A DNA stretch of 64,000 nucleotides. Origin: Kaistia sp. 32K (GTDB lineage Bacteria > Pseudomonadota > Alphaproteobacteria > Rhizobiales > Kaistiaceae). The stretch covers positions 4,764,501 to 4,828,500 of the forward strand of contig NZ_AP024269.1 of NCBI RefSeq assembly GCF_016629525.1, read 5' to 3'. The notes under the pieces were generated by a model. That model made no database searches and was not told the DNA's origin. It worked only from the letters and a program-made list of their open reading frames with translations. The position numbers and the translations under genes are program-made. Below, piece after piece: positions 1-64,000 of the stretch; position 1 is the stretch's first letter, and each line of letters opens with the position of its first letter.

Positions 1-263
1 CTTTCGTCATCAAAGCCGTCGGGACTTTCTGCACCACCACCACCAAAGAAAGAGATCTATCTGTAGTTTCTTCTTCTTTTAGACGGTGGATTACCGTCAT
101 TCATCGCCGTCCACAATGCGACCGAGACGCCGTCTGAAGAACCCGCCCTTTTCAGCCCCGCATCCGTCCGGCTGGGGAAAGAGCGTGGATGGCGGCGCGT
201 ATCGCCTTGGCCCATTTGCGCTTTTTGCCAATCCTCAACTTTGGAGCAGTTCTGCCATCATTG

Positions 264-278
264 TTAATATCCCCTTAA
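264..278. promoter_or_regulatory. CtrA box 1 (TTAA-N7-TTAA)
   Basis: TTAA at 264-267 and at 275-278 with exactly seven bases between, a perfect match to the full alphaproteobacterial CtrA site. Its partner begins 23 bases further on. Confidence 0.65.
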
Positions 279-286
279 CGCATAGG

Positions 287-301
287 TTAATAACTCGTTA
301 A
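287..301. promoter_or_regulatory. CtrA box 2 (TTAA-N7-TTAA)
   Basis: TTAA at 287-290 and 298-301, spacing seven. Two perfect full sites within 38 bases in otherwise GC-rich DNA are unlikely by chance. The pair is about 150 bases upstream of the chosen start of the PPDK regulator gene. Confidence 0.65.
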
Positions 302-446
302 TCCCCGATTCCATCGACAGCCCCGGACTCGATCTCCCCAGGCGGAGCCGCTGTTGATCAATTCGCGGCGATCGGGGACAAGTCGGGTCCTGGCCGAACG
401 GAGGCCGACTTATCCCGTCCGTGTCCACAGCCCTGGGGATGACAGT

Positions 447-1313
447 GTGAAGAACGAGTCCCGGCATCTGCATTTGCACCTGATTTCGGACGCGACCGGC
501 GAGACGCTGCTGACCGTCGGACGCGCCGCTTCGGCGCAGTATCCGGGCGTTTCGGTGATCGAGCACATGCATTCGATGGTGCGGGCGCCGAAGCAGATCG
601 ACCAGCTTCTGGTCGAGATTGAGCGCGAGCCGGGCATCATTCTCTACACGCTGGTCGATCGTGTCATGGCGGCGATGCTGGAACAGGGCTGCCGCGATAT
701 CGGCGTGCCCTGCTTCTCGGTGCTCGATCCGGTGCTGCAGGTGTTCCAGTCCTATCTCGGCGCGTCGAGCGAGGGGCGCGCCGGCGCACAGCATTCGCTC
801 GACGGCGACTATTTCCGCCGCATCGAGGCGCTGACCTTCACGATGATGCATGATGACGGCCAGCTGCCGGAGGATCTCGACCTCGCCGAGATCGTCATCA
901 TCGGCGTCAGCCGGACGTCGAAGACGCCGACCAGCATCTACCTGGCCAATCGCGGCGTGCGCACCGCCAATATCCCGATCGTGCCGGGGATCGGCCTGCC
1001 GGCGGAACTCGAGGCGGCGAGCCATCCGTTGATCGTAGGGCTGGTGGCGACGCCGGACCGGATCGTGCAGATGCGGGAAAACCGGGTTCTCTCCAATGCC
1101 GCCTTTGGCAGCGAGGACGATCCCTATGTCGATCGCGCCGCCGTCGCCAACGAGATCGCCGCCACCCGTAAGATCTGCGCCCGCAATGGCTGGCCGGTCA
1201 TCGACGTGACGCGCCGCTCGATCGAGGAGACGGCCGCCGCCATCCTGGCGCTGCGCAACAAGCAGGCCGGAACGCTCCGCGAAGCCGGCATTCGGGACGG
1301 GCTTTCGTCATGA
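447..1313 (+). CDS. ppsR: Pyruvate, phosphate dikinase regulatory protein (bifunctional kinase/phosphotransferase)
   Basis: DUF299/PPSRP family: these proteins phosphorylate and dephosphorylate a threonine of PEP synthase or pyruvate,phosphate dikinase, using ADP and Pi. The N-terminus reads [12 protein letters not shown], the family signature, and the P-loop-like [11 protein letters not shown] follows near residue 150. A GTG start at 447 is chosen because GGGGA lies just upstream and gives 288 residues, the normal family size; an in-frame ATG at 354 would add 31 residues lacking family resemblance. The stop overlaps the maf start (ATGA), suggesting co-transcription. The alphaproteobacterial RP001 homologue, normally next to oriC. 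Confidence 0.9.
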
Positions 1314-1897
1314 CGCTGATCCTCGCTTCCACCAGCTCGACCCGCATCGCCCTCCTCCGCAATGCCGGTCTGACATTCGAGGCGATCGCGCCGGGCGTCG
1401 ACGAGCGGGCGCTGGAAACGCCCCTCCTCGCCCAAGGCGCCTCGCCGACCGAGATCGCGCTGGCCCTCTCGCGCGCCAAGGCGCTTGCCATCGCGGCGCC
1501 CGGCCGTCTGATCCTTGGCGGCGATCAGGTGCTCGATCTCGATGGCGAGCGCTTCGTCAAGCCGGTCGATCGCGCGGCCGCCGCCGCGCAGATCGCGGCG
1601 CTCGCCGGCCGTACCCATCGCCTGCGCACAGCGGTCGTGCTGGCGGAGAACGGCGAGATCGTCTGGGAGCATGTCAGCACGGCGAGCCTGACCATGCGGC
1701 CCCTGACGAGCGAGGCGATCGAGCGCTATCTCGACGCGGCCGGTGATAGTGCGCTGTGGTCGGTCGGCGCCTATCTGCTCGAAGGCGTCGGAATCCAGCT
1801 TTTCCAGGCGATCGAAGGCGACTATTTCAGCATTCTCGGACTTCCCATGTTGCCGCTCTTGGCCGAATTGCGCCGGCGCGGCCTCCTTCCGTCCTGA
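1310..1897 (+). CDS. maf: Maf family nucleotide pyrophosphatase
   Basis: Maf proteins hydrolyse non-canonical nucleoside triphosphates to monophosphates, cleaning the pool. The N-terminal motif [18 protein letters not shown] is the classic Maf substrate loop (S-x-S-x-R), followed by a GVDE element and the GGDQVL motif near residue 69. Length of 195 residues is normal. Starts inside the stop of the preceding gene and is followed after 9 bases by aroE, in the conserved rhizobial order maf-aroE-coaE-dnaQ. Which Maf subclass (YhdE- or YceF-like) cannot be set from sequence reading alone. Confidence 0.92.
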
Positions 1898-1906
1898 CGA
1901 GGCGAC

Positions 1907-2779
1907 ATGACGATTTCAGCCCCGACGACTGTTCCGACCGCCTGTGTCATCGGCTGGCCGGTCAAGCATTCCCGCTCGCCGATCATCCATCGCCACTGGC
2001 TGGCGGAGCTGGGGCTTGCCGGCGACTATGTTCGTCATCCGGTCGAGCCGGAGAATGCGGCCGCCTTCTTCGCCGGTTTCGCCGACGGCCCCTTCATCGG
2101 CTGCAACGTCACCGTTCCGCACAAGGAGGTCGCCTTCGCCTCGGTCGATCAGGCCGATGCGGTCGCGTCCGCGCTCGGCGCCGTCAACACGGTCTGGCTG
2201 GAGAATGGCAAGCTCGTCGGCTCGAATACCGATGCCGAGGGCTTCATCGCCAATCTCGACCAGCGGGCCCCCGGCTTTGACGCCAATCCCGGCCCGGCGA
2301 TCGTGCTTGGCGCCGGCGGCGCGGCGCGCGCGGTGATCTGGGCGCTGAAGGCGCGCGGCTTCGCGCCGATCCATGTCGTCAACCGCACCCGTGACCGGGC
2401 CGAGGCGATGGCCGAACGTTTCGGCTCCGAAATCCGGCCCGCCGGCTGGGACGACCTCCCTCGCCTGCTGCCGCAAGCGACCTTGCTGGTCAACACCACC
2501 TCGCTCGGCATGGAGGGCCAGCCGCCGCTGGTGATCGACCTCGGCGCGGCGCGTGACGACCTGTTCGTCACCGACATCGTCTACACGCCGCTCGAGACGC
2601 CGTTACTTTCGATCGCGCGGGCACGCGGGCTGAAGACCGTCGATGGCCTCGGCATGCTGCTGCACCAGGCCGCGCCGGGCTTCGAGCGCTGGTTCGGCCG
2701 CCGGCCCACCGTCACTCCGGAGCTCAGGGCTCTGATCCTCGCCGACATGGGCATCGTCGAAGCAGGAAACGCGGCGTGA
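1907..2779 (+). CDS. aroE: Shikimate dehydrogenase (NADP)
   Basis: Reduces 3-dehydroshikimate to shikimate in aromatic amino acid synthesis. The substrate-binding N-terminal domain carries VIGWPVKHSRSPIIH and the NVTVPHKE motif with the catalytic Lys and the downstream NTD; the Rossmann domain has GAGGAARAV near residue 135 and the NRTRDRAE segment expected for NADP binding. The C-terminal GLGMLLHQAAPGFERWFG is typical. 290 residues, full length. Overlaps the coaE start by 4 bases, implying coupled translation. Confidence 0.96.
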   Translation: MTISAPTTVPTACVIGWPVKHSRSPIIHRHWLAELGLAGDYVRHPVEPENAAAFFAGFADGPFIGCNVTVPHKEVAFASVDQADAVASALGAVNTVWLENGKLVGSNTDAEGFIANLDQRAPGFDANPGPAIVLGAGGAARAVIWALKARGFAPIHVVNRTRDRAEAMAERFGSEIRPAGWDDLPRLLPQATLLVNTTSLGMEGQPPLVIDLGAARDDLFVTDIVYTPLETPLLSIARARGLKTVDGLGMLLHQAAPGFERWFGRRPTVTPELRALILADMGIVEAGNAA

Positions 2780-3384
2780 TCGTCATCGGCGTCACCGGCT
2801 CGATCGGCATGGGCAAGTCGACCACGGCCCGGCTGTTCGCCGAGCATGGCGCCGTGCTGCACGACGCCGATGCCGTCGTCCACGCGCTCTATCGCGGGCC
2901 GGCCGTGCCGGCGATCTCGGCGCGTTTCCCGGACGCGATCCAGGATGGCGTCGTCGACCGGGGCCGGCTGTCGGCGATCCTCGCCGCGGATCCCGGCGCG
3001 TTGCGGGAGCTGGAAGCGATCGTCCATCCGATGGTGCAGGCCGTCGAGGCTGAATGCATGGCCGAGGCCAGGCGCGCCGGCCGGTCGATGTTCGTTGTCG
3101 ATGTACCGCTTTTGTTCGAGACGGGCGGCGAAAAGCGCGTCGATGTTACCGTCGTTGTCAGCGCGCCGGCCGAGATCCAGGCGGCGCGGGTGCTGGAGCG
3201 CCCGGGCATGACGCCGGAGCGGCTCGCCGCCATTCTCGCCCGCCAGATGCCGGATGCGGAAAAGCGCCGGCGCGCCCATTTCGTCGTCGAGACGGGTGGC
3301 AGCAAGGAAGCGTCGGCGGCGCGTGTCGCGGATATCGTGCGGGCGCTGGCGGCAACGGCCGCCGCGCGGTCGGACCAGAACTGA
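2776..3384 (+). CDS. coaE: Dephospho-CoA kinase
   Basis: Catalyses the last step of CoA synthesis, phosphorylating dephospho-CoA. P-loop GSIGMGKST lies at residues 8-16, followed by the HDADAVVH lid element and the DVPLLFETG motif near residue 110 characteristic of CoaE. 202 residues, normal length. The start is GTG overlapping the aroE stop. Located in the usual alphaproteobacterial order before dnaQ. Confidence 0.95.
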   Translation: MIVIGVTGSIGMGKSTTARLFAEHGAVLHDADAVVHALYRGPAVPAISARFPDAIQDGVVDRGRLSAILAADPGALRELEAIVHPMVQAVEAECMAEARRAGRSMFVVDVPLLFETGGEKRVDVTVVVSAPAEIQAARVLERPGMTPERLAAILARQMPDAEKRRRAHFVVETGGSKEASAARVADIVRALAATAAARSDQN

Positions 3385-3445
3385 CAAAGGGTTGCGTGCC
3401 GGCCCCGGCGACGGCACCATGGATTGACGAAAAGCGGAGAGAGCG

Positions 3446-4165
3446 TTGCGCGAGATCGTCTTTGATACGGAAACGACCGGCCTCGAACCGTTGAAGGGCG
3501 ACCGGCTGGTCGAAATCGGCGCGGTGGAGCTGTTCAACCACCTCCCCACGGGTCGCGACTTCCACATCTACATCAACCCCGAACGGTCGATGCCGGTCGA
3601 GGCGTTCCGCGTGCACGGCCTTTCCGACGAGTTCCTGGCCGACAAGCCGGTGTTCAGCGCGGTGGTCGACGATTTCATCGCCTTCATCGAAGGCGCGACG
3701 CTGATCGCCCACAACGCCAGCTTCGATATCGGCTTCATCAACGCGGAGTTCGCCCGGCTCGGCAAGCCGCCGATTCCGCCGGATCGGGTGATCGACACGC
3801 TGGTGCTGGCGCGCCGCAAGCATCCGATGGGCCCGAACTCGCTCGATGCACTCTGCTCGCGCTACGGCATCGATACCAGCAAGCGCACCGTCCACGGCGG
3901 CCTGATCGACTCGGTGCTGCTCGCCGACGTCTATCTGGAGCTGATCGGCGGGCGCCAGCCGGACCTGATCCTGATGCCGGACGCGGCCGCCGAGGTCAGC
4001 GACGACGGCGCGCCGATCCTCGTGGCGCCGACGCAGCAGCGGCCCGAACCGCGTCCGTTCCGCGTCACGGCGGAAGAGCAGGCGGCGCACCAGGCCTTCA
4101 TCGGCAAGATGGGCGACAGCGCGCTGTGGAAGGCCTATCTGCCGGAAGAAGCCGGCGAGGCCTGA
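3446..4165 (+). CDS. dnaQ: DNA polymerase III epsilon subunit (proofreading 3'-5' exonuclease)
   Basis: DEDDh exonuclease that proofreads for the replicative polymerase. ExoI motif VFDTETTG near residue 5, ExoII HNASFDIGF near residue 92 and ExoIII region with H-x(4)-D (VHGGLIDSVLLADVY) near 150 are all present. Start is TTG at 3446 behind a GGAGAG-like ribosome site; no ATG fits as well. 239 residues, in the family range. Ends just before a bidirectional hairpin shared with the convergent secB. Confidence 0.95.
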   Translation: MREIVFDTETTGLEPLKGDRLVEIGAVELFNHLPTGRDFHIYINPERSMPVEAFRVHGLSDEFLADKPVFSAVVDDFIAFIEGATLIAHNASFDIGFINAEFARLGKPPIPPDRVIDTLVLARRKHPMGPNSLDALCSRYGIDTSKRTVHGGLIDSVLLADVYLELIGGRQPDLILMPDAAAEVSDDGAPILVAPTQQRPEPRPFRVTAEEQAAHQAFIGKMGDSALWKAYLPEEAGEA

Positions 4166-4180
4166 GAAAAGGCAAAAGAA

Positions 4181-4210
4181 AAGCCCCTGATCCATGTGGA
4201 ACAGGGGCTT
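4181..4210. terminator. Bidirectional terminator between dnaQ and secB
   Basis: Inverted repeat AAGCCCCTG ... CAGGGGCTT (4181-4189 and 4202-4210), preceded by AAAGAAAA and followed by TTGTTTG, between convergent genes. Confidence 0.8.
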
Positions 4211-4246
4211 TGTTTGTCTGCGGCGGCGTTGCCGTCGCGAAGCCGA

Positions 4247-4735
4247 TCAGCTCGGGCGCGAACCCTGCTGCTGGGCGGCGGCCATTTCCATCAGGCGCTG
4301 ACGGTAGAGCTGGGTGAAGTCGACCGGGTCGACGAGCAGCGGCGGGAAGCCGCCATTGCGGGTCATGTCGGCCAGGATCTGGCGGGCGAACGGGAATAGC
4401 AGGCGCGGGCATTCGATCATCAGGATCGGCGCCAGGTTTTCCTGCGGCACGTTCGAAAGGCGGAACACGCCAGCATAGACCAGCTCGGCGACGAAGATCG
4501 TCTGGTCGCCTTCGGTGGCGCGGCCTTCGAGGCGGAGCTCGATCTCGTAGTCTTCAGCGTCCAGCGGCGTGGCGCCGACATTGATGCCGATGTTGATGCT
4601 CGGAGCCGTGCGACGCGGACCGAGCGAACGGGGCGCGCCGGGATTCTCGAAGGAAAGATCCTTCACATACTGCAGCAGGATCGAAAGGTTCGGCTGGGCG
4701 AGCTGGCCCGCGCCGTTTTCGTTGTCATCGGCCAT
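4247..4735 (-). CDS. secB: Protein-export chaperone SecB
   Basis: Tetrameric cytosolic chaperone keeping preproteins unfolded for SecA. Typical SecB features: [14 protein letters not shown] near residue 22, the mid-region [10 protein letters not shown], and the C-terminal [27 protein letters not shown]. Start set at the ATG at 4735 (MADDNENG) behind a GGGGAG ribosome site; an upstream in-frame ATG would add 21 unrelated residues. 162 residues, normal for alphaproteobacteria. Divergent from the Tim44-like gene, as is usual in this group. Confidence 0.96.
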
Positions 4736-4994
4736 AATGGCGGCTCCCCTGGACAATCGGCCGAATGGCCTGATCTTGACAAGTGGGCTCGCTAACACTT
4801 CCGTCTCAGTGATACAAGCGCTGTACGACGTCCGTCGGAGGCTCGATGTGCTGCCCTACCCGGCATTGTGCCCTTGACGGACTTGGATCGCCGCCCAACG
4901 ATTACCACATTGGGTCCATGATCGCTCGCTTGCGCGTTTCCGGCTCCAGATCCGGTCTCATGGGCCCTCCAGAATAGGACAGGATGCCTTCGGC

Positions 4995-5726
4995 ATGAAC
5001 GGCTTCGTCGATATCTATACGCTGATCTTCCTCGTCCTCGCGGTGGTGATCTTCTTCAAGCTGCGCGGCGTGCTGGGTCAGCGCACGGGCAATGAGCGCC
5101 CGCCCTTCGACCCGTTCGCCCGTCGCAAGGCCAGCGAGCCGGAAGCGGCCGCCGGCGACAAGGTGGTGGCGCTGCCCCGCCGTCCGTCCGCGAATGACGA
5201 TGCCGCCGTCGCCGCGCAGCCGGTCACAACCAGCGAGGATCAGCGCATCGCCGCCGTCGCCCAGCCTGGAACGCCGCTCGCCTCGGCGCTCGCCGCGATC
5301 ATCGCGGCGGACCGCAATTTCGATCCGCAACAGTTCATTGACGGCGCGCGCACCGCTTACGAAATGATCGTCACCGCTTTTGCCCAGGGCGACCGCAAGG
5401 CACTGAAGCCGCTGCTCGGCCGCGAGGTCTATGACGGATTCGCCGGCGCCATCGGCGAGCGCGAGGCGCGCGGCGAGACGGTCGAGTTCAATTTCGTCGG
5501 CTTCGAGAAGGTCGAAATGGTCGATGGCGCGCTGAAGAACGGCACGGCGCAGGTCTCGGTCAAGTTCGTCTCCAAGCTGATCTCGGCGACGCGCGACAAG
5601 GCCGGCGAGATCGTCGATGGCGATGCCGTCCACATCGCCGACGTCACCGATATCTGGACCTTCGCCCGCGATGTCTCATCCCGAGACCCGAACTGGCTGC
5701 TGGTGGCGACCGAAACCGTTGAATGA
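4995..5726 (+). CDS. Tim44/TimA-like membrane-anchored adaptor protein
   Basis: One N-terminal membrane segment (IYTLIFLVLAVVIFFKL, about residues 7-23), a low-complexity Ala/Pro linker, then a C-terminal Tim44-like domain with the family pattern FIDGARTAYEMIVTAFAQGDRKAL...GREVYDGF and a final DIWTFARDVSSRDPNWLLVAT. In mitochondria the domain recruits Hsp70 to the import channel; in alphaproteobacteria homologues are described as putative adaptors with no clear enzymatic role. 243 residues. Precedes mltA by 15 bases. Confidence 0.85.
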   Translation: MNGFVDIYTLIFLVLAVVIFFKLRGVLGQRTGNERPPFDPFARRKASEPEAAAGDKVVALPRRPSANDDAAVAAQPVTTSEDQRIAAVAQPGTPLASALAAIIAADRNFDPQQFIDGARTAYEMIVTAFAQGDRKALKPLLGREVYDGFAGAIGEREARGETVEFNFVGFEKVEMVDGALKNGTAQVSVKFVSKLISATRDKAGEIVDGDAVHIADVTDIWTFARDVSSRDPNWLLVATETVE

Positions 5727-5741
5727 CCGGAAGCCCGCGTT

Positions 5742-6842
5742 GTGTCGACGGAAGCGAACACCCGGCTTGTGCCGATCCCCTTCGACGCGCTCGAAGGCTG
5801 GCGGGATGACGACCATGCGGCGGCCTGGCGCGCCTTTCATCGGAGCGCCGTCCATATCGCGGACCAGCCACCGAAGACCCGCGCGCTCGGCATAGACGGC
5901 GTCGCGCTGGCGAAGGTCGCCGGCGCCGCCATCGGCCTGCCGGCCGAACTGGACGACGAGAGCGCCCGCCGCTTCTTCGAGGCAAATTTCCAGCCGTTGC
6001 GGCTGGTCCAGCCGGATAGCGAAGCCGGCTTCTTCACCGGATTCTACGAGCCCGAAGTCGCAGCGTCCTTGCAGCCGTCGGCGGAATTTTCCGTGCCGCT
6101 GCTGGCGCCGCCGGCGGAGCTGGTCGAGATCGACGAAAAGGATCCGCCGCCCGGCCTCGAGCCCGGCATGCGTTTCGCGCGCCAGACGGAGGCGGGGTTC
6201 GAGCCGTTCTTCGACCGGGGCGAGATAGAGCGCGGTGCGCTCACCGGGCGCGGACTGGAAATCGCCTATCTCGCCGATCGCGTCGACGCGCTCTTCGTCC
6301 ATATCCAGGGCGCGGCGCGGCTGCGGCTGCCGGGGGGCGAGCTTCTCCGCGTCACCTATGCGGCGAAGTCGGGCTATGCCTACACGTCGGTCGGCCGGGT
6401 GCTGCTCGATCGCGGAGCGCTACCGAAGGGCGGCGTTTCCATGCAGACGATCCGCGAGTGGCTCGCCGCCCATCCGGACCAGGCGTCCGAGGTGATCTGG
6501 CAGAACCGCTCCTACATCTTCTTCCGCGAGGCCGCCGTGCAGGATCCGGCGCTCGGGCCGATCGCCGCCGCCAAGGTGCCGCTGACGGCCGGGCGCAGCC
6601 TCGCCGTCGACCGCACGCTGCACACTTTCCATGTGCCGGTCTGGATCGACACGAGGCTGCCGGCCGCCGAGGGCGGTGGCGCGTTCCGCCGGCTGCTCGT
6701 CGCGCAGGATACCGGCTCCGCCATTCTCGGCCCGGCGCGCGGCGATATCTTCTTCGGCTCCGGCGACGAGGCCGGCCGGATCGCCGGGCGCATGCAGGCG
6801 TCAGGTGGTTTCGTCGTGCTGGCGCCGCGGGGCGGGTCATGA
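5742..6842 (+). CDS. mltA: Membrane-bound lytic murein transglycosylase A
   Basis: Cleaves peptidoglycan glycan strands with 1,6-anhydromuramic acid formation. MltA domain with FFTGFYEPEV near residue 100, VDALFVHIQGAARLRLPGG near 190, and a C-terminal 3D domain (AQDTGSAILGPARGDIFFGSG) carrying the catalytic Asp cluster. GTG start at 5742. No clear signal peptide or lipobox is visible at this N-terminus, unlike E. coli MltA. Stop overlaps the smr start (ATGA). Confidence 0.92.
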   Translation: MSTEANTRLVPIPFDALEGWRDDDHAAAWRAFHRSAVHIADQPPKTRALGIDGVALAKVAGAAIGLPAELDDESARRFFEANFQPLRLVQPDSEAGFFTGFYEPEVAASLQPSAEFSVPLLAPPAELVEIDEKDPPPGLEPGMRFARQTEAGFEPFFDRGEIERGALTGRGLEIAYLADRVDALFVHIQGAARLRLPGGELLRVTYAAKSGYAYTSVGRVLLDRGALPKGGVSMQTIREWLAAHPDQASEVIWQNRSYIFFREAAVQDPALGPIAAAKVPLTAGRSLAVDRTLHTFHVPVWIDTRLPAAEGGGAFRRLLVAQDTGSAILGPARGDIFFGSGDEAGRIAGRMQASGGFVVLAPRGGS

Positions 6843-7426
6843 CACGCCGCAAGCGCAGCCTGTCGGGCGAGGAGCGCACGCTTTGGGCGACGGTCGCGCG
6901 CACCGCCGTGCCGCTGCGGCCGGAAGATGTCATGCCCGAGCCGCCTCCGGCGCCCGTCGCCGAGCCGCAGTCGCTTCAGGCCGAGCTGGCAAAGCCGATC
7001 GGGGCGGGGGCGAAGATCGGCAAGGCCGACAAGCCGGCGCCGCCACCGCCGCTGCATCCGATCGAGCGGCGGACACTGACCCGCGTCGCGCGCGGCACGA
7101 TCGAGATCGATGGCCGCATTGACCTGCACGGGCTGACCCAGATGGACGCGCATGACCGGCTGCGCGGCTTCCTGGTCGACGCGCAGGCGCGCGGCGCCAA
7201 GCTCGTCATCGTCATCACCGGCAAGGGCAAGGCGACGGGCGAGGATCCGTTCGGCATGACCGAGCGCGGCGTACTTCGCCGGCGCGTGCCGCAATGGCTG
7301 GCAGAGCCGGGGCTGCGCGGCATCGTCATCGGTTTTGAGGAGGCGCATCGCAGCCATGGCGGCGGCGGCGCGCTTTATGTGCGGATCCGCAAGAAGCGGA
7401 CGGCGCACAAGGCAGGGCCGGCATGA
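6839..7426 (+). CDS. Smr/MutS2-domain protein
   Basis: C-terminal Smr domain with IDLHGLTQMDAHDRL and ITGKGKATGEDPFG, the family LDLHG and TGKG motifs; Smr domains often have endonuclease activity on DNA or RNA. The N-terminal half is basic then Pro/Ala-rich. The ATG at 6839 overlaps the mltA stop, giving 195 residues; the longer open frame to 6458 runs inside mltA and is ignored. Cotranscribed with mltA and the next HTH gene. Confidence 0.88.
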   Translation: MTRRKRSLSGEERTLWATVARTAVPLRPEDVMPEPPPAPVAEPQSLQAELAKPIGAGAKIGKADKPAPPPPLHPIERRTLTRVARGTIEIDGRIDLHGLTQMDAHDRLRGFLVDAQARGAKLVIVITGKGKATGEDPFGMTERGVLRRRVPQWLAEPGLRGIVIGFEEAHRSHGGGGALYVRIRKKRTAHKAGPA

Positions 7427-7842
7427 CGCCGTTCGGCCAGCGCCTGCGCGAGATGCGCGAGGAGAGGGGCCTGTCGCTCAAGGACATGGCCGGTAAGCTC
7501 CAGGTCTCGAGCTCCTATCTCTCGGCGCTCGAGCATGGCAAGCGCGGCAGTCCGAGCTGGTTCATGGTCCAGCGCATCATCGCCTATTTCAACGTCATCT
7601 GGGATGAGGCCGAGGAACTGCAGCGGCTCGCCGAACGCTCGCATCCGCGCGTCGTCGTCGATACGGCGGGACTGGCGCCCGAGGCGACGGAACTCGCGCA
7701 CCTTCTCGCCGGCGAGATCGGCGGCCTCAGCGTCAAGTCGTTGCAGGAATTGAAGAAGGCGGTTCAGGACGCCCGCGATCGCGACAGCGCCCGCCGGGCG
7801 CTGCAGGCCGAACACGCGCTGGATCTGCCGACGCTGAAGTGA
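7423..7842 (+). CDS. XRE-family helix-turn-helix transcriptional regulator
   Basis: N-terminal Cro/C1-type HTH: LREMREERGLSLKDMAGKLQVSSSYLSALEHGKRGSPS, residues about 8-46. The rest is helical without a recognised ligand domain. 139 residues. ATG overlaps the smr stop, and this mltA-smr-HTH order recurs in Rhizobiales chromosomes, so it is a core gene rather than a mobile one. Target unknown. Confidence 0.88.
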   Translation: MTPFGQRLREMREERGLSLKDMAGKLQVSSSYLSALEHGKRGSPSWFMVQRIIAYFNVIWDEAEELQRLAERSHPRVVVDTAGLAPEATELAHLLAGEIGGLSVKSLQELKKAVQDARDRDSARRALQAEHALDLPTLK

Positions 7843-7854
7843 GCGACGGGCTCC

Positions 7855-8802
7855 TCAGAGCAGCGCGCGCAGCTCGTCCAGCCGCTCGTTCACCAGCCAG
7901 CCATAGTAGTTTTCCTGCGGCATCGCGTTCTTGCTGCGCTTGCGCTCGGCCGCGAGCTTGCGGGCGCGCACCTTGACGTCGCCGACATTGTAGAGCGTCG
8001 AGGTGATGCCGGGATTGTTCGAGATGTCGACGCCGGCGGTATCGCGATAGACGTCGATCGACAGGCGGAGGATCGCCGCCATGTAGTCGAGCGACATGTT
8101 GGGATCCATGATCGCCTGGTAGAGCTCCGGCGCCCGCTCGGCGTCGAGCAGCGGCAGTCCGCTCTTCCGGTGCACGATGTCGGTGACGGTGAGCGCGGTC
8201 AGCGGATTGATCTGGCCGAGCCCGAAGGTCTGGCCGGCATAGAGCGGCTGGAAGAACACCTTGGAGAAGCGGTCGCGCGGGAACGACTTGCCGTCGACCT
8301 TCTTGCCCCGGAACTCGGCGTCCCAGACATCCTCGCGGCAGGTCCAGAGGTCATAGGATGACTTCAGCCCGTCGCAGCGGTCGAATTGCGGGCGGCTGAC
8401 AAATTCGGCGACGCTCTCGCCCTGGTAGCCGAAGGCGAGGTCCTTGGTGCCGAGATAGGCGAGCGCCTTGACGTAATAGGCCTGGGCGCTGTCGAGGCCG
8501 CCGACGTTGTAGGTGTGCTCGCCGACGATGGCGCCGACCAGATGCACCGGGTCGACGTCATAGATCTTGGCGGCGCGCTTGATCGAGCGGATCAGGGTCT
8601 TGTCGCGTTTCAGCAGCGCATAGATCCGGCGGTATTTCGCCTCGAACGTCTCCTTGGTCTCGCCGGCCCGCTTGATCGAACTCATGTCGATTTCGGGCTG
8701 CGCCGCGCTGCGGTTGCCGGGCGGCACGACGACGGCGGCCGTGGCGGGCAGGATGGTCGCGAGGACAAGGGAAGCGAGCAGGGCGCTACGCAGAAGACGC
8801 AT
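7855..8802 (-). CDS. DUF1402 family exported protein
   Basis: Signal peptide MRLLRSALLASLVLATILPATAA at the start chosen (ATG 8802); an ATG at 8844 would add 14 residues before it. The mature part carries a lysozyme/transglycosylase-like pattern, GAIVGEHTYNVGG and LYAGQTFGLGQINPLTAL, resembling the goose-lysozyme fold active-site surroundings, with Cys pairs that could form a disulphide (RCDGL, WTCRED). Family DUF1402 has no established function; a periplasmic wall-related role is inference. Convergent with the preceding HTH gene. Confidence 0.8.
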   Translation of the reverse strand: MRLLRSALLASLVLATILPATAAVVVPPGNRSAAQPEIDMSSIKRAGETKETFEAKYRRIYALLKRDKTLIRSIKRAAKIYDVDPVHLVGAIVGEHTYNVGGLDSAQAYYVKALAYLGTKDLAFGYQGESVAEFVSRPQFDRCDGLKSSYDLWTCREDVWDAEFRGKKVDGKSFPRDRFSKVFFQPLYAGQTFGLGQINPLTALTVTDIVHRKSGLPLLDAERAPELYQAIMDPNMSLDYMAAILRLSIDVYRDTAGVDISNNPGITSTLYNVGDVKVRARKLAAERKRSKNAMPQENYYGWLVNERLDELRALL

Positions 8803-8949
8803 GGGAAGCGATCCGTCGGTCGAACGAGAGACCGCACCCGTCATGGATCGGCCGATCCGGGTTTATAGCATCGGAAAACCGGGCTCGAAAACGGCTTACC
8901 TGCCACAGGGGCGCGGATAAAGCCGCTGCGGCAGGTTGCAGAAGGTTGC

Positions 8950-8981
8950 GCGGCCCCGCCAAAAGGGCAGGGCGGGGCCGC
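8950..8981 (-). terminator. Hairpin downstream of hslU
   Basis: GCGGCCCCGCC (8950-8960) pairs with GGCGGGGCCGC (8971-8981), loop of ten bases, just past the hslU stop. No U-tract on the hslU strand, so a mRNA 3' stabiliser is as likely as a terminator. Confidence 0.6.
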
Positions 8982-8988
8982 TATCGCG

Positions 8989-10293
8989 TCAGAGGATGTA
9001 GCGCGACAGGTCGATGTTGCGCGAGAGATCGCCGATATGCGCCTCGATATAGGCGGCGTCGATCGTCACCGTGTCGCCGGAGCGATCCGGGGCCGCGAAG
9101 CTGATGTCGTCGAGGATGCGCTCCATGACGGTTTGCAGCCGGCGCGCGCCGATGTTCTCGACCGACGAGTTCACCTCGACCGCGATGCGGGCGATGGCGT
9201 CGATCGCGTCCTCGGCGATCACGAGCTTGACGCCTTCCGTCTGCATCAGCGCCACATACTGCTTGATCAGGCTAGCCTCCGGTTCCGTCAGAATCTGGCG
9301 GAAGTCGGCCTGGGTCAGCGCGTTGAGCTCGACGCGGATCGGCAGGCGGCCCTGCAGCTCCGGCAGCAGGTCCGACGGCTTGGCGATGTGGAAGGCGCCC
9401 GACGCGATGAAGAGGATGTGATCGGTCTTCACCGGGCCGTACTTGGTTGCGACGGTCGTACCTTCAATCAAAGGTAGAAGATCGCGCTGCACGCCTTCAC
9501 GTGAAACATCGCCGGCCCGGCCTTCGCGGGCGCAGATCTTGTCGATCTCGTCCAGGAAGACGATGCCGTCGTTCTCGACGATCGAGATCGCCTCGGCCGT
9601 CAGCTGTTCGTCGTCGAGCAGCTTGTCGGATTCCTCGTCGATCAGCACCTTGTAGCTGTCCTTGACCGTGACGCGGCGCGTCTTGGTCTTGCCGCCGAAG
9701 GCCTTGCCGAGCATGTCGCCGATATTCATCACGCCGATCGAGGCGCCCGGCATGCCGGGAACGTCGAACTGCGGCAGGCCGCCGGACTGGTCGCGCACCT
9801 GGATCTCGATTTCCTTGTCGTCCAGCTCGTTGGCGCGCAGCTTCTTGCGGAAGCTCTCGCGCGTCGCCGGGCTGGCGCTGTCGCCGACGAGCGCGTTCAG
9901 CACGCGTTCCTCGGCCGAGAGATGCGCCTTGGCTTCGACATCCTTGCGCTTCTTCTCGCGGGTGAGCGAGATGCCGACCTCGACCAGGTCGCGGACGATC
10001 TGCTCGACGTCGCGGCCGACATAGCCGACCTCGGTGAACTTGGTCGCCTCGACCTTGAGGAACGGGGCGCCGGCGAGGCGGGCGAGGCGGCGCGAGATCT
10101 CGGTCTTGCCGACGCCGGTCGGCCCGATCATCAGGATGTTCTTCGGCAGCACTTCTTCGCGCATCGTGCCTTCGAGCTGCTGGCGCCGCCAGCGGTTACG
10201 CAGGGCGATGGCGACGGCGCGCTTGGCGTCGTTCTGGCCGATGATGTAGCGGTCGAGCTCGGAGACGATCTCGCGGGGAGAGAAATTGGTCAT
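8989..10293 (-). CDS. hslU: ATP-dependent protease ATPase subunit HslU
   Basis: AAA+ unfoldase of the HslUV (ClpYQ) protease. Walker [10 protein letters not shown] near residue 57, Walker B FLDEIDKI near 250, GYVGRDVE pore-loop region near 90, sensor/arginine-finger region [17 protein letters not shown], and the C-terminal IDLSRYIL that docks into HslV. 434 residues, full length. Lies 117 bases downstream of hslV; both are usually heat-shock induced. Confidence 0.97.
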
Positions 10294-10410
10294 GGGACTT
10301 CCTGTCCGCCTGTAGCGTTTTCAAGCGAAGTGTGTGCGGTTCGCGGCTCGAAAACGCGTCAAAACAAGGAGCTAGAGGGTCGAGCCGTTTCGGGGAAACG
10401 GTGAGACGCT

Positions 10411-10977
10411 CTAGGCAGCGTCGAGCTGTTCGAGCGTCACGCTGGTGTTGGTGTAAACGCAGATCTCGGCGGCGATCGCCATCGCCTTGCGGGCGATCTG
10501 TTCAGCCGTGAGATCGGTGTCGGCCAGCGCGCGGGCGGCGGCGAGGGCGTAGTTGCCGCCGGAGCCGATGCCCATGACGCCGCCTTCCGGCTCGAGCACG
10601 TCGCCATTGCCGGTAAGCACCAGGCTCGTCGTCTTGTCGGCGACCAGCATCATCGCCTCGAGATGGCGCAGATAGCGGTCGGTGCGCCAGTCCTTGGCGA
10701 GCTCGACGCAGGCACGGGTCAGTTGTCCCGGATACTGCTCGAGCTTCGCCTCGAGGCGTTCGAACAGGGTGAAGGCGTCGGCGGTCGAGCCGGCGAAACC
10801 GGCGATCACGCCGCCCTTGCCGAGCGGGCGGACCTTGCGGGCCGTGTGCTTGATGACGGTCTGGCCCAGCGACACCTGGCCGTCGCCGGCGATGACCACC
10901 TTGTCGCCCTTGCGAACGGTGATGATCGTCGTCCCGTGCCAAGCCGCATAGGGGCTATCGTTCTGGGAATGTGTCAT
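10411..10977 (-). CDS. hslV: ATP-dependent protease proteolytic subunit HslV
   Basis: Threonine peptidase of HslUV. The mature N-terminus is the Thr of [24 protein letters not shown], preceded by a 14-residue leader ([14 protein letters not shown]) that is removed, as in other alphaproteobacteria. [14 protein letters not shown] near 135 is conserved. 188 residues. Divergent from hisB. Confidence 0.96.
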
Positions 10978-11100
10978 GATTTGCTTTCGTGGCGGATCGC
11001 CTTGGTCCCTTGAGGCCCCGCGGCGATCCCTGTTGGCTAGAGCGTCTCTGGAGCGTCTTATGTAGGCGCACCGTCCGGCGATGCAAAGGCTTGCTCAACC

Positions 11101-11129
11101 TTGTGGCGTTACAGGGAAACGCCTGTTAA
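11101..11129 (+). promoter_or_regulatory. Possible sigma-70 promoter of the his operon
   Basis: TTGTGG (11101-11106), 17 bases, TGTTAA (11124-11129), 44 bases before the hisB start. Weak consensus; position is the main support. Confidence 0.3.
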
Positions 11130-11172
11130 AAGCCGGCTGTCCCTAGCAAGGCGGACTGAGAAGGAAAGAGAT

Positions 11173-11766
11173 ATGCGTAGCGCCACGATCGAGCGCAAGA
11201 CGAAGGAAACCGAGATCGCGGTAACGCTGGATCTCGACGGCACCGGCCGCGCCGACATCGCCACGGGCGTCGGCTTCTTCGATCATATGCTCGATCAGCT
11301 GGCCCGCCACGGCCTGATGGACCTGACCATCCGCTGCAAGGGCGATCTGCATATCGACCAGCACCACACCGTCGAGGATGTCGGCATCGCCATCGGCCAG
11401 GCGCTCAAGAAGGCGCTGGGCGAGATGCGCGGCATCACGCGCTATGCCGACACCCACCTCGCCATGGACGAGGCGCTGACGCGCTGCGCCATCGACGTCT
11501 CCGGCCGGCCCTATCTGGTCTGGAAGGTCGAGTTCACGCGCGACAAGGTCGGCGATTTCGATACCGAGCTGTTCAAGGAATTCTTCCAGGCCTTCGCCCA
11601 GAACGCCGGCATCACGCTGCACATCGAGAACCTCTACGGCGACAACAACCACCATATCGCCGAGACCTGCTTCAAGGCGGTCGCGCGCACGCTTCGCGTC
11701 GCGGCGTCGATCGATCCGCGCCAGGCCGACCGTGTGCCGTCGACCAAGGGCAAGCTCGGCGACTGA
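11173..11766 (+). CDS. hisB: Imidazoleglycerol-phosphate dehydratase
   Basis: Dehydrates imidazole glycerol phosphate in histidine synthesis. Mn-binding His motifs are present: [25 protein letters not shown] and [14 protein letters not shown]. Monofunctional, 197 residues, without the phosphatase half seen in enterics. ATG 11173 follows a good GAAGGAAAGAG ribosome site; upstream in-frame sequence is noncoding. First gene of a run hisB-DUF2628-hisH-hisA-hisF-hisE. Confidence 0.97.
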
Positions 11767-11775
11767 GAGGGCGGC

Positions 11776-12267
11776 ATGACGATCTACACCGTGCACGCAC
11801 CGCCCGTTTCCGCGACCGGCGGGCTGGACGAGGCCGACCGCATGATCTTCGTCAAGGACGGCTTCTCGTGGCCGGCCTTCTTCCTGCCGGTGCTGTGGAT
11901 GCTCTATCGGCGCATGTGGGTGGTGCTCGCAGTCTATGCGCTCTACCTCGTCGCGATCGAGCTTTCCGGCCGCTATCTCGGCGCGCCGACGGCGGCGGCG
12001 CTCGGCCTGCTCGGCGCGCTGTTCCTCGGCCTCGAGGGCAGTTCGCTTCTGCGCTGGACGCTTTCGCGGCGCCGCTTCACCGAGGCGGGCGTCGCCGAGG
12101 GCCGTTCGCGCGCCGAGGCCGAGATCCGCTTTTTCCACCGTTTCGCCGCCGCTTCGCCGGTCGTGCCGGAGGCCGTTCCGGCCACCGCCAGGATCGCTCG
12201 CGCGGCGCAGCCCAATGCCTCGGCCGATATCGTCGGCCTCTTTCCGACCCCGGGGACAGCCCGATGA
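11776..12267 (+). CDS. DUF2628 family inner-membrane protein
   Basis: N-terminal [24 protein letters not shown] is the DUF2628 signature, followed by two hydrophobic segments (about residues 45-90), then a cytosolic tail rich in Ala/Arg. 163 residues. Sits between hisB and hisH in most Rhizobiales and overlaps hisH by 4 bases; its role in or outside histidine synthesis is not known. Confidence 0.85.
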
Positions 12268-12914
12268 CCATTGCCATCATTGACTACGGCGCGGGCAATC
12301 TTCGCTCGGCCGCCAAGGCGCTCGAACTCGCCGCCGCCGGCATCGGCTCGACGGCGCGGATCGTCGTCACCGCCGATCCCGACGTCGTCGCCAAGGCGGA
12401 TCACGTCGTCTTGCCGGGGGACGGCGCCTTTGCCGATTGCCGCACCAATCTCGACAGCGTCGACGGCATGATCGAGGCGATCAACGAGACGATCGACGCC
12501 AAGGGACGGCCGTTCCTCGGCATCTGCGTCGGCATGCAGCTCCTGGCGACGCGCGGCATCGAATATGGCGTAACCAAGGGCCTCGGCCGCATTCCCGGCG
12601 AAGTGCGCCGGATCGAACCCTCCGATCCGCGCCTGAAGATCCCGCATATGGGCTGGAACACGCTGAACGCCTCCGCCCCGCATCCGCTCCTCGACGGCAT
12701 CGCGCTGGGCGACGACGGCTGGCATGCCTATTTCCTGCATGCCTACCAGCTCTTCGCCGAACAGCCGGGCGACGTCATCGCGACCGCCGATTATGGCGGT
12801 CCGGTCACGGCGATCGTCACCACCGGCAACATCGCCGGAACCCAGTTCCATCCCGAGAAGAGCCAGAAGCTTGGTCTCGCCCTTCTCGCCAACTTCCTGA
12901 AGTGGAAGCCCTGA
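12264..12914 (+). CDS. hisH: Imidazole glycerol phosphate synthase, glutaminase subunit
   Basis: Class I glutamine amidotransferase supplying ammonia to HisF. IDYGAGNL at the N-terminus, nucleophile Cys in [11 protein letters not shown] near residue 88, and catalytic His/Glu in [10 protein letters not shown] near 195. 216 residues from the ATG at 12264, which overlaps the previous stop; the longer open frame back to 11868 is a shadow of DUF2628. Confidence 0.97.
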
Positions 12915-13654
12915 TGATCCTTTTCCCCGCCATCGACCTGAAGGATGGCGCCTGCGTCCGTCTGAAGCTGGGCGACATGGAGCAGGCGACGGTGTTCAAC
13001 ACCGATCCCGCCGCCCAGGCGCATGAATTCGAGACCCAGGGCTTCGAATATCTGCATGTCGTCGACCTGAACGGCGCCTTCGCCGGCCAGCCGGTCAACG
13101 GTGCGGCGGTCGAGGCCATCCTGAAGGCGGTCGAGATGCCGGTCCAGCTCGGCGGCGGCATCCGCGATCGCGCCGGCGTCGAAGCCTGGCTCGACAAGGG
13201 CATTTCGCGCGTCATCCTCGGCACGATTGCCGTGCGTGATCCCGATCTCGTCCGCGAGGCCTGCAAGGCCTATCCGGGCCAGGTCGCCGTCGGCATCGAC
13301 GCGCGCGGCGGCAAGGTCGCGGTCGAGGGCTGGGCCGAGACGTCCGAGCTGACGACGATCGAGCTGGCGCGCCGCTTCGAGGATGCCGGCGTGGCGGCGA
13401 TCGTCTTCACCGATATCGACCGCGACGGCGTGTTGAAGGGCCTCAACATCGAATCGACGCTGGCGCTCGCCCGCGCCGTCGAGATCCCGGTGATCGCCTC
13501 CGGCGGCCTCGCCTCGATCGACGACGTCAAGCGCCTGCTCGAGCCCGATTGCGCCATCCTGGAAGGCGCGATTTCCGGCCGCGCCCTCTATGACGGCCGC
13601 CTCGATCCGGCGGCGGCGCTGAAGCTGATCCGCGAAGCGCGGGAGACCGCCTGA
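12914..13654 (+). CDS. hisA: ProFAR isomerase (HisA)
   Basis: Amadori rearrangement of ProFAR to PRFAR. TIM barrel with the catalytic Asp in FPAIDLKDG near residue 8, phosphate-binding loops VQLGGGIRD and [12 protein letters not shown], and [12 protein letters not shown] near 170. 246 residues. ATG at 12914 overlaps the hisH stop by one base (TGATG); the longer upstream open frame is inside hisH. Confidence 0.97.
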
Positions 13655-14442
13655 TGCTCAAGACCCGTGTCATCCCCTGCCTGGACGTGCATGACGGCCG
13701 CGTCGTCAAGGGCGTGCAGTTCGTGGACCTCATCGACGCCGGCGATCCGGTCGAGGCCGCCAAGGCCTATGACGCCGCCGGCGCCGACGAACTCTGCTTC
13801 CTCGACATCACGGCGACGCACGAGAACCGCGGCACCATCCTCGATGTCGTGGCGCGCACCGCCGAGGCCTGCTTCATGCCGGTGACGGTCGGCGGCGGCG
13901 TCCGCGCCGTCGAGGACATCCGCGCCCTGATGCTGGCCGGCGCCGACAAGGTGGCGATCAATTCGGCCGCCGTGACGGACCGCATGATCGTCGCCCGCGC
14001 GGCCGAGAAGTTCGGCGCGCAGGCGATCGTCGTCGCCATCGATGCCAAGCAGACCAAGCGCCGCGGCATGAGTGGCGATCACCACGACCGCTGGGAGATC
14101 TTCACCCATGGCGGCCGCAAGCCGACCGGCATCGACGCGATCGAATATGCGATCGAAGTCGCGGCGCTCGGCGCCGGCGAGATCCTCCTGACCTCGATGG
14201 ACCGCGACGGCACGCGCGACGGTTTCGACCTCGCTTTGACGCGGGCGATCGCCGACGCGGTGCCGGTTCCGGTGATCGCGTCGGGCGGCGTCGGCGCGCT
14301 CGACCATTTCGTCGACGGCGTCGTCGAGGGCCATGCCAGCGCGGTGCTCGCCGCCTCGGTCTTCCATTTCGGCCAGTTCACCATCGGCGAAGTAAAGTCC
14401 CACATGGCGGCGGCCGGCATTCCGGTCCGTCTCGACGGTTAA
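13654..14442 (+). CDS. hisF: Imidazole glycerol phosphate synthase, cyclase subunit
   Basis: TIM-barrel partner of HisH; makes IGP and AICAR from [25 protein letters not shown] at the N-terminus with the catalytic Asp, [12 protein letters not shown] and [15 protein letters not shown] with the second catalytic Asp, [14 protein letters not shown] near 205. 262 residues. Overlaps the hisA stop by one base. Confidence 0.97.
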
Positions 14443-14454
14443 GGAGGGCAGGGC

Positions 14455-14778
14455 ATGTCGAACTTCACGCTTTCCGACCTCGCCGCGATCATTAGGGACC
14501 GCGCCCATTCGGGCGATCCCGGCTCCTATACGGCCAAGCTCGTCGCCAAGGGGCCGTCGCGCTGCGCCAAGAAATTCGGCGAGGAGGCCGTCGAGGCCGT
14601 GATCGCCGCGACCGAGCGCAACGCGGCCGACCTGACGTCGGAGGCGGCCGACGTGCTCTACCATCTGCTCGTCATGCTGGAGGCGGCCGACGTGCCGCTC
14701 GACGCGGTGATGGACGAGCTCGAAGGCCGCACCCGCCAGACCGGGCTGCAGGAAAAGGCGTCGCGGCCGGCGGAGTGA
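14455..14778 (+). CDS. hisE: Phosphoribosyl-ATP pyrophosphatase
   Basis: All-alpha NTP-pyrophosphohydrolase acting in step 2 of histidine synthesis. [14 protein letters not shown] and [14 protein letters not shown] carry the E-x2-E...E-x3-D metal motif. 107 residues, separate from HisI as usual in alphaproteobacteria. AGGAGGGC ribosome site immediately upstream. Confidence 0.95.
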
Positions 14779-14801
14779 TCCGCGGTCCGGGGAGAATGAT
14801 C

Positions 14802-15755
14802 ATGGACAAGTCCGCGCGGATCGAGCACGCCCCGCATCGCTATTTCGGCCGCAAGGAATGGGCGGGCCTCCGGGCCGACATGCCGCTGACGCTGACCGAG
14901 GATGACCTCGTCCGGCTGCGCAGCCTGAACGATCCGATCTCGATCGACGAGGTGGTGACGATCTACCTGCCGCTATCGCGGCTGCTCAGCCTCTATGTCG
15001 CGGCGACGCAGGGGCTCTACAACGCCACCCGCACCTTCCTCGGCGCGACCGAGGGCAAGACGCCCTTCATCATCGGCATCGGCGGCTCGGTCGCGGTCGG
15101 CAAGTCGACCACGGCGCGCGTGCTGAAGGCGCTGCTGGCGCGCTGGACCAACACGCCAAAGGTCGACCTGATCACCACCGACGGCTTCCTCTACCCGAAC
15201 GCCGTGCTCGAGCGCGAAGGGCTGATGGAGCGCAAGGGTTTTCCCGAGAGCTACGACCTGCCGGCGCTGCTCGCCTTTCTCTCCGACATCAAGGCCGGGC
15301 GCGGCAGCGTCTCGGCGCCGGTCTATTCGCATCTCGTCTACGACATCGTGCCGAGCGAGCGGGTCACCATCGACCGGCCGGACATCCTGATCGTCGAGGG
15401 CATCAACGTGCTGCAGGCGCCGCGCCTGCCGCGCGACGGCACGGCGGTGCCCTTCGTCTCCGACTTCTTCGATTTCTCGATCTATATCGACGCCGTCGAG
15501 GCCGACATCCGGCGCTGGTATGTCGAGCGCTTCCAGCGGCTGCGCGAGACGGCCTTCCGCGACCCCAACTCCTACTTCCATCGCTACTCGCTGATCTCCG
15601 ACGAGGAGGCGCTGGCGATCGCCGAGGGGCTCTGGTCGCGCATCAATCGTCTCAACCTCTACGAGAACATCCTGCCGACCCGACCGCGCGCCGACCTGAT
15701 CCTATCCAAAGGAGAAAGTCACCGGATCGAACAGGTCGCCTTGCGCCGTTTGTGA
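14802..15755 (+). CDS. coaA: Pantothenate kinase (type I)
   Basis: First committed step of CoA synthesis. P-loop [13 protein letters not shown] near residue 92, [12 protein letters not shown] and YDIVPSERV(T) region, and the IVEGINVLQ motif of CoaA/PRK-like kinases. Start set at ATG 14802, seven bases after GGGGAG; the GTG/ATG codons just upstream lack spacing. 317 residues. Follows hisE as in other rhizobia. Confidence 0.94.
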
Positions 15756-15876
15756 GGCGTAGCCTGGGTTTTCGGCACTTGGGATTGCCACTCGTTCGCA
15801 GTTGCGAAGATAGCCGTTGAAGCCTCCTCCGGGCGATGTTAAGGCGCCCGGACCGCTTGAAGGGCCGAGGACGATC

Positions 15877-16776
15877 ATGCCGAAATGGAACGACAGGATT
15901 ACGCTTGTCGCGCTCAGCTCGATCGTCATCGCGCTGGTCGTGATGGGGCTGAAATATGCCGCCTACTGGAAGACCGGCAGCGTCGCGCTCTATTCGGATG
16001 CGCTCGAGAGCATCGTCAACCTGGCGACGGCGGTGGCGGCGTTCTGGGCGATCCGCCTCAGCCACAAGCCAGCCGACAGCGACCACCAGTTCGGCCACCA
16101 CAAGGCGGAGTATTTCTCCGCCGTGCTGGAAGGCGTGCTGATCGTCGTCGCGGCGCTCCTGATCCTGCGCGAGGCCTGGATCTCCTATGAGGAGAAGCGC
16201 GCGCTCGAGAATGCCGGCGTCGGCCTCTCGATCAACCTGATCGCCACCGCCATCAACGGCGCCTGGGCGATGTACCTGTTCCGCTTCGGCCGTCGACGCC
16301 GTTCGCCCGCCTTCATCGCCGAGGCCTGGCATCTGACCAGCGACGTCGTCAGCTCGGTCGGCGTCTTCATCGGCCTCGTGCTCGTGGCGCTGACCGGCTG
16401 GATCGTGCTCGATCCGCTGCTCGCCGTCATCGTCGCCGTCAACATCCTGTGGTCCGGTTGGCGCGTCATCCGCGATTCGGTCGGCGGGCTGATGGACCAT
16501 GCGGTTTCGAGCGAGGTCGAGAGCGAGATCCGCGCCGTCATCTCGGCCGAGGCGACCGGCGCCATCGAGGTGCACGACCTCAGAACCCGCAATGCCGGCC
16601 GCGTCATCTTCATCGAGTTCCACCTGGTCGTGCCCGGCTCGATGACGGTTGCCGCCGGCCATGTCATCTGCGATCGCATCGAGGCGGCGCTGAACAAGGC
16701 GATCGAGGGCTCGGAAGTTCTGATCCATGTCGAGCCCGAGGCCGAGGCGCAGCACCACGGCGTCATCGTGCTCTAG
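15877..16776 (+). CDS. Cation diffusion facilitator family transporter
   Basis: Inner-membrane proton-coupled exporter of divalent metals. About six hydrophobic segments in the first 200 residues; metal-site motifs ALYSDALESIVN in TM2, HQFGHHKAEY after TM2 and HLTSDVVSS in TM5, then a soluble C-terminal domain with VHDLRTRNAG and HVICDRIE. The last TM2 site position is Asn rather than the common Asp, so metal preference is uncertain. ATG 15877 chosen on its GGGCCGAGGA ribosome site; 299 residues. Confidence 0.9.
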   Translation: MPKWNDRITLVALSSIVIALVVMGLKYAAYWKTGSVALYSDALESIVNLATAVAAFWAIRLSHKPADSDHQFGHHKAEYFSAVLEGVLIVVAALLILREAWISYEEKRALENAGVGLSINLIATAINGAWAMYLFRFGRRRRSPAFIAEAWHLTSDVVSSVGVFIGLVLVALTGWIVLDPLLAVIVAVNILWSGWRVIRDSVGGLMDHAVSSEVESEIRAVISAEATGAIEVHDLRTRNAGRVIFIEFHLVVPGSMTVAAGHVICDRIEAALNKAIEGSEVLIHVEPEAEAQHHGVIVL

Positions 16777-16830
16777 GATCGCCGGATTGGCCGCGCGGCA
16801 GCGCCATCCGGCCTCCGGACGGGCAAGAGC

Positions 16831-16859
16831 TTGATTTTCTGCCGCAAACTCATGATATC
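16831..16859 (+). promoter_or_regulatory. Possible promoter of grpE
   Basis: TTGATT (16831-16836), 17 bases, GATATC (16854-16859), about 40 bases before grpE. The -35 with preceding C (CTTGATT) also resembles a heat-shock sigma site. Not decisive. Confidence 0.3.
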
Positions 16860-16900
16860 GGGCCTAACCCTTTTGTCCTGATAAAAAGCGAGAGTTCGCC

Positions 16901-17500
16901 ATGTCCGACGATACCCAGTCCGTGCCCCCGACCGAGCCTGCCGTTGAAGCGGCCTCGGCAGAGGCCGACGTCGCCGCGGCGCGCATCGCGGCCCTGGAGG
17001 CGGAAGCCGCCGAACTGAAGGACCGTGTCCTGCGCACGGTCGCCGAGATGGAAAACCTGCGCCGCCGCACCGAGCGCGAGGTCGCCGATGCGCGTCAGTA
17101 CGGCATCGCCGCCTTCGCCCGCGACATGCTGACGGCCGGCGACAACCTGGCCCGCGCGATCGACGCCGTCCCCGACGAGGCGCGCACCGGCAACGAGGCG
17201 CTGACGGCCCTGATCGACGGCGTCGAGATGACCGAGCGCGACCTGCAGAATTCGCTCGAGCGGCACGGCGTCCGCAAGCTCGAGCCGCTCGGCCAGAAGT
17301 TCGATCCGCACCTGCACCAGGCCGTGTTCGAGATTCCGACCGAGGAGCAGCCGGCGGGAACCGTGCTGCAGGTGATGCAGTCCGGCTACGTCATCGGCGA
17401 CCGCGTCCTGCGCCCGGCCATGGTCGGCGTCGCCAAGGGCCCGGCCAAGCCGAAGGAGCCGAAGCCGGAAAACGACGCCGCCGCGTCCCGCTCCGCCTGA
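16901..17500 (+). CDS. grpE: Nucleotide exchange factor GrpE
   Basis: Releases ADP from DnaK. N-terminal acidic/Ala-rich tail, long coiled coil (about residues 25-85: [26 protein letters not shown]), then the beta-domain signature [51 protein letters not shown]. 199 residues. Distant here from dnaKJ (54-57 kb) and hrcA (46 kb). TGC-free region upstream has a possible promoter. Confidence 0.96.
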
Positions 17501-17513
17501 TCCGGGAGAGGCC

Positions 17514-18152
17514 GTGGACGCGTCCCTGCTCTTCGGCCTCGACCTTCTCGGCGTTGTCGTCTTTGCGCTGACCGGCGCGCTGGCCGCCTCGCGCCGGCAG
17601 CTCGACATCGTCAGCTTCGCATTCCTGGCGGCGATCACCGGCGTCGGCGGCGGCACGCTGCGCGATGTGATCCTCGGCACCACGCCCGTGTTCTGGATCG
17701 TCCAGCCCGCCTATGTCGTGGTGTGCATCGCGACGGCGGTCGCGACCTTCTTCCTGGCGCCCTTCGTCGAATATCGCTACCGGCTGCTGCTCTGGGCCGA
17801 CGCCATTGGCATTTCCGGCTATTGCGTGATGGGGGCGGCGCGGGCGCTCGATGCCGGCGCCAGCCCGCTCGGCGCCGTCGTGATGGGCGTCGTCACCGCG
17901 ACCTTCGGCGGCATCATCCGCGATATCGTCGCCGGCGAGCCGTCCGTCCTGCTGCGCAAGGAAATCTACATCACCGCCACGGTTGCCGGCGCCGGCCTGT
18001 TCGTGGTGGCGACGCTCGTCGGCGTGCCGTTCTGGCCGGCGGCGCTGCTTGGCGCCTTCTCCGCCTTCTTCGTCCGCGCCGGCGCGCTCACCTTCGGCTG
18101 GACGTTACCGGCCTATCGCTCGCGGCCGGGACGCCAGATCCCGCCGCGTTGA
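17514..18152 (+). CDS. TRIC/UPF0126 family cation channel-like membrane protein
   Basis: Two copies of the UPF0126 repeat with about seven hydrophobic segments; glycine-rich motifs AITGVGGGTLRDVILG near residue 43 and VVTATFGGIIRDIVAGEPSVLLRKEIYITA near 130 are diagnostic. Bacterial TRIC homologues form trimeric K+-permeable channels. GTG start at 17514, 14 bases after grpE. 212 residues. Confidence 0.9.
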   Translation: MDASLLFGLDLLGVVVFALTGALAASRRQLDIVSFAFLAAITGVGGGTLRDVILGTTPVFWIVQPAYVVVCIATAVATFFLAPFVEYRYRLLLWADAIGISGYCVMGAARALDAGASPLGAVVMGVVTATFGGIIRDIVAGEPSVLLRKEIYITATVAGAGLFVVATLVGVPFWPAALLGAFSAFFVRAGALTFGWTLPAYRSRPGRQIPPR

Positions 18153-18158
18153 TCGCCC

Positions 18159-19106
18159 TCACGCGGCGTAGCGTGTCGCGTCGACGCCGTAGTGGTTCAC
18201 ATAGCGCTCGCTGATCGACTGCACCGGCAGGATGATCAGCACGTCCGTCGTCCCGAACTGGCGGTCGACGACCGCGCCGTCGCCGATATAGGCGCCGAGG
18301 CGGAGATAGCCCTTGATCAGCGGCGGCAGGGTCTTCAGCGCGGCCTTCATGTCGATCTCGGCTTCGCCAAGCCGATCCATCGGCACGCCGCGGCCGGCGA
18401 TGGCGCTCACCGACCATTCGGCCGGGGCGCGGGCATTGTGATGCAGGAAGGAGAGCGGCAGCGCCAGCGCGTCCGGATCCGTGCCCTCCAGCGAGGCGCA
18501 GCCGACCATGACGTCGATCTTGTGGCTGCGCACATAGCTCCAGATGCCGTGCCAGAGCAGCTCGACCGTGCGCTTGGTGCGATACGGCTTCAGCACGCAG
18601 GAGCGGCCGAGCTCGAGGAAGTTCAGCCGCTGGTGCCGCTCGACGAGCGCGCCGATATCGAACTCGTTGGCCGAGTAGAAGCCGGTGTGGCGCTCGGCCA
18701 CCTCCTGTCGCAGCAGGCGGTAGGTGCCGACGATGGCGGATTCGCCGGCGCTGGTGCGGGTGTCGTGGTCGATGACGAGCAGGTGGTCGCAGATCTTGTC
18801 GAAGCCGTCCCGGTCGCGCCGCGACAGCTGCGCCTGCATGTCGGGGATCGCCGACATCTCCTCGTAGAACACCTTGTAGCGCAGCTTCTGCGCCTTCTTG
18901 ACCTCGCGCGGCGTGGTCGCGAGGCGCACTTCGAGCGAACCGATCCTACCGAGAGGTTCAGGCAATGCGGGGGCAGGGCGAAGGGACTTGGACATCGACA
19001 GCTTTATACCGCCGAATACAAGCTGCGATAGTGCCGGCAGGGCCACGGTTGCGCCGGAAATGCGCAGCGCCTCCTGGGATATCGCTGCAAGATCGCGCTT
19101 GGCCAT
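18159..19106 (-). CDS. GNAT-fold acyltransferase, OlsB/hemolysin-like
   Basis: Acyl-ACP-dependent N-acyltransferase family that includes OlsB, which makes lyso-ornithine lipid. The stretch LEVRLATTPREVKKAQKLRYKVFYEEM, then CDHLLVID, IVGTYRLLRQEVA and FLELGRSCVLKPYR, matches the family order. ATG 19106 gives 315 residues; the open frame upstream adds 93 residues of non-family sequence and is left out. Ornithine-lipid synthesis versus another amino-acyl lipid is not resolved; no olsA gene is adjacent. Confidence 0.75.
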   Translation of the reverse strand: MAKRDLAAISQEALRISGATVALPALSQLVFGGIKLSMSKSLRPAPALPEPLGRIGSLEVRLATTPREVKKAQKLRYKVFYEEMSAIPDMQAQLSRRDRDGFDKICDHLLVIDHDTRTSAGESAIVGTYRLLRQEVAERHTGFYSANEFDIGALVERHQRLNFLELGRSCVLKPYRTKRTVELLWHGIWSYVRSHKIDVMVGCASLEGTDPDALALPLSFLHHNARAPAEWSVSAIAGRGVPMDRLGEAEIDMKAALKTLPPLIKGYLRLGAYIGDGAVVDRQFGTTDVLIILPVQSISERYVNHYGVDATRYAA

Positions 19107-19493
19107 CGTCTCTGTCTCCGTCTTCCGCGATGCCGGCTTTTCGGCCGGGCCGCCACCAAAGCACAGGTCTCCGACAGTTTGGTGACGAAGGGTGGCGGCG
19201 AAGGGAGGATCGGCCCGGGCCATGCCGACCCGACGGGCCGCGGCGACAGTTGCTGTTCGGGCGGCAAACCGGCCGGGCAGGGCGACCTGCCAGCCGATTG
19301 GCCCACCTGACATGGTCACCTGATATGCCGAGCTGATCTGCTGACCGCGCGGCCGGCCGGGCAATCCTGCCGCTGTTGCGCTCACATAGGCCGGTCGATG
19401 CAGCCGGCCAGCCCCGGCCCGGTTGAACCTCCGGGCCGTGTCGCGCTGGCCCGATGGGTGCCGCCCGCCCCGGTCGATCCTGCGGATCGCCGG
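19107..19493. other. Intergenic region without recognised gene
   Basis: GC-rich stretch between the GNAT gene and the 3' end of comM. Open frames here are continuations or shadows; I see no RNA gene or repeat. Confidence 0.5.
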
Positions 19494-20383
19494 TCAGGCC
19501 GCCGCCAGAACCCGCTCGCCGCCGACCCGGTAGCTCAGCGCCTCGGCCAGATGCAGCCGTCCGACCTGTTCCGCGCCGTCGAGGTCGGCGATCGTCCGCG
19601 CCACCTTCAGCACGCGGTGATAGCCCCGCGCGGAAAGCTTCAGCGCCGCCGCCGCGTCCTGCAGCAGCCGCGTTCCTGCGGCATCGGGGGCAGCGACGGT
19701 CTCGATCAGCGCCGTGGCGCAACGGGCATTGATGCCGGCAGCCTCAACGCCCCGATACCGCTCGGCCTGAACCTCGCGAGCGGCAGCGACGCGAGCGGCG
19801 ACCGCGGCGCTTGCCTCCGAGGCCGACGCGCCGATCAGGTCCGTCGCCGTGACGGCCGGCACCTCGATGCGCATGTCGATGCGGTCGAGGAAGGGACCGG
19901 ACAGCCTTGCCTGGTAGTCGGCCGCGCAGCGCGGGCCGCGCGCGCAGCTATGACCGGGCTCGCCGGCCAGCCCGCAGCGACACGGGTTCATTGCCGCAAC
20001 TAGCTGGAACCGCGAGGGATAGCTGACGCGATGATTGGCGCGGGCGATCACCACCTCCCCCGCCTCCAGCGGCTGGCGCAGTGAATCGAGCACCTGCGGC
20101 GTGAATTCCGGCAGTTCGTCGAGGAAGAGCACGCCGTGATGGGCGAGCGACGCCTCGCCCGGTCGTGCGCGGAGCCCGCCGCCGACCATGGCGGCCATCG
20201 AGGCGGAGTGGTGCGGGGCGCGGAAGGGGCGGCGGTCGGTCAGCTTGCCGCCGATCAGCTCGCCGCCGATCGAGGCGATCATCGAGACCTCGAGCAGCTC
20301 CTTCGGCGCCAGCGGCGGCAGGATCGAGGGCAGCCGGCTCGCCAGCATCGATTTTCCCGCGCCGGGAGGGCCGGCCATCAGGA
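19494..20383 (-). pseudogene. comM: ComM/YifB, C-terminal part of a gene split by an 18.4-kb insertion
   Basis: ComM is a hexameric AAA+ branch-migration helicase that aids integration of transforming DNA. This part begins just before Walker A (AGPPGAGKSMLASRLPSIL), continues through Walker B GVLFLDELPEF, the FQLVAAMNPCRCG Mg-chelatase motif and the C-terminal SARGYHRVLKVARTIADL, and ends normally. The N-terminal 219 residues lie at 38761-39420. The reading frame runs out into element DNA without a proper start, so only an internal ATG at 20378 could initiate. Together the halves give about 510 residues, the normal family size. Confidence 0.93.
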
Positions 20384-20399
20384 TGTTGTAGCCTATTAA
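20380..20399. other. Left attachment junction (attL) with inverted-repeat arm
   Basis: Shared core AGGA at 20380-20383 followed by element sequence; inverted-repeat arm TGTAGCCTATTAA at 20387-20399. Host comM lies to the left. Crossover inside AGGA is inferred from reconstruction of both attB and a symmetric attP. Confidence 0.75.
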
Positions 20400-20446
20400 A
20401 TTTGAGTCGGCTCAGCTATGTTATTGAGATTGTTAGCAGAGAGCCA

Positions 20447-22189
20447 ATGATGCAGCTTGCGCGAGCCTACTCATATATTCGAATGTCTTCGGAAGCGCAG
20501 ATCCTGGGAGACAGCCGACGCCGTCAGATCGAATTGTCGCAGGTCTACGCCCGGGACCATGGCTTAGAACTCGACGAGGATTTTAGGCTTGAGGATTTGG
20601 GAATCTCAGCCTTCAAGGGCGCCAACGCATCTGAAGGAGCGTTGAGCCGTTTTTTGGAGGCTATCAAGAGTGGCCGGATATCCGCTGGTTCATACCTCTT
20701 GGTGGAGTCGCTGGATCGAATTAGCCGGCAGCAGGTTTCCAAATCGCTGGCGCTCTTTCTGGATATCATTAGTAACGGCATTACCATTGTCACGTTGGCT
20801 GACGGCCGGATATACGGCAGCACGCCAGATACGATGGACCTGATGTATTCCATCCTGATTATGGGGCGGGCGCATGAGGAGAGCGATCTGAAAAGTCGCC
20901 GCGTCGCGGCCGCTTGGGAAAGCAAAAGAACGCGCGGCAGTTCCACGAAACTGACTGCTCAATGTCCGGCATGGCTCGTCCTCAAGCCTGACCGTAGTGG
21001 GTTTGATGAGATTGAGTCACGGACTGAGATCGTTAGGCGCATTTTCGAGGAGAGTGAAGCTGGACAAGGGGCCTTCGCTATTGCCAGGCGCCTGAATCAA
21101 GACGGAATTCCCACATTTGGAAATTCACAGGGTTGGCATTCGTCATCGGTCAAGAAAATTCTCGTGAATCGATCGGTGCTTGGTTGCTTTCAGCCTCACC
21201 GACTAATTGATGGCAAGCGGATACCTACCGGCGATGAGATAGCGGACTACTACCCCCAAATTGTCGCCGAGGACCTCTTCTATAGAGCGCGAGCTGCGGC
21301 AATAGACCGAAGAGTGGGCTCGAGCGGTCGGAAGGGAGAGCACGTCAGCAATCTGTTTTCTGGTTTGGCAAGGTGCGCATATTGCAAGGGTACCTTGCAT
21401 TTTCTCTCCAAGGGGAAGCCGCCAAAGGGTGGCACTTACATCCGGTGCAGCAAGGCAATCCGGGCGCTGGACTGCACTGCGAGCGCCTGGCGTTACGATG
21501 ACTTTGAGGCGTCATTTTTGGCGCTCGTAACCGAACTAGATCTCGAACCCATCGTCCGCGCAGCGGCGGGAGAGACGTTTCGACGTGACCTGGAGCGGCA
21601 AGTCGCAGCAAAATCTGGCGAAATCGCAATACAAGAGGAAAATAGGGAGCGAGCGTTTGAGCTGTATATGAGATCCAAGTCCGAATATTTCTCCGGGAAA
21701 GTTCTTTCGCTGGATGCTTCAATAGTACAGGCAAAAACCGAATTCGATTCCTTGCATCAGCAGCTAAACCAACTCGATCTCTCTTCCCCGTCATTCTACG
21801 CGCAGAGGGAGAACGTGCAAAATCTGATCCGTGAACTTCAAGATCGGTCAGCGCCTGACACCTATCGGCTGCGATCGTCAATAGCGGCGAAGCTCAAGAA
21901 TCTGATTCACACTCTGGAGGTCTCACCTGACAGTGCGGCGGATCGAATTGAAGCGAAAATCCTGCGGACGCGGGAACTCGAAGGATTCGCCGACCATCCC
22001 GACGCGGCCGAAATCGAGAGCATCATGCGAATGCCGCGGAAGGCAGAGCAGCAGGGACGCTACTTTGCGGTAAAATTCAAAAATGGTGCCATGAGAATTG
22101 TGTTCCCTGATGACGATCCGTTCGAACTTCGGGACGAGATCGTAGCAGGCCAGAGCAAGGCCATCGATTTGGACGTTGAGGATATATAA
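20447..22189 (+). CDS. Large serine recombinase (site-specific integrase)
   Basis: Resolvase/invertase catalytic domain at residues about 6-150 with the nucleophile Ser14 in YIRMSSEAQ and the arginine-rich LLVESLDRISRQQ and MGRAHEESDLKSRR motifs; Recombinase domain about 165-285; zinc ribbon with CAYC and C-x8-C pair near 310-345; a coiled-coil region about 385-470. 580 residues from the ATG pair at 20447, the usual size for integrases of this class. The open frame reaches back to 20165 only because the comM antisense has no stop. It lies 65 bases from the element's left end and is the likely integrase/excisionase-dependent enzyme for the comM site. Confidence 0.93.
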   Translation: MMQLARAYSYIRMSSEAQILGDSRRRQIELSQVYARDHGLELDEDFRLEDLGISAFKGANASEGALSRFLEAIKSGRISAGSYLLVESLDRISRQQVSKSLALFLDIISNGITIVTLADGRIYGSTPDTMDLMYSILIMGRAHEESDLKSRRVAAAWESKRTRGSSTKLTAQCPAWLVLKPDRSGFDEIESRTEIVRRIFEESEAGQGAFAIARRLNQDGIPTFGNSQGWHSSSVKKILVNRSVLGCFQPHRLIDGKRIPTGDEIADYYPQIVAEDLFYRARAAAIDRRVGSSGRKGEHVSNLFSGLARCAYCKGTLHFLSKGKPPKGGTYIRCSKAIRALDCTASAWRYDDFEASFLALVTELDLEPIVRAAAGETFRRDLERQVAAKSGEIAIQEENRERAFELYMRSKSEYFSGKVLSLDASIVQAKTEFDSLHQQLNQLDLSSPSFYAQRENVQNLIRELQDRSAPDTYRLRSSIAAKLKNLIHTLEVSPDSAADRIEAKILRTRELEGFADHPDAAEIESIMRMPRKAEQQGRYFAVKFKNGAMRIVFPDDDPFELRDEIVAGQSKAIDLDVEDI

Positions 22190-22315
22190 CCTTATTTATA
22201 TATCGCGAGCTGGGCTCACCGCAGAGTGCTTTCGCTTGGCCGACTCACGGACGGGCCAACCCGAGCATGTTTGCAGAGCGGGCTTGGTGCCGGAGGCGGC
22301 CATCAACGGGCACGT

Positions 22316-22558
22316 TTAGTCGCCCTCCTCAGAGGCCATATCGATATCGCAGATACTTGACGGAAGGACCCCCAACGCTTGAGACATCTTCAGCATCGTC
22401 GAGACGCTGACCCTGTCCTTGCCCTTCTCGTATTTTTGGATCTGTTGAAACGTAACTCCGACAAGTTCGCCAAATCTCTCCTGCGACATATGCCGTTCGA
22501 TCCGGAGCTCTCGGACGCGCTGACCGATTGCTGCGTCGATGGGGCCGGACGCCGTCAT
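22316..22558 (-). CDS. Small XRE-family helix-turn-helix regulator
   Basis: 80 residues, almost only a Cro/C1 HTH: IGQRVRELRIERHMSQERFGELVGVTFQQIQKYEKGKDRVS, typical of alphaproteobacterial phage and island regulators. Its ATG overlaps the stop of the upstream 108-residue gene (4 bases), so the two are translated together. Likely controls element genes; target not visible. Confidence 0.85.
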   Translation of the reverse strand: MTASGPIDAAIGQRVRELRIERHMSQERFGELVGVTFQQIQKYEKGKDRVSVSTMLKMSQALGVLPSSICDIDMASEEGD

Positions 22559-22881
22559 GGCAGCGGCTCGAGATCCGACGGGAGTTCGAGCGCGTGAGAT
22601 TGAGGCGCTTCGAGTTCCGCCTTTTCACACGCACCCCAGAGGGCGTCTGCCAGTCGGAATGCATCGTCCGGGGTGATTCCCCAAGCTTGCCGGCTCGGGA
22701 GGCCGGCATTGATCATCAGTATGATCTGGCCATCCTCGGGTCGATGCCAGATCCTGTAGGTCTCGATGACGCAAGCAGTGTGGCCATCCACCCCTGACCT
22801 GACCCAATCCGAGAAGCTGAGGGCCCATTTGGCTCTGAGGCTTTTGGCGCTTCGAAGTGGTGTCCCTGTTAGAGCGGCCAT
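22555..22881 (-). CDS. Hypothetical protein, operon partner of an XRE regulator
   Basis: 108 residues from ATG 22881, which follows GGTGGGGA; a GTG at 22893 would add four residues. No family recognised. The middle reads VIETYRIWHRPEDGQIILMINAGLP, then an acidic helical C-terminus. Coupled by a 4-base overlap to the HTH gene downstream, so perhaps a partner or modulator of it. Function unknown. Confidence 0.6.
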   Translation of the reverse strand: MAALTGTPLRSAKSLRAKWALSFSDWVRSGVDGHTACVIETYRIWHRPEDGQIILMINAGLPSRQAWGITPDDAFRLADALWGACEKAELEAPQSHALELPSDLEPLP

Positions 22882-22896
22882 CTCAATCCCCACCGA

Positions 22897-23197
22897 CTAG
22901 TGCTTGCTGCCCTTCGATAGGTGCTTTTGCGCCTCGTCTTGGGCGTTTAGGAGCGCTTTTGCCGTCTCGGAGAGGTCGTTTTTTCTGGCCAGATGAAGCA
23001 TTTGCGAAATTCCCTCCAGAATTGTTTGAAGGCATTCCTGCTTCGTTTGGTGTATCGGCAATCTTGGCTGCTTCTTTGGATGCTTCTTTGAGCGTTTGGG
23101 CAAGAGGAAGCATCCGGTGTTTTTTTGCCATATTGCTAAGTTGTTTTGACAAATCCCTGATATACGACGCTGTTGCGTGCATGCTGTCAGCCCTCAT
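22897..23197 (-). pseudogene. Small helical protein, apparently frameshifted
   Basis: The frame starting at ATG 23197 (MRADSMHATASYIRDLSKQL) reads as a good helical protein up to about 23045, then becomes compositionally poor; a second frame then continues with ECLQTILEGISQMLHLARKND and ends at 22897. Joined, the two parts contain two similar helical repeats, MAKKHRMLPLAQTLKEASKEA and LARKNDLSETAKALLNAQDEA, which supports one gene of about 98 residues broken by a frameshift (mutation, sequencing error or recoding). It would end 3 bases before the next gene's region. No family recognised. Confidence 0.45.
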
Positions 23198-23575
23198 GTC
23201 TATTTGATTTCCCCGACGGAAAGCTGCCATATCAATTCGAAATTTGAAGTAAAATATTCGTGATGAGGTAATTTACTGCCTTGACGTCCAGAAAATGACA
23301 CAAAAATCTGATCATCAGGTTGCTGATCGATTCTGTTGGTAATTGTAGATTGTGGATTGACTTACTGTTTAAGTGTAGTCCGCAAATGGGGTGATCGCCT
23401 CGCGGTGTCCGAGCGGTCGGACTATCCAATCGTCTGAGGTCGCTACTCCCTTCGTTGACTGGTGTCGTCCCGCCAGCGTTTGCGTTTTTTGGGGGCCTCT
23501 CCGATTGCCCTGAGGCTGAGGGGCAAATGCTGTCAGGCACGATCAGAGGATTTCGTGAGGCCAGGGGGTAGGACG
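23198..23575. other. AT-rich intergenic region of the element
   Basis: About 380 bases with no supported gene, between divergent small genes. Contains a TTGACT (near 23357) that could be part of a promoter and short self-complementary words (CTGATCATCAG near 23310). Confidence 0.4.
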
Positions 23576-23689
23576 ATGATTGGCAGATACGAGGTAATCC
23601 TACGTGCGCTCGTCTATTCGGCGCTGATCGCAGTCTCGGTCCTGATTTGGTGGCGCGTGGCTGTCTGGATCTACGCCTATTCCGCCTGA
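23576..23689 (+). CDS. Small single-span membrane protein
   Basis: 37 residues, MIGRYEVILRALVYSALIAV then a Trp-rich end, one transmembrane helix covering most of it. ATG 23576 follows AGGGGGTAGG, a strong ribosome site, which is the main support for a real gene. No family recognised; a longer in-frame start at 23462 is possible but has no helical continuation. Confidence 0.4.
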   Translation: MIGRYEVILRALVYSALIAVSVLIWWRVAVWIYAYSA

Positions 23690-23703
23690 ACTCAGCGGCC
23701 GCT

Positions 23704-24003
23704 TCATCGCCGGTCCCACTCCTCTCCGAATACCTTCTCTTCCCCCATCATCAGGCATTTCAATTCCCATGCTGTTTCCCGGCACCGCCGGCACAGCGGT
23801 TGGCAAGGCTGCCGTTTGACATGTTGCCGCATGCAGATCACCGCGGCGATTTCGTCCCGACGGGGGTTGGCGAGATAGGCGCGCAACGCTTGCAACAGCA
23901 GGAGCGCCGTATCCGGTGTGAGTCGCACCTCCCTCTGTCGGTTGACCTTTTGCTCCAGCCTGGCGAGGACCGCCCAAGGCGAAAGAGGTCGGCGGGTGGT
24001 CAT
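23704..24003 (-). CDS. Hypothetical small Cys-containing protein
   Basis: 99 residues. Helical first half (PWAVLARLEQKVNRQREVRL, LLLLQALRAYLA), then a region with four cysteines (VICMRQ, CQPLCRRCRE, ELKCLM) that could bind a metal. Overlaps the upstream 61-residue gene by 4 bases (ATGA). Not recognised. The pair may be under the LexA box at 24207. Confidence 0.6.
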   Translation of the reverse strand: MTTRRPLSPWAVLARLEQKVNRQREVRLTPDTALLLLQALRAYLANPRRDEIAAVICMRQHVKRQPCQPLCRRCRETAWELKCLMMGEEKVFGEEWDRR

Positions 24004-24185
24004 TGCTGGTCCGGCAAGCGACCGCGCACATAGCCGTATGAAATGCGCTCGGCCCGGCTGTCGGCCGCCAGCAACAGCATCTCGATGACGGCTCGCGGGT
24101 CGCCGCGATGGGCGGCGAGCAGGCTCTCGACCCTGGCATCCAGAGCTCGCTGTTCTTCCTCAAAGGCTTCCGCGGACCGGCCCAT
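24000..24185 (-). CDS. Hypothetical small helical protein, first gene of a LexA-box operon
   Basis: 61 residues, strongly helical and acidic: EAFEEEQRALDARVESLLAA. The start codon lies 22 bases from a perfect LexA box, and the gene overlaps the next by 4 bases. No family recognised; if the box is functional on this side, this is a SOS-induced operon. Confidence 0.6.
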   Translation of the reverse strand: MGRSAEAFEEEQRALDARVESLLAAHRGDPRAVIEMLLLAADSRAERISYGYVRGRLPDQQ

Positions 24186-24206
24186 GGCGCTCTCCTCTAG
24201 GCTTCC

Positions 24207-24221
24207 GTTCCTATTTTGTTC
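24207..24221. promoter_or_regulatory. LexA (SOS) box, alphaproteobacterial type
   Basis: GTTC (24207-24210), seven bases, GTTC (24218-24221): exact match to the alphaproteobacterial direct-repeat LexA site GTTC-N7-GTTC. It stands between a small minus-strand operon and the plus-strand SRAP gene, a family named for its association with SOS genes. Confidence 0.7.
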
Positions 24222-24309
24222 TCATCTCTTCTGGAGTCAATGCGGCACCGTGCGGGGCTGTTGACGGCGAGGACTTCCATTTTGCGGGGGCCCCGGTAGG
24301 CTTCGGCCC

Positions 24310-25068
24310 ATGTGCAACCTCTATTCGATGACCAGAACGCAGGATGCCATCCGCGCCTTCGCCAAAGCGTTGCGCGACCACGCGGGCAATCTGCCGCCTT
24401 TGCCAGGCATCTTTCCCGACTACCCGGCACCGATCGTTCGGAACGCGGTGGACGGCGTGCGGGAATTGGCGTTCGCTAGATGGGGCATGCCATCGTCGCA
24501 GTTCGCGCTCATGGAGGCGACGAAGAAGCGTGCCGCCAAGCTGCAGGCGAAAGGGCATCAGGTCGACTTCAAGGAACTGCTCCGCATGGAGCCGGACACC
24601 GGAACGACCAACGTCCGGAATGTGACGAGCAAGCACTGGCAGCGTTGGCTCGGCGTCGAGAGCCGCTGCGTCGTGCCCTTCACCTCATTCTCGGAGTTCA
24701 ACAAGCTCGAAGGTGGCGACGTCTGGTTCGCCTTGGCCGAGGACCGGCCGCTGGGGTTCTTCGCCGGGATCTGGACCACCTGGACGAGCGTCCGAAAGGT
24801 GAGGGAGGGTGAGACGACGAACGACCTGTTCGCCTTCCTGACCACCGAGCCGAACGAGGTCGTGGCGCCTATTCATCCGAAGGCGATGCCGGTGATCCTG
24901 ACGACGTCGGAGGAGATCGATGTCTGGATGAGGGCGCCGGCGAACGAGGCCCTCGCACTGCAGCGGCCGCTACCGGGCGACAGCCTGCTGATCGTCGCTC
25001 GTGGAACCAAAGAAGATGGCGGCGAGGCGTCGTCCATCGAGCCGCCGGCCGAGCCGCTTCTACTGTAG
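24310..25068 (+). CDS. SOS response-associated peptidase (SRAP/YedK/HMCES family)
   Basis: SRAP proteins form a thiazolidine crosslink to abasic sites in single-stranded DNA through Cys2. The start MCNLYSMT exposes that Cys after Met removal; the conserved [29 protein letters not shown] and FAGIWT, and the active-site His in HPKAMPVIL are all present. 252 residues. A LexA box lies 90 bases upstream, matching the name of the family. Mobile elements often carry SRAP. Confidence 0.93.
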
Positions 25069-25632
25069 GCCGTTGCGCATGTGGTTGGCTTCAACAAAGG
25101 CCAACACTTCCTGCCAGTTGTCTGTGGCGAGGAGCTCATCCATCCAATGAACCCTCTCGTCACAGACGGAAAATCGGGGCGACTCCGGGTCCTCTCTCAG
25201 CTTGGGGTCCGCAAATTCGACGAAAATCCGCATGTGGCCAACAACCCAGGAGGGATAAAGACTACAGTCGCTTGACTGATCGTTCCATTCTTCAGGAATC
25301 TCGGGAAGGTCGGACTCAGGGTAACCGGGAAAGTGGCGTCTGAATTCGCACAGGCGCCTGTCACCAGTGTTGTCGGGCATATCCCGGCCCGTGATGTCTT
25401 GCCTCATGCGCATTTGGACCGTTAGTGCGTCCTGAAGTTCCTCCTCCACTTGAGCTGCGGCATCCGTTAGGACGTCGACTAGCTGCGGTAGCAGGTGTGG
25501 GGGGAGGCCTAGTAGGAGCTGCCCTCCTGCGACTTCGAGCCATAGCACCACCAGAGGGCTGCCATCCGCAGTGCTCAATCCGGTCCCGTAGTTCAGGACC
25601 TCCTCAACGAGGACCTCGTTGCCATTTGCCAT
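25060..25632 (-). CDS. Hypothetical acidic protein
   Basis: 190 residues from ATG 25632, chosen for its GGGAG ribosome site (an ATG at 25680 lacks one). Strongly acidic, with a beta-rich N-terminus ([34 protein letters not shown]) and a Trp/Tyr-rich C-terminus. No family recognised. Convergent with SRAP and overlapping its last nine bases. Confidence 0.6.
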
Positions 25633-25907
25633 GACCTGGTCTCCCGCCCAATCGATTGTGCTTCGTGAGGATGCAATCATAGGTGTTAGGCAGGTTCTAG
25701 CAAGTACCGCAATCTAGGTAGAGGCAAACCTCTGCAACGCGATGGATCGATGTCGGCCGGCGGCGCTGGGCCGGCTGATCCATCGCTCTACGACAGCGAA
25801 AATGGTCGCGCCTTCGCGCTGCCGCCAGGTTGACCGGCTAGCAGCGCCTCGGAATATGATCGTCGTCCCCTTTTCGGGCTTTTGCGGCGGACATCGCTCA
25901 GCTTGCA

Positions 25908-26357
25908 CTATTTTGGACATTTTGTGAGGGGCTGGCTGTACCAGTGGTTGCCATTGCCTGGCTGTTCTTCACCCACTCGAAGGGTCTTTCCAGGTTTGAT
26001 CCATTCGAGATTGAAGCGCATCGCCTCTCCGGGAGTCTCCTCAATCGTGCAGGTCGCATCAATGAAGCCTGTCGTGAAGATGTCCTTGCCGTCGCCCTTT
26101 GTGGAATAGAGAAATCGATCGATCTGACAATCCATGCCGGGTGTCTCAAGGCTTTTGTGACCGATGGATAGGAAGGGAGCGTTTATCTCCATTGGGTCGC
26201 CGTTGCACTGATCGCGGTGTGTCACCCAGACACCTAAATAGGCCTTTGTGAGCCCCGGGTCGGCGACAGCTTCGCTGTAGGCGGCGGCTCCGGTGACCAC
26301 CGAGCCGGCAAGCAGCACACTCAATCCGTACTCCAGCACACCTCGTCCCCAGACCAT
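25908..26357 (-). CDS. Hypothetical exported protein
   Basis: 149 residues from ATG 26357. N-terminal hydrophobic segment YGLSVLLAGSVVTGAAAYS fits a signal peptide cleaved near residue 25. Mature part has four cysteines (QCNGD, MDCQID, ATCTIE, TKCPK) that could form two disulphides. No family recognised. Divergent from the XRE gene at 26445. Confidence 0.6.
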   Translation of the reverse strand: MVWGRGVLEYGLSVLLAGSVVTGAAAYSEAVADPGLTKAYLGVWVTHRDQCNGDPMEINAPFLSIGHKSLETPGMDCQIDRFLYSTKGDGKDIFTTGFIDATCTIEETPGEAMRFNLEWIKPGKTLRVGEEQPGNGNHWYSQPLTKCPK

Positions 26358-26384
26358 GCTTCCCCCAAATTCGATCAACCGACT

Positions 26385-26650
26385 TTTACATACTTTAGTT
26401 GATAAAATGTGATTAGGAAATGGGTCACCGGTTGGCGCATGGATATGCGCCAATTGGTCGGTCGGAACTTTGCACGCCTGCGTCGGGAAAAGGGACTGAC
26501 TCAGGAGCAGGTCGAGCAGCGCTCGGGGTTCAGCCAGCAGTATCTCAGCGGTCTTGAGCGTGGACAGCGCAATCCAACAGTGATCACGCTTTACGAGTTA
26601 GCCCAAGCGCTCGGAGTGGATCACGTTGAGCTAGTCCGACCCGATCTGCT
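26385..26650 (+). repeat. Direct repeat copy 1, XRE gene and upstream region
   Basis: Nearly identical to 27811-28077, covering a leader with TTTACATACT(T/A)TAGTTGATAA, the conserved GAAATGGGTCACC, and an XRE coding region. This copy encodes an intact protein. Repeats lie about 1.4 kb apart in the same orientation. Confidence 0.9.
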
Positions 26651-26660
26651 GTCCGACTAG
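26445..26660 (+). CDS. XRE-family helix-turn-helix regulator (intact copy)
   Basis: 71 residues: LVGRNFARLRREKGLTQEQVEQRSGFSQQYLSGLERGQRNPTVITLYELAQALG is a full Cro/C1 HTH. The start ATG 26445 is the one shared with the decayed copy at 27871; ATG 26439 is an alternative. The upstream segment contains ACTTTAGT, close to palindromic ACTATAGT in the other copy, a possible own operator. Probably an autoregulated element repressor. Confidence 0.85.
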   Translation: MRQLVGRNFARLRREKGLTQEQVEQRSGFSQQYLSGLERGQRNPTVITLYELAQALGVDHVELVRPDLLSD

Positions 26661-26964
26661 ACGCGGCAGGGTTGCCGCCTCATCCGCTTGGATTTCATCC
26701 TGCGGAGCCCTCGGAGCTCCAACGGCCGCCGGGTGGAAAAGCCCCACCGCGAGCAAGGCGCCTTCTAGCAGCAACCAGCTACGGCGAACCGGCCAATGAA
26801 ACAAGCGCTAAGAGGACGCTCTGGAATTCTGATCGTCATCGGCTTGGCTGGCTGATGAATTCACAATTCCGCCTCGCCTGCCCCCCGCCTTTGGGCCTGG
26901 GAGCAAGGAAAGCTGGTTCACTCAGAGCAGTGACCCTCTGGTTCATCCGGGCTGCGCGCAGAAC
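26661..26964. other. Intergenic region, no gene supported
   Basis: About 300 bases between two genes of the element. An interrupted inverted repeat (GGAGCCCTCGGAGCTCC near 26702-26718) follows the XRE gene and may act as a terminator; nothing else is seen. Confidence 0.4.
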
Positions 26965-27585
26965 CTAGTCATTCGTCGCCAAGGCGTTCAGAAGTGCGGG
27001 GGTATAGAGTACTCGACACCCAAAGAGGCATCGACCTAGTACGGTTACGGGTATCGTCACTACCTCTCGAGACTCCCTCTTCTGCAGGTAGACCAATGCA
27101 TCGTTATTGTCGTTAAAAATGCTTAGGGTTGGGGACGAGACGCCAGTGATGGAGTAGAGGCTACCAAGAGGAAGATGTTTAAGGACCGTGTCCTGGGCTG
27201 CCTCACCCGTGAGGGCGTCATTCTGCAGGGCGGCAAAAACGAGAAGGCCGCAGATTGGAACGAGAAGGATCGCCTTTGACTTTGGCTTTGTGGGACTTGC
27301 GTTGGCAGGCGGGATCGCCCCTGTTTCGCTGGTGGCTGGTGATGGCGTTGCCTGATTGGAAGCGGGAACACCCGTCAGCCTTTTCCCTCTGCCTCTCCGC
27401 ACGAGGATCACGTAGAAAAGGGGACCAAATATAGAGAATAAGATTGCGACAGTGTGGAACGCGTCCGAGGTTCCTGGGCCCCTGAAAAACGCACTCGCAG
27501 CGAGCATCAGAATCGCCCCAAGGCCTGCTAGCAGGTAAGCGCGCCATGCGGGCAGAGCGGCTATCAAAGCGTTAAAAGACATCAT
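26965..27585 (-). CDS. Hypothetical membrane protein
   Basis: 206 residues with about three hydrophobic segments: AYLLAGLGAILMLAASAFF, VAILFSIFGPLFYVIL and AILLVPICGLLVFAAL, separated by a Pro/Ala/Thr linker; C-terminal about 85 residues appear soluble, probably extracytoplasmic. No family recognised. Placed between the two direct repeats. Confidence 0.6.
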   Translation of the reverse strand: MMSFNALIAALPAWRAYLLAGLGAILMLAASAFFRGPGTSDAFHTVAILFSIFGPLFYVILVRRGRGKRLTGVPASNQATPSPATSETGAIPPANASPTKPKSKAILLVPICGLLVFAALQNDALTGEAAQDTVLKHLPLGSLYSITGVSSPTLSIFNDNNDALVYLQKRESREVVTIPVTVLGRCLFGCRVLYTPALLNALATND

Positions 27586-27810
27586 AGTTCATCTCAGTTC
27601 GGAGTTGGTCAGCGGTTTATGAAGGATCTCTGCACCAGTGCGCACCAAGACCCGACTGTTCCTCCCCCGTACGAAGAGTGTTGCCAGAGTGCTCGGCCTT
27701 CTACAGCGCTCCCGCCGACGCAATGGGCGGTCATGAGAAGGCAATACGACGATTTGGCAAGATTTCTAGCGAAGTGCATTTCACCTCCCCCATTCCGCTA
27801 AGAGCTTCCC

Positions 27811-28077
27811 TTTACATACTATAGTTGATAATGCGCGATCGCGAAATGGGTCACCCGCTAGCGCAGTGATATGCGCCAATTGGTCGGTCGGAACTTTGCA
27901 CGCCGACGTCGGGAAAAGGGACTGACTCAGGAGCAGGTCGAGCAGCGCTCGGGGTTCAGCCAGTAGTATCTCAGCGGTCTTAAGCGTGGACAGCGCAATC
28001 CAACAGTGATCACGCTTTACGAGTTAGCCCAAGCGCTCGGAGTGGATCACGTTGAGCTAGTCAGACCCGATCTGCTC
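27811..28077 (+). repeat. Direct repeat copy 2 (decayed XRE gene region)
   Basis: Second copy of 26385-26650, with scattered substitutions. The segment TTTACATACTATAGTTGATAA contains a perfect palindrome ACTATAGT. Encodes the pseudogene described separately. Confidence 0.9.
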
Positions 28078-28086
28078 GCTGATTGA
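27871..28086 (+). pseudogene. XRE regulator with nonsense mutation
   Basis: Aligns codon by codon with the gene at 26445 and has the same length (216 bases), but the CAG codon at position 32 is TAG (27964-27966), so translation stops in the HTH. Other changes such as Leu to Arg (ARRRREKG) and Glu to Lys (GLKRGQ) are also present. The equivalent protein would otherwise end LADstop. Confidence 0.85.
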
Positions 28087-28240
28087 TCGATTGCCTTCCC
28101 AAAAGGCTTTGCGCCGAATTCGTGGTTCGATCGAGCGTAAGCGAGACTGCACGTCCGCAAAGCATGGGCATGCCTTTACGAGATATAGGATTTTATTCAT
28201 ATTTAGCCTCGAAATGTCGTTGTCGAGTGGCTGGTTCGCT

Positions 28241-28627
28241 ATGAAGATCGAGGTCTCTGCAAAAATTTTGTCGTCAGCGCTGGCAGCGATCGAAAGGATC
28301 CCCATCGCGTTGAGAAATATACATTCGAGGCGGTGGCGCGCCGTTGAGACTGAGGTGCTCCGCTTGGTCGAAGATCATGAAGCTGCTGAGGCGCTCAGCG
28401 TCGTCGTATTTGCTCGTATCGAGGGGCTCTGTGATCTTCTGGAAGAGCCGTCGCTGAAGGAATGGATCCTGCGTGGGGATGTAGCCCGAGAATTCCGGCT
28501 GCATGTGGATCTCGTCTCCGCAGCTGCGAAGGTCCCAATGGCTTTGACCGAGAACGGGTTCATTTTTGACCCTGTCACCCTCGGAGAGGAGGCCGCTGTG
28601 ATCGCAACGGCTCGGCGAAGAGCATGA
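28241..28627 (+). CDS. Hypothetical protein coupled to tyrosine recombinase
   Basis: 128 residues from ATG 28241 (MKIEVSAKILSSALAAIERI), mostly helical: VETEVLRLVEDHEAAEALSV and IEGLCDLLEEPSLKEWILRG. An in-frame start at 28214 or 28091 is possible. Stop overlaps the recombinase start by 4 bases (ATGA), so it likely acts with it, perhaps as an accessory or excision factor; no family recognised. Confidence 0.5.
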   Translation: MKIEVSAKILSSALAAIERIPIALRNIHSRRWRAVETEVLRLVEDHEAAEALSVVVFARIEGLCDLLEEPSLKEWILRGDVAREFRLHVDLVSAAAKVPMALTENGFIFDPVTLGEEAAVIATARRRA

Positions 28628-29571
28628 ATTGGCTCGTAGAGCAGCATGGGCTGCCTCTTTTGCCTGGTGAAACCGCAGCGATGAACAAGGCAGTTCTTGA
28701 ATTCTTTGCTGCTCAGATACGGAACGGCCATACGCGAAAGGCCTATGCCCGGGCCACTTCAGAGCTCCTGGCTTGGTGCCGGATCCGTGGCTTAGCTCAG
28801 TTGGAGGACGTGTCCTCGCTTCATATCGCTGCCTGGCTTGATGAGCAGCTGGAACGTGGTGCTCCAGCGTCCGCGAAGCAAAAGCTTGCAGCCATAAAGC
28901 GGTTTTTCGAGTTCCTTACCGCTCAACGAGTTTTGGCAACCAATCCTGCAGCCTACGTGAAGGGACCGCGCTTTTCGGTGAAGAGGGGCACCACCCCTGT
29001 GATCGAGGGCGCTGATGTCAGGAAAATCCTCGGTAGCATTGAGAATACAACGATCAAAGGGCTCCGGGACAGGGCCTTGATCGCGACGATGGCATATAGC
29101 TTTGCTCGAATTGGAGCCGCCCTGAAGCTAGACACAGGAAGCGTCTTTAGCGTCGGTCGTCGTCTGTGGATCAGGCTCTTTGAAAAAGGTGGCAGCGTTC
29201 ACGAGATGCCATGCCACCACACTCTTGAAGCATGCCTGATGGAGTACCTCGACGCTGCGGATCTCGCTGAGGATCCGAAAGTCCCCCTCTTTCAGTCGAT
29301 CGCAAAGGGGGCCGCTCGCCTGTCAGGCCGTCGGCTAGCTCATGCTAACGCGTACAATATGGTTAGGGAGAGAGCGAGAAAGGCTGGCGTTATTTCGCCG
29401 GTCTGCTGCCACACATTCCGTGCCACGGGCATTACCAGCTATCTGATGAATGGCGGAACTATCGAGTATGCCGCACTGATGGCAAATCATACGTCGATTC
29501 GCACCACGCAACTTTACGACCGAAGGGGTGATGATGTTCAGCTCGATGAGGTTGAAAAAATCTATTTCTAA
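28624..29571 (+). CDS. Tyrosine recombinase/integrase
   Basis: XerC/D-like phage-integrase fold, 315 residues. N-terminal SAM-like core-binding domain about 20-110 (RKAYARATSELLAWCRIRG). Catalytic residues visible: R162 in SFARIGA, a likely K188, H263 and R266 in CHTFRAT, H289 in ANHTSIRTTQ, and nucleophile Y298 in LYDRR. Distinct from the serine recombinase; follows a 128-residue gene and precedes a Rep-like gene, so this trio may be a second, nested mobile module. No tRNA gene is nearby. Confidence 0.9.
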   Translation: MNWLVEQHGLPLLPGETAAMNKAVLEFFAAQIRNGHTRKAYARATSELLAWCRIRGLAQLEDVSSLHIAAWLDEQLERGAPASAKQKLAAIKRFFEFLTAQRVLATNPAAYVKGPRFSVKRGTTPVIEGADVRKILGSIENTTIKGLRDRALIATMAYSFARIGAALKLDTGSVFSVGRRLWIRLFEKGGSVHEMPCHHTLEACLMEYLDAADLAEDPKVPLFQSIAKGAARLSGRRLAHANAYNMVRERARKAGVISPVCCHTFRATGITSYLMNGGTIEYAALMANHTSIRTTQLYDRRGDDVQLDEVEKIYF

Positions 29572-29658
29572 AATAAAGGCATTTATTTACTTAATATGAC
29601 TTCTATTATTTATATATAATCATATGCATTTGAAGAATTGTAGGAGTCTATAGAGGAT

Positions 29659-30588
29659 ATGATTGGAAATATAGCGGCGAACATTGAGAAGATTAATATA
29701 AGAGAGAGAGTTCCTAGCATCTTGTCGCCCGGAACGGCTCCTCGCGGCATTGCCAAAAAGAAGCGCTTTCAGACTGCACTCACGGCTGCCGGTCATCACG
29801 AACTTGCCGCCGCGATTAGAGAATGCCGAACCAATCGACGTTGTGGGAGCACCTACTGCGCCACCTGTCGTCGGGAACTTGGAGAAACCTCGAGGCGGCG
29901 GATAACCGACTATCTCCTGCAGACCTTCAAGGGCGACGAGGCTGCGATTCGCGAGGAGGTTCGGCATGTCAGCGGGCTTATTGCCTTAACTACGATGAAC
30001 CAAAATTGTGTCATTGCAGCCATAGAAGACGGTCGAAAGATCTTTCGGAAGCTTCGCAGGGGGCGTCCGTGGCTTTGGATCGAGGGGGCGTACGAGTTGG
30101 AGCTAGTGAGCCTGGGCCACTGGCGGAAAATGAACGCTGAAAATTCAGCTGTAAAAAAGGAACAAATTCTTGCGCTGTTGGATTCGGCTCCCAACCGCTC
30201 TGAGCTTGAAGCCGCAGACACGCTCGTTCTGGTTCACTGGCATGTTCTAATGGCAAATATCTATAAAACTGACCCTTCAAAGCCAAGGATGAGAAGCGCC
30301 CTTGATGTTTTAAAGTCCGAGTATGGGCAGCATTCCAGGCAGCTTTATGTGCAGAAGCTGCATGCCTCAAAGAACATTGAGGACTCGATGGCTAAAATTT
30401 CCAGCTACGCATTTAAAGATCAATATCGATTTAAATACTCGTTCGAGGGCAACGATTTTGAGAACGGAGAGTATATAGATGACAAAAATCTAGGTGAGTT
30501 CATATCTTTAAGCCGACTGGTCGCGGGGGGTAGGCGACGAAGTACAAGTATATACTATGGATTTCAAGAAGGCTTTCGGTCGCCTTGA
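29659..30588 (+). CDS. HUH-type Rep-like protein (rolling-circle initiator/relaxase-like)
   Basis: 309 residues. Zinc-finger-like cysteines C56, C62, C67 and C70 (ECRTNRRCGSTYCATC), a motif-1-like LIALTTM at about 107-113, an HUH motif H193-W194-H195 (LVHWHVLM), and a Tyr motif Y250-x-x-K253 (YAFK). Order and spacing match rolling-circle Rep proteins and HUH nucleases in general, but overall similarity to a named family is not visible to me. Coding strand is AT-rich. Downstream region could hold an origin. Alternative: an unrelated zinc-binding protein. Confidence 0.55.
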   Translation: MIGNIAANIEKINIRERVPSILSPGTAPRGIAKKKRFQTALTAAGHHELAAAIRECRTNRRCGSTYCATCRRELGETSRRRITDYLLQTFKGDEAAIREEVRHVSGLIALTTMNQNCVIAAIEDGRKIFRKLRRGRPWLWIEGAYELELVSLGHWRKMNAENSAVKKEQILALLDSAPNRSELEAADTLVLVHWHVLMANIYKTDPSKPRMRSALDVLKSEYGQHSRQLYVQKLHASKNIEDSMAKISSYAFKDQYRFKYSFEGNDFENGEYIDDKNLGEFISLSRLVAGGRRRSTSIYYGFQEGFRSP

Positions 30589-31268
30589 TTGGATATGTAC
30601 CTTGTTAAATGTTATAGTGAATTCACTTCAGTTTATAAAGTGAGGTCGCGGTGCAGCGTGTTTCGTTGAGATTTGACTGTAAAAATAGGCTATCGGCTTA
30701 GTCGTTGGCCTTTCAGGAGCAGGCTTCTCACCAGCGTTCGTTATTTCTAAAATAATCCGCTACTAGTAAAAGTGAATATAAGCTGCTCGCCTTGTGGATC
30801 GGGGGCATGGTCTGCCCGCGTCCGAGCATGTGAATGTGAATGATCGCTTTTGCGCCCAATCTCGGCCTTTAAGGCGGTCTTGGCGATCGCCCGTAATGCC
30901 GTGTCCGCTCAGGTCGCCACAACCTCCAAGCAGGGTGGGAAACGGATTGGCAGGTTTCAGGCGACTACGCCGGGAAAGCTGCCCCTCACCTCGTCAACGA
31001 GCATCCGCGGCAAAGTCCTCAGCTCGCCGTTTTGGAGGGACGAGGCATTTCTCGGGAGCGGACGTTCGTTGCGTTCTGTATAAGCTGCTTAAGCTTGAAC
31101 GATCGTGCCTAGCCCACGAAAACGTTTGGCAGGCTTAGGCTTGCTCCGGTGCGGCGGCGACGGTGAAATTGAACATCGATGGCACTGCACCTAGCGACGC
31201 CGCAATAGATGGCGCGACGGAGGCTAGCCAGCTCGCTCGAAGGCGGGTTGTTGATCCAAGTCCCACCG
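30589..31268. other. Long AT-rich intergenic region after the Rep-like gene
   Basis: About 680 bases with no gene I can support. A palindrome AGTGAATTCACT near 30618-30629 and nearby TCACTT...AAGTGA words suggest a protein or origin site. The 30794-31138 open frame has no recognisable product and may be a decayed remnant; it is adjacent to the 3' end of the ubiquitin-like operon. Confidence 0.4.
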
Positions 31269-31709
31269 CTAAAGGCCGAGCCAGTCCCTGAAGCGAACGA
31301 TGAAGCTATTCCTCTTCTCCGGTACCTCGGGCGGCGCGGAATGGAAGTAGGGCGGCGCGGTATTGATCTGGCCGTAGTAGCGCTGCTTGGCGTCACGCTC
31401 ACGGCGACGTTCCGTCTCCACCTGATCATCGCTCCACGCCCCGGCTTTGATGACCTTGCCGCGCTTGATGATGTAGTGCGAGCGGCACCGTAGCGTCCAG
31501 CTGCCCACGGAGGGACTGAGCGAGACGGTTTCTCCGTCGAAGTCGATGCGCCAGTCGGTCGGCGTGAACGGTGTGACGACCTCCTCGCCACACCCGCAGC
31601 AGCAACCATGGGCGGCAGTCGCATATTCCATCGAGATATAGAGTATCCCGGGCTCCAGATTGTCCGGGATGAGGGAGGTGAAGCGGTGCTCGAGACGCGC
31701 ATGGAGCAT
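31269..31709 (-). CDS. DUF6527 family protein (ubiquitin-like system component)
   Basis: 146 residues. Signature: YISMEYATAAHGCCCGCGEEVVTPFTPTDW then SPSVGSWTLRCRSHYIIKRG, with a cysteine cluster C36-C37-C38-C40 and C75/H78 that probably binds zinc. DUF6527 proteins commonly neighbour ThiF and multi-ubiquitin genes. The ATG overlaps the E1 stop in TAATG, so translation is coupled. It is the last gene of the minus-strand operon. Molecular role unknown; the C-terminal tail is basic and Trp-rich. Could act as a partner, regulator or peptidase substitute. Confidence 0.85.
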   Translation of the reverse strand: MLHARLEHRFTSLIPDNLEPGILYISMEYATAAHGCCCGCGEEVVTPFTPTDWRIDFDGETVSLSPSVGSWTLRCRSHYIIKRGKVIKAGAWSDDQVETERRRERDAKQRYYGQINTAPPYFHSAPPEVPEKRNSFIVRFRDWLGL

Positions 31710-32884
31710 TATTGCCTGTCCTCGTTGAGCAGCATGTTGCCATCCGTCGTGAAGGTGCTGTGGTGTTCATTCTCGAGGTCGCGGTAGAAGCCGCGCAGTT
31801 TCTTCCACTTCATCACAGCCAAGGCCGCGTTGAGCATGTTGAGGTCGGCGACCTGGATGTTGGTAGCGTAGACAGCATCAGCCGGTGCGCTATGGAAGGA
31901 GATGCGCCCGTTATGGACGTGATTGCGCTTGGCGGGCGTGCTAGCGGTGACGCGGAGAATGCCGCCGAGCGAGCCGTCGACCAGTTCGAGGCCCATCCCG
32001 ACGTCGATGAAAGGGACGCCCATCGCTTCGAGCTTGGCGATCACCGTCCGCTTCGCGTCACCTGCATCCATCGAGAGAAATGCGAAAGTGATGCCTTCCA
32101 GCAGGTGCACATTGTTTGCGTCGATGTCGACGGCATGGGGGACGATCCCCTTGTGCATGCGCGAATAGATCGAGGCGAAATACTCCACCTTCGGCGCTGC
32201 CGTCCGCAACTGGTCGATAGAAGGTGCCCCAGGCGCACGGAATGCGTTGTGCTGCAGGAAGGTGTCGCTATCGAACAGGTGAATCTGGTCGACAGGTGCC
32301 TTTGCCGTTTGGTCCAGGATGTAGCCCCCTGTTCCGCCGAGCCCGATGATGCCGATCTTCTCGCCTTCGAGACGTTCGGCGAGGGCACCGATACCAGCAC
32401 GGTCCGAGGCGGTCTCGGTATAGTGGAATACCGAGGTCGCCTGATCTTCAGGAACTTGGAAGACGCGCGGGCTCAGGCCCGGCTGCAGAACCGCTGCAGG
32501 GCCGGCGAGGATGCTCGCATAGGCGGTCATCTTCTTATAGTAGTCCGGGTACCCTTCAGATGGCTTGCTAGAAAAGGAGTGACGTGATGTTAGACCATGG
32601 CCCAGTTCCGACGTCACGCTCTGGTGCATGATTGCGGAAATGGGGCTGCCATCGGCGTGGCACGGATACTCGCCATCGAAAAACATCACGTGCGTGTCGG
32701 GTGGACAGGTCCGATCCCCAGCCATTGTAAGGCTGGAGATCAACTTGCCCATTTTCACTTGGCGGGAAGCGTTAACGTAGGGCACCTGGTCCATGACCAG
32801 ATAGCCCCCGCGTTGCACCACGACATAGCCTTCGTCGCGGAGCTGCTTGAGATCGGGATTAAGACTGAACAGTGCGGGTGACAT
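31709..32884 (-). CDS. E1-like ThiF-family adenylyltransferase with N-terminal extra domain
   Basis: 391 residues from ATG 32884, preceded by AAAGGA at good spacing and overlapping the multi-ubiquitin gene's 3' end by 26 bases. N-terminal domain about 1-160 (YVVVQRGGYLVMDQVPYVNA, then the TCPPDTHVMFFDGEYPCHADG segment, of the DUF6791 kind) is followed by a ThiF Rossmann domain with IGIIGLGGTGGYILDQ near 177-192, HLFDSDTFLQHNAFRAPGAP and the FIDVGMG region. Adenylates a ubiquitin-like C-terminus in related systems. No Cys is present in the ThiF half; Cys60 and Cys75 are the only ones seen, both in the N-terminal domain. Confidence 0.87.
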   Translation of the reverse strand: MSPALFSLNPDLKQLRDEGYVVVQRGGYLVMDQVPYVNASRQVKMGKLISSLTMAGDRTCPPDTHVMFFDGEYPCHADGSPISAIMHQSVTSELGHGLTSRHSFSSKPSEGYPDYYKKMTAYASILAGPAAVLQPGLSPRVFQVPEDQATSVFHYTETASDRAGIGALAERLEGEKIGIIGLGGTGGYILDQTAKAPVDQIHLFDSDTFLQHNAFRAPGAPSIDQLRTAAPKVEYFASIYSRMHKGIVPHAVDIDANNVHLLEGITFAFLSMDAGDAKRTVIAKLEAMGVPFIDVGMGLELVDGSLGGILRVTASTPAKRNHVHNGRISFHSAPADAVYATNIQVADLNMLNAALAVMKWKKLRGFYRDLENEHHSTFTTDGNMLLNEDRQ

Positions 32885-33620
32885 TGAACGTCGTTCCTTT
32901 CTTGACGGTGACGACACCGCCGATGCCGAGCTCACCCTGGTGGGGCTTGGACTTTGCATGGCGGTAGGTCATCGAGAACACGACATTGGCTTCCGGGGCG
33001 CCCGGAAAGGCCAGCTGCACGACCTGCTCGAAAGTCACGTCCGGACCGGCGACGATGCGCTGGCGGGCATTAACGATAATCTCGATCTGCTGACGCGGCT
33101 TGGGAGCGGTGATAAAGTGCTCGATGCCAGGCTCGTCAAGATCGATGAGATCTTCGGTCTCGATCAGGCGGTCGGTGCCACCCGGCACCTCAAGGAAAAC
33201 AGCTTCATCGGCACCGACCTCCGCCAGGGCATAGAGGACGGCGCCGCTGATGATGCGCTTGCCCCATTCGATCTGGGCATCATTGACCGTAGCCTTGTAG
33301 TCGCGGTCGGTGACGAAGGCGATGAAGCGCTCCACGCCGTGCTCGCGGAGATCGAAGGGTTCGTCCAGCCGGATATCCTCGAAATCACCCGAGGCCAGAA
33401 TGGCGAAGAGGCTCACCCCGGCCTTTGGCTTGAGGCCCCCGGCAGCCAGGATCTGACGGCCCAGCGGGACGGGATCGGGGACTGTGATGGGCTTGAAATC
33501 CAGATTGCCGTTGGCGAACTGAATGCGATAGTTGTTGGCACGGTTGAGGGCGCGTCCCTCACGGATTGCTATGCCGACATCTTCAATTTCCTGGGTGGCA
33601 GGACCACTTGTGACGCTCAA
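32859..33620 (-). CDS. Multi-ubiquitin domain protein (three beta-grasp repeats)
   Basis: 253 residues, Multiubiquitin-type (DUF2604 group). Three ubiquitin-like segments can be made out: about 30-105 (YRIQFANGNLDFKPITVPDP...), about 105-175 (ATVNDAQIEWGKRIISGAVL...) and about 176-253 (RQQIEIIVNARQRIVAGPDV... ending GVVTVKKGTTFNVTRTVQS). The family's last repeat ends FNVT-rich rather than in the GG tail of ubiquitin; no GG terminus is visible here. TTG start at 33620 behind GGAG. Likely the protein tag or scaffold of the conjugation-like operon, next to its E1. Confidence 0.85.
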   Translation of the reverse strand: MSVTSGPATQEIEDVGIAIREGRALNRANNYRIQFANGNLDFKPITVPDPVPLGRQILAAGGLKPKAGVSLFAILASGDFEDIRLDEPFDLREHGVERFIAFVTDRDYKATVNDAQIEWGKRIISGAVLYALAEVGADEAVFLEVPGGTDRLIETEDLIDLDEPGIEHFITAPKPRQQIEIIVNARQRIVAGPDVTFEQVVQLAFPGAPEANVVFSMTYRHAKSKPHQGELGIGGVVTVKKGTTFNVTRTVQS

Positions 33621-33666
33621 GATCGTTCTCCAGTGCTTCCCGGACTATCCGGGGGCTTCTGAAGGG

Positions 33667-36600
33667 CTAATCTGAGCGTATCGGGAAATCCGGTAGGGTC
33701 GATTTGGCTTTTTTTGTCAGGGTTCCGTCAGGAATCGGACCGCAGAAGAAAAATGCCGGGCAACCAGGGCAACGCCTGGGGTTCGGGTCTGTCGCGAACG
33801 CACCGGCAGCGATACTTTGGAGAGCATCGGTGATCTTCACTCGCCTGCCTTCCAGTTTTCTCGGGCTGAGTTCCACTGGGTCGAATGTGCCGTCCCCGAG
33901 GAAAACAAGATCGGCACGCGGTCGATCAGGGTGCTGTCCCGCAGCCAACACGAAAGCGGCGGCAGCCCAATCTTCCGTGCTCTTGGAGCTCGCGTGGCCG
34001 GTCCGGATCGTACGGACGATGTTGATCCCATCCCGCACGAGAGCTTCGTCCGGCATCACTTCGATCACACCATGGCCCGTGTCGAACTGGAGACGGGTAA
34101 CGGGTTTCCTTATATGGCCGATCCGGTTTTCGTGGAGGGACATTGCAAGCGAGCGTGCTATCTGCACGTACTCGACTCGATCGGCAGCATCGAAACCCTC
34201 CGCGTCGAAGGCAAGCCGTAGGCGGCGCTCGATCTCCATCAGTTCGACCGTGTCGGGGTCTTGCGCGACGATCCAATCGGTTACGTATCTAGTCGCTTTG
34301 TGCATGCGCATGAAGGCCGTTTCGGTCTGCCGTCCACCGACCTTGAGCAGGTAACTATAGAAAAAGCGCCGGGGGCATTTCTCATATTGCAGGATCTGCT
34401 GACCGGTGAACGAGGGCTTGTCCTCGAATACGATACTGATCGGCTTGTCTTCCGGCGCCGGGGGCACTGTCAGGGTCGGTGTTACCATACGTGGCACGGG
34501 GACGATGCGATCGATGAACGGCGAGTGGTTCATGGCCTTGCCGTCAACGGAGCGTGACTGCGAATAGCAGATCAGACGGTCCTTTGCGCGGGAGGTGGCG
34601 ACATAGAACAAGCATTCCTGCTCCTCCTCGTGGGCCTTGGCGCGAACCTCGACGCCGCTTTGTCCGCGGCTTTCGACGAGCCCATCGGGCGGCGCAATGC
34701 CTTGGATCTGGTTGGCCGACCTGGGCAAGCTGGCTGCAGTCAAGCCGGGTAAGTGCACGACCGGGAACTCCAGGCCTTTGCTGCCGTGGACCGTCATAAG
34801 TCGCACTGCATCCAGACCCTGGGCTGATGGCGGCAGCTGCCTGAGGTCGCGGTCGTCCGCGATGGAGACCAGACGACGGATGCGGTCGAGCATGTGCAGG
34901 ATCGGATCCGTTGTCCCGGGTGCGTTCCGGATGAAATTTAGGAACTGCCAGATGGCGATGCCGGCCGCACGATCCGCGATCACCCTCGACCGGGCGATTT
35001 CGCTTACTATGACGGTTCGATCCAGAAGCACTCGGGCGAGAACGTCCCATGGGCGCGACTGCCTATCGAAACCTGCCAGTACTGTACGCAGGTGGACAAG
35101 GGCTTGTTGGCCTTCCGGTGAAAGACCGGCGATCGGAAGATCCGCCGTCTTCCAGTCCTTTGCCTTGTCACTATGCAACTCCGCCACGATAGAAGCGAGG
35201 TCGGCCATCGACATGGCGAATGGTTTCATGGTCGCGACCCGTGCCAGCCCGAGCGCCTTGCTGTCGGCAACCACGGCTAGAATGGATAGCAGGTCCTTGA
35301 TCTCTGGTCGTTCGAACACGCTGCCGAGATACAGCACCGGTATTCCCAGGCTTTCGAGTCGGGCGCCGAATCGCGCCAGTTTGTCATTGCCCGTGCAGAG
35401 GACCGCCTGGTCACGAAAATCGTGGCCGAGGGCTTTCATCTCGTGGATCGCTTCCACCAATACCGCGACCTCGTCCTTATCTGTACCGGTCTTCCGGAAT
35501 TCGGGATGGTGGCCGCATGCCCCCCGGTCCGCGGCAAGCCTGGACGGTCGGCCGGCGGCTGTCTTCATTCCAGCGGCGAAATTGGAGAAGGCGTCGACAA
35601 TCTCCTCCCGGGACCGGTAGTTCACAGATAGGCGCCCAACTTCTGCGGTAGGGAAGTCCTCCTTGTCGAACAAATCCACGTTGACCGACGAGGCCCCACG
35701 GAAACGGTAGATCGACTGTTTGATGTCACCGACGACCCAGAGATTCTGCCCGGTTCCGACGATGGCCTTTAGCAGGCGCACGCTGCTGCGGTTGACGTCC
35801 TGATATTCGTCGACGAGCACATGCTTGTACTTGGACGCAAGAGCGTTCCGGATCGCGGGATCGCGCTCGAGCACGGTGACTGGAAGTGATACCAGGTCGC
35901 CGAAGTCGAGCAGTTTCCTCGGCGCCTTCAGCTCTTCGTAGCGCTGATAGACCTTGGCGACCTCGAGTACCTTCTCGGCGGTCTCAATCGCCTTAGGATC
36001 ACGGGAGCCGGCTGCCTCGGCCGCCACCATCATGGCCTCACCCAGCCGGCGGTAATCGTCCGGCGAGGCAACCTCGTCCTTTGCGCGCGAAATCGCTTGG
36101 AGGATGTCGTTGATGTCCCGAGTCGGATCCCACAAGTTGCGATAGTGAACCAGCCTGAGGGCGGGCAACTCTTTTTCGATCATAGCGATGCCGTCTGCCC
36201 GGTCTATCATTGTGGGCATTGGCGGCATGCCTATCGCGTCGGCGAAGCGCTTGATGATGTCGAGCCCAAAGGCATGGAAGGTACCGCACCACATCGCGGC
36301 GGCTGCATTCGGATTTGTCGCGCTGATGCGCTCCACCAATTCTCCGGCAGCCTTGTTGGAGAAGGTGAGGACCAATATTTCGCGCGGATCTGCTCCCTGC
36401 TCCAGCAACCAGTTAATCCGACCGACCAGGGTCTGCGTCTTGCCGGTCCCCGGGCCCGCTTCGAGAAGATACGGACTCCCGGAGTGGTGGGCCGCGTCGC
36501 GCTGTTCTTCGTTGAGGCCGCGGATGGCAACCTCCGCTGCCGGACGCTCTTCGACTTCGGGTAACAGCAGGGCATCGAGCATCTGCTGGGCGACAACGCC

Positions 36601-37104
36601 GAACGCGGCCCCTAACTTGTCGGCGATCTGTGTCGCTGTCAGGCCTCCGTCGATATGGAGGGATCGCGCGCGAGAGCGGGGCAGCAGCAGCTCGCGGGCA
36701 AACAGATCCATTTGGATTTCGCGGCGCTGGTTGCGACCGTAATCCTGAACGCGGTCCACGCCCACCGGAGCCGCGTCGACGCATCGCTCCTCGTCGACGG
36801 TAAGCACGCTATCTGCGACCTTGTCGTCGCCGAGGAGCACGTGGCCCAGCTCGTGCCCGATCAGGAATGCGTCGGAAAATGGCGAACCGGTTTCTTCGTG
36901 CAGAATGACTCGGAATTCCGGATCATAGCTCGCTCTAGCGCCGGCCAACGATGGGTGCCCCTTCGCCACCTTCTCGACCGTGACCCCCATGACCTTCGCG
37001 GCGAAGGCGGCCACCAGATAAGGCTGCCACGGGTCGACACCAGCGCTCTGCGCTTTCTGGAATAGCGCCGCCGACCGGCGCCGTCCGATCTCGACGCCAT
37101 CCAT
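33667..37104 (-). CDS. ImmA/IrrE metallopeptidase - UvrD helicase - AddB-like Fe-S nuclease domain fusion
   Basis: 1145 residues. N-terminal Zn peptidase: H84-ELG-H88 (IGHELGHVLLGDD) with a third ligand in REIQMDLFARELLLP near 129. UvrD/PcrA superfamily 1 helicase: Walker A GPGTGKT at 217-223, DEYQD at 432-436, VVGDIKQSIYRFRGA near 457, NYRS near 494, VHGSKGLEFP near 772 and ATSRAKDR near 836. C-terminal AddB/Cas4-like domain with Cys910 and C1112-x2-C1115-x5-C1121, an Fe-S cluster pattern. The expected DYK/TG catalytic motif appears as RTIRTG at 1031-1036, so nuclease activity may be lost. Central operon gene. Confidence 0.88.
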   Translation of the reverse strand: MDGVEIGRRRSAALFQKAQSAGVDPWQPYLVAAFAAKVMGVTVEKVAKGHPSLAGARASYDPEFRVILHEETGSPFSDAFLIGHELGHVLLGDDKVADSVLTVDEERCVDAAPVGVDRVQDYGRNQRREIQMDLFARELLLPRSRARSLHIDGGLTATQIADKLGAAFGVVAQQMLDALLLPEVEERPAAEVAIRGLNEEQRDAAHHSGSPYLLEAGPGTGKTQTLVGRINWLLEQGADPREILVLTFSNKAAGELVERISATNPNAAAAMWCGTFHAFGLDIIKRFADAIGMPPMPTMIDRADGIAMIEKELPALRLVHYRNLWDPTRDINDILQAISRAKDEVASPDDYRRLGEAMMVAAEAAGSRDPKAIETAEKVLEVAKVYQRYEELKAPRKLLDFGDLVSLPVTVLERDPAIRNALASKYKHVLVDEYQDVNRSSVRLLKAIVGTGQNLWVVGDIKQSIYRFRGASSVNVDLFDKEDFPTAEVGRLSVNYRSREEIVDAFSNFAAGMKTAAGRPSRLAADRGACGHHPEFRKTGTDKDEVAVLVEAIHEMKALGHDFRDQAVLCTGNDKLARFGARLESLGIPVLYLGSVFERPEIKDLLSILAVVADSKALGLARVATMKPFAMSMADLASIVAELHSDKAKDWKTADLPIAGLSPEGQQALVHLRTVLAGFDRQSRPWDVLARVLLDRTVIVSEIARSRVIADRAAGIAIWQFLNFIRNAPGTTDPILHMLDRIRRLVSIADDRDLRQLPPSAQGLDAVRLMTVHGSKGLEFPVVHLPGLTAASLPRSANQIQGIAPPDGLVESRGQSGVEVRAKAHEEEQECLFYVATSRAKDRLICYSQSRSVDGKAMNHSPFIDRIVPVPRMVTPTLTVPPAPEDKPISIVFEDKPSFTGQQILQYEKCPRRFFYSYLLKVGGRQTETAFMRMHKATRYVTDWIVAQDPDTVELMEIERRLRLAFDAEGFDAADRVEYVQIARSLAMSLHENRIGHIRKPVTRLQFDTGHGVIEVMPDEALVRDGINIVRTIRTGHASSKSTEDWAAAAFVLAAGQHPDRPRADLVFLGDGTFDPVELSPRKLEGRRVKITDALQSIAAGAFATDPNPRRCPGCPAFFFCGPIPDGTLTKKAKSTLPDFPIRSD

Positions 37105-37107
37105 CAG

Positions 37108-37698
37108 TCAGTCCTCCCGCAAGATCTCGGTCTTCTCGGCCTCGGTCAGCGTCGAACTCTCTATCAGCGACCGAAAAGTCACTTTCCCGCCTACCTGCGG
37201 TTTGACCTCGCTCTTAAAGCTCCTCACCGATGGCAGGGTTGGAGGCCGAGTCAGGTAGAAGCGCAGCATTTCCGTGGCGTATCCACCGGTAGACGCGATC
37301 TTGGCTATCCACCGCCCGGGGAAGCCTTCGAGTTCCACTAGCCCTGACCTGATGGCGCTTAGCACCGATACAGGTAGCCCGATCTCTCGCATCGGCATCG
37401 AGACGAGCGAAGCCTCTACTTGCTTTATCTGCTCGGCGGTGAGCTTCGGTCGTTCGGCAAAAACGATCCTGTTGAATTGTTCCCAAGCCGACTGGATTTC
37501 CGGCGCTTCGAGGTCTTGCGACGTTACGGACCTCTCTTCCAAAGACAGCCGCAAGTCCAAGGCCAGATCGAGCAATCCGTTTGCCAGATGCGGATAGTTC
37601 TCGATGTAGCGCTGAAGCGTCACCGAGCCGTGGTCGGGTTCGACCGAAAAGGCCAACATGACCTCTTCGTCATTCGGTGTTCCATTGGAATTGTTCAT
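37108..37698 (-). CDS. Hypothetical protein of the ubiquitin-like/UvrD operon
   Basis: 196 residues, no recognised family. N-terminal acidic region, a helical middle (NPYPHLANGLLDLALDLRL style) and VSMPMREIGLPVSVL near 100-120, ending in a polar tail. ATG overlaps the preceding stop (ATGA) and lies 3 bases before the peptidase-helicase start, so it is almost surely translated with both. Position right after a sigma-like gene suggests a partner such as an anti-sigma or adaptor; that is inference only. Confidence 0.65.
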   Translation of the reverse strand: MNNSNGTPNDEEVMLAFSVEPDHGSVTLQRYIENYPHLANGLLDLALDLRLSLEERSVTSQDLEAPEIQSAWEQFNRIVFAERPKLTAEQIKQVEASLVSMPMREIGLPVSVLSAIRSGLVELEGFPGRWIAKIASTGGYATEMLRFYLTRPPTLPSVRSFKSEVKPQVGGKVTFRSLIESSTLTEAEKTEILRED

Positions 37699-38468
37699 TC
37701 ATCATCCCCTTCCAGCGCGATCCTCACAGCCTTGTAGGCTCGGTCGCGCTTCTGCCGGGCGGCCTGTTCTCCGCAGCCGACAATGCTGCCTATCGTTGCG
37801 ACGGTGGGGGCGTTAGTCGTGAAAGGCATGCCCACCCAATCAAGGATCAGCACCTGGCGTTGGTCGTCCGGCAGAGCATCAATCGCGGTCCGCAAGCGAA
37901 TTCGGTAGATTGGGTCTGAATATTTTCCCGAGTTGAACGGGTTGAAGCCGGGCTCCGAGGTCTGGATTTTGTCGATTGCGTCGGTATCGTCGGGGAGGGC
38001 TATTTCCCTCCCGCCTTCTTTGTATTCTTTCGACAACGCCGTTCGTCGGAGAGCAGCCACCGCAGCCGCGAACCTAACCTCAAAAAAGTCGAGGCGTTCA
38101 TCGTAGCCGTTGTAGTCTTGTGCCAACATTTCCATGAACTTGCCAAGCGTTGTGGAAGCTGCCCGCTCTTCCGCCGCCACGAGAGGCCCATTCTCGCGGC
38201 GCCAACCTCCGGGCAGCACCTGCTTGAGGCGCAGAACCAGAATCTTCCAGATTTTCTCGTAGATAAGAGGCGAGCTTCCCCTGAATCTGCGAAGAAAATA
38301 CAGCAGGCACTCCGAACGAACAAAGTCCGGATCTTTGTTGTCTAGAATCGAAAAACGACGGATGCGCTCTTCTCCGGTGATTGCCGACAACTCGTCAATT
38401 TGCCTTTCGACTTCCGGGGGGCGCGCATAACCGACACCTCCCGTCTCCTTCCGCAGTGGTTCCGCCAT
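37695..38468 (-). CDS. Sigma-70 family RNA polymerase sigma factor-like protein
   Basis: 257 residues. The C-terminus resembles sigma region 4: RLRTAIDALPDDQRQVLILDW, then IGSIVGCGEQAARQKRDRAYKAVR as a helix-turn-helix. The middle (RSECLLYFLRRF ... RLDFFEVRFAAAVAAL) matches the region seen in divergent island sigma-like proteins rather than a canonical region 2. First gene of the minus-strand operon, so it may drive or respond to its expression. Ribosome site AGGGATAG before ATG 38468. Divergence makes true sigma activity uncertain. Confidence 0.65.
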   Translation of the reverse strand: MAEPLRKETGGVGYARPPEVERQIDELSAITGEERIRRFSILDNKDPDFVRSECLLYFLRRFRGSSPLIYEKIWKILVLRLKQVLPGGWRRENGPLVAAEERAASTTLGKFMEMLAQDYNGYDERLDFFEVRFAAAVAALRRTALSKEYKEGGREIALPDDTDAIDKIQTSEPGFNPFNSGKYSDPIYRIRLRTAIDALPDDQRQVLILDWVGMPFTTNAPTVATIGSIVGCGEQAARQKRDRAYKAVRIALEGDDE

Positions 38469-38752
38469 CTATCCCTGCCATGGGCTCCGACTTATTCCGA
38501 ACTTGAAACAGTTTGCTTCGATTCTTCGCCGAACAAAACTGTCATTTGCGAGAAACTGGAGCCATATTCGGTCCTGATCAGCAAAGGCGGCTTTCAGGAA
38601 GTCGTCAACGAAGCCCGAATGGCCGGAATAGGGAGCGAAGCCCACTGGCTGGTGCGCGGGCCGATGTTCGCAACTGGCGCAAACGTCCCGCCTCGGATGT
38701 CATATCCGATGGGACTCAATGCAAGACCTCATCGAACTCGGTCAGGCTTGAA

Positions 38753-38774
38753 TTAATAGGCTACACTACTAGGA
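38753..38774. other. Right attachment junction (attR) with inverted-repeat arm
   Basis: Inverted-repeat arm TTAATAGGCTACA at 38753-38765 and shared core AGGA at 38771-38774; host comM continues to the right. The element supplies the TAG stop (38761-38763) that ends the truncated comM N-terminal frame. Confidence 0.75.
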
Positions 38775-39420
38775 GATTGTGGCCGCCGGCGGCGGCGATC
38801 TCCAGCGCCCGCCGCGCGCTCTCCTGGCCGCGGATGTCGGCCAGGTCGGGCAGGGCGCCGCCGTCGCGATGCAGCGCCGGCTCGGGCCGGGTCAGCACCT
38901 GCGTGCCCTTGAAGTGGTTGGCGATGGCGATCAGGCTGCGCGGCGCGAGGATTTCCATGTCGCCGCCGGCCCAGGCGGCCTCCGGGCCGCAGGCGGAAGG
39001 GCAGATCAGGCCGCGCCCGATGGCATTGGCGCCGATCGCCGCCGGCAGGACACCGGCAACCGTGGCGATGGTGCCGTCCAACGCCAGTTCGCCGAGCACG
39101 ACGAAGTCTGCCAGCTGCTCGCCCGGAAGGACGCCGAGGCCGGCCATCAGGCCGAGCGCGATCGGCAGGTCGTAATGGCTGCCTTCCTTGGGAAGGTCTG
39201 CCGGGGCGAGGTTGACGATGATCCGCTTCGGCGGCAAGGCGAGGCCGGAGGCATGCAGCGCGGCGCGCACCCGCTCGCGACTCTCGGCGACCGCCTTGTC
39301 GGGCAGGCCGACGATGACGATGCCGGGAAATCCCGGCCCGATCTGCACCTGAACGTCGACCGGCACCGCCTCGATGCCGTGGAACGCCACCGTCGTGACA
39401 TGCGCGACCATGCTCGCCAC
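38761..39420 (-). pseudogene. comM: ComM/YifB, N-terminal part of the split gene
   Basis: N-terminal Lon-protease-like (ChlI) domain: VQVQIGPGFPGIVIVGLPDKAVAESRERVRAAL, NLAPADLPKEGSHYDLPIALG and VLGELALDG, then DIRGQESARRALEIAAAGGHNLL before the junction. The native frame ends at about 38771; the last codons VVV-TAG come from element DNA. Lacks the whole ATPase domain, so it is not functional. Linked gene order with gshB-yraN-rsmI upstream is the usual alphaproteobacterial one. Confidence 0.93.
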
Positions 39421-39526
39421 CCCCGTTATAGAGTGACGCTACGTCAACTTGCGGGGTAATACAAGAACAGGTCGTGAACATTCCGCGCCGGCCGTCGGCG
39501 CGGATCCTGTTAGCGTTCTGTAAACC

Positions 39527-40468
39527 TCAGCGCTTCGCTTCGACGGCGTCCCAGATCAGCGAGGCGATGTCGGCGCCACCAAAACGCTTCACTTCGCGGA
39601 TGCCGGTCGGCGAGGTGACGTTGATCTCGGTCAGATAGTCGCCGATGACGTCGATGCCGACGAAGAGGAAGCCGCGCTGCTTCAGCTCCGGCCCGATCGC
39701 CTCGCAGATCTCGCGGTCGCGGCGGGTCAGCTCGATCGGCTCGGGGCGGCCGCCGACATGCATGTTGGAGCGGGATTCGCCGTCCGCCGGCACGCGGTTG
39801 ATCGCGCCGACCGCGACGCCGTCGACCAGGATGATGCGCTTGTCGCCGGCCCGCACCGCCGGCAGATAGCGCTGCACGACATAGGGTTCGCCGCGATAGG
39901 CGGCGGAGAAGATCTCGAGCAGCGAGGCGAGGTTCTGGTCGCCTTCCGAAAGACGGAACACGCCGGCGCCGCCATTGCCGAACAGCGGCTTGATGATGAT
40001 GTCGCCATGCTCCTGGCGGAAGCGGCGGATCTCGTCGGCGTCGCGCGAGATCAGCGTCGGCGGCATCAGCTTCGGATATTCGGTGACGAAGATCTTTTCC
40101 GGCGCGTTGCGCACCTCGGCGGGGTCGTTGACCACCAGCGTCTTCGGATGGATGCGCTCGAGCAGATGCGTCGTCGTGATGTAGCCCATGTCGAAGGGCG
40201 GATCCTGGCGCAGGAACACGGCGTCGAGCGTCGAGAGGTCGGTGCGCTCCTTGTCGCCGAGCGAAAAATGGTCGCCCGGCACGTCGCGGACCGTCACGGT
40301 CTCGATCGCCGCCTCGACGCGGCCGTCGTTCAGCGACAGCCGGTCCGGCGTGTAGTGGTAGAGCTTGTGGCCGCGCCGCTGGCCTTCCAGCATGATGGCG
40401 AAGGTGGAATCGCCCCGGATGTTGATGTTGGCGATGTGGTCCATCTGGACGGCGACGGAAAGCGACAT
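39527..40468 (-). CDS. gshB: Glutathione synthetase
   Basis: ATP-grasp ligase joining gamma-glutamylcysteine and glycine. ATP-grasp landmarks: [19 protein letters not shown] at the N-terminus, [55 protein letters not shown] and [12 protein letters not shown] 40468 chosen for GGGGGCC ahead of it; an ATG four codons upstream is less likely. 313 residues. Cotranscribed with yraN and rsmI. Confidence 0.96.
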
Positions 40469-40532
40469 GAAGGCCCCCAATGCGGAATAGGCCTCTTATG
40501 TCGTGTGGCGGGGCCGGATGGCAATGCCGCCG

Positions 40533-40901
40533 TCAGGAATCGGAAGCGAAAGCGTCGACGATGTGGTGCGGCAGCCGCCGTGGCAGAACCGCGACGATGT
40601 CGAAGCGCAGCGTCAGCCGGGCCGCCTGCGGGTGGCGGGCGAGGAAGCTCTCCGCCGCGCGGAGAAGGCGGTTTCGCGCCGCCGGGGTGATCGCCAGGAT
40701 GGCGGCGTCGAGGGTGCGCCGCGCCTTCACCTCGACGAAGACCAGCATGCCGCCGCGCCGCATGACGAGGTCGATCTCGCCGAGCGGGCTGCGGAAGCGT
40801 CGGGCGACGGTGCGATAGCCCTTCAGGTTGAGATAGAGGGCGGCGACCGTTTCGGCGAAACGGCCGCGTCGTTCGGAAACACGGCGGTCAGGCCGCGCCA
40901 T
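40533..40901 (-). CDS. YraN/UPF0102 family protein
   Basis: 122 residues from ATG 40901, which overlaps the rsmI tail by 14 bases. PD-(D/E)xK nuclease-like fold: GRFAETVAALYLNLKGY, then GEIDLVMRRGGMLVFVEVKAR with the expected D-x(n)-E-x-K residues. Function unproven; the gene is conserved between rsmI and gshB in this group. An ATG at 40937 would make it 134 residues. Confidence 0.88.
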   Translation of the reverse strand: MARPDRRVSERRGRFAETVAALYLNLKGYRTVARRFRSPLGEIDLVMRRGGMLVFVEVKARRTLDAAILAITPAARNRLLRAAESFLARHPQAARLTLRFDIVAVLPRRLPHHIVDAFASDS

Positions 40902-41862
40902 CTTCGTCGCGATCCGCATCGGGATCGTCGTCGTCATCCGCGTCGCCGGCGGCTTCCGCCTTCAGCTCCAGCGCGCGCTGGTAGAGGTCGCGCTTCGGCA
41001 TGCCGGTGGCCGTCGCGGCAAGCGCCGCCGCCTCCTTCAGCGGATGGTTCTCCAGGAGCCGCGCCAGCAGCGTGTCGACTTCGTCGGCCCTCGGCTCCGT
41101 GACCGTCGGCGGGCCGATCAGGATGACGATCTCGCCCTTCGGCGGCGCTTCGCCGCCATAGGCCTCGGCGAGCGAGCCGAGCGTGCCGCGCCGCACCGTC
41201 TCGAAGGTCTTGGTCAGTTCGCGCGCCACCACGGCGGGGCGATCCGCGCCCAGCGTCTCCGCCATGTCGATCAGGGAATCGAGCGTTCGGTGCGGGGATT
41301 CGTAGAAGATCAGCGTCGCCGGGATGTCGCCGAGTGCTGAGAGCCGCTTCTTGCGGCCAACCGTGCGGTTGGGCAGGAAGCCGGCGAACAGGAAGGTGTC
41401 GGTCGGCAGCGCCGCCGCGACCAGCGCCGTGAGCAGCGCCGAGGCGCCGGGGATCGGCACGACGCGATGCCCCGCCGCCACCATGTCGCCGACGAGGCGG
41501 AAGCCGGGGTCGGAGACGAGCGGCGTGCCGGCGTCGCTGACCAGCGCCACCACCTTGCCCTCGGCGAGCGCTGCCAGCAGCTTCGGCCGCTGCCGGTCGG
41601 CATTGTGCTCGTGATAGGCGAGGAGCTCGGTATCGATGCCGTAATGGCGGGTGAGCACGCGGGTGACGCGGGTATCCTCGCAGGCGACGATATCGGCGGC
41701 GGCGAGCGTCGCCAGCGCGCGCAGCGTGATGTCGCGCAGATTGCCGATCGGCGTCGCCACGACATAGAGGCCGGCTTCCAGCGTCGGCGCGCGCAGGCGC
41801 TGGCCGTCGATCATGTAGCTGGCGCCGCCTTCGAGCGCTGCCGCGCGTTCGGACGCGCTCAT
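40888..41862 (-). CDS. rsmI: 16S rRNA (cytidine-1402 2'-O)-methyltransferase
   Basis: SAM-dependent tetrapyrrole-methylase fold enzyme methylating C1402 in 16S rRNA. GLYVVATPIGNLRDITLRAL, ACEDTRVTRVLTRHYG, EGKVVALVSDAGTPLVSDPG and AGFLPNRTVGRKKRL are family motifs. 324 residues including a short acidic C-terminal tail (DADDDDDPDADRDEDGAA). Divergent from a lipoprotein gene. Confidence 0.95.
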   Translation of the reverse strand: MSASERAAALEGGASYMIDGQRLRAPTLEAGLYVVATPIGNLRDITLRALATLAAADIVACEDTRVTRVLTRHYGIDTELLAYHEHNADRQRPKLLAALAEGKVVALVSDAGTPLVSDPGFRLVGDMVAAGHRVVPIPGASALLTALVAAALPTDTFLFAGFLPNRTVGRKKRLSALGDIPATLIFYESPHRTLDSLIDMAETLGADRPAVVARELTKTFETVRRGTLGSLAEAYGGEAPPKGEIVILIGPPTVTEPRADEVDTLLARLLENHPLKEAAALAATATGMPKRDLYQRALELKAEAAGDADDDDDPDADRDEDGAA

Positions 41863-41990
41863 CGCGTGTCCGCTTCGACGTTGTGGAGATGTGACACCCG
41901 ACTTGAATTCACGGAACGCGCCGCCTTTGCCGCTGAACTGACCCAGCCTTTCCAGTACAGTTACATCTTGCGATTGAACAGGAGAAGGCT

Positions 41991-43217
41991 GTGGGTTGGT
42001 TCCGTTTCGAACGGCAGGGCGACAGGGTTTGGGCGATGGGCCCGATGCTCGCAGCGCTCGGCCTGCTCGCGGCCTGTTCGTCGACGCTCGATGCGCCGCG
42101 CGTCGGCGCGGGCGTGGCGCCGGCCCCGGGGGGCAGCGCGCGGCCGGCCAGCGGCGAGACGCTCGGCAACGGTACGACCCGCGTCGCCCTCCTGGTGCCG
42201 TCCTCGGCGACGGGCAATGCCGGCGTCACCGCCGCCAATCTGAAGAACGCCGCCGATCTGGCGCTGCGCGAATTCCATGGCGGCGCCAATCTGCAGATCC
42301 TCGTTAAGGATGATCGCGGCACGCCGGAAGGCGCGCGCGCGGCCGCGACCGAGGCGATTGCCGAGGGGGCCGAGCTGATCATCGGCCCGCTTTTCGCCCC
42401 GTCGGTGGCGGCGGCAGCCTCCGTCGCGCGGCCGGCCGGCGTGCCGGTCGTGGCGTTCTCGACCGATACCAGCGTCGCCGCCCGCAATGTCTATCTCCTG
42501 AGCTTCCTGCCGCAGTCCGACGTCGACCGCATCATCGGCTACGCCGCGGGACGCGGGAAACACTCGATCGCCGCGCTGCTGCCGGACAATGGCTACGGCA
42601 CGGTGATGCAGGCGGCGCTGCAGAAGGCGGCGACGGTCAACGGCGCGCGGATCGTGACGATCGAGCGCTACGGTCTCGACCGCGTCGCCATGCAGCAGAA
42701 AGCCGAGGCGATCGCGAAGGTCGTGCAGAGCGGTCAGGTCGACGCCGTGTTCATGCCGGATGCCGGCGACGCCGCGCCCTTCCTCGCCCAGATCCTGAGC
42801 GCGAAGGGCGTCCGTCCCGGGCAGGTGCAGTTCCTCGGCTCCGGCCAATGGGATGATCCGCGCATCGCGCGCGAGCCGACCCTGAAGGGCGGCTGGTATC
42901 CGGCGCCCGACCGGGCCGGCTTCGCCGCCTTCGCCAACCGCTATCAGGGCACATTTGGCGCGACGCCGGTGCGCACCGCCTCGCTCGGCTATGACGCGAC
43001 CAGCCTCGCCGCCGGTCTCGCCGCCCGCTATGGCGACAAGCGCTTCGCGACCGAGACGCTGGCGAACCCGAACGGCTTCATCGGCGTCGACGGTGCGTTC
43101 CGCTTCCTGCCGGACGGCACCAACCAGCGCGGCCTCGCCGTCTACGAACTCGGCGGCGGCGCGCCGGTGCAGATCGATCCCGCGCCGCAGACTTTTTCGC
43201 GGACGGGAAGTTCGTAA
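41991..43217 (+). CDS. Penicillin-binding protein activator-like lipoprotein (LpoA-type, periplasmic-binding fold)
   Basis: Lipoprotein: LAALGLLAACSS gives a lipobox with Cys at residue 29. The mature part is a type-1 periplasmic binding fold (VALLVPSSATGNAGVTAANLKNAADLALREFHG; ELIIGPLFAPSVAAAASVARP; VVAFSTDTSVA), resembling Leu/Ile/Val-binding and LpoA proteins. 408 residues, GTG start at 41991. Conserved divergent neighbour of rsmI in alphaproteobacteria; wall-related role inferred from family resemblance. Confidence 0.8.
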   Translation: MGWFRFERQGDRVWAMGPMLAALGLLAACSSTLDAPRVGAGVAPAPGGSARPASGETLGNGTTRVALLVPSSATGNAGVTAANLKNAADLALREFHGGANLQILVKDDRGTPEGARAAATEAIAEGAELIIGPLFAPSVAAAASVARPAGVPVVAFSTDTSVAARNVYLLSFLPQSDVDRIIGYAAGRGKHSIAALLPDNGYGTVMQAALQKAATVNGARIVTIERYGLDRVAMQQKAEAIAKVVQSGQVDAVFMPDAGDAAPFLAQILSAKGVRPGQVQFLGSGQWDDPRIAREPTLKGGWYPAPDRAGFAAFANRYQGTFGATPVRTASLGYDATSLAAGLAARYGDKRFATETLANPNGFIGVDGAFRFLPDGTNQRGLAVYELGGGAPVQIDPAPQTFSRTGSS

Positions 43218-43221
43218 CACG

Positions 43222-43346
43222 CTCACCCCAACCCTCTCCCGCCAGGGGGAGAGGGGGCGCGGCTGCGATGGTCAGCTCGGCTTCAAATCGATGAAGTGCC
43301 CAGGCCAAAACCCTCGCCCGCTTGCGGGAGAGGGCAGGGTGAGGGG
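43222..43346. repeat. Pair of palindromic intergenic repeats
   Basis: CCCTCTCCC-GCCAG-GGGAGAGGG near 43232-43255 and the related CCCTCGCCCGCTTGCGGGAG at 43311-43330, the two units being reverse complements (CTCACCCC... and ...GGGTGAGGGG). This kind of short palindrome is dispersed in many Rhizobiales genomes. Forms a stem with unpaired middle about 53 bases between the units. Confidence 0.75.
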
Positions 43347-43363
43347 TCTTGTTAGGATAAAGC

Positions 43364-44521
43364 CTACGCCGCGAGGTCGGCGACCACCGCGTCGAGCACG
43401 AAGGAGCCGGAGCGGGTGCAGCGGATGCGGTTCTCGTCGATTTGCTCGACCATGCCGTGCTCGATCAGGTCGGCGAGCCGCTTCGGATCGAGGTCGCGGC
43501 CGGAGATCGCCCGGTAGCGGCGGAGATCGATGCCCTCGATCAGGCGGAGGCCCATCAAGAGCATCTCGTCGCCGGCTTCTTCCGGATTGAGGATGTCGTC
43601 GGTCTCGATGCCGTCGCCCCAGGATTCGACGCGTCCCAGCCATTGCTCGGGCTCGCGCACGATCGCGGTGGCGTGGCGGCGGCCGTCGATGACGAGGCGG
43701 CCATGCGCACCGGGGCCGATGCCGGCATATTCGCCATAGCGCCAGTAGACGAGATTGTGCCGGCACTCACCACCCGGCACGGCGTGGTTGGAGATCTCGT
43801 AGGACGGGCGGCCGTGCTGCTCGCAGATCTCCTGCGTGATCTCGAACAAAGTCGCCGCCGTGTCCTCGTCCGGGATCGCCAGCTTGCCGGCCTTGTAGAG
43901 CTTCTCGAACATCGTGCCCGGCTCGATGGTGAGCTGGTAGAGCGACATGTGGTCGGAGGCGCGCTCCAGCGCCTGCAGCAGCTCGGCCCGCCACATGTCC
44001 GGCGTCTGGCCGGGGCGGGCATAGATCAGGTCGAAGGAGAGGCGCGGGAAGGTGGCGCGGGCGATGTCGATGGCGCGCATCGCCTCCTCGACATTGTGGA
44101 TGCGGCCGAGCGCCTTCAGATCGGCGTCGTTCAGCGCCTGCACGCCGAGCGAGACGCGGTTGACGCCGGCGGCGCGATAGCCGCGGAAGCGTTCCGCCTC
44201 GACGCTGGAGGGATTGGCCTCCATCGAAACCTCGACGTCATCCGCGACGTTCCAGGCCGCGCCGATCGCGTCCAGGATGGTGCCGACCGTCTTCGGGTCC
44301 ATCAGCGACGGCGTGCCGCCGCCGAGGAAGATCGAGTTGACGGTCTTGCCGGGCGACTTCGCCGCCATCGTCTGGATCTCGGTGACGAAAGCGCGTGCAA
44401 AGCGCTCCTGATCGACCCCCTGGTGGCGGACATGCGAATTGAAGTCGCAATAGGGGCACTTCGCCGCGCAGAACGGCCAGTGCACATAGACGCCAAATCC
44501 GGGTTCGATCGGGGCGGACAT
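43364..44521 (-). CDS. hemW: Radical SAM heme chaperone HemW (coproporphyrinogen III oxidase-like)
   Basis: Radical SAM Cys triad in VHWPFCAAKCPYCDFNSH (C-x3-C-x2-C) near residue 18; then SIFLGGGTPSLM, EANPSSVEAERFRGYRAAGVNR and SLGVQALNDADLKALGR. C-terminal HemN-like tail without the extra Cys of true HemN. 385 residues. Overlaps no neighbour; 6 bases from rdgB downstream (in gene orientation upstream). Confidence 0.92.
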   Translation of the reverse strand: MSAPIEPGFGVYVHWPFCAAKCPYCDFNSHVRHQGVDQERFARAFVTEIQTMAAKSPGKTVNSIFLGGGTPSLMDPKTVGTILDAIGAAWNVADDVEVSMEANPSSVEAERFRGYRAAGVNRVSLGVQALNDADLKALGRIHNVEEAMRAIDIARATFPRLSFDLIYARPGQTPDMWRAELLQALERASDHMSLYQLTIEPGTMFEKLYKAGKLAIPDEDTAATLFEITQEICEQHGRPSYEISNHAVPGGECRHNLVYWRYGEYAGIGPGAHGRLVIDGRRHATAIVREPEQWLGRVESWGDGIETDDILNPEEAGDEMLLMGLRLIEGIDLRRYRAISGRDLDPKRLADLIEHGMVEQIDENRIRCTRSGSFVLDAVVADLAA

Positions 44522-44526
44522 CGGGA

Positions 44527-45177
44527 TCAGGCCCCGAGCTCGGCGTTGGCGAACAGCGCGAAGGCGCGCGCCCGGTGCGAGAGCGCATCGGTGCGGCCGG
44601 CCGACCAGCCGTGCTTTTCTTCAGCGACCATCTCGCCGAAGGTACGCTCATGACCATCCGGCAGGAAGGCCGGATCGTAGCCGAAGCCGATGTCGCCGCG
44701 CGGCGGCCAGACCATCTGGCCCTCGATCTCGCCGCGATAGTAGCGCGTCGTGCCGTCCGGGAAGGCGAGGCAGAGCACGGCGACGAAATGCGCGGTGCGC
44801 TTGTCTGGCGTCACGGCGCCGGCCTGCTGCAGCTTCTCCTCGACATTGCGCATGGCGCGGGCGAAATCGCCGTCGGGCGCCGCCCAGTCGGCCGAATAGA
44901 CGCCGGGATCGCCGCCGATCGCGTCGACGCAGAGGCCCGAATCGTCGGAAAGCGCCGGGAAGCCCGAGGCCTTGGCGGCGGCATGCGCCTTGATCGCGGC
45001 GTTTTCCTCGAACGTCGTGCCGGTCTCGTCGGGAACCGGCAGGCCGAGTTCGCCGGCCGAGATGACCTTGAGCCCGAACGGCGCCATCAGCCCGGCGAAT
45101 TCGCGCAGCTTGCCGCCATTGTGGGAAGCGAGCACGAGCGTGTCGCCGGACGACAGTCGATGGTTCGGTGCGTTCAT
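44527..45177 (-). CDS. rdgB: Non-canonical purine NTP pyrophosphatase (RdgB/HAM1)
   Basis: Removes dITP/XTP from the pool. [60 protein letters not shown] and the C-terminal HRARAFALF are HAM1 motifs. ATG 45177 overlaps the rph stop (TGATG); the longer open frame to 45465 is inside rph. 216 residues. Forms an operon rph-rdgB-hemW. Confidence 0.95.
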
Positions 45178-45890
45178 CAGAGGATCGCCAGCTTCTGCAG
45201 TTCGACCAGATCGATGATGCCAGCCTTGGCGAGCTGCAACATCGCGGTCAGCTCTTCCTCGTTGAACGGCTTGCCCTCGGCGGTGCCCTGGATCTCGACG
45301 ATGCCGCCCGAGCCGGTCATGACGAAATTGGCGTCGGTCTCGGCCTCGGAATCCTCCGCATAGTCGAGATCGAGCACCGGCGTGCCGCGATACATGCCGA
45401 CGGAGACGGCGGCGACGTGATCGCGGATCACCTTCGGGCCGACCATGTCGCGCGACTTCATCCACTGCACGCAGTCATAAAGCGCGATCCAGGCGCCGGT
45501 GACCGAAGCGGTGCGGGTACCGCCATCCGCCTGCAGCACGTCGCAGTCGATCGTGATCTGCTTCTCGCCGAGATGGACGAGATCGACGACGGCGCGCAGC
45601 GAGCGGCCGATCAGGCGCTGGATTTCCTGCGTCCGGCCGGACTGCTTGCCGGTCGCCGCCTCGCGGCGCATGCGGTCGCCGGTCGAGCGCGGCAGCATGC
45701 CGTATTCGGCCGTCACCCAGCCCTTGCCGGAACCGCGCAGCCAGGATGGCGGCTTATCCTCGAGGCTGGCGGTGCAGAGCACATGCGTATCGCCGAATTT
45801 GACCAGGCAGGAGCCTTCCGCATGCTTGGCAACGCCGCGTTCAAGCGTTACCGCACGCAGGGCGTCCGCGGCGCGTTTCGAAGGTCGCAT
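45177..45890 (-). CDS. rph: Ribonuclease PH
   Basis: 3' tRNA-processing phosphorolytic exoribonuclease. [53 protein letters not shown], and [23 protein letters not shown] are diagnostic. 237 residues from ATG 45890. Divergent from hrcA. Confidence 0.96.
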
Positions 45891-46036
45891 TGGGGTATCC
45901 TGGCTGTTTCGTTGGTCCGCTTGTACAGGCCGGCGGCTCGAAACGTAAAGCCCTGCTTGAACCCGGTGGCAAAATCGACACTTAATCAAGGAGATCGCGG
46001 AATTCCGCGCTTCATCTCAGGAGAGGAACAGGCGTC

Positions 46037-47125
46037 GTGACCGCCGATCACAGGATTCCGGATACGCGGGCGTCGATGCTTTCATCGCTCGACCAGCGTT
46101 CGCGCGAGGTCTTCAAGCGGATCGTCGACAGCTATCTGGAGACGGGGGATCCGCTTGGATCGCGCAATCTTGCCCGCATCCTGCCGATGGCGCTGTCGCC
46201 GGCCTCGGTGCGCAATGTCATGGCCGACCTCGAGGGGCTCGGGCTGATCTATTCGCCGCACACCTCCGCCGGCCGGTTGCCGACGGAGAGCGGGCTACGC
46301 CTCTTCGTCGATGCGATGCTGGAAGTCGGCGACCTCACCTCGGACGAGCGGCGCGACATCGAGAGTCGGGTCGCCGGCGGCGGCGCCGGGCGCTCGGTCG
46401 ACGACGTGCTGTCGGAAGCGGGGCGGATGCTCTCCGGCCTGTCGCGCGGCGCCGGCGTCGTGCTGGCGTCGAAGTCCGACCAACGGCTGAAGCATATCGA
46501 ATTCGTCCGTCTCGAGCCGGCGCGGGCGCTGGTGGTGCTGGTCGGCGAGGATGGCTCGGTCGAGAACCGGCTGATCGATCTCGATCCCGGTACGACGCCG
46601 TCGAGCCTGGTCGAGGCGACCAACTATCTGAACACGCATCTGCGCGGCCGCAGCCTGGCGGAAGCGCGCGCCGAACTGAGCCGCCGGCAGCAGCAGGCGC
46701 GGGCCGAGCTCGACCAGCTGACCGCGCGGCTCGTCGACACCGGCCTCGCCAGCTGGGTCGAGGCAAGCGGCGGCCGGCCGGACACGCTGATCGTGCGCGG
46801 CCAGGCCAACCTGCTCGACGACGTCAAGGCGGCGGAGGATCTGGAGCGCATCCGCCTGCTGTTCGACGATATCGAGACGCAGCGCGAACTCGTGCATCTG
46901 CTCGGCAGCGCCGAGGCGGGCGAGGGCGTGCGCATCTTCATCGGCTCGGAGAACAAGCTGTTCTCGCTCTCCGGCTCGTCGCTGGTGGTGTCGCCCTATC
47001 GCGACAGCGAGAGCCGGGTCGTCGGCGTGCTCGGGGTGATCGGGCCGACGCGGCTGAACTACGCCCGCATCGTGCCGATGGTCGATTACACCGCCAAGCT
47101 GGTCGGCCGCCTGATCGGCCCGTAG
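46037..47125 (+). CDS. hrcA: Heat-inducible transcription repressor HrcA
   Basis: Winged-helix N-terminus [31 protein letters not shown] plus [40 protein letters not shown]; then GAF-like domain and C-terminal [38 protein letters not shown] start. 362 residues. Binds CIRCE operators in other loci; none is seen near it, nor beside dnaK. grpE does not follow it here, unlike many bacteria. Confidence 0.95.
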
Positions 47126-47200
47126 ACGCGACCCTCTGCCGTCTGTACAGCGCCGCGACGAGCCGATATGAGAACGGTTCAAAGATTATGGAGACGAAAC

Positions 47201-48172
47201 ATGGCGACGGGTACCGACAAACTGGTCACGGTTTTCGGAGGCTCAGGCTTTATCGGCCGTCATGTCGTGCGCGCGCTCGCCAAGCGCGGCTGGCGCGTGC
47301 GGGTCGCCGTGCGCAGGCCCGATCTCGCCGGCCACCTGCAGCCGCTCGGCGCCGTTGGCCAGATCATGCCGGTGCAGGCCAATCTGCGCTATCGCTGGTC
47401 GGTCGATCGCGCGGTTGAAGGCGCCGACGCGGTCGTCAACCTGGTCGGCATCCTGGCCGAGAGCGGACGCCAGAATTTCTCGGTGCTGCACAATTTCGGC
47501 GCCCGCGCCGTCGCCGAGGCGACCCGCGCCGCCGGCATCAAGACGCTGGTGCACCAGTCGGCGCTCGGCGCCGATCCGAAGTCCCCGTCGGCCTATGCCC
47601 GCACCAAGGCGCTGGGCGAGGCGGCCGTGCTCGAGACCCTGCCGGGAGCCGTCATCTTCCGCCCGTCGATCGTGTTCGGGCCGGAGGACAATTTCTTCAA
47701 CCGCTTCGGCGATCTTGCCCGCATCTCTCCCTTCCTGCCGCTGATCGGTGGCGGCACGACCAAGCTGCAGCCGGTCTTCGTCGGCGATGTCGCCGAGGCG
47801 ATCGCGCGCGCCGTGGACGGTGAGCTCGCGGGCGGCACCATCTACGAGCTCGGCGGACCCGAGGTGAAGACCTTCCGCGGCTGCATGGAGCTGCTTCTCG
47901 CCGAGATTGAGCGCAAGCCGCTCCTGGTCTCCGTGCCGTGGTCGGTGGCGCATTACGGCGCCTCGATCGCGCAGTGGCTGCCGAAGCCGCTGCTGACGGT
48001 CGACCAGGTCCGGCTCCTGAAGCAGGACAACATCGTCTCGGTCGCCGCCGAGGCGGAGGGCCGCACGCTGACCGGCATCGGCATCAATCCGAGCAACCTG
48101 CTCGCCGTCCTGCCGGCCTACCTGCAGCGCTTCAAGCCGCACGGCCAGTTCGACCACAAGCGCACGGCCTGA
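47201..48172 (+). CDS. Complex I NDUFA9-like NAD(P)-binding protein
   Basis: Atypical short-chain dehydrogenase: GGSGFIGRHVVRALAKRGWRVR near residue 12, VVNLVGILAESG, VHQSALGADPKSPSAYARTKALGEAAVL and IFRPSIVFGPEDNFFNRF. Similar to the mitochondrial complex I assembly/accessory subunit. ATG 47201 follows GGAGACG; an ATG at 47168 would add 11 residues. 323 residues, followed by a strong terminator. Confidence 0.88.
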   Translation: MATGTDKLVTVFGGSGFIGRHVVRALAKRGWRVRVAVRRPDLAGHLQPLGAVGQIMPVQANLRYRWSVDRAVEGADAVVNLVGILAESGRQNFSVLHNFGARAVAEATRAAGIKTLVHQSALGADPKSPSAYARTKALGEAAVLETLPGAVIFRPSIVFGPEDNFFNRFGDLARISPFLPLIGGGTTKLQPVFVGDVAEAIARAVDGELAGGTIYELGGPEVKTFRGCMELLLAEIERKPLLVSVPWSVAHYGASIAQWLPKPLLTVDQVRLLKQDNIVSVAAEAEGRTLTGIGINPSNLLAVLPAYLQRFKPHGQFDHKRTA

Positions 48173-48193
48173 CCGGCGTTTCTTCGATCGGTA

Positions 48194-48232
48194 TAAAAAA
48201 GCCCTCGCCAGGTGACTGGCGAGGGCTTTTTC
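48194..48232. terminator. Rho-independent terminator (bidirectional)
   Basis: Perfect stem AAAAAGCCCTCGCCAG / CTGGCGAGGGCTTTTT around loop GTGA, with A and T runs on both sides, between the complex I-like gene and the convergent uppP gene. Confidence 0.93.
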
Positions 48233-48254
48233 GTTGGGTCGGAGCGAGGGTGGC

Positions 48255-49064
48255 TCAGCCGAAGGTGAGCACGGCGGCGAGGCCGATGGCGCCGATGACG
48301 ATGCGCCAGTAGGCGAACGGCGCGAAGCCGCGCTGGCTGACGAAATCGAGCAGCCGGCGGACGACGAAGACGCCGGCGATGAAGGCGGCGATGAAGCCGA
48401 CGACGATGTTCCAGGCGCCGGCGGTCGTGATCTGGTCGTGCGTCTTGTAGAGGTCGTAGGCGAACGCTCCGGTCATGGTCGGCATCGCCAGGAAGAACGA
48501 GAATTCCGCCGCAGCGCGCTTGTCGCTGCCGAACAGCATCGCCGCGACGACCGAGGCGCCGGAGCGTGACACGCCGGGCACCATGGCCAGGCACTGGGCG
48601 AAGCCGATGCCGAGATACATGCCGAGCGAGAAGTCCATGGCGTTGTGATAGCGCGGCTTGAGGTCGAGCCGGTCGACGATGAGGAGCACGAAGCCGCCGA
48701 GGATCAGCATGGTGCAGATCAGGATCGGGCTTTCGAACAGGACCTGCTTGATGAAGCTATGCGCCGCGGCGCCGATGACGGCCGCCGGCAGGAAGGCGAG
48801 CAGGATGCCGAACACGAAGCGGCGGGTGCGCGGGTCGGAGGGGAGATCATGCACGATCTTCAGCAGCCGCCCGAAATAGACGGTCAGGATGGCCAGGATG
48901 GCGCCGAGCTGGATCAGCACTTCGAAGGCGCGGCCCGGGCTGTCGAAGCCGAGGAAGTGCCCGGCCAGCAGCAGATGGGCGGTCGAGGAGACGGGAATGA
49001 ATTCCGTGAGGCCCTCGATCAGGCCGAGCACAAGCGCGTCCAGCAAACCTGGGATATCCATCAT
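48255..49064 (-). CDS. uppP: Undecaprenyl-diphosphatase (BacA/UppP)
   Basis: Multispan membrane enzyme regenerating undecaprenyl phosphate for cell wall synthesis. [20 protein letters not shown] near residue 17 is the signature with the key Glu/Ser, and [26 protein letters not shown] near 150 is the second active-site repeat. 269 residues with about eight hydrophobic segments. Confidence 0.96.
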
Positions 49065-49215
49065 CGCTCCTGCGATTGCTGTTGAGGTTTAAACGGCGAT
49101 TCGGCTTGATACTCGCCACAATCGAGGCCTATATGCGGGCGCTCAAGCCGTTCTCGCAATTTCTTTTGTCGCGGCAGAATCGCCCCGCATCCCCCAGTCT
49201 CGACCTGCGTAGCCG

Positions 49216-49908
49216 ATGCCATTTCTTCACCATCACCCGTTTTCCCCAGCCTCACGCTACGCCCGCCTCGTGCTGGCGGAGTATGACGAGACCGTCGAAT
49301 TCGTCGAAGAGAAGCCCTGGGTGCGCAACGCGTCGCTCCTGGCCCTCAATCCGGCCGGCACGCTGCCGGTGTTCATCGATGACAATGAGTCTGTGGTGGC
49401 CGGCGGATCGGTGATCACCGAATATCTGGTCGAGACCAAGGGCGCGCGCATGGGCGAAGTCCGGCTGATGCCGGAGCACGCCGCCGATCGCGCCGAGGTC
49501 CGCCGCCTGGTCGAGTGGTTCGCCGGCAAGCTCCATGGCGAGGTGACCGGCTATCTCATCAACGAGAAGATCTACAAGCGGCAGATGAAGACGGGCGAGG
49601 GCAATACGTCGCCCGATCCGGCGGCAATCCGCGCCGCCCGCGCCAATATCCGCTATCATGTGCAGTATATCGGCTATCTGGCGGCACGGCGGAACTGGCT
49701 GGCCGGGCGCGAGCTGACGCTCGCCGATTTCGCCGCCGCCGCCGAGATCTCCTGCATCGACTATCTTGGCGAGGTGCCATGGGAGGCGGACGAGGCGGCG
49801 AAGGCGTGGTACGCTCGGGTGAAGTCGCGGCCGTCCTTCCGGCCGCTGCTGAGCGACGTGGTGCGGGGCGTGCCGCCGGCGGTCCACTACGCCGACCTGG
49901 ACTTCTGA
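49216..49908 (+). CDS. Glutathione S-transferase family protein
   Basis: N-terminal thioredoxin fold with [20 protein letters not shown] and [25 protein letters not shown] (cis-Pro then SxxxxxYL-type element); C-terminal all-helical domain with [26 protein letters not shown], the N-capping box. 230 residues. Immediately followed, and slightly overlapped, by queG. Substrate unknown. Confidence 0.9.
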
Positions 49909-51074
49909 GCCCCGATCCCTCCGCCCCCGGCGCGCTCACCGCCAAGCAGCTCGCGGCGGAAAAGGCGCGGCTGATCGCCGATGCGCTGGCCGAGGGCTTC
50001 AGCGTCGTGCGCATCACAGGGCCGGACTCCATCCCGCTGGCGCCGGAGCGGCTGCAAAGCTTCCTCGAGGACGGCCATCACGGCAGCATGGCCTGGATGG
50101 CGGAGACGGCCGAGCGCCGCGCCGATCCGCGCGTGCTCTGGCCGGATGTCCGCTCGGTCGTCATGCTGGGCCTGAACTACGGCCCCGAGGAAGATCCCCG
50201 CGCGCTGCTCGGCGAGCCGGATCGCGGCAACATCTCCGTCTACGCCCGCAATCGCGACTACCACGACATCATCAAGGGCAAGCTGAAGCTGCTCGCCGGC
50301 CGGCTGGCCTCGCGCACCGGTCATGAGGTCAAGGTCTTCGTCGATACGGCGCCGGTGATGGAAAAGCCGCTCGGCGAGGCGTCCGGGCTCGGCTGGCAGG
50401 GCAAGCACACCAATCTCGTCTCGCGCGAGTTCGGCTCCTGGCTGTTCCTCGGCTCGATCTTCACCGCGCTGGAACTGCCGGTCGACGCGCCGGAGCGCGA
50501 TCATTGCGGCAAGTGCCGGGCCTGCCTGGACGCCTGCCCGACCAATGCCTTCCCGACGCCCTATCGCATCGATGCGCGGCGCTGCATCTCCTATCTGACG
50601 ATCGAGAATGCTGGGCCGATCCCGCGCGAGTTCCGCGCCGCCATGGGCAACCGCATCTATGGCTGCGACGACTGCCTCGCCGCCTGCCCCTGGAACAAGT
50701 TCGCCAAGGCATCGTCGGAGATGAAGCTGAAGGCGCGGCCGGAATTCGAGGCGCCACGCTTGGGCGATCTCGCCGCGCTCGACGATCCGGCGTTCCGGGC
50801 GCTGTTCTCCGGCTCGCCGGTGAAGCGCATCGGCCGCGACCGCTTCGTCCGCAACGTGCTGGTGGCGATCGGCAATTCGGGCGACGCGTCGCTGTTGCCG
50901 GCGGTGCGGACCCTGCTCGGCGATCCCGCCGCGATCGTCAGGGGCGCGGCGGTCTGGGCGCTGTCCAGGCTGGCGCCGGACGCGTTTTCCTCCGCGCGGA
51001 TCGAGGCGATCGCACGCGAGGATGACGAGGCCGTGAAGGACGAATGGCGGGCCCTGGGACCCGCCATCGGATAG
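49905..51074 (+). CDS. queG: Epoxyqueuosine reductase
   Basis: Cobalamin-dependent enzyme converting epoxyqueuosine to queuosine in tRNA. Two 4Fe-4S motifs: [16 protein letters not shown] and [18 protein letters not shown]-like C-terminal end [20 protein letters not shown]. No ATG or TTG lies at the expected start; the first coding-like residues ([22 protein letters not shown]) follow a CTG at 49905, while the nearest canonical start upstream is a GTG at 49806 inside the GST gene. 389 residues with the CTG start. Catalytic Asp region [12 protein letters not shown] is present. Confidence 0.85.
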
Positions 51075-51102
51075 TCGTGTGTGGAACCGGCGGCTACGCC
51101 GC

Positions 51103-51723
51103 TCAGCCCTTCAGGACTTTCTTCTCGGCGACCGTCGTGTCGGCGTTGAGGCGGTAGACGATCGGCACGCCGGTCTCGAGCTCGCGCTCCAGGATCTCGG
51201 CCGGCGTCAGGCCTTCCAGCGCCATGATCAGCGCGCGCAGCGAATTGCCGTGCGCCGCGACGATGACCTTCTCGCCGCGCATGACCGGCGGCAGGATGTT
51301 GAAGATGTAGTAGGGCCAGACGCGGGCGCCGGTGTCCTTCAGCGACTCGCCGCCCGGCGGCGGCACGTCATAGGAACGGCGCCAGATCTTGACCTGCTCC
51401 TCGCCCCACTTGGCGCGCGCATCGTCCTTGTTGAGGCCGGAGAGATCGCCATAGTCGCGCTCGTTCAGCGCCTGGTCGCGGATGGTCTGGAGGTCCGGCT
51501 GGCCGAGCTCGCCGAGGATCAGCTTGAGCGTGTGCTGGGCGCGGGAGAGTTCCGAGGTGAAGGCGACGTCGAACGAGAGGTCGAGGCCCTTGAGGCGCTT
51601 GCCGGCGGCCGTCGCCTCGGCGACGCCCTGTTCCGTCAGCGCCGGGTCGCGCCATCCGGTGAACAGGTTCTGCAAGTTCCATTCACTCTGGCCATGGCGA
51701 ACGAGCACGAGAAGGCGATCCAT
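51103..51723 (-). CDS. gpmA: 2,3-bisphosphoglycerate-dependent phosphoglycerate mutase
   Basis: Glycolytic/gluconeogenic mutase with phosphohistidine RHGQSEWN near residue 8, [15 protein letters not shown] and [45 protein letters not shown]; second catalytic His in [12 protein letters not shown]. 206 residues, the short alphaproteobacterial form. Confidence 0.96.
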
Positions 51724-51743
51724 ACGGAAGGCTCCTTTAGGGG

Positions 51744-52556
51744 TCAGTCGGTGAAGCCGAGCACGTCGGCCATGGAATAGCGGCCGGGCTTGCGGCCGTG
51801 GGCCCAGAGCGCCGCCTTGATGGCGCCGCGGGCGAAGAGGGCGCGGTCGGAGGCGTGATGCGACAGCGTGATCATCTCGCCCTCGCCGGAAAGCATCACG
51901 GAATGGTCGCCGATGACGCTGCCGCCGCGCAAGGTCGCGAAGCCGATCGTGCCGCGCTCGCGCGGGCCGGTGATGCCGTCGCGGACGCGGACGGAATGCG
52001 AGGCCAAGTCGATGTCGCGGCCCTCGGCGGCAGCCTGGCCGAGCATCAGCGCGGTGCCGGACGGCGCGTCGACCTTGTGGCGATGGTGCATTTCCAGCAC
52101 CTCGATGTCGAAATCCTCGTCGAGCGCCTTCGCCGCCTGGCGCACCAGCTGCGCCAGCAGGTTGACGCCGAGGCTCATATTGCCGGCCTGGACGATCACG
52201 GCGTGGCGGGCGGCCGCGTCGATCGCGGCGTGATCGTCGACCGAAAGGCCGGTGGTGCCGATGACGTGGACGATGCGGGCCTGGGCGGCGATCTCGGCGA
52301 AGCCGAGGGTCGCGACGGGCGCCGTGAAATCGAGCACGCCCTGGGCGCTCGCGAAGACCGGCAGCGGATCGTCGGTGATTGCAACGCCGAGCGGCGGCAG
52401 GCCGGCGACCACGCCGGCGTCCTGGCCGAGGAAGGGCGAACCCTCGCGCTCGATCGCCCCGACGACGGCGACGCCTTCGGTCTCGGTGACGGTCCGGATC
52501 AGCGTCCGGCCCATGCGGCCGGCGGCGCCGACGATGACGAGACCCATATCGGGCAT
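51744..52556 (-). CDS. dapB: 4-hydroxy-tetrahydrodipicolinate reductase
   Basis: Lysine/diaminopimelate pathway reductase. Rossmann [12 protein letters not shown] near residue 9, [21 protein letters not shown], and active-site [19 protein letters not shown]. Start set at ATG 52556 ([10 protein letters not shown]), as the upstream nine residues have no family match. 270 residues. In the rhizobial neighbourhood gpmA-dapB-pyrF. Confidence 0.96.
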
Positions 52557-52621
52557 AACGGTTTCCCCCGGTTCAAAGCGCATATAGCAGGCTGGTCGCC
52601 TGCGCGGGAAGGGGTGGCGGC

Positions 52622-53329
52622 CTAGATCGCCGAGGCGACTTCGATTTCCGAGAGAATGGCCTTGGCGGCGGCCTTCGGATCGGCTGCCTCGAGGATCGGC
52701 CGCGCCACGACCAGATGGTCGGCGCCCGCCCGGATCGCCGCGGCCGGCGTCGCGACCCGCTTCTGGTCGCCGACGATCGAGCCGGCGGGGCGGATGCCGG
52801 GGGTGACGATCGCCATGCCGGCGCCGACGACGGCGCGCATGGCGCCAGCCTCTTCCGGCGAGCAGACGATGCCGTTCATGCCGGCCGCCCGCGCGTCGGC
52901 GGCGCGCCGCGCCACCAGTTCGGCCGGGTTGGTGGCATAGCCGGCGGCGGCCAGATCGGCTTCGTCCATCGAGGTCAGCACCGTCACGGCGAGCAGGCGA
53001 AGATCGCTGGTGCCCTTGCCCTTTACGGCGGCGCGCATCGCCTTCGGATAGGCGTGGATGGTGCAGAAATGCATGCCGAGCTTGGCGATGTTCTGCACGG
53101 CATGCTCGACGGTGTTGTCGATGTCGAGCAGCTTGACGTCGAGGAAGACCTTCTTGCCCTGGTCAACCAGGCGCTCGGCGAAGGTGAGGCCGCCGGCGAA
53201 GCAGAGCTGCAGGCCGACCTTGTAGAAGGTGACGGTGTCGCCGAGCGTCGCCACCATCTCTTCCGCCGCGTCGACGGTGGGCAGGTCGAGGCCGACGATC
53301 AGGCGGTCACGGATGTCGAGCAGGGGCAT
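52622..53329 (-). CDS. pyrF: Orotidine 5'-phosphate decarboxylase
   Basis: Last step of UMP synthesis. [34 protein letters not shown] with the catalytic D-x-K-x2-D array, and VTPGIRPAG near residue 185. TIM barrel, 235 residues. Confidence 0.96.
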
Positions 53330-53450
53330 GGTCGGGCCTCATGGTTCAGCGGCCGCGCGGGCGGCGCAACACTATCAATTCGCGCGGCGGGGCACGCAGG
53401 GCAATGGCGGTTCGATGGGGTCGAGGCCGACCGGCTCGGGGAGAGCCGGC

Positions 53451-54050
53451 TCAGTGAGTCCGCCGATAGACCCAGACGCGGGCCGGCGGCACGTTCTTCA
53501 TGACCCAACCGGTGTGGGTTGTCGAGAACTGGGCGGGATCGGGCGGGATCGGCGAGGCGAGGCTGTAGGAAAACTGGATAAAGGGCCGGTCCGGCGTCAG
53601 CCGGTCGAAGGCGTCGTCGATCAGCTTGTGCCGGCGGGCCGGCGGCTGGGTGATCAGCGGCAGGCTGGAGACGACGGCGCTGACCGGCCCGACGATGCCG
53701 CGATCCCTGAGGATCTTGTCCATGGCGTAGGCGTCGCCCTGGACGATCGTCACGCCCGGGAAGCGCTTTTCGAGCAGCCGGCAGAATTCGGCGCTGTATT
53801 CGATCGAGATGATCCGCTCCGGCGCCACGCCGCGCTCGAGCAGCGCCTGGGTGACGACGCCGGTGCCCGGTCCGAGCTCGATCACCGGCAGCGTATCGTT
53901 CGGATCGACGAAGCTCGCCATCAGCTTGGTCAGCGCCTTGCCCGAGGGGCTGACGGCGCCGATCGAGAGCGGCTTGCCCATCCAGCTTCGAAAAAAGCGG
54001 ACCTCATCGGCAACGAGCGCTTTCAGCTTTCGCATCTGGATAGAGGACAT
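53451..54050 (-). CDS. pmtA: Phospholipid N-methyltransferase-like (rhizobial PmtA family)
   Basis: SAM-dependent methyltransferase: IGAVSPSGKALTKLM, then VIELGPGTGVVTQALLERGV (motif I) and IVQGDAYAMDKIL. Rhizobial PmtA makes phosphatidylcholine by three methylations of phosphatidylethanolamine. 199 residues. In Rhizobiales this family is found between dnaJ and pyrF, matching the place here. Alternatively a related rRNA-adenine-like methyltransferase. Confidence 0.82.
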   Translation of the reverse strand: MSSIQMRKLKALVADEVRFFRSWMGKPLSIGAVSPSGKALTKLMASFVDPNDTLPVIELGPGTGVVTQALLERGVAPERIISIEYSAEFCRLLEKRFPGVTIVQGDAYAMDKILRDRGIVGPVSAVVSSLPLITQPPARRHKLIDDAFDRLTPDRPFIQFSYSLASPIPPDPAQFSTTHTGWVMKNVPPARVWVYRRTH

Positions 54051-54121
54051 GACGGCCCCGAATGGTTGAGATTACGGACTATGCGCCACGCATCGCGGCA
54101 ATCCTGTGACGTACCAGCCTC

Positions 54122-55258
54122 TCAGCTGCCGCCGAAGAAGTCACGGATCCTGGCGAAGAAGCCGGCCGATTCGGGGTTGGTCTCTTCGGACGAGGCCTTC
54201 TCGAATTCCTCGAGCAGTTCGCGCTGGCGACGCGACAGGTTGCGCGGGGTTTCGACGACGACCTGGATGTACATGTCGCCCATCTGGCTCGAACGCAAGA
54301 CGGGCATGCCCTTGCTCTTCAGGCGGAACTGCTTGCCGGTCTGGGTGCCTTCCGGAACCTTGACGCGGGTCTTGCCGCCGTCGACGGTCGGCACGTCGAA
54401 CTGGCCGCCCAGCGCCGCCGTCGTCAGCGAAATCGGCACGCGGCAGAAGATGTCGGCGCCCTCGCGCTGGAACAGGCTGTGCGGCTTCACCGACAGGAAG
54501 AGATAGAGATCGCCGGCCGGGCCGCCGCGCAATCCGGCCTCGCCCTCGCCCGACAGGCGGATGCGGGTGCCGTCCTCGATGCCGGCGGGAATGTTGACCG
54601 AGAGCGTGCGCTCCTGCGTCGTGCGGCCCGAGCCGGCGCATTTGTCGCAGGGGTCGGAGATGATCTCGCCCCGTCCCTGGCAGGTCGGGCAGGTGCGCTC
54701 GATCGAGAAGAAGCCCTGCGCCGCGCGCACGCGGCCATGGCCGTCGCAGGTGGTGCAGACCTTCGGATGCGATCCGGGCTTGGCGCCGGTGCCGGAGCAG
54801 GCCTCGCAGGCGATCTTGGTCGGGACATGCACTTCCGCGGTCTTGCCGGAGAAGGCTTCCTCGAGGGTGATCTCCATGTTGTAGCGAAGGTCGGCGCCGC
54901 GCTCGCGGCCGCCCGAGCGCTGACCGCCGCCGCTGCGGCGCCCGCCACCCATGAACTCGCCGAAGATGTCGTCGAAGATGTCCGACATCGAGGAGGAGAA
55001 ATCGCCGGAGAAGCCGGGTCCGCCGCCGCCATTCTCGAAGGCGGCATGGCCGAAGCGGTCATAGGCTGCCCGCTTCTGCGGGTCCTTCAGCATCTCGTAG
55101 GCTTCGTTGATTTCCTTGAACTTCGCCTCGGCAGTGTGATCACCCGGGTTCTTGTCGGGATGGTACTGCATCGCGAGCTTGCGGAAGGCGACCTTCAGGC
55201 CCTTGTCGTCACAATCGCGCGCGACGCCCAGCAGCTCATAGTAATCGATTTTTGCCAT
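54122..55258 (-). CDS. dnaJ: Chaperone DnaJ
   Basis: J domain [12 protein letters not shown] ... YHPDKNPGD with HPD, then Gly/Phe-rich region, four CxxCxGxG zinc repeats ([41 protein letters not shown]) and C-terminal substrate domain. 378 residues. 114 bases after dnaK, with a hairpin between them. Confidence 0.97.
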
Positions 55259-55326
55259 GCGGCGCCCGTGGTGAAAGCGAGCCGAAACTCAAGAGAAGTG
55301 GCACAAACGGTGCCATACCGTGATAG

Positions 55327-55351
55327 AGGCCCGGCGCGGTACGCCGGGCCT
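55327..55351 (-). terminator. Intergenic hairpin between dnaK and dnaJ
   Basis: AGGCCCGGCG (55327-55336) and CGCCGGGCCT (55342-55351), five-base loop. No U-run on the dnaK strand, so it more likely tunes dnaJ expression or mRNA stability than fully terminates. Confidence 0.55.
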
Positions 55352-55372
55352 CCCTGTTCTTGCGAAGACCGA

Positions 55373-57274
55373 TCAGTGGGTCTTCTTGTCGTCGTTGACT
55401 TCCTCGAAGTCCGCGTCGACCACATCGTCCGAACCGGCCGCCTCGGGATTGCCCTGGCTGCCGTCGGCCTGCTGGGCCGCGTACATCGCCTCGCCGAGCT
55501 TCATCGAAGCCTGGGCCAGCGTGTTGGTTTTCTGCTCGATCGCTTCCGGATCGTCGCCCTCGAGCGCCGTCTTCAGATCGGCGATCGCGGTTTCGATCGT
55601 CGACTTGTCGGCGGCCGAGATCTTCGAGCCGAACTCGCCGAGCGACTTCTCGGTCGAATGCACCAGCGCTTCGCCCTGGTTCTTCGCCTCGACGACCGCG
55701 CGACGCTTCTTGTCCTCGGCGGCGTGGCTCTCGGCGTCCTTGACCATCTTCTCGATGTCGGCGTCGGAAAGACCACCCGAGGCCTGGATGCGGATCTGCT
55801 GCTCCTTGCCGGTGCCCTTGTCCTTGGCCGAGACGTTGACGATGCCGTTGGCGTCAATGTCGAAGGTGACCTCGATCTGCGGCACGCCACGCGGCGCCGG
55901 CGGCAGGCCGACGAGATCGAACTGGCCGAGCATCTTATTGTCGGCCGCCATCTCGCGCTCGCCCTGGAAGACGCGGATCGTCACGGCGGACTGGCTGTCC
56001 TCGGCCGTCGAGAAGACCTGGCTCTTCTTGGTCGGGATCGTGGTGTTGCGTTCGATCAGGCGCGTGAACACGCCGCCGAGCGTCTCGATGCCGAGCGACA
56101 GCGGGGTCACGTCGAGCAGCAGCACGTCCTTGACGTCGCCCTGCAGAACGCCGGCCTGGATCGCGGCGCCCATGGCGACGACTTCATCCGGGTTGACGCC
56201 CTTGTGCGGCTCCTTGCCGAAGAACTGCTTCACGATCTCCTGGATCTTCGGCATGCGGGTCATGCCGCCGACCAGAACCACTTCGTCGATCTCGCCGGCC
56301 GAGAGGCCCGCATCCTTGAGCGCCGCCTTGCAGGGCGCCACGGTTCGCTGCACCAGATCGTCGACCAGCGCCTCGAACTTCGAGCGGGTCAGCTTGATCG
56401 CAAGGTGCTTCGGGCCCTTGGCGTCGGCGGTGATGAAGGGCAGGTTGATTTCGGTCTGCTGCGCCGACGAAAGCTCGATCTTGGCCTTCTCCGCCGCTTC
56501 CTTCAGGCGCTGCAGCGCCAGCTTGTCGCCGCGCAGGTCGATGCCCTGCTCGCGCTTGAACTCGTCGGCGAGGTAGCCGACCAGGCGCATGTCGAAGTCT
56601 TCGCCGCCGAGGAAGGTGTCGCCATTGGTCGACTTCACCTCGAAGACGCCGTCGCCGATCTCGAGGATCGAGATGTCGAACGTGCCGCCGCCGAGGTCAT
56701 AGACCGCGATCGTCTTGCCGTCGTTCTTGTCGAGGCCGTAGGCGAGCGCTGCCGCCGTCGGCTCGTTGATGATGCGCAGCACCTCGAGGCCGGCGATCTT
56801 GCCGGCATCCTTGGTGGCCTGACGCTGGGCGTCGTTGAAATAGGCCGGAACCGTGATCACGGCCTGCTCGACCGGCGTGCCGAGGAAGGATTCGGCCGTT
56901 TCCTTCATCTTCTGCAGGATGAAGGCCGAAATCTGGGCCGGGGAGTACTTCTCGCCCTCGACCTCGACCCAAGCGTCGCCATTCGGACCCTTGACGATGT
57001 TGTAGGGGACGAGGTGCTTGTCCTTCTCGACCATCGGGTCGTCATAGCGGCGGCCGATCAGGCGCTTCACCGCGAAGAAGGTGTGTTCGGGATTGGTGAC
57101 CGCCTGGCGCTTCGCCGGCTGGCCGACCAGTTTCTCGCCGTCGTCCGTGAACGCGACCATGGACGGCGTCGTGCGCGCGCCCTCGGCGTTCTCGATGACC
57201 TTCGGCGTTTTGCCGTCCATGACGGCGAGACAGGAATTCGTCGTTCCGAGGTCGATACCGATGACCTTAGCCAT
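55373..57274 (-). CDS. dnaK: Chaperone DnaK (Hsp70)
   Basis: Hsp70 ATPase domain with [78 protein letters not shown], and [16 protein letters not shown]; substrate domain [19 protein letters not shown]; ends [10 protein letters not shown]. 633 residues. Transcribed toward dnaJ; a heat-shock-like promoter is upstream. Confidence 0.98.
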
Positions 57275-57412
57275 ATTCTCTCTCCTTTCGGCTGGCCGTG
57301 CGGACCCTCTTGGAGGCTTCCGCCGTGCCGGGCAGGTGCCCGAACGGCCCCCATGAACACTACGATTTGCGTGGTCTCGGCGAACGGGCCGGCCTGCGCA
57401 GGTTCTGGGCGT

Positions 57413-57441
57413 ATATAAGAAGATGCCTAAACGGCCGCAAG
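57413..57441 (-). promoter_or_regulatory. Candidate heat-shock (RpoH-like) promoter of dnaK
   Basis: On the minus strand, CTTGCGG (57435-57441) followed by 16 bases and TTATAT (57413-57418), about 140 bases before dnaK. Fits the alphaproteobacterial CTTG-type -35 and TATAT-like -10. No CIRCE is seen nearby. Confidence 0.45.
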
Positions 57442-57498
57442 TCGGCTCTCAGCCTGATGTCGGCGGGACGCGACGAACCAAGGGAGGCAAGCCCGGAA

Positions 57499-58146
57499 AT
57501 GCCATCTTCCACCGGAGAGAACACCCTGCTGGACGGGTTTCGCCTGGTACCCGGGCGGCTCGATCGGGAGGCGCAGGAGGCGCTGCGGGACGCGATCCGC
57601 GCCGTGGCAGTGGAAGCGCCCCTCTACCGCCCCAGCATGCCGCGAACCGGCAAGCCGTTCTCGGTCCGCATGACCAATTGCGGGCCCCTCGGCTGGGTTT
57701 CCGACCAGAGCGGCTATCGCTACCAGCCGACCCATCCGGGGACCGGCCGGCCCTGGCCCGCCATTCCCGAGGTGCTGCTTTCGCTCTGGAAGGAGCTCGC
57801 GGACTATCCGCATCCGCCGGAGGCCTGTCTGGTCAATTTCTACGAGGCTGAGGCGCGGATGGGGCTGCACCAGGATTCCGACGAGGCGGAGTTCGCCGCG
57901 CCCGTCCTCTCGGTATCGCTCGGCGACAGCTGCCTGTTCCGCATCGGCGGCCTCGACCGCCGCGACCCGACCCGCTCGCTTCGCCTCGCTTCCGGCGACG
58001 TGCTGCTGCTCGGCGGCGCGTCGCGCCTCGCCTTTCACGGCGTCGACCGGATCTATCCCGGCACGTCGACCCTGCTGGCGCAGGGCGGGCGCATCAATCT
58101 GACGCTTCGCAGGGTGACCAAGCCCGACGAAAGCCCTGAATGGTGA
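57499..58146 (+). CDS. alkB: DNA oxidative demethylase AlkB
   Basis: Fe(II)/2-oxoglutarate dioxygenase repairing 1-methyladenine and 3-methylcytosine. NFYEAEARMGLHQDSDE holds the H-x-D pair, ASRLAFHGVDRI the second His, and RINLTLRRV the 2-oxoglutarate Arg. ATG 57499 chosen for AGGGAGG ahead of it; 215 residues. Divergent from dnaK. No LexA or Ada site recognised. Confidence 0.92.
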   Translation: MPSSTGENTLLDGFRLVPGRLDREAQEALRDAIRAVAVEAPLYRPSMPRTGKPFSVRMTNCGPLGWVSDQSGYRYQPTHPGTGRPWPAIPEVLLSLWKELADYPHPPEACLVNFYEAEARMGLHQDSDEAEFAAPVLSVSLGDSCLFRIGGLDRRDPTRSLRLASGDVLLLGGASRLAFHGVDRIYPGTSTLLAQGGRINLTLRRVTKPDESPEW

Positions 58147-58182
58147 TGAAAGTCTTGGACGATAATGAAAGTCTTGGACGAT
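58146..58182 (+). repeat. Two-copy tandem repeat after alkB
   Basis: 18-base unit ATGAAAGTCTTGGACGAT occurs twice with one base between (period 19), starting within the alkB stop. It forms part of a tiny open frame (MKVLDDNESLGRLGIVG) ending 58199, upstream of the nicotinamidase gene; a leader role is only a guess. Confidence 0.75.
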
Positions 58183-58245
58183 TGGGAATAGTTGGTTAAC
58201 AAGGCCGCTCAGACGACGAGGCAGCGTCCTGTGGGGGGATATATC

Positions 58246-58872
58246 GTGCCGGAATCGAACACCGTTCTCATTGTGACCGACATTCAGAACGACTTTCTGC
58301 CGGGCGGCGCGCTCGCGGTGGACGACGGCCACGCCATCGTCCCGCTGGTCAACCGGCTCGCCCGCGGCTTCCAGAATGTCGTCATCACGCAGGACTGGCA
58401 TCCGGCCGGCCACATCTCCTTCGCCTCCAGCCATGCCGGCCGCGCCCCGTTCGAGACGATCGGGCTGCGCTATGGTCCGCAGGTGCTCTGGCCGGATCAC
58501 TGCGTCCAGGGCACGCAGGGCGCGGCGCTGGCATCGGGCCTCGACATCCCGCACGCCCAGCTGATCCTGCGCAAGGGCTATCACGCCCACACCGACAGCT
58601 ACTCGGCCTTCTTCGAGGCGGACCGCAAGACGCCGACCGGCCTCACCGGCTATCTGTTCGAGCGCAACATCGAGCATGTCTTCGTCGTCGGCCTGGCGCT
58701 CGATTTCTGCGTGTCGTGGACGGCGCAGGACGCGCGGGCGCACGGCTTCCAGACCACGGTGGTCGAGGACGCCTGCCGCGCCATCGATACGCAGGATTCG
58801 CTGGCCGAAGCGATCGCGGTGATGGATCGCGCCGGCATCCACCGGATCCAGTCGGTCGGCCTGCCCGGCTGA
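58246..58872 (+). CDS. pncA: Nicotinamidase (PncA)
   Basis: Hydrolyses nicotinamide to nicotinate in NAD salvage. Isochorismatase fold: VLIVTDIQNDFLPGGALAV with catalytic Asp, TQDWHPAGHISFAS with metal-site D-x-H-x(n)-H, LRKGYHAHTDSYSAF with catalytic Lys, and VGLALDFCVSWTAQDA with nucleophilic Cys. GTG at 58246 chosen for GGGGGG ahead of it; an in-frame TTG at 58192 is possible. 208 residues. Confidence 0.92.
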   Translation: MPESNTVLIVTDIQNDFLPGGALAVDDGHAIVPLVNRLARGFQNVVITQDWHPAGHISFASSHAGRAPFETIGLRYGPQVLWPDHCVQGTQGAALASGLDIPHAQLILRKGYHAHTDSYSAFFEADRKTPTGLTGYLFERNIEHVFVVGLALDFCVSWTAQDARAHGFQTTVVEDACRAIDTQDSLAEAIAVMDRAGIHRIQSVGLPG

Positions 58873-58876
58873 GGCC

Positions 58877-59776
58877 TCAGCGCCGCGATAGTTCCTTGTA
58901 GTCCGCCAGCGTCGCCTCGGAGGCGATCAGGCCGGCGAAGCGATCGGCATTTTTCCGGACGAAGGCGGGCAGCTTTGCTTCCGGGTCGAGGCGCGGCGTG
59001 GCGTCGCCGCCATTCGCGGCCGCGCGCTCCAGGACATCGGCGATCAGGCCGATGATCACGGCTTCGCTCTCCATGTCCGGCCGGATATGCGAATAGGCCA
59101 TCATCTTCTCGCGCACGGCGGCGGGGCCGTTCATCGAGGTGAAGTGCCAGCCGGCGTCCGGCACGCGGATCCAGGGGCGCGGCCGTACGCCAAACACCAT
59201 CCGCTTCCACTGCCGCAGGACCGAGAGGATCCGCTTCTCCTTCGGCGCCCAGCCGGGGCCGCCGGAGCGCAGCGACTGCAGCCGGCGGATATCGCCGTAG
59301 CGCGCCATGCGCGGCTTGTCCCAGCCGGTCGAGACCAGGAGATTCAGGAAGTAGATGTAGTAGTCCATCTCGAGCAGATGGACGGCCTTCGGTCCGTTCG
59401 CCCGGACGATCGCCTCGATCACGCTGGCGCGCGGGATCTCGTCGACGTCGCAGAGGATGACGTAGTCGTCCGGCGCGGCGCCGCGCAGGCCCCGCGCCAG
59501 CGCGTCGCGCTGGAAGCGCTCCTTCACGAAGTAGTGGCGCTCCTTGTTGCCGCCGCCGAGCGGCAGGTCGTCGACGACGACATGCTCGATCTTGGGAAGG
59601 AACCGCGCAAACCGTTCGCGGTTCTCCTGGAAGACGAGCGGCTTCGGCTGGCCGCGGAAGGTGTAGGGCGACTCGCACAGCACGAAGCGGTCGACGATGC
59701 CGTCGAGTTCGTTCAGCCGCACCTCCAACAGATCGAGCTCGTTGAAGAAGGTGAAGCAGTCGTAGACTTTCGGCAT
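58877..59776 (-). CDS. Glycosyltransferase family 17-like protein
   Basis: MPKVYDCFTFFNELDLLEVRLNELDGIVDRFVLCESPYTFRG is the family opening, then DDYVILCDVDEIPRASVIEAIV with the acidic DVDE metal motif. 299 residues, no signal peptide. Bacterial members are related to beta-1,4-mannosyl-glycoprotein GlcNAc-transferases; donor and acceptor here are unknown. Divergent in context, convergent with pncA. Confidence 0.85.
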   Translation of the reverse strand: MPKVYDCFTFFNELDLLEVRLNELDGIVDRFVLCESPYTFRGQPKPLVFQENRERFARFLPKIEHVVVDDLPLGGGNKERHYFVKERFQRDALARGLRGAAPDDYVILCDVDEIPRASVIEAIVRANGPKAVHLLEMDYYIYFLNLLVSTGWDKPRMARYGDIRRLQSLRSGGPGWAPKEKRILSVLRQWKRMVFGVRPRPWIRVPDAGWHFTSMNGPAAVREKMMAYSHIRPDMESEAVIIGLIADVLERAAANGGDATPRLDPEAKLPAFVRKNADRFAGLIASEATLADYKELSRR

Positions 59777-59810
59777 CGCGGGGTCCGACGGTTGGCGTTC
59801 GTCCGCCTCT

Positions 59811-62093
59811 TTAGCCGCCCACGTTGAAGGCCGCCAGTGCCGCCATGTTGACGATGTCGCTGTCGCGCGCGCCGAGCGAGAGGATCTGCACCGGCTTGTC
59901 GAGGCCGACGAGCAGCGGTCCGATCACCGTGGCGCCGCCCAGCTCCTGCAGCATCTTGGTCGAGATCGAGGCCGAGTGGAACGCCGGCATGACCAGCACG
60001 TTGGCCGGACCCGACAGGCGGCAGAACGGATAGGCCGCCATCGCCTTCTGGTTCAGCGCAACGTCGGCCGCCATCTCGCCGTCGAATTCGAAGCCGACGC
60101 GCCGGCGCTCGAGGATCTGCACCGCCTCGCGGACATGGCGGGAGCGTTCGCTCTCCGGCTGGCCGAAGGTGGAATAGGCGAGCATGGCGACGCGCGGCTC
60201 GTAGCCGAGGCGCTTGGCGACGCCGGCCGCCTCGACGGCGATATCGGCCAGTTCCTCGCCCGTCGGCATGTCGTGCACCGCCGTGTCGGCGACGACGACG
60301 GTGCGGCCGCGGATCAGCGCGATCGACACGCCGATGACGCGGTGGCCGGGGCGGGTGTCGATCACCTTGCGCACGTCGTGCAGCACGGTCGAATAGTTGC
60401 GCGTCACGCCCGAGACCATGGCGTCGGCGTCGCCGAGCGCCACCATGGTGGCGCCGAAATAGTTGCGGTCGGTATTGATCAGACGCTGGCTGTCGCGGTG
60501 CAGGTAGCCCTGGCGCTGCAGCCGGGCATAGAGGAAGTCGATATAGGCCGGGTTGCGCTTCGACAGCCGCGCATTGTGGATCTCCATCCCGTCGACAAGC
60601 TCGATGCCGGCATTCGCCGCCGTCTCGCGGATGATGTCCTCGCGGCCGATCAGGATCGCCTTGCCGAGTTCCTGCGACACGAAGCTGGAGGCGGCGCGGA
60701 TCACCTGCTCCTCCTCGCCCTCGGCGAAGACGACGCGCTTCGGATTGCGGCGGACGCGCTCGTAGATCCGCGCCAGCGTGCCGACGATCGGGTCGCGGCG
60801 GGCCGAGAGCTGGATCTTGTAGGCGGCCATGTCCTCGATCGGCTTGCCGGCGACGCCACTGTCCATCGCGGCCTGGGCGACGGCGGCGGGGATGTCGGAG
60901 AGCAGGCGCGGATCGAACGGCACCGGGATGATGTAGTGCGGCCCGAAGCGCGGACGCACACCCTGATAGGCGGCGGCGACCTCGTCGGGGACGTCCTTGC
61001 GGGCCAGGGCGGCGAGGGCGTTGGCGGCCGCGATCTTCATGTCCTCGTTGATCGTCGTGGCGCGCACGTCGAGCGCGCCGCGGAAGATGTAGGGGAAGCC
61101 GAGGACGTTGTTGACCTGGTTCGGATAGTCGGAGCGGCCGGTCGCCATGATCGCGTCGTCGCGGATCTCGGCCACTTCCTCCGGCGTGATTTCCGGATCG
61201 GGATTGGCCATGGCGAAGATGATCGGCTTCGGCGCCATCGAGCGCACCATGTCCGGCGTCAGCGCGCCCTTGGCCGAGACGCCGAAGAAGATGTCGGCGC
61301 CCTTCATGGCGTCTTCGAGGGTGCGTGCGTCGGTCGGCGTCGCATGCGCCGTCTTCCACTGGTTCATGCCCTCGGTGCGGCCCTGGTAGACCACGCCCTT
61401 GGTGTCGCAGAGGATGACGTTCTCGGCCGGCATGCCCATCGCCTTGACCAGCTCGATGCAGGCGATGCCGGCAGCGCCGGCGCCGTTGCAGACGAGGCGG
61501 GTCGTCTTGATGTCGCGGCCGGTCAGGTGCAGCGCGTTGATCATGCCGGCGGTGGCGATGATCGCCGTGCCGTGCTGGTCGTCATGGAAGACGGGAATGT
61601 CCATCAGCTCGCGCAGCCGGCTCTCGATGACGAAGCAGTCGGGCGCCTTGATGTCTTCGAGATTGATGCCGCCGAAGGAGGGGCCGAGATAGCGGACCGA
61701 GTTGACGAAGGCGTCGACGTCCTCGGTATCGAGCTCGAGATCGATCGAATCGATGTCGGCGAAGCGCTTGAACAGGACGGCCTTGCCTTCCATCACCGGC
61801 TTCGAGGCGAGCGGGCCCAGATTGCCGAGGCCGAGGATGGCGGTACCGTTCGAGATGACGGCCACCATGTTGCCGCGCGTCGTGTAGTCGTAGGCGAGCG
61901 CCGGGTTCTCGGCGATCGCCTTCACCGGCACGGCGACGCCCGGCGAATAGGCGAGCGACAGGTCGCGCTGCGTCGCCATCGGCTTGGTCGGCGTGATTTC
62001 GAGTTTGCCCGGCCGCCCCTGGGCGTGGAAATCCAGCGCCTCCTTGTCGGTGAGCACGGGGCCGCTTTTGGCGGGGCGTTTGGTCTCGGTCAT
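59811..62093 (-). CDS. maeB: NADP-dependent malic enzyme (MaeB type)
   Basis: N-terminal malic enzyme half with [42 protein letters not shown] and [21 protein letters not shown], and C-terminal phosphotransacetylase-like half ([81 protein letters not shown]) typical of MaeB. 760 residues. Converts malate to pyruvate with NADPH formation. Divergent from mutS. Confidence 0.95.
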
Positions 62094-62248
62094 GGGATGG
62101 GGCTCGGCGTAGGGCGTTTCCGGGGGCGGACGGCATTCGCCGTCTCAGATTGTGGACCGCGACGATATCACCGGTTTTTGTGATCTCAAGTGCGATCACC
62201 CCGCGCGCGAGGGTGAAACACCTTCAACGTTTTGCTAGCGTCCCCGCC

Positions 62249-64000
62249 ATGCTCTCACCCGATCCCGCCCCCGACGCCACGCTTCCCCGGCCCACGCCGA
62301 TGATGGAGCAGTATCTCGAGATCAAGACCGCCAATCCGGGCAGCCTGCTGTTCTACCGGATGGGCGACTTCTACGAACTGTTCTTCGACGATGCCGAGGT
62401 CGCGTCGCGCGCGCTCGGCATCACGCTGACCAAGCGCGGCAAGCATCTCGGCGAGGACATCCCGATGTGCGGCGTGCCGGTGCATGCCGCCAATGATTAC
62501 CTGCAGAAGCTGATCTCGCTCGGCCATCGCGTCGCCGTCTGCGAACAGCAGGAAGATCCGGCCGAGGCCAAGAAGCGCGGCGGCAAGTCCGTGGTGAAGC
62601 GCGGCGTCGTCCGCCTCGTCACCCCGGGCACGCTGACCGAGGACACGCTGCTCGACGCCGGCCGCAACAACTATCTCGCCGCGGTGGCGCGGCTGCGCGG
62701 CGCGGCGGCGGATGGCAGCGACCGCTTCGCCATCGCCTGGATCGACATCTCGACCGGCGATTTCCGCCTGGCCGAGACCGACCAGACACGGCTCTCGGCC
62801 GACATCGCCCGCGTCGATCCGCGCGAGCTGCTCGTCCCCGACAGCTTCTTCGCCGACGAGGACCTCGGTCCCTTCGTGCGCGAGCTGCCTGTTGCCGTGA
62901 CGCCGCTGCCCGGCGCGTTCTTCGACGGTTCGACCGCCGGCACAAGGCTCGCCGCCTATTTCGGCGTCGGCACGCTGGACGGCATCGGCTCCTTCTCGCG
63001 CGTCGAGCTTTCGGCCGCGGCCGCCGCGCTTGCCTATGTCGAGAAGACGCAGATCAGCGAGCGGCCGCCGCTGGCGCGCCCGATCCGCGAGAGTGATGGC
63101 GCCGTCATGCTGATCGACGCGGCGACGCGCGCCAATCTCGAACTGGTCCGGACGCTTTCCGGCGAGCGGCGCGGCAGCCTGCTCGCGGCGATCGACCGGA
63201 CCGTGACGGGCCCCGGCTCGCGCCTTCTGGCGGAGCGCCTCGCCAGCCCCTCGACCGATCCGGAGCTGATCGAGCGGCGGCTCGACGCGCTCGACCACAT
63301 GCTGAAGCTCGGCCGGCGGCGCACCGTCATCCGCGAGGCGCTGGCGGCGAGCCCCGATCTCGCCCGCGCGCTGTCGCGCCTGTCGCTCAATCGCGGTGGC
63401 CCGCGCGACCTCGCCGGCATCCGCTACGGCCTCGACGCGGCGGCGCGGCTCGCGGCGACGCTTGGCGACGACGGGTCGGCCCTGCCGGACGAGCTGGTCG
63501 CCGCCCGTGCGTCGCTCGCCGACGCGCCGCATGATCTCGCCGCCGAGCTCGCGGCGGCGCTTGCCGACGAATTGCCGCTGCTGAAGCGCGACGGCGGCTT
63601 CGTCCGCCCCGGTTATGACGCCGACCTCGACACCACGCGGGCGCTGCGCGATGAAAGCCGCCAGGTGATCGCCGGTCTGCAGGCGACCTATTCGGCCGAG
63701 ACCGACATCAAGGCGCTGAAGATCAAGCACAACAACGTGCTCGGCTATTTCATCGAGGTGCCGCAGCAGCATGGCGAGCGGCTGCTGGGCGCCGATTTCG
63801 CCGGCCGCTACATCCATCGCCAGACCATGGCCGGCGCCATGCGCTTCATCACCACCGAGCTCGCCGATCTCGAGGCGAAGATCGCCTCGGCCGGCGACCG
63901 GGCGCTGGCGATCGAGCAGGCCACTTTCGACGCGCTGCTCGCCCATGTCGTCGGCGTTTCGGACCGGCTGCGGGCCGTCGCGGCGGCGCTCGCCGTCATC
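62249..64000 (+). CDS. mutS: DNA mismatch repair protein MutS, 3' end outside the window
   Basis: Starts at ATG 62249 ([65 protein letters not shown] is the mismatch-recognition domain with the F-x-E motif). Continues with connector and lever domains ([47 protein letters not shown]) and is still open at base 64000 after 584 codons. The ATPase domain lies beyond the window. Confidence 0.97.

Follow-up and report, generated by a model that had tools for sequence, protein, structure and literature searches.

Six adjacent genes at 31269..38468 on the minus strand of the analysed 64,000-nucleotide stretch of DNA (the window) form one conserved unit, in which a ubiquitin-like (Ubl) conjugation set stands beside a peptidase-helicase fusion. 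With a probability of roughly one half, this unit is a horizontally moving stress or defence operon in which Ubl tagging is gated by DNA, following the steps proposed below. The genes are present in the order SIG, U196, helicase, Ubl, E1 and DUF6527, and they lie inside a mobile island:

37695..38468, minus strand: SIG, 257 aa, with a C-terminal sigma-70 region-4-like helix-turn-helix (HTH) and an N-terminal part of about 180 aa without assigned fold
37108..37698, minus strand: U196, 196 aa, all-helical, with a middle domain resembling the lambda-repressor/XRE HTH
33667..37104, minus strand: ImmA/IrrE (M78) peptidase-UvrD-PD-(D/E)XK fusion, 1145 aa (Pfam)
32859..33620, minus strand: three-domain Ubl (Multi_ubiq; PF14452, E 7.9e-57, three stretches)
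31709..32884, minus strand: E1, 391 aa, with DUF6791 (residues 10-158) and a ThiF adenylating domain (Pfam; start corrected)
31269..31709, minus strand: DUF6527 protein, 146 aa (PF20137, E 1.2e-23)
20388..38764, no strand assigned: mobile island that holds the operon and interrupts comM, with a 12-bp inverted repeat at its ends

The SIG and U196 genes overlap by 4 nt, U196 and the helicase are separated by 3 nt, the helicase and the Ubl by 46 nt, and the E1 and DUF6527 genes overlap by 1 nt. When the conserved E1 start is used, the Ubl and E1 genes overlap by 26 nt in all 68 loci measured. The E1 start is therefore placed at 32884 (391 aa) and not at 32959. The six minus-strand genes of an earlier note on this DNA and its junctions (three overlaps, gaps of 3 and 46 nt) are confirmed by the coordinates, and its multi-ubiquitin, E1-like ThiF and DUF6527 genes have the Pfam matches expected from these names. 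A single transcript for all six is likely, as judged from the genes.

For the comparison across genomes, the best 80 of 275 E1 relatives were taken, picked by E1. The six genes occur in the same order in 68 of these 80 loci (one of them with a broken helicase). The remaining loci either lack the SIG-U196-helicase trio (three), carry a damaged trio (two) or are cut by contig ends (seven). Spacing is tight in 67 of the 68 full loci, with plasmids and this window included, and SIG and U196 overlap in 68/68 loci measured. The distances among the six proteins correlate with r 0.91-0.97 (68 loci), and the operon is found in at least six phyla. The recurring order supports the earlier claim that the helicase and peptidase are truly linked to genes of Ubl conjugation.

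In the proposed mechanism, the HTH-like U196 would keep SIG and/or the promoter silent at rest. Single-stranded DNA (ssDNA), exposed by phage replication or damage, would be bound or travelled on by the helicase part. This would activate the fused M78 peptidase, and U196 would be cut in the manner of PprI-DdrO and CapP-CapH. The released SIG would then drive the operon in a positive feedback. Subsequently, the E1 would adenylate the Ubl and targets would be tagged, perhaps by way of DUF6791 as an acceptor domain within the E1, while DUF6527 would process or remove the tag. The outcome would probably be abortive or phage-restricting.

The genomic setting agrees with horizontal movement. The halves of comM lie at 19494-20378 and 38761-39420, a large serine recombinase (Pfam) is found at the left end of the island, and the 12-bp inverted repeat is a putative terminal repeat of the island. 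An SRAP protein is encoded in the same island. Copies of the operon are carried by plasmids as well as by the integrated island, and the flanks are mostly unrelated: homologs in at least three further loci exist for 2 of the 165 ORFs that flank 25 loci. Phage integrase is the commonest family among the flank Pfam matches listed (25 of 70 families). As for a phage origin, a search of 50,697 phage records with the E1 gave no match at E 1e-5.

To describe the neighbourhood, a random 75 of the 118 eligible flanking ORFs (of 165, 25 loci) were compared with 75 control ORFs, taken out of 126 at 20 places hand-picked at round coordinates, six of them in genomes with Multi_ubiq. PADLOC families were matched by at least 9 of the 75 flanking proteins and by 0 of the 75 control proteins. 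The figure of 9 counts the 25 listed of 36 matching families and comprises eight family names unrelated to each other, of which AbiEii occurs twice. Since the flanks are often mobile islands and the controls ordinary genome, the difference does not single out defence islands. It supports the defence-like setting, and a defence role of the operon is suggested by this neighbourhood. Alternatively, the operon could serve DNA repair or element maintenance. At stalled forks, the Ubl would then be joined to proteins of repair or replication, which would help a plasmid or mobile element, and the operon would not act against phages. The plasmid-borne and island copies and the SRAP protein are in line with this, and in PMC13373217 the possibility of a general stress role of Bub is left open by the authors. 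However, the defence-gene neighbours and the spread over unrelated hosts with few common flanking genes make this alternative rather unlikely.

The M78 domain of the fusion protein (PF06114, E 3e-11) has an intact HExxH motif; H84, E85, H88 and E129 are, together with Walker A and B, invariant in 77/77 helicases. The Fe-S-type cysteines C910, C1112, C1115 and C1121 are likewise kept in 77/77, and the nuclease residue D1019 in 76/77 fusion proteins. The nuclease [DE]xK is absent: none of the 77 has D/E at position 1032, and 5 have K at position 1034. By these residues, the PD-(D/E)XK domain is predicted to be inactive, with its motif lost and its Fe-S-type cysteines retained. The peptidase-helicase-nuclease fusion of the earlier note thus stands with respect to all three Pfam domains, but the catalytic motif of the nuclease is lost family-wide. 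Because the peptidase and motor residues and the Fe-S cysteines persist despite this loss, the fusion is predicted to be a DNA-reading and not a DNA-cutting protein. The helicase could also be an effector that attacks phage DNA like GajB/RecB-type enzymes, the Ubl system modifying or restraining it. The intact Walker motifs would allow this, and the best PADLOC matches of the helicase are of DRT and Gabija type (RTasHel, 1.3e-70; GajB, 1.2e-61). Yet RecB-like helicases adjoining some operon copies keep their D...DWK motif in 10/10 cases, in contrast to the lost motif of the fusion, and no GajA-like gene is seen among the Pfam and PADLOC matches of the operon. An effector helicase is therefore considered unlikely.

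In the DNA-gated reading, SIG and U196 would be parts of the switch. The SIG of the window matches Pfam Sigma70_r4_2 at E 5.7e-4, below the family cut-off, and 40 of 47 SIG relatives match it with E values of 0.1 or less, the lowest being 1e-6. For sigma region 2, no family was found among the 23 listed for the 47 members; one weak RpoE stretch (E 0.51) was seen. SIG as a sigma factor proper was not adopted: a 9-sequence profile matched FliA at E 1e-4, the 47-sequence profile only at 0.16. SIG is best called region-4-like; of the sigma-70-like gene proposed earlier, the region-4 HTH is upheld, but the sigma assignment is weak and concerns region 4 only. A promoter motif 5' of SIG was also discarded, as hexamer-like pairs are common to at most six loci (shuffles: three; 56 non-redundant upstream regions) and were read as relatedness.

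In Pfam, U196 yields only sub-threshold ATP-grasp matches. Its residues 85-161 weakly resemble lambda-repressor-type/XRE HTH domains and are followed by a C-terminal stretch with conserved K162 and P167. U196 is proposed as a putative substrate of the M78 peptidase. A sigma/anti-sigma pair apart from DNA sensing, with an M78 domain that merely matures the helicase or the Ubl, would fit region 4 in 40/47 SIG proteins and the constant SIG/U196 overlap. It is nevertheless quite improbable, since several trio-less operons carry HTH and M78 pairs in the same place, which favours the known repressor-peptidase logic.

Such pairs were seen in L133, L136 and L049, and CapK/CapS-like pairs in L139 and L078 (by eye). 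In 6/11 Multi_ubiq genomes without the trio, an M78 peptidase is encoded no more than 3 kb away (G249 below cut-off). The trio itself stands ahead of both the DUF6791-E1 type of Ubl set and the JAB-E1 type that comes with Prok-E2_E (L134, L141, L011), as would be expected of a switch module. According to PMC13373217, Bub operons have CapW or CapH+CapP in 219/544 cases and CapK+CapS in 59/544. According to PMC10904395, PprI is stimulated by ssDNA and CapP is said to act likewise. By analogy, we read the trio as a candidate switch of the CapH/CapP kind, here with a helicase fused to it, by which DNA damage would turn on Ubl conjugation. The operon probably acts in phage defence.

In a sample of 397 genomes, U196 was found in seven, all within the 18 that have Multi_ubiq, and the SIG-U196-helicase-Ubl arrangement is present in 7/7; the search scored at most eight candidates per genome and U196 is divergent, so copies elsewhere may be missed. 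The earlier note regarded the linkage as chance if the order were lost elsewhere or if the Ubl genes occurred mostly without the helicase. For this E1 subtype the linkage is not refuted (68/80), but among Multi_ubiq operons at large the trio accompanies 7/18 genomes. Although Ubl operon genes and DNA-repair genes are both common in islands, the idea that a DNA-repair cassette lies beside a Ubl operon by chance is refuted by the order and overlaps across six phyla and by the restriction of U196 to Multi_ubiq genomes (7/7).

The Ubl core is related to Bub. The Ubl matches PDB 9cd2 (E 9.9e-28), and the E1 of the window has the BubCD fold with its adenylation residues kept. The Ubl C-terminus reads ...FNVTRTVQS, and the final residue is Ser in 73/73 non-identical relatives. 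In the AF2 model, DUF6791 comprises helices, four strands, His65 and Cys75 ten residues apart and then a long helix; H65, G71, P74 and C75 are invariant in 81/81. This E2-like His/Cys pair could serve in place of an E2. For DUF6791 as an E2 domain, hhalign gave no support: the probability was 0.08 percent against Prok-E2_B (10 sequences; L149, a cut-out without E2 motif, dropped) and 0.10 percent against Prok-E2_A (6 sequences), inside the span of four unrelated controls (0.06-0.62). The fold matches listed for the E1 cover the ThiF part.

Neither E2 nor JAB has a Pfam match in the operon. In single-sequence phmmer searches with two Prok-E2_E domains over the ORFs of 89 loci only L011 is matched, and with JAB queries the L011 variant is the sole match besides L006, from which the query itself comes. 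The remark that a separate E2 or JAB gene is missing hence holds for genes recognisable by Pfam and phmmer. In DUF6527, H34, C36, C37, C38, C40, S67, C75, S77 and H78 are kept in 71/71, and in E. coli ES2 the gene in this place is named 'ubiquitination-like system serine protease family protein' by RefSeq. DUF6527 probably represents the Bub-type serine protease and bears a Cys/His cluster.

A more far-reaching proposal is held tentatively: a new class of bacterial Ubl system under the control of a DNA-reading protease, in which an SF1 helicase whose Fe-S nuclease domain has been retired would serve its own N-terminal peptidase as both sensor and motor, the Ubl ends in serine instead of glycine and DUF6791 would be an E2-type acceptor within the E1. 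Through the operon, bacterial Ubl conjugation would be tied to a specific, directly testable DNA-sensing device. The questions posed are how the E1 handles a Ser-ending Ubl, what the job of DUF6791 is and why a helicase retains an Fe-S-type nuclease domain without an active site.

The Ubl core has been known since 2006 from the type 6e 'polyUbl' operons of Iyer, which occur in alpha-, beta- and gammaproteobacteria and others (PMC1779556). In the main text of PMC1779556, 'sigma' and 'uvrd' have 0 occurrences and row 6e is without the regulator-peptidase-helicase trio. No description of the trio with a Ubl operon was found in the literature searched (titles and abstract beginnings); Gong 2025 and Ye 2026 may mention it. 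The tandem Ub-like domain protein of type 6e is matched here by the three PF14452 stretches, and its E1 with JAB or another N-terminal domain by ThiF with DUF6791, which we infer to be domain X of Iyer 2006. The type 6e Cys/His protein has C-x3-C-x35-38-H-x2-C; DUF6527 has C36, C37, C38, C40, C75 and H78 (71/71), with the exact signature unmatched. Type 6e also lists an inactive E2/RWD-like domain, fused in some species and not called universal, whereas here none is found by Pfam or phmmer.

In Bub (Citrobacter BubABCD), JAB is fused to the E1; here no JAB is recognised and DUF6791 takes this place. Bub also has the E2-like BubB, whereas no Prok-E2_E is recognised here and the DUF6791 His/Cys pair is without hhalign support. 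The Bub regulators CapW, CapH+CapP or CapK+CapS are replaced by SIG, U196 and M78-UvrD. Bil (bacterial ISG15-like) shares the Ubl, E1 and protease in one operon but has separate E2 and JAB proteins, neither of which is recognised here. PD-(D/E)XK nucleases of the AddB/Cas4 type have a catalytic D...[DE]xK, which is absent from the fusion. GajB of Gabija and other UvrD-like defence helicases have the same SF1 helicase core; the GajA OLD nuclease partner is not among the operon's Pfam or PADLOC matches, and here an N-terminal peptidase and a C-terminal, predictedly inactive nuclease are added. As in CapH+CapP and DdrO/PprI (IrrE), an M78 peptidase with intact HExxH adjoins an HTH-like protein, and both precede an operon of immune type. 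Here, however, the peptidase forms one protein with an SF1 helicase and an apparently dead Fe-S-type nuclease, and a sigma-region-4 gene stands in front.

The six minus-strand genes lie where the earlier note had placed them (31269 to 38468), and the junctions that it gave, three overlaps plus one of 3 and one of 46 bases, match those measured. The Pfam matches of the six proteins, all encoded on the minus strand, are:

SIG (257 aa): sigma region 4, sub-threshold
U196 (196 aa): only sub-threshold matches, to ATP-grasp
Helicase: M78, UvrD and PD-(D/E)XK
Ubl: three Multi_ubiq stretches
E1: DUF6791 and ThiF
DUF6527 protein: DUF6527

The E1 start should be moved to 32884, since the E1 gene starts within the Ubl gene in all 68 loci measured, each time with an overlap of exactly 26 nt (32859-32884 in the window). 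The Ubl C-terminus is therefore encoded by the same bases as the E1 N-terminus.

A search of GTDB contigs with an alignment of seven E1s yielded 275 relatives, and the best 80 of these were used. With profiles of the six genes, the complete set was found in order in 68 of the 80 loci, 62 of which meet every length and score cut; all six genes are present in loci L012, L040, L068, L076, L082 and L090, with one of them short, cut or broken. The remaining 12 include L061, where five genes are followed by the contig edge. Six of the 80 loci sit on contigs that are too short (L015, L016, L025, L028, L029 and L075), the helicase is damaged and both SIG and U196 are missing in L014 and L023, and L035, L049 and L078 have no trio (SIG, U196 and helicase). 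By phylum assignments taken in part from the genus names, the bearers of the six genes include Pseudomonadota, Myxococcota (L013), Acidobacteriota (L041, L069), Planctomycetota (L045, L071, L072), Verrucomicrobiota (L038) and a cyanobacterial plasmid (L005). The order also occurs on plasmids of Klebsiella, Acinetobacter, Rhizobium, Cereibacter and Agrobacterium, in the last case with a JAB-E1. When distances between loci are computed protein by protein, the six sets of pairwise values correlate with one another at r 0.91-0.97; this covers 68 loci, among them the plasmid copies and the window, with near-identical copies retained. Only 2 of 165 flanking ORFs from 25 non-redundant loci have a homolog in at least three other loci. 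Judged from these sequence comparisons, the unit consists of six genes and is mobile.

In the window, comM is interrupted by an 18.4-kb island (approximate length), of which the operon is part:

19494-20378: comM C-terminal half
20165-22189: large serine recombinase ORF, left island end
20388-20399 and 38753-38764: exact 12-bp inverted repeat, both island ends
24310-25068: SRAP (SOS-associated peptidase) gene
28624-29571: tyrosine recombinase
38761-39420: comM N-terminal half

A family search with the two genes bracketing the tyrosine recombinase (28091-30588) gave no significant match. Around the operon at other loci, PADLOC families (AbiEii, DarG, type III restriction, oligonucleotide cyclase, Aga nuclease, AbiU, Mad3, Mad8) are matched by at least 9 of the 75 flanking proteins scanned and by 0 of 75 control proteins; integrases are abundant in the flanks too. 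A role of the operon in defence is likely on these sequence grounds. DNA near the Klebsiella copy was found in 3 of 5426 E. coli genomes: one match is full length with an open SIG frame, the others cover 59 and 37 percent. In two E. coli genomes (L190, L191) fimH adjoins the system. One of the two, E. coli ES2, has an integrase and tRNA-Leu on the side opposite fimH; the 5' part of its operon is missing and an IS1 element adjoins.

Multi_ubiq is present in 18 of 397 Pseudomonadota genomes and U196 in seven, all within those 18. With the window's genome left out, U196 occurs in 6/17 Multi_ubiq genomes versus 0/379 others (chance ~2e-9). All seven U196 genomes (the window's and six others) show the order SIG-U196-helicase-Ubl. 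Four of them carry a DUF6791-E1, two (L134, L141) a JAB-E1 and a Prok-E2_E fused to Ubl, and one (L132) a ThiF protein without a JAB match. The trio is absent from five of nine DUF6791-E1 operons in the 397-genome sample. Among plasmid records, 116 match E1 and 68 match U196. On a P. koreensis plasmid (L007, 8216-13022), SIG, U196 and helicase occur without nearby Ubl genes, and an IS66 gene comes after them. On an R. beringeri plasmid (L006, 134-10637), two Ubl operons stand back to back. One, a JAB-type set, includes the trio together with a separate JAB, a weak ThiF-like protein and a Ubl ending in RGG; the adjoining one is of DUF6791 type and has no trio of its own. The trio is therefore a module common to two or more kinds of Ubl set, and the Ubl core can also occur without the trio. 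Directly before the DUF6791-type Ubl operons of L139 (6143-7873) and L078 (7824-9558) sit pairs that, read by eye, resemble CapK (HTH-STAS-GHKL) plus CapS (STAS-wHTH).

Residues H84, E85, H88 and E129 of M78 are invariant across 77 helicases, as are both Walker motifs (A and B) and four cysteines of the nuclease domain, whose spacing is that of AddB/Cas4-kind Fe-S nuclease domains. The nuclease [DE]xK is replaced (D/E at position 1032 in 0/77, K at 1034 in 5/77), and RecB-like helicases beside some operons keep their D...DWK motif (10/10). Because the M78 and Walker residues are kept and [DE]xK is lost, the fusion is probably a protease-bearing protein that binds DNA or travels along it, and a role as DNA-degrading effector is disfavoured. 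Several rhizobial loci have, about 3 kb downstream of the operon, a second UvrD-type (RecB-like) helicase with intact D...DWK (at 13463-16861 in L009; also in L014, L020 and others).

The E1 adenylation site retains nine residues in 76/76 sequences and two further ones in 75/76. C75 of DUF6791 is the only cysteine found in all 76 E1s and stands ten residues past an invariant His (81/81, including five distant members), an E2-like spacing; profile comparison gave no confirmation of DUF6791 as an E2. The last Ubl residue is Ser in 73/73 non-identical relatives and in 5/5 DUF6791-type Ubls without the trio; the exceptions among all 89 Ubl matches are two JAB-type ones (L006, with RGG, and L011). 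The overlap of the last Ubl codons with the E1 start may add to this conservation. The alignment to a related solved Ubl (PDB 9cd2) reaches T-D-K, one residue before the 9cd2 end. DUF6527, named a ubiquitination-like serine protease in RefSeq, has invariant S67, S77, H34 and H78 (71/71).

For the conserved coupling of the Ubl core to a peptidase-helicase and two regulators, no description was found in the searchable literature, and this coupling offers a mechanism open to test. The ubiquitin core itself is already known, from the type 6e polyUbl operons (Iyer 2006) and the bacterial ubiquitination-like (Bub) pathways.
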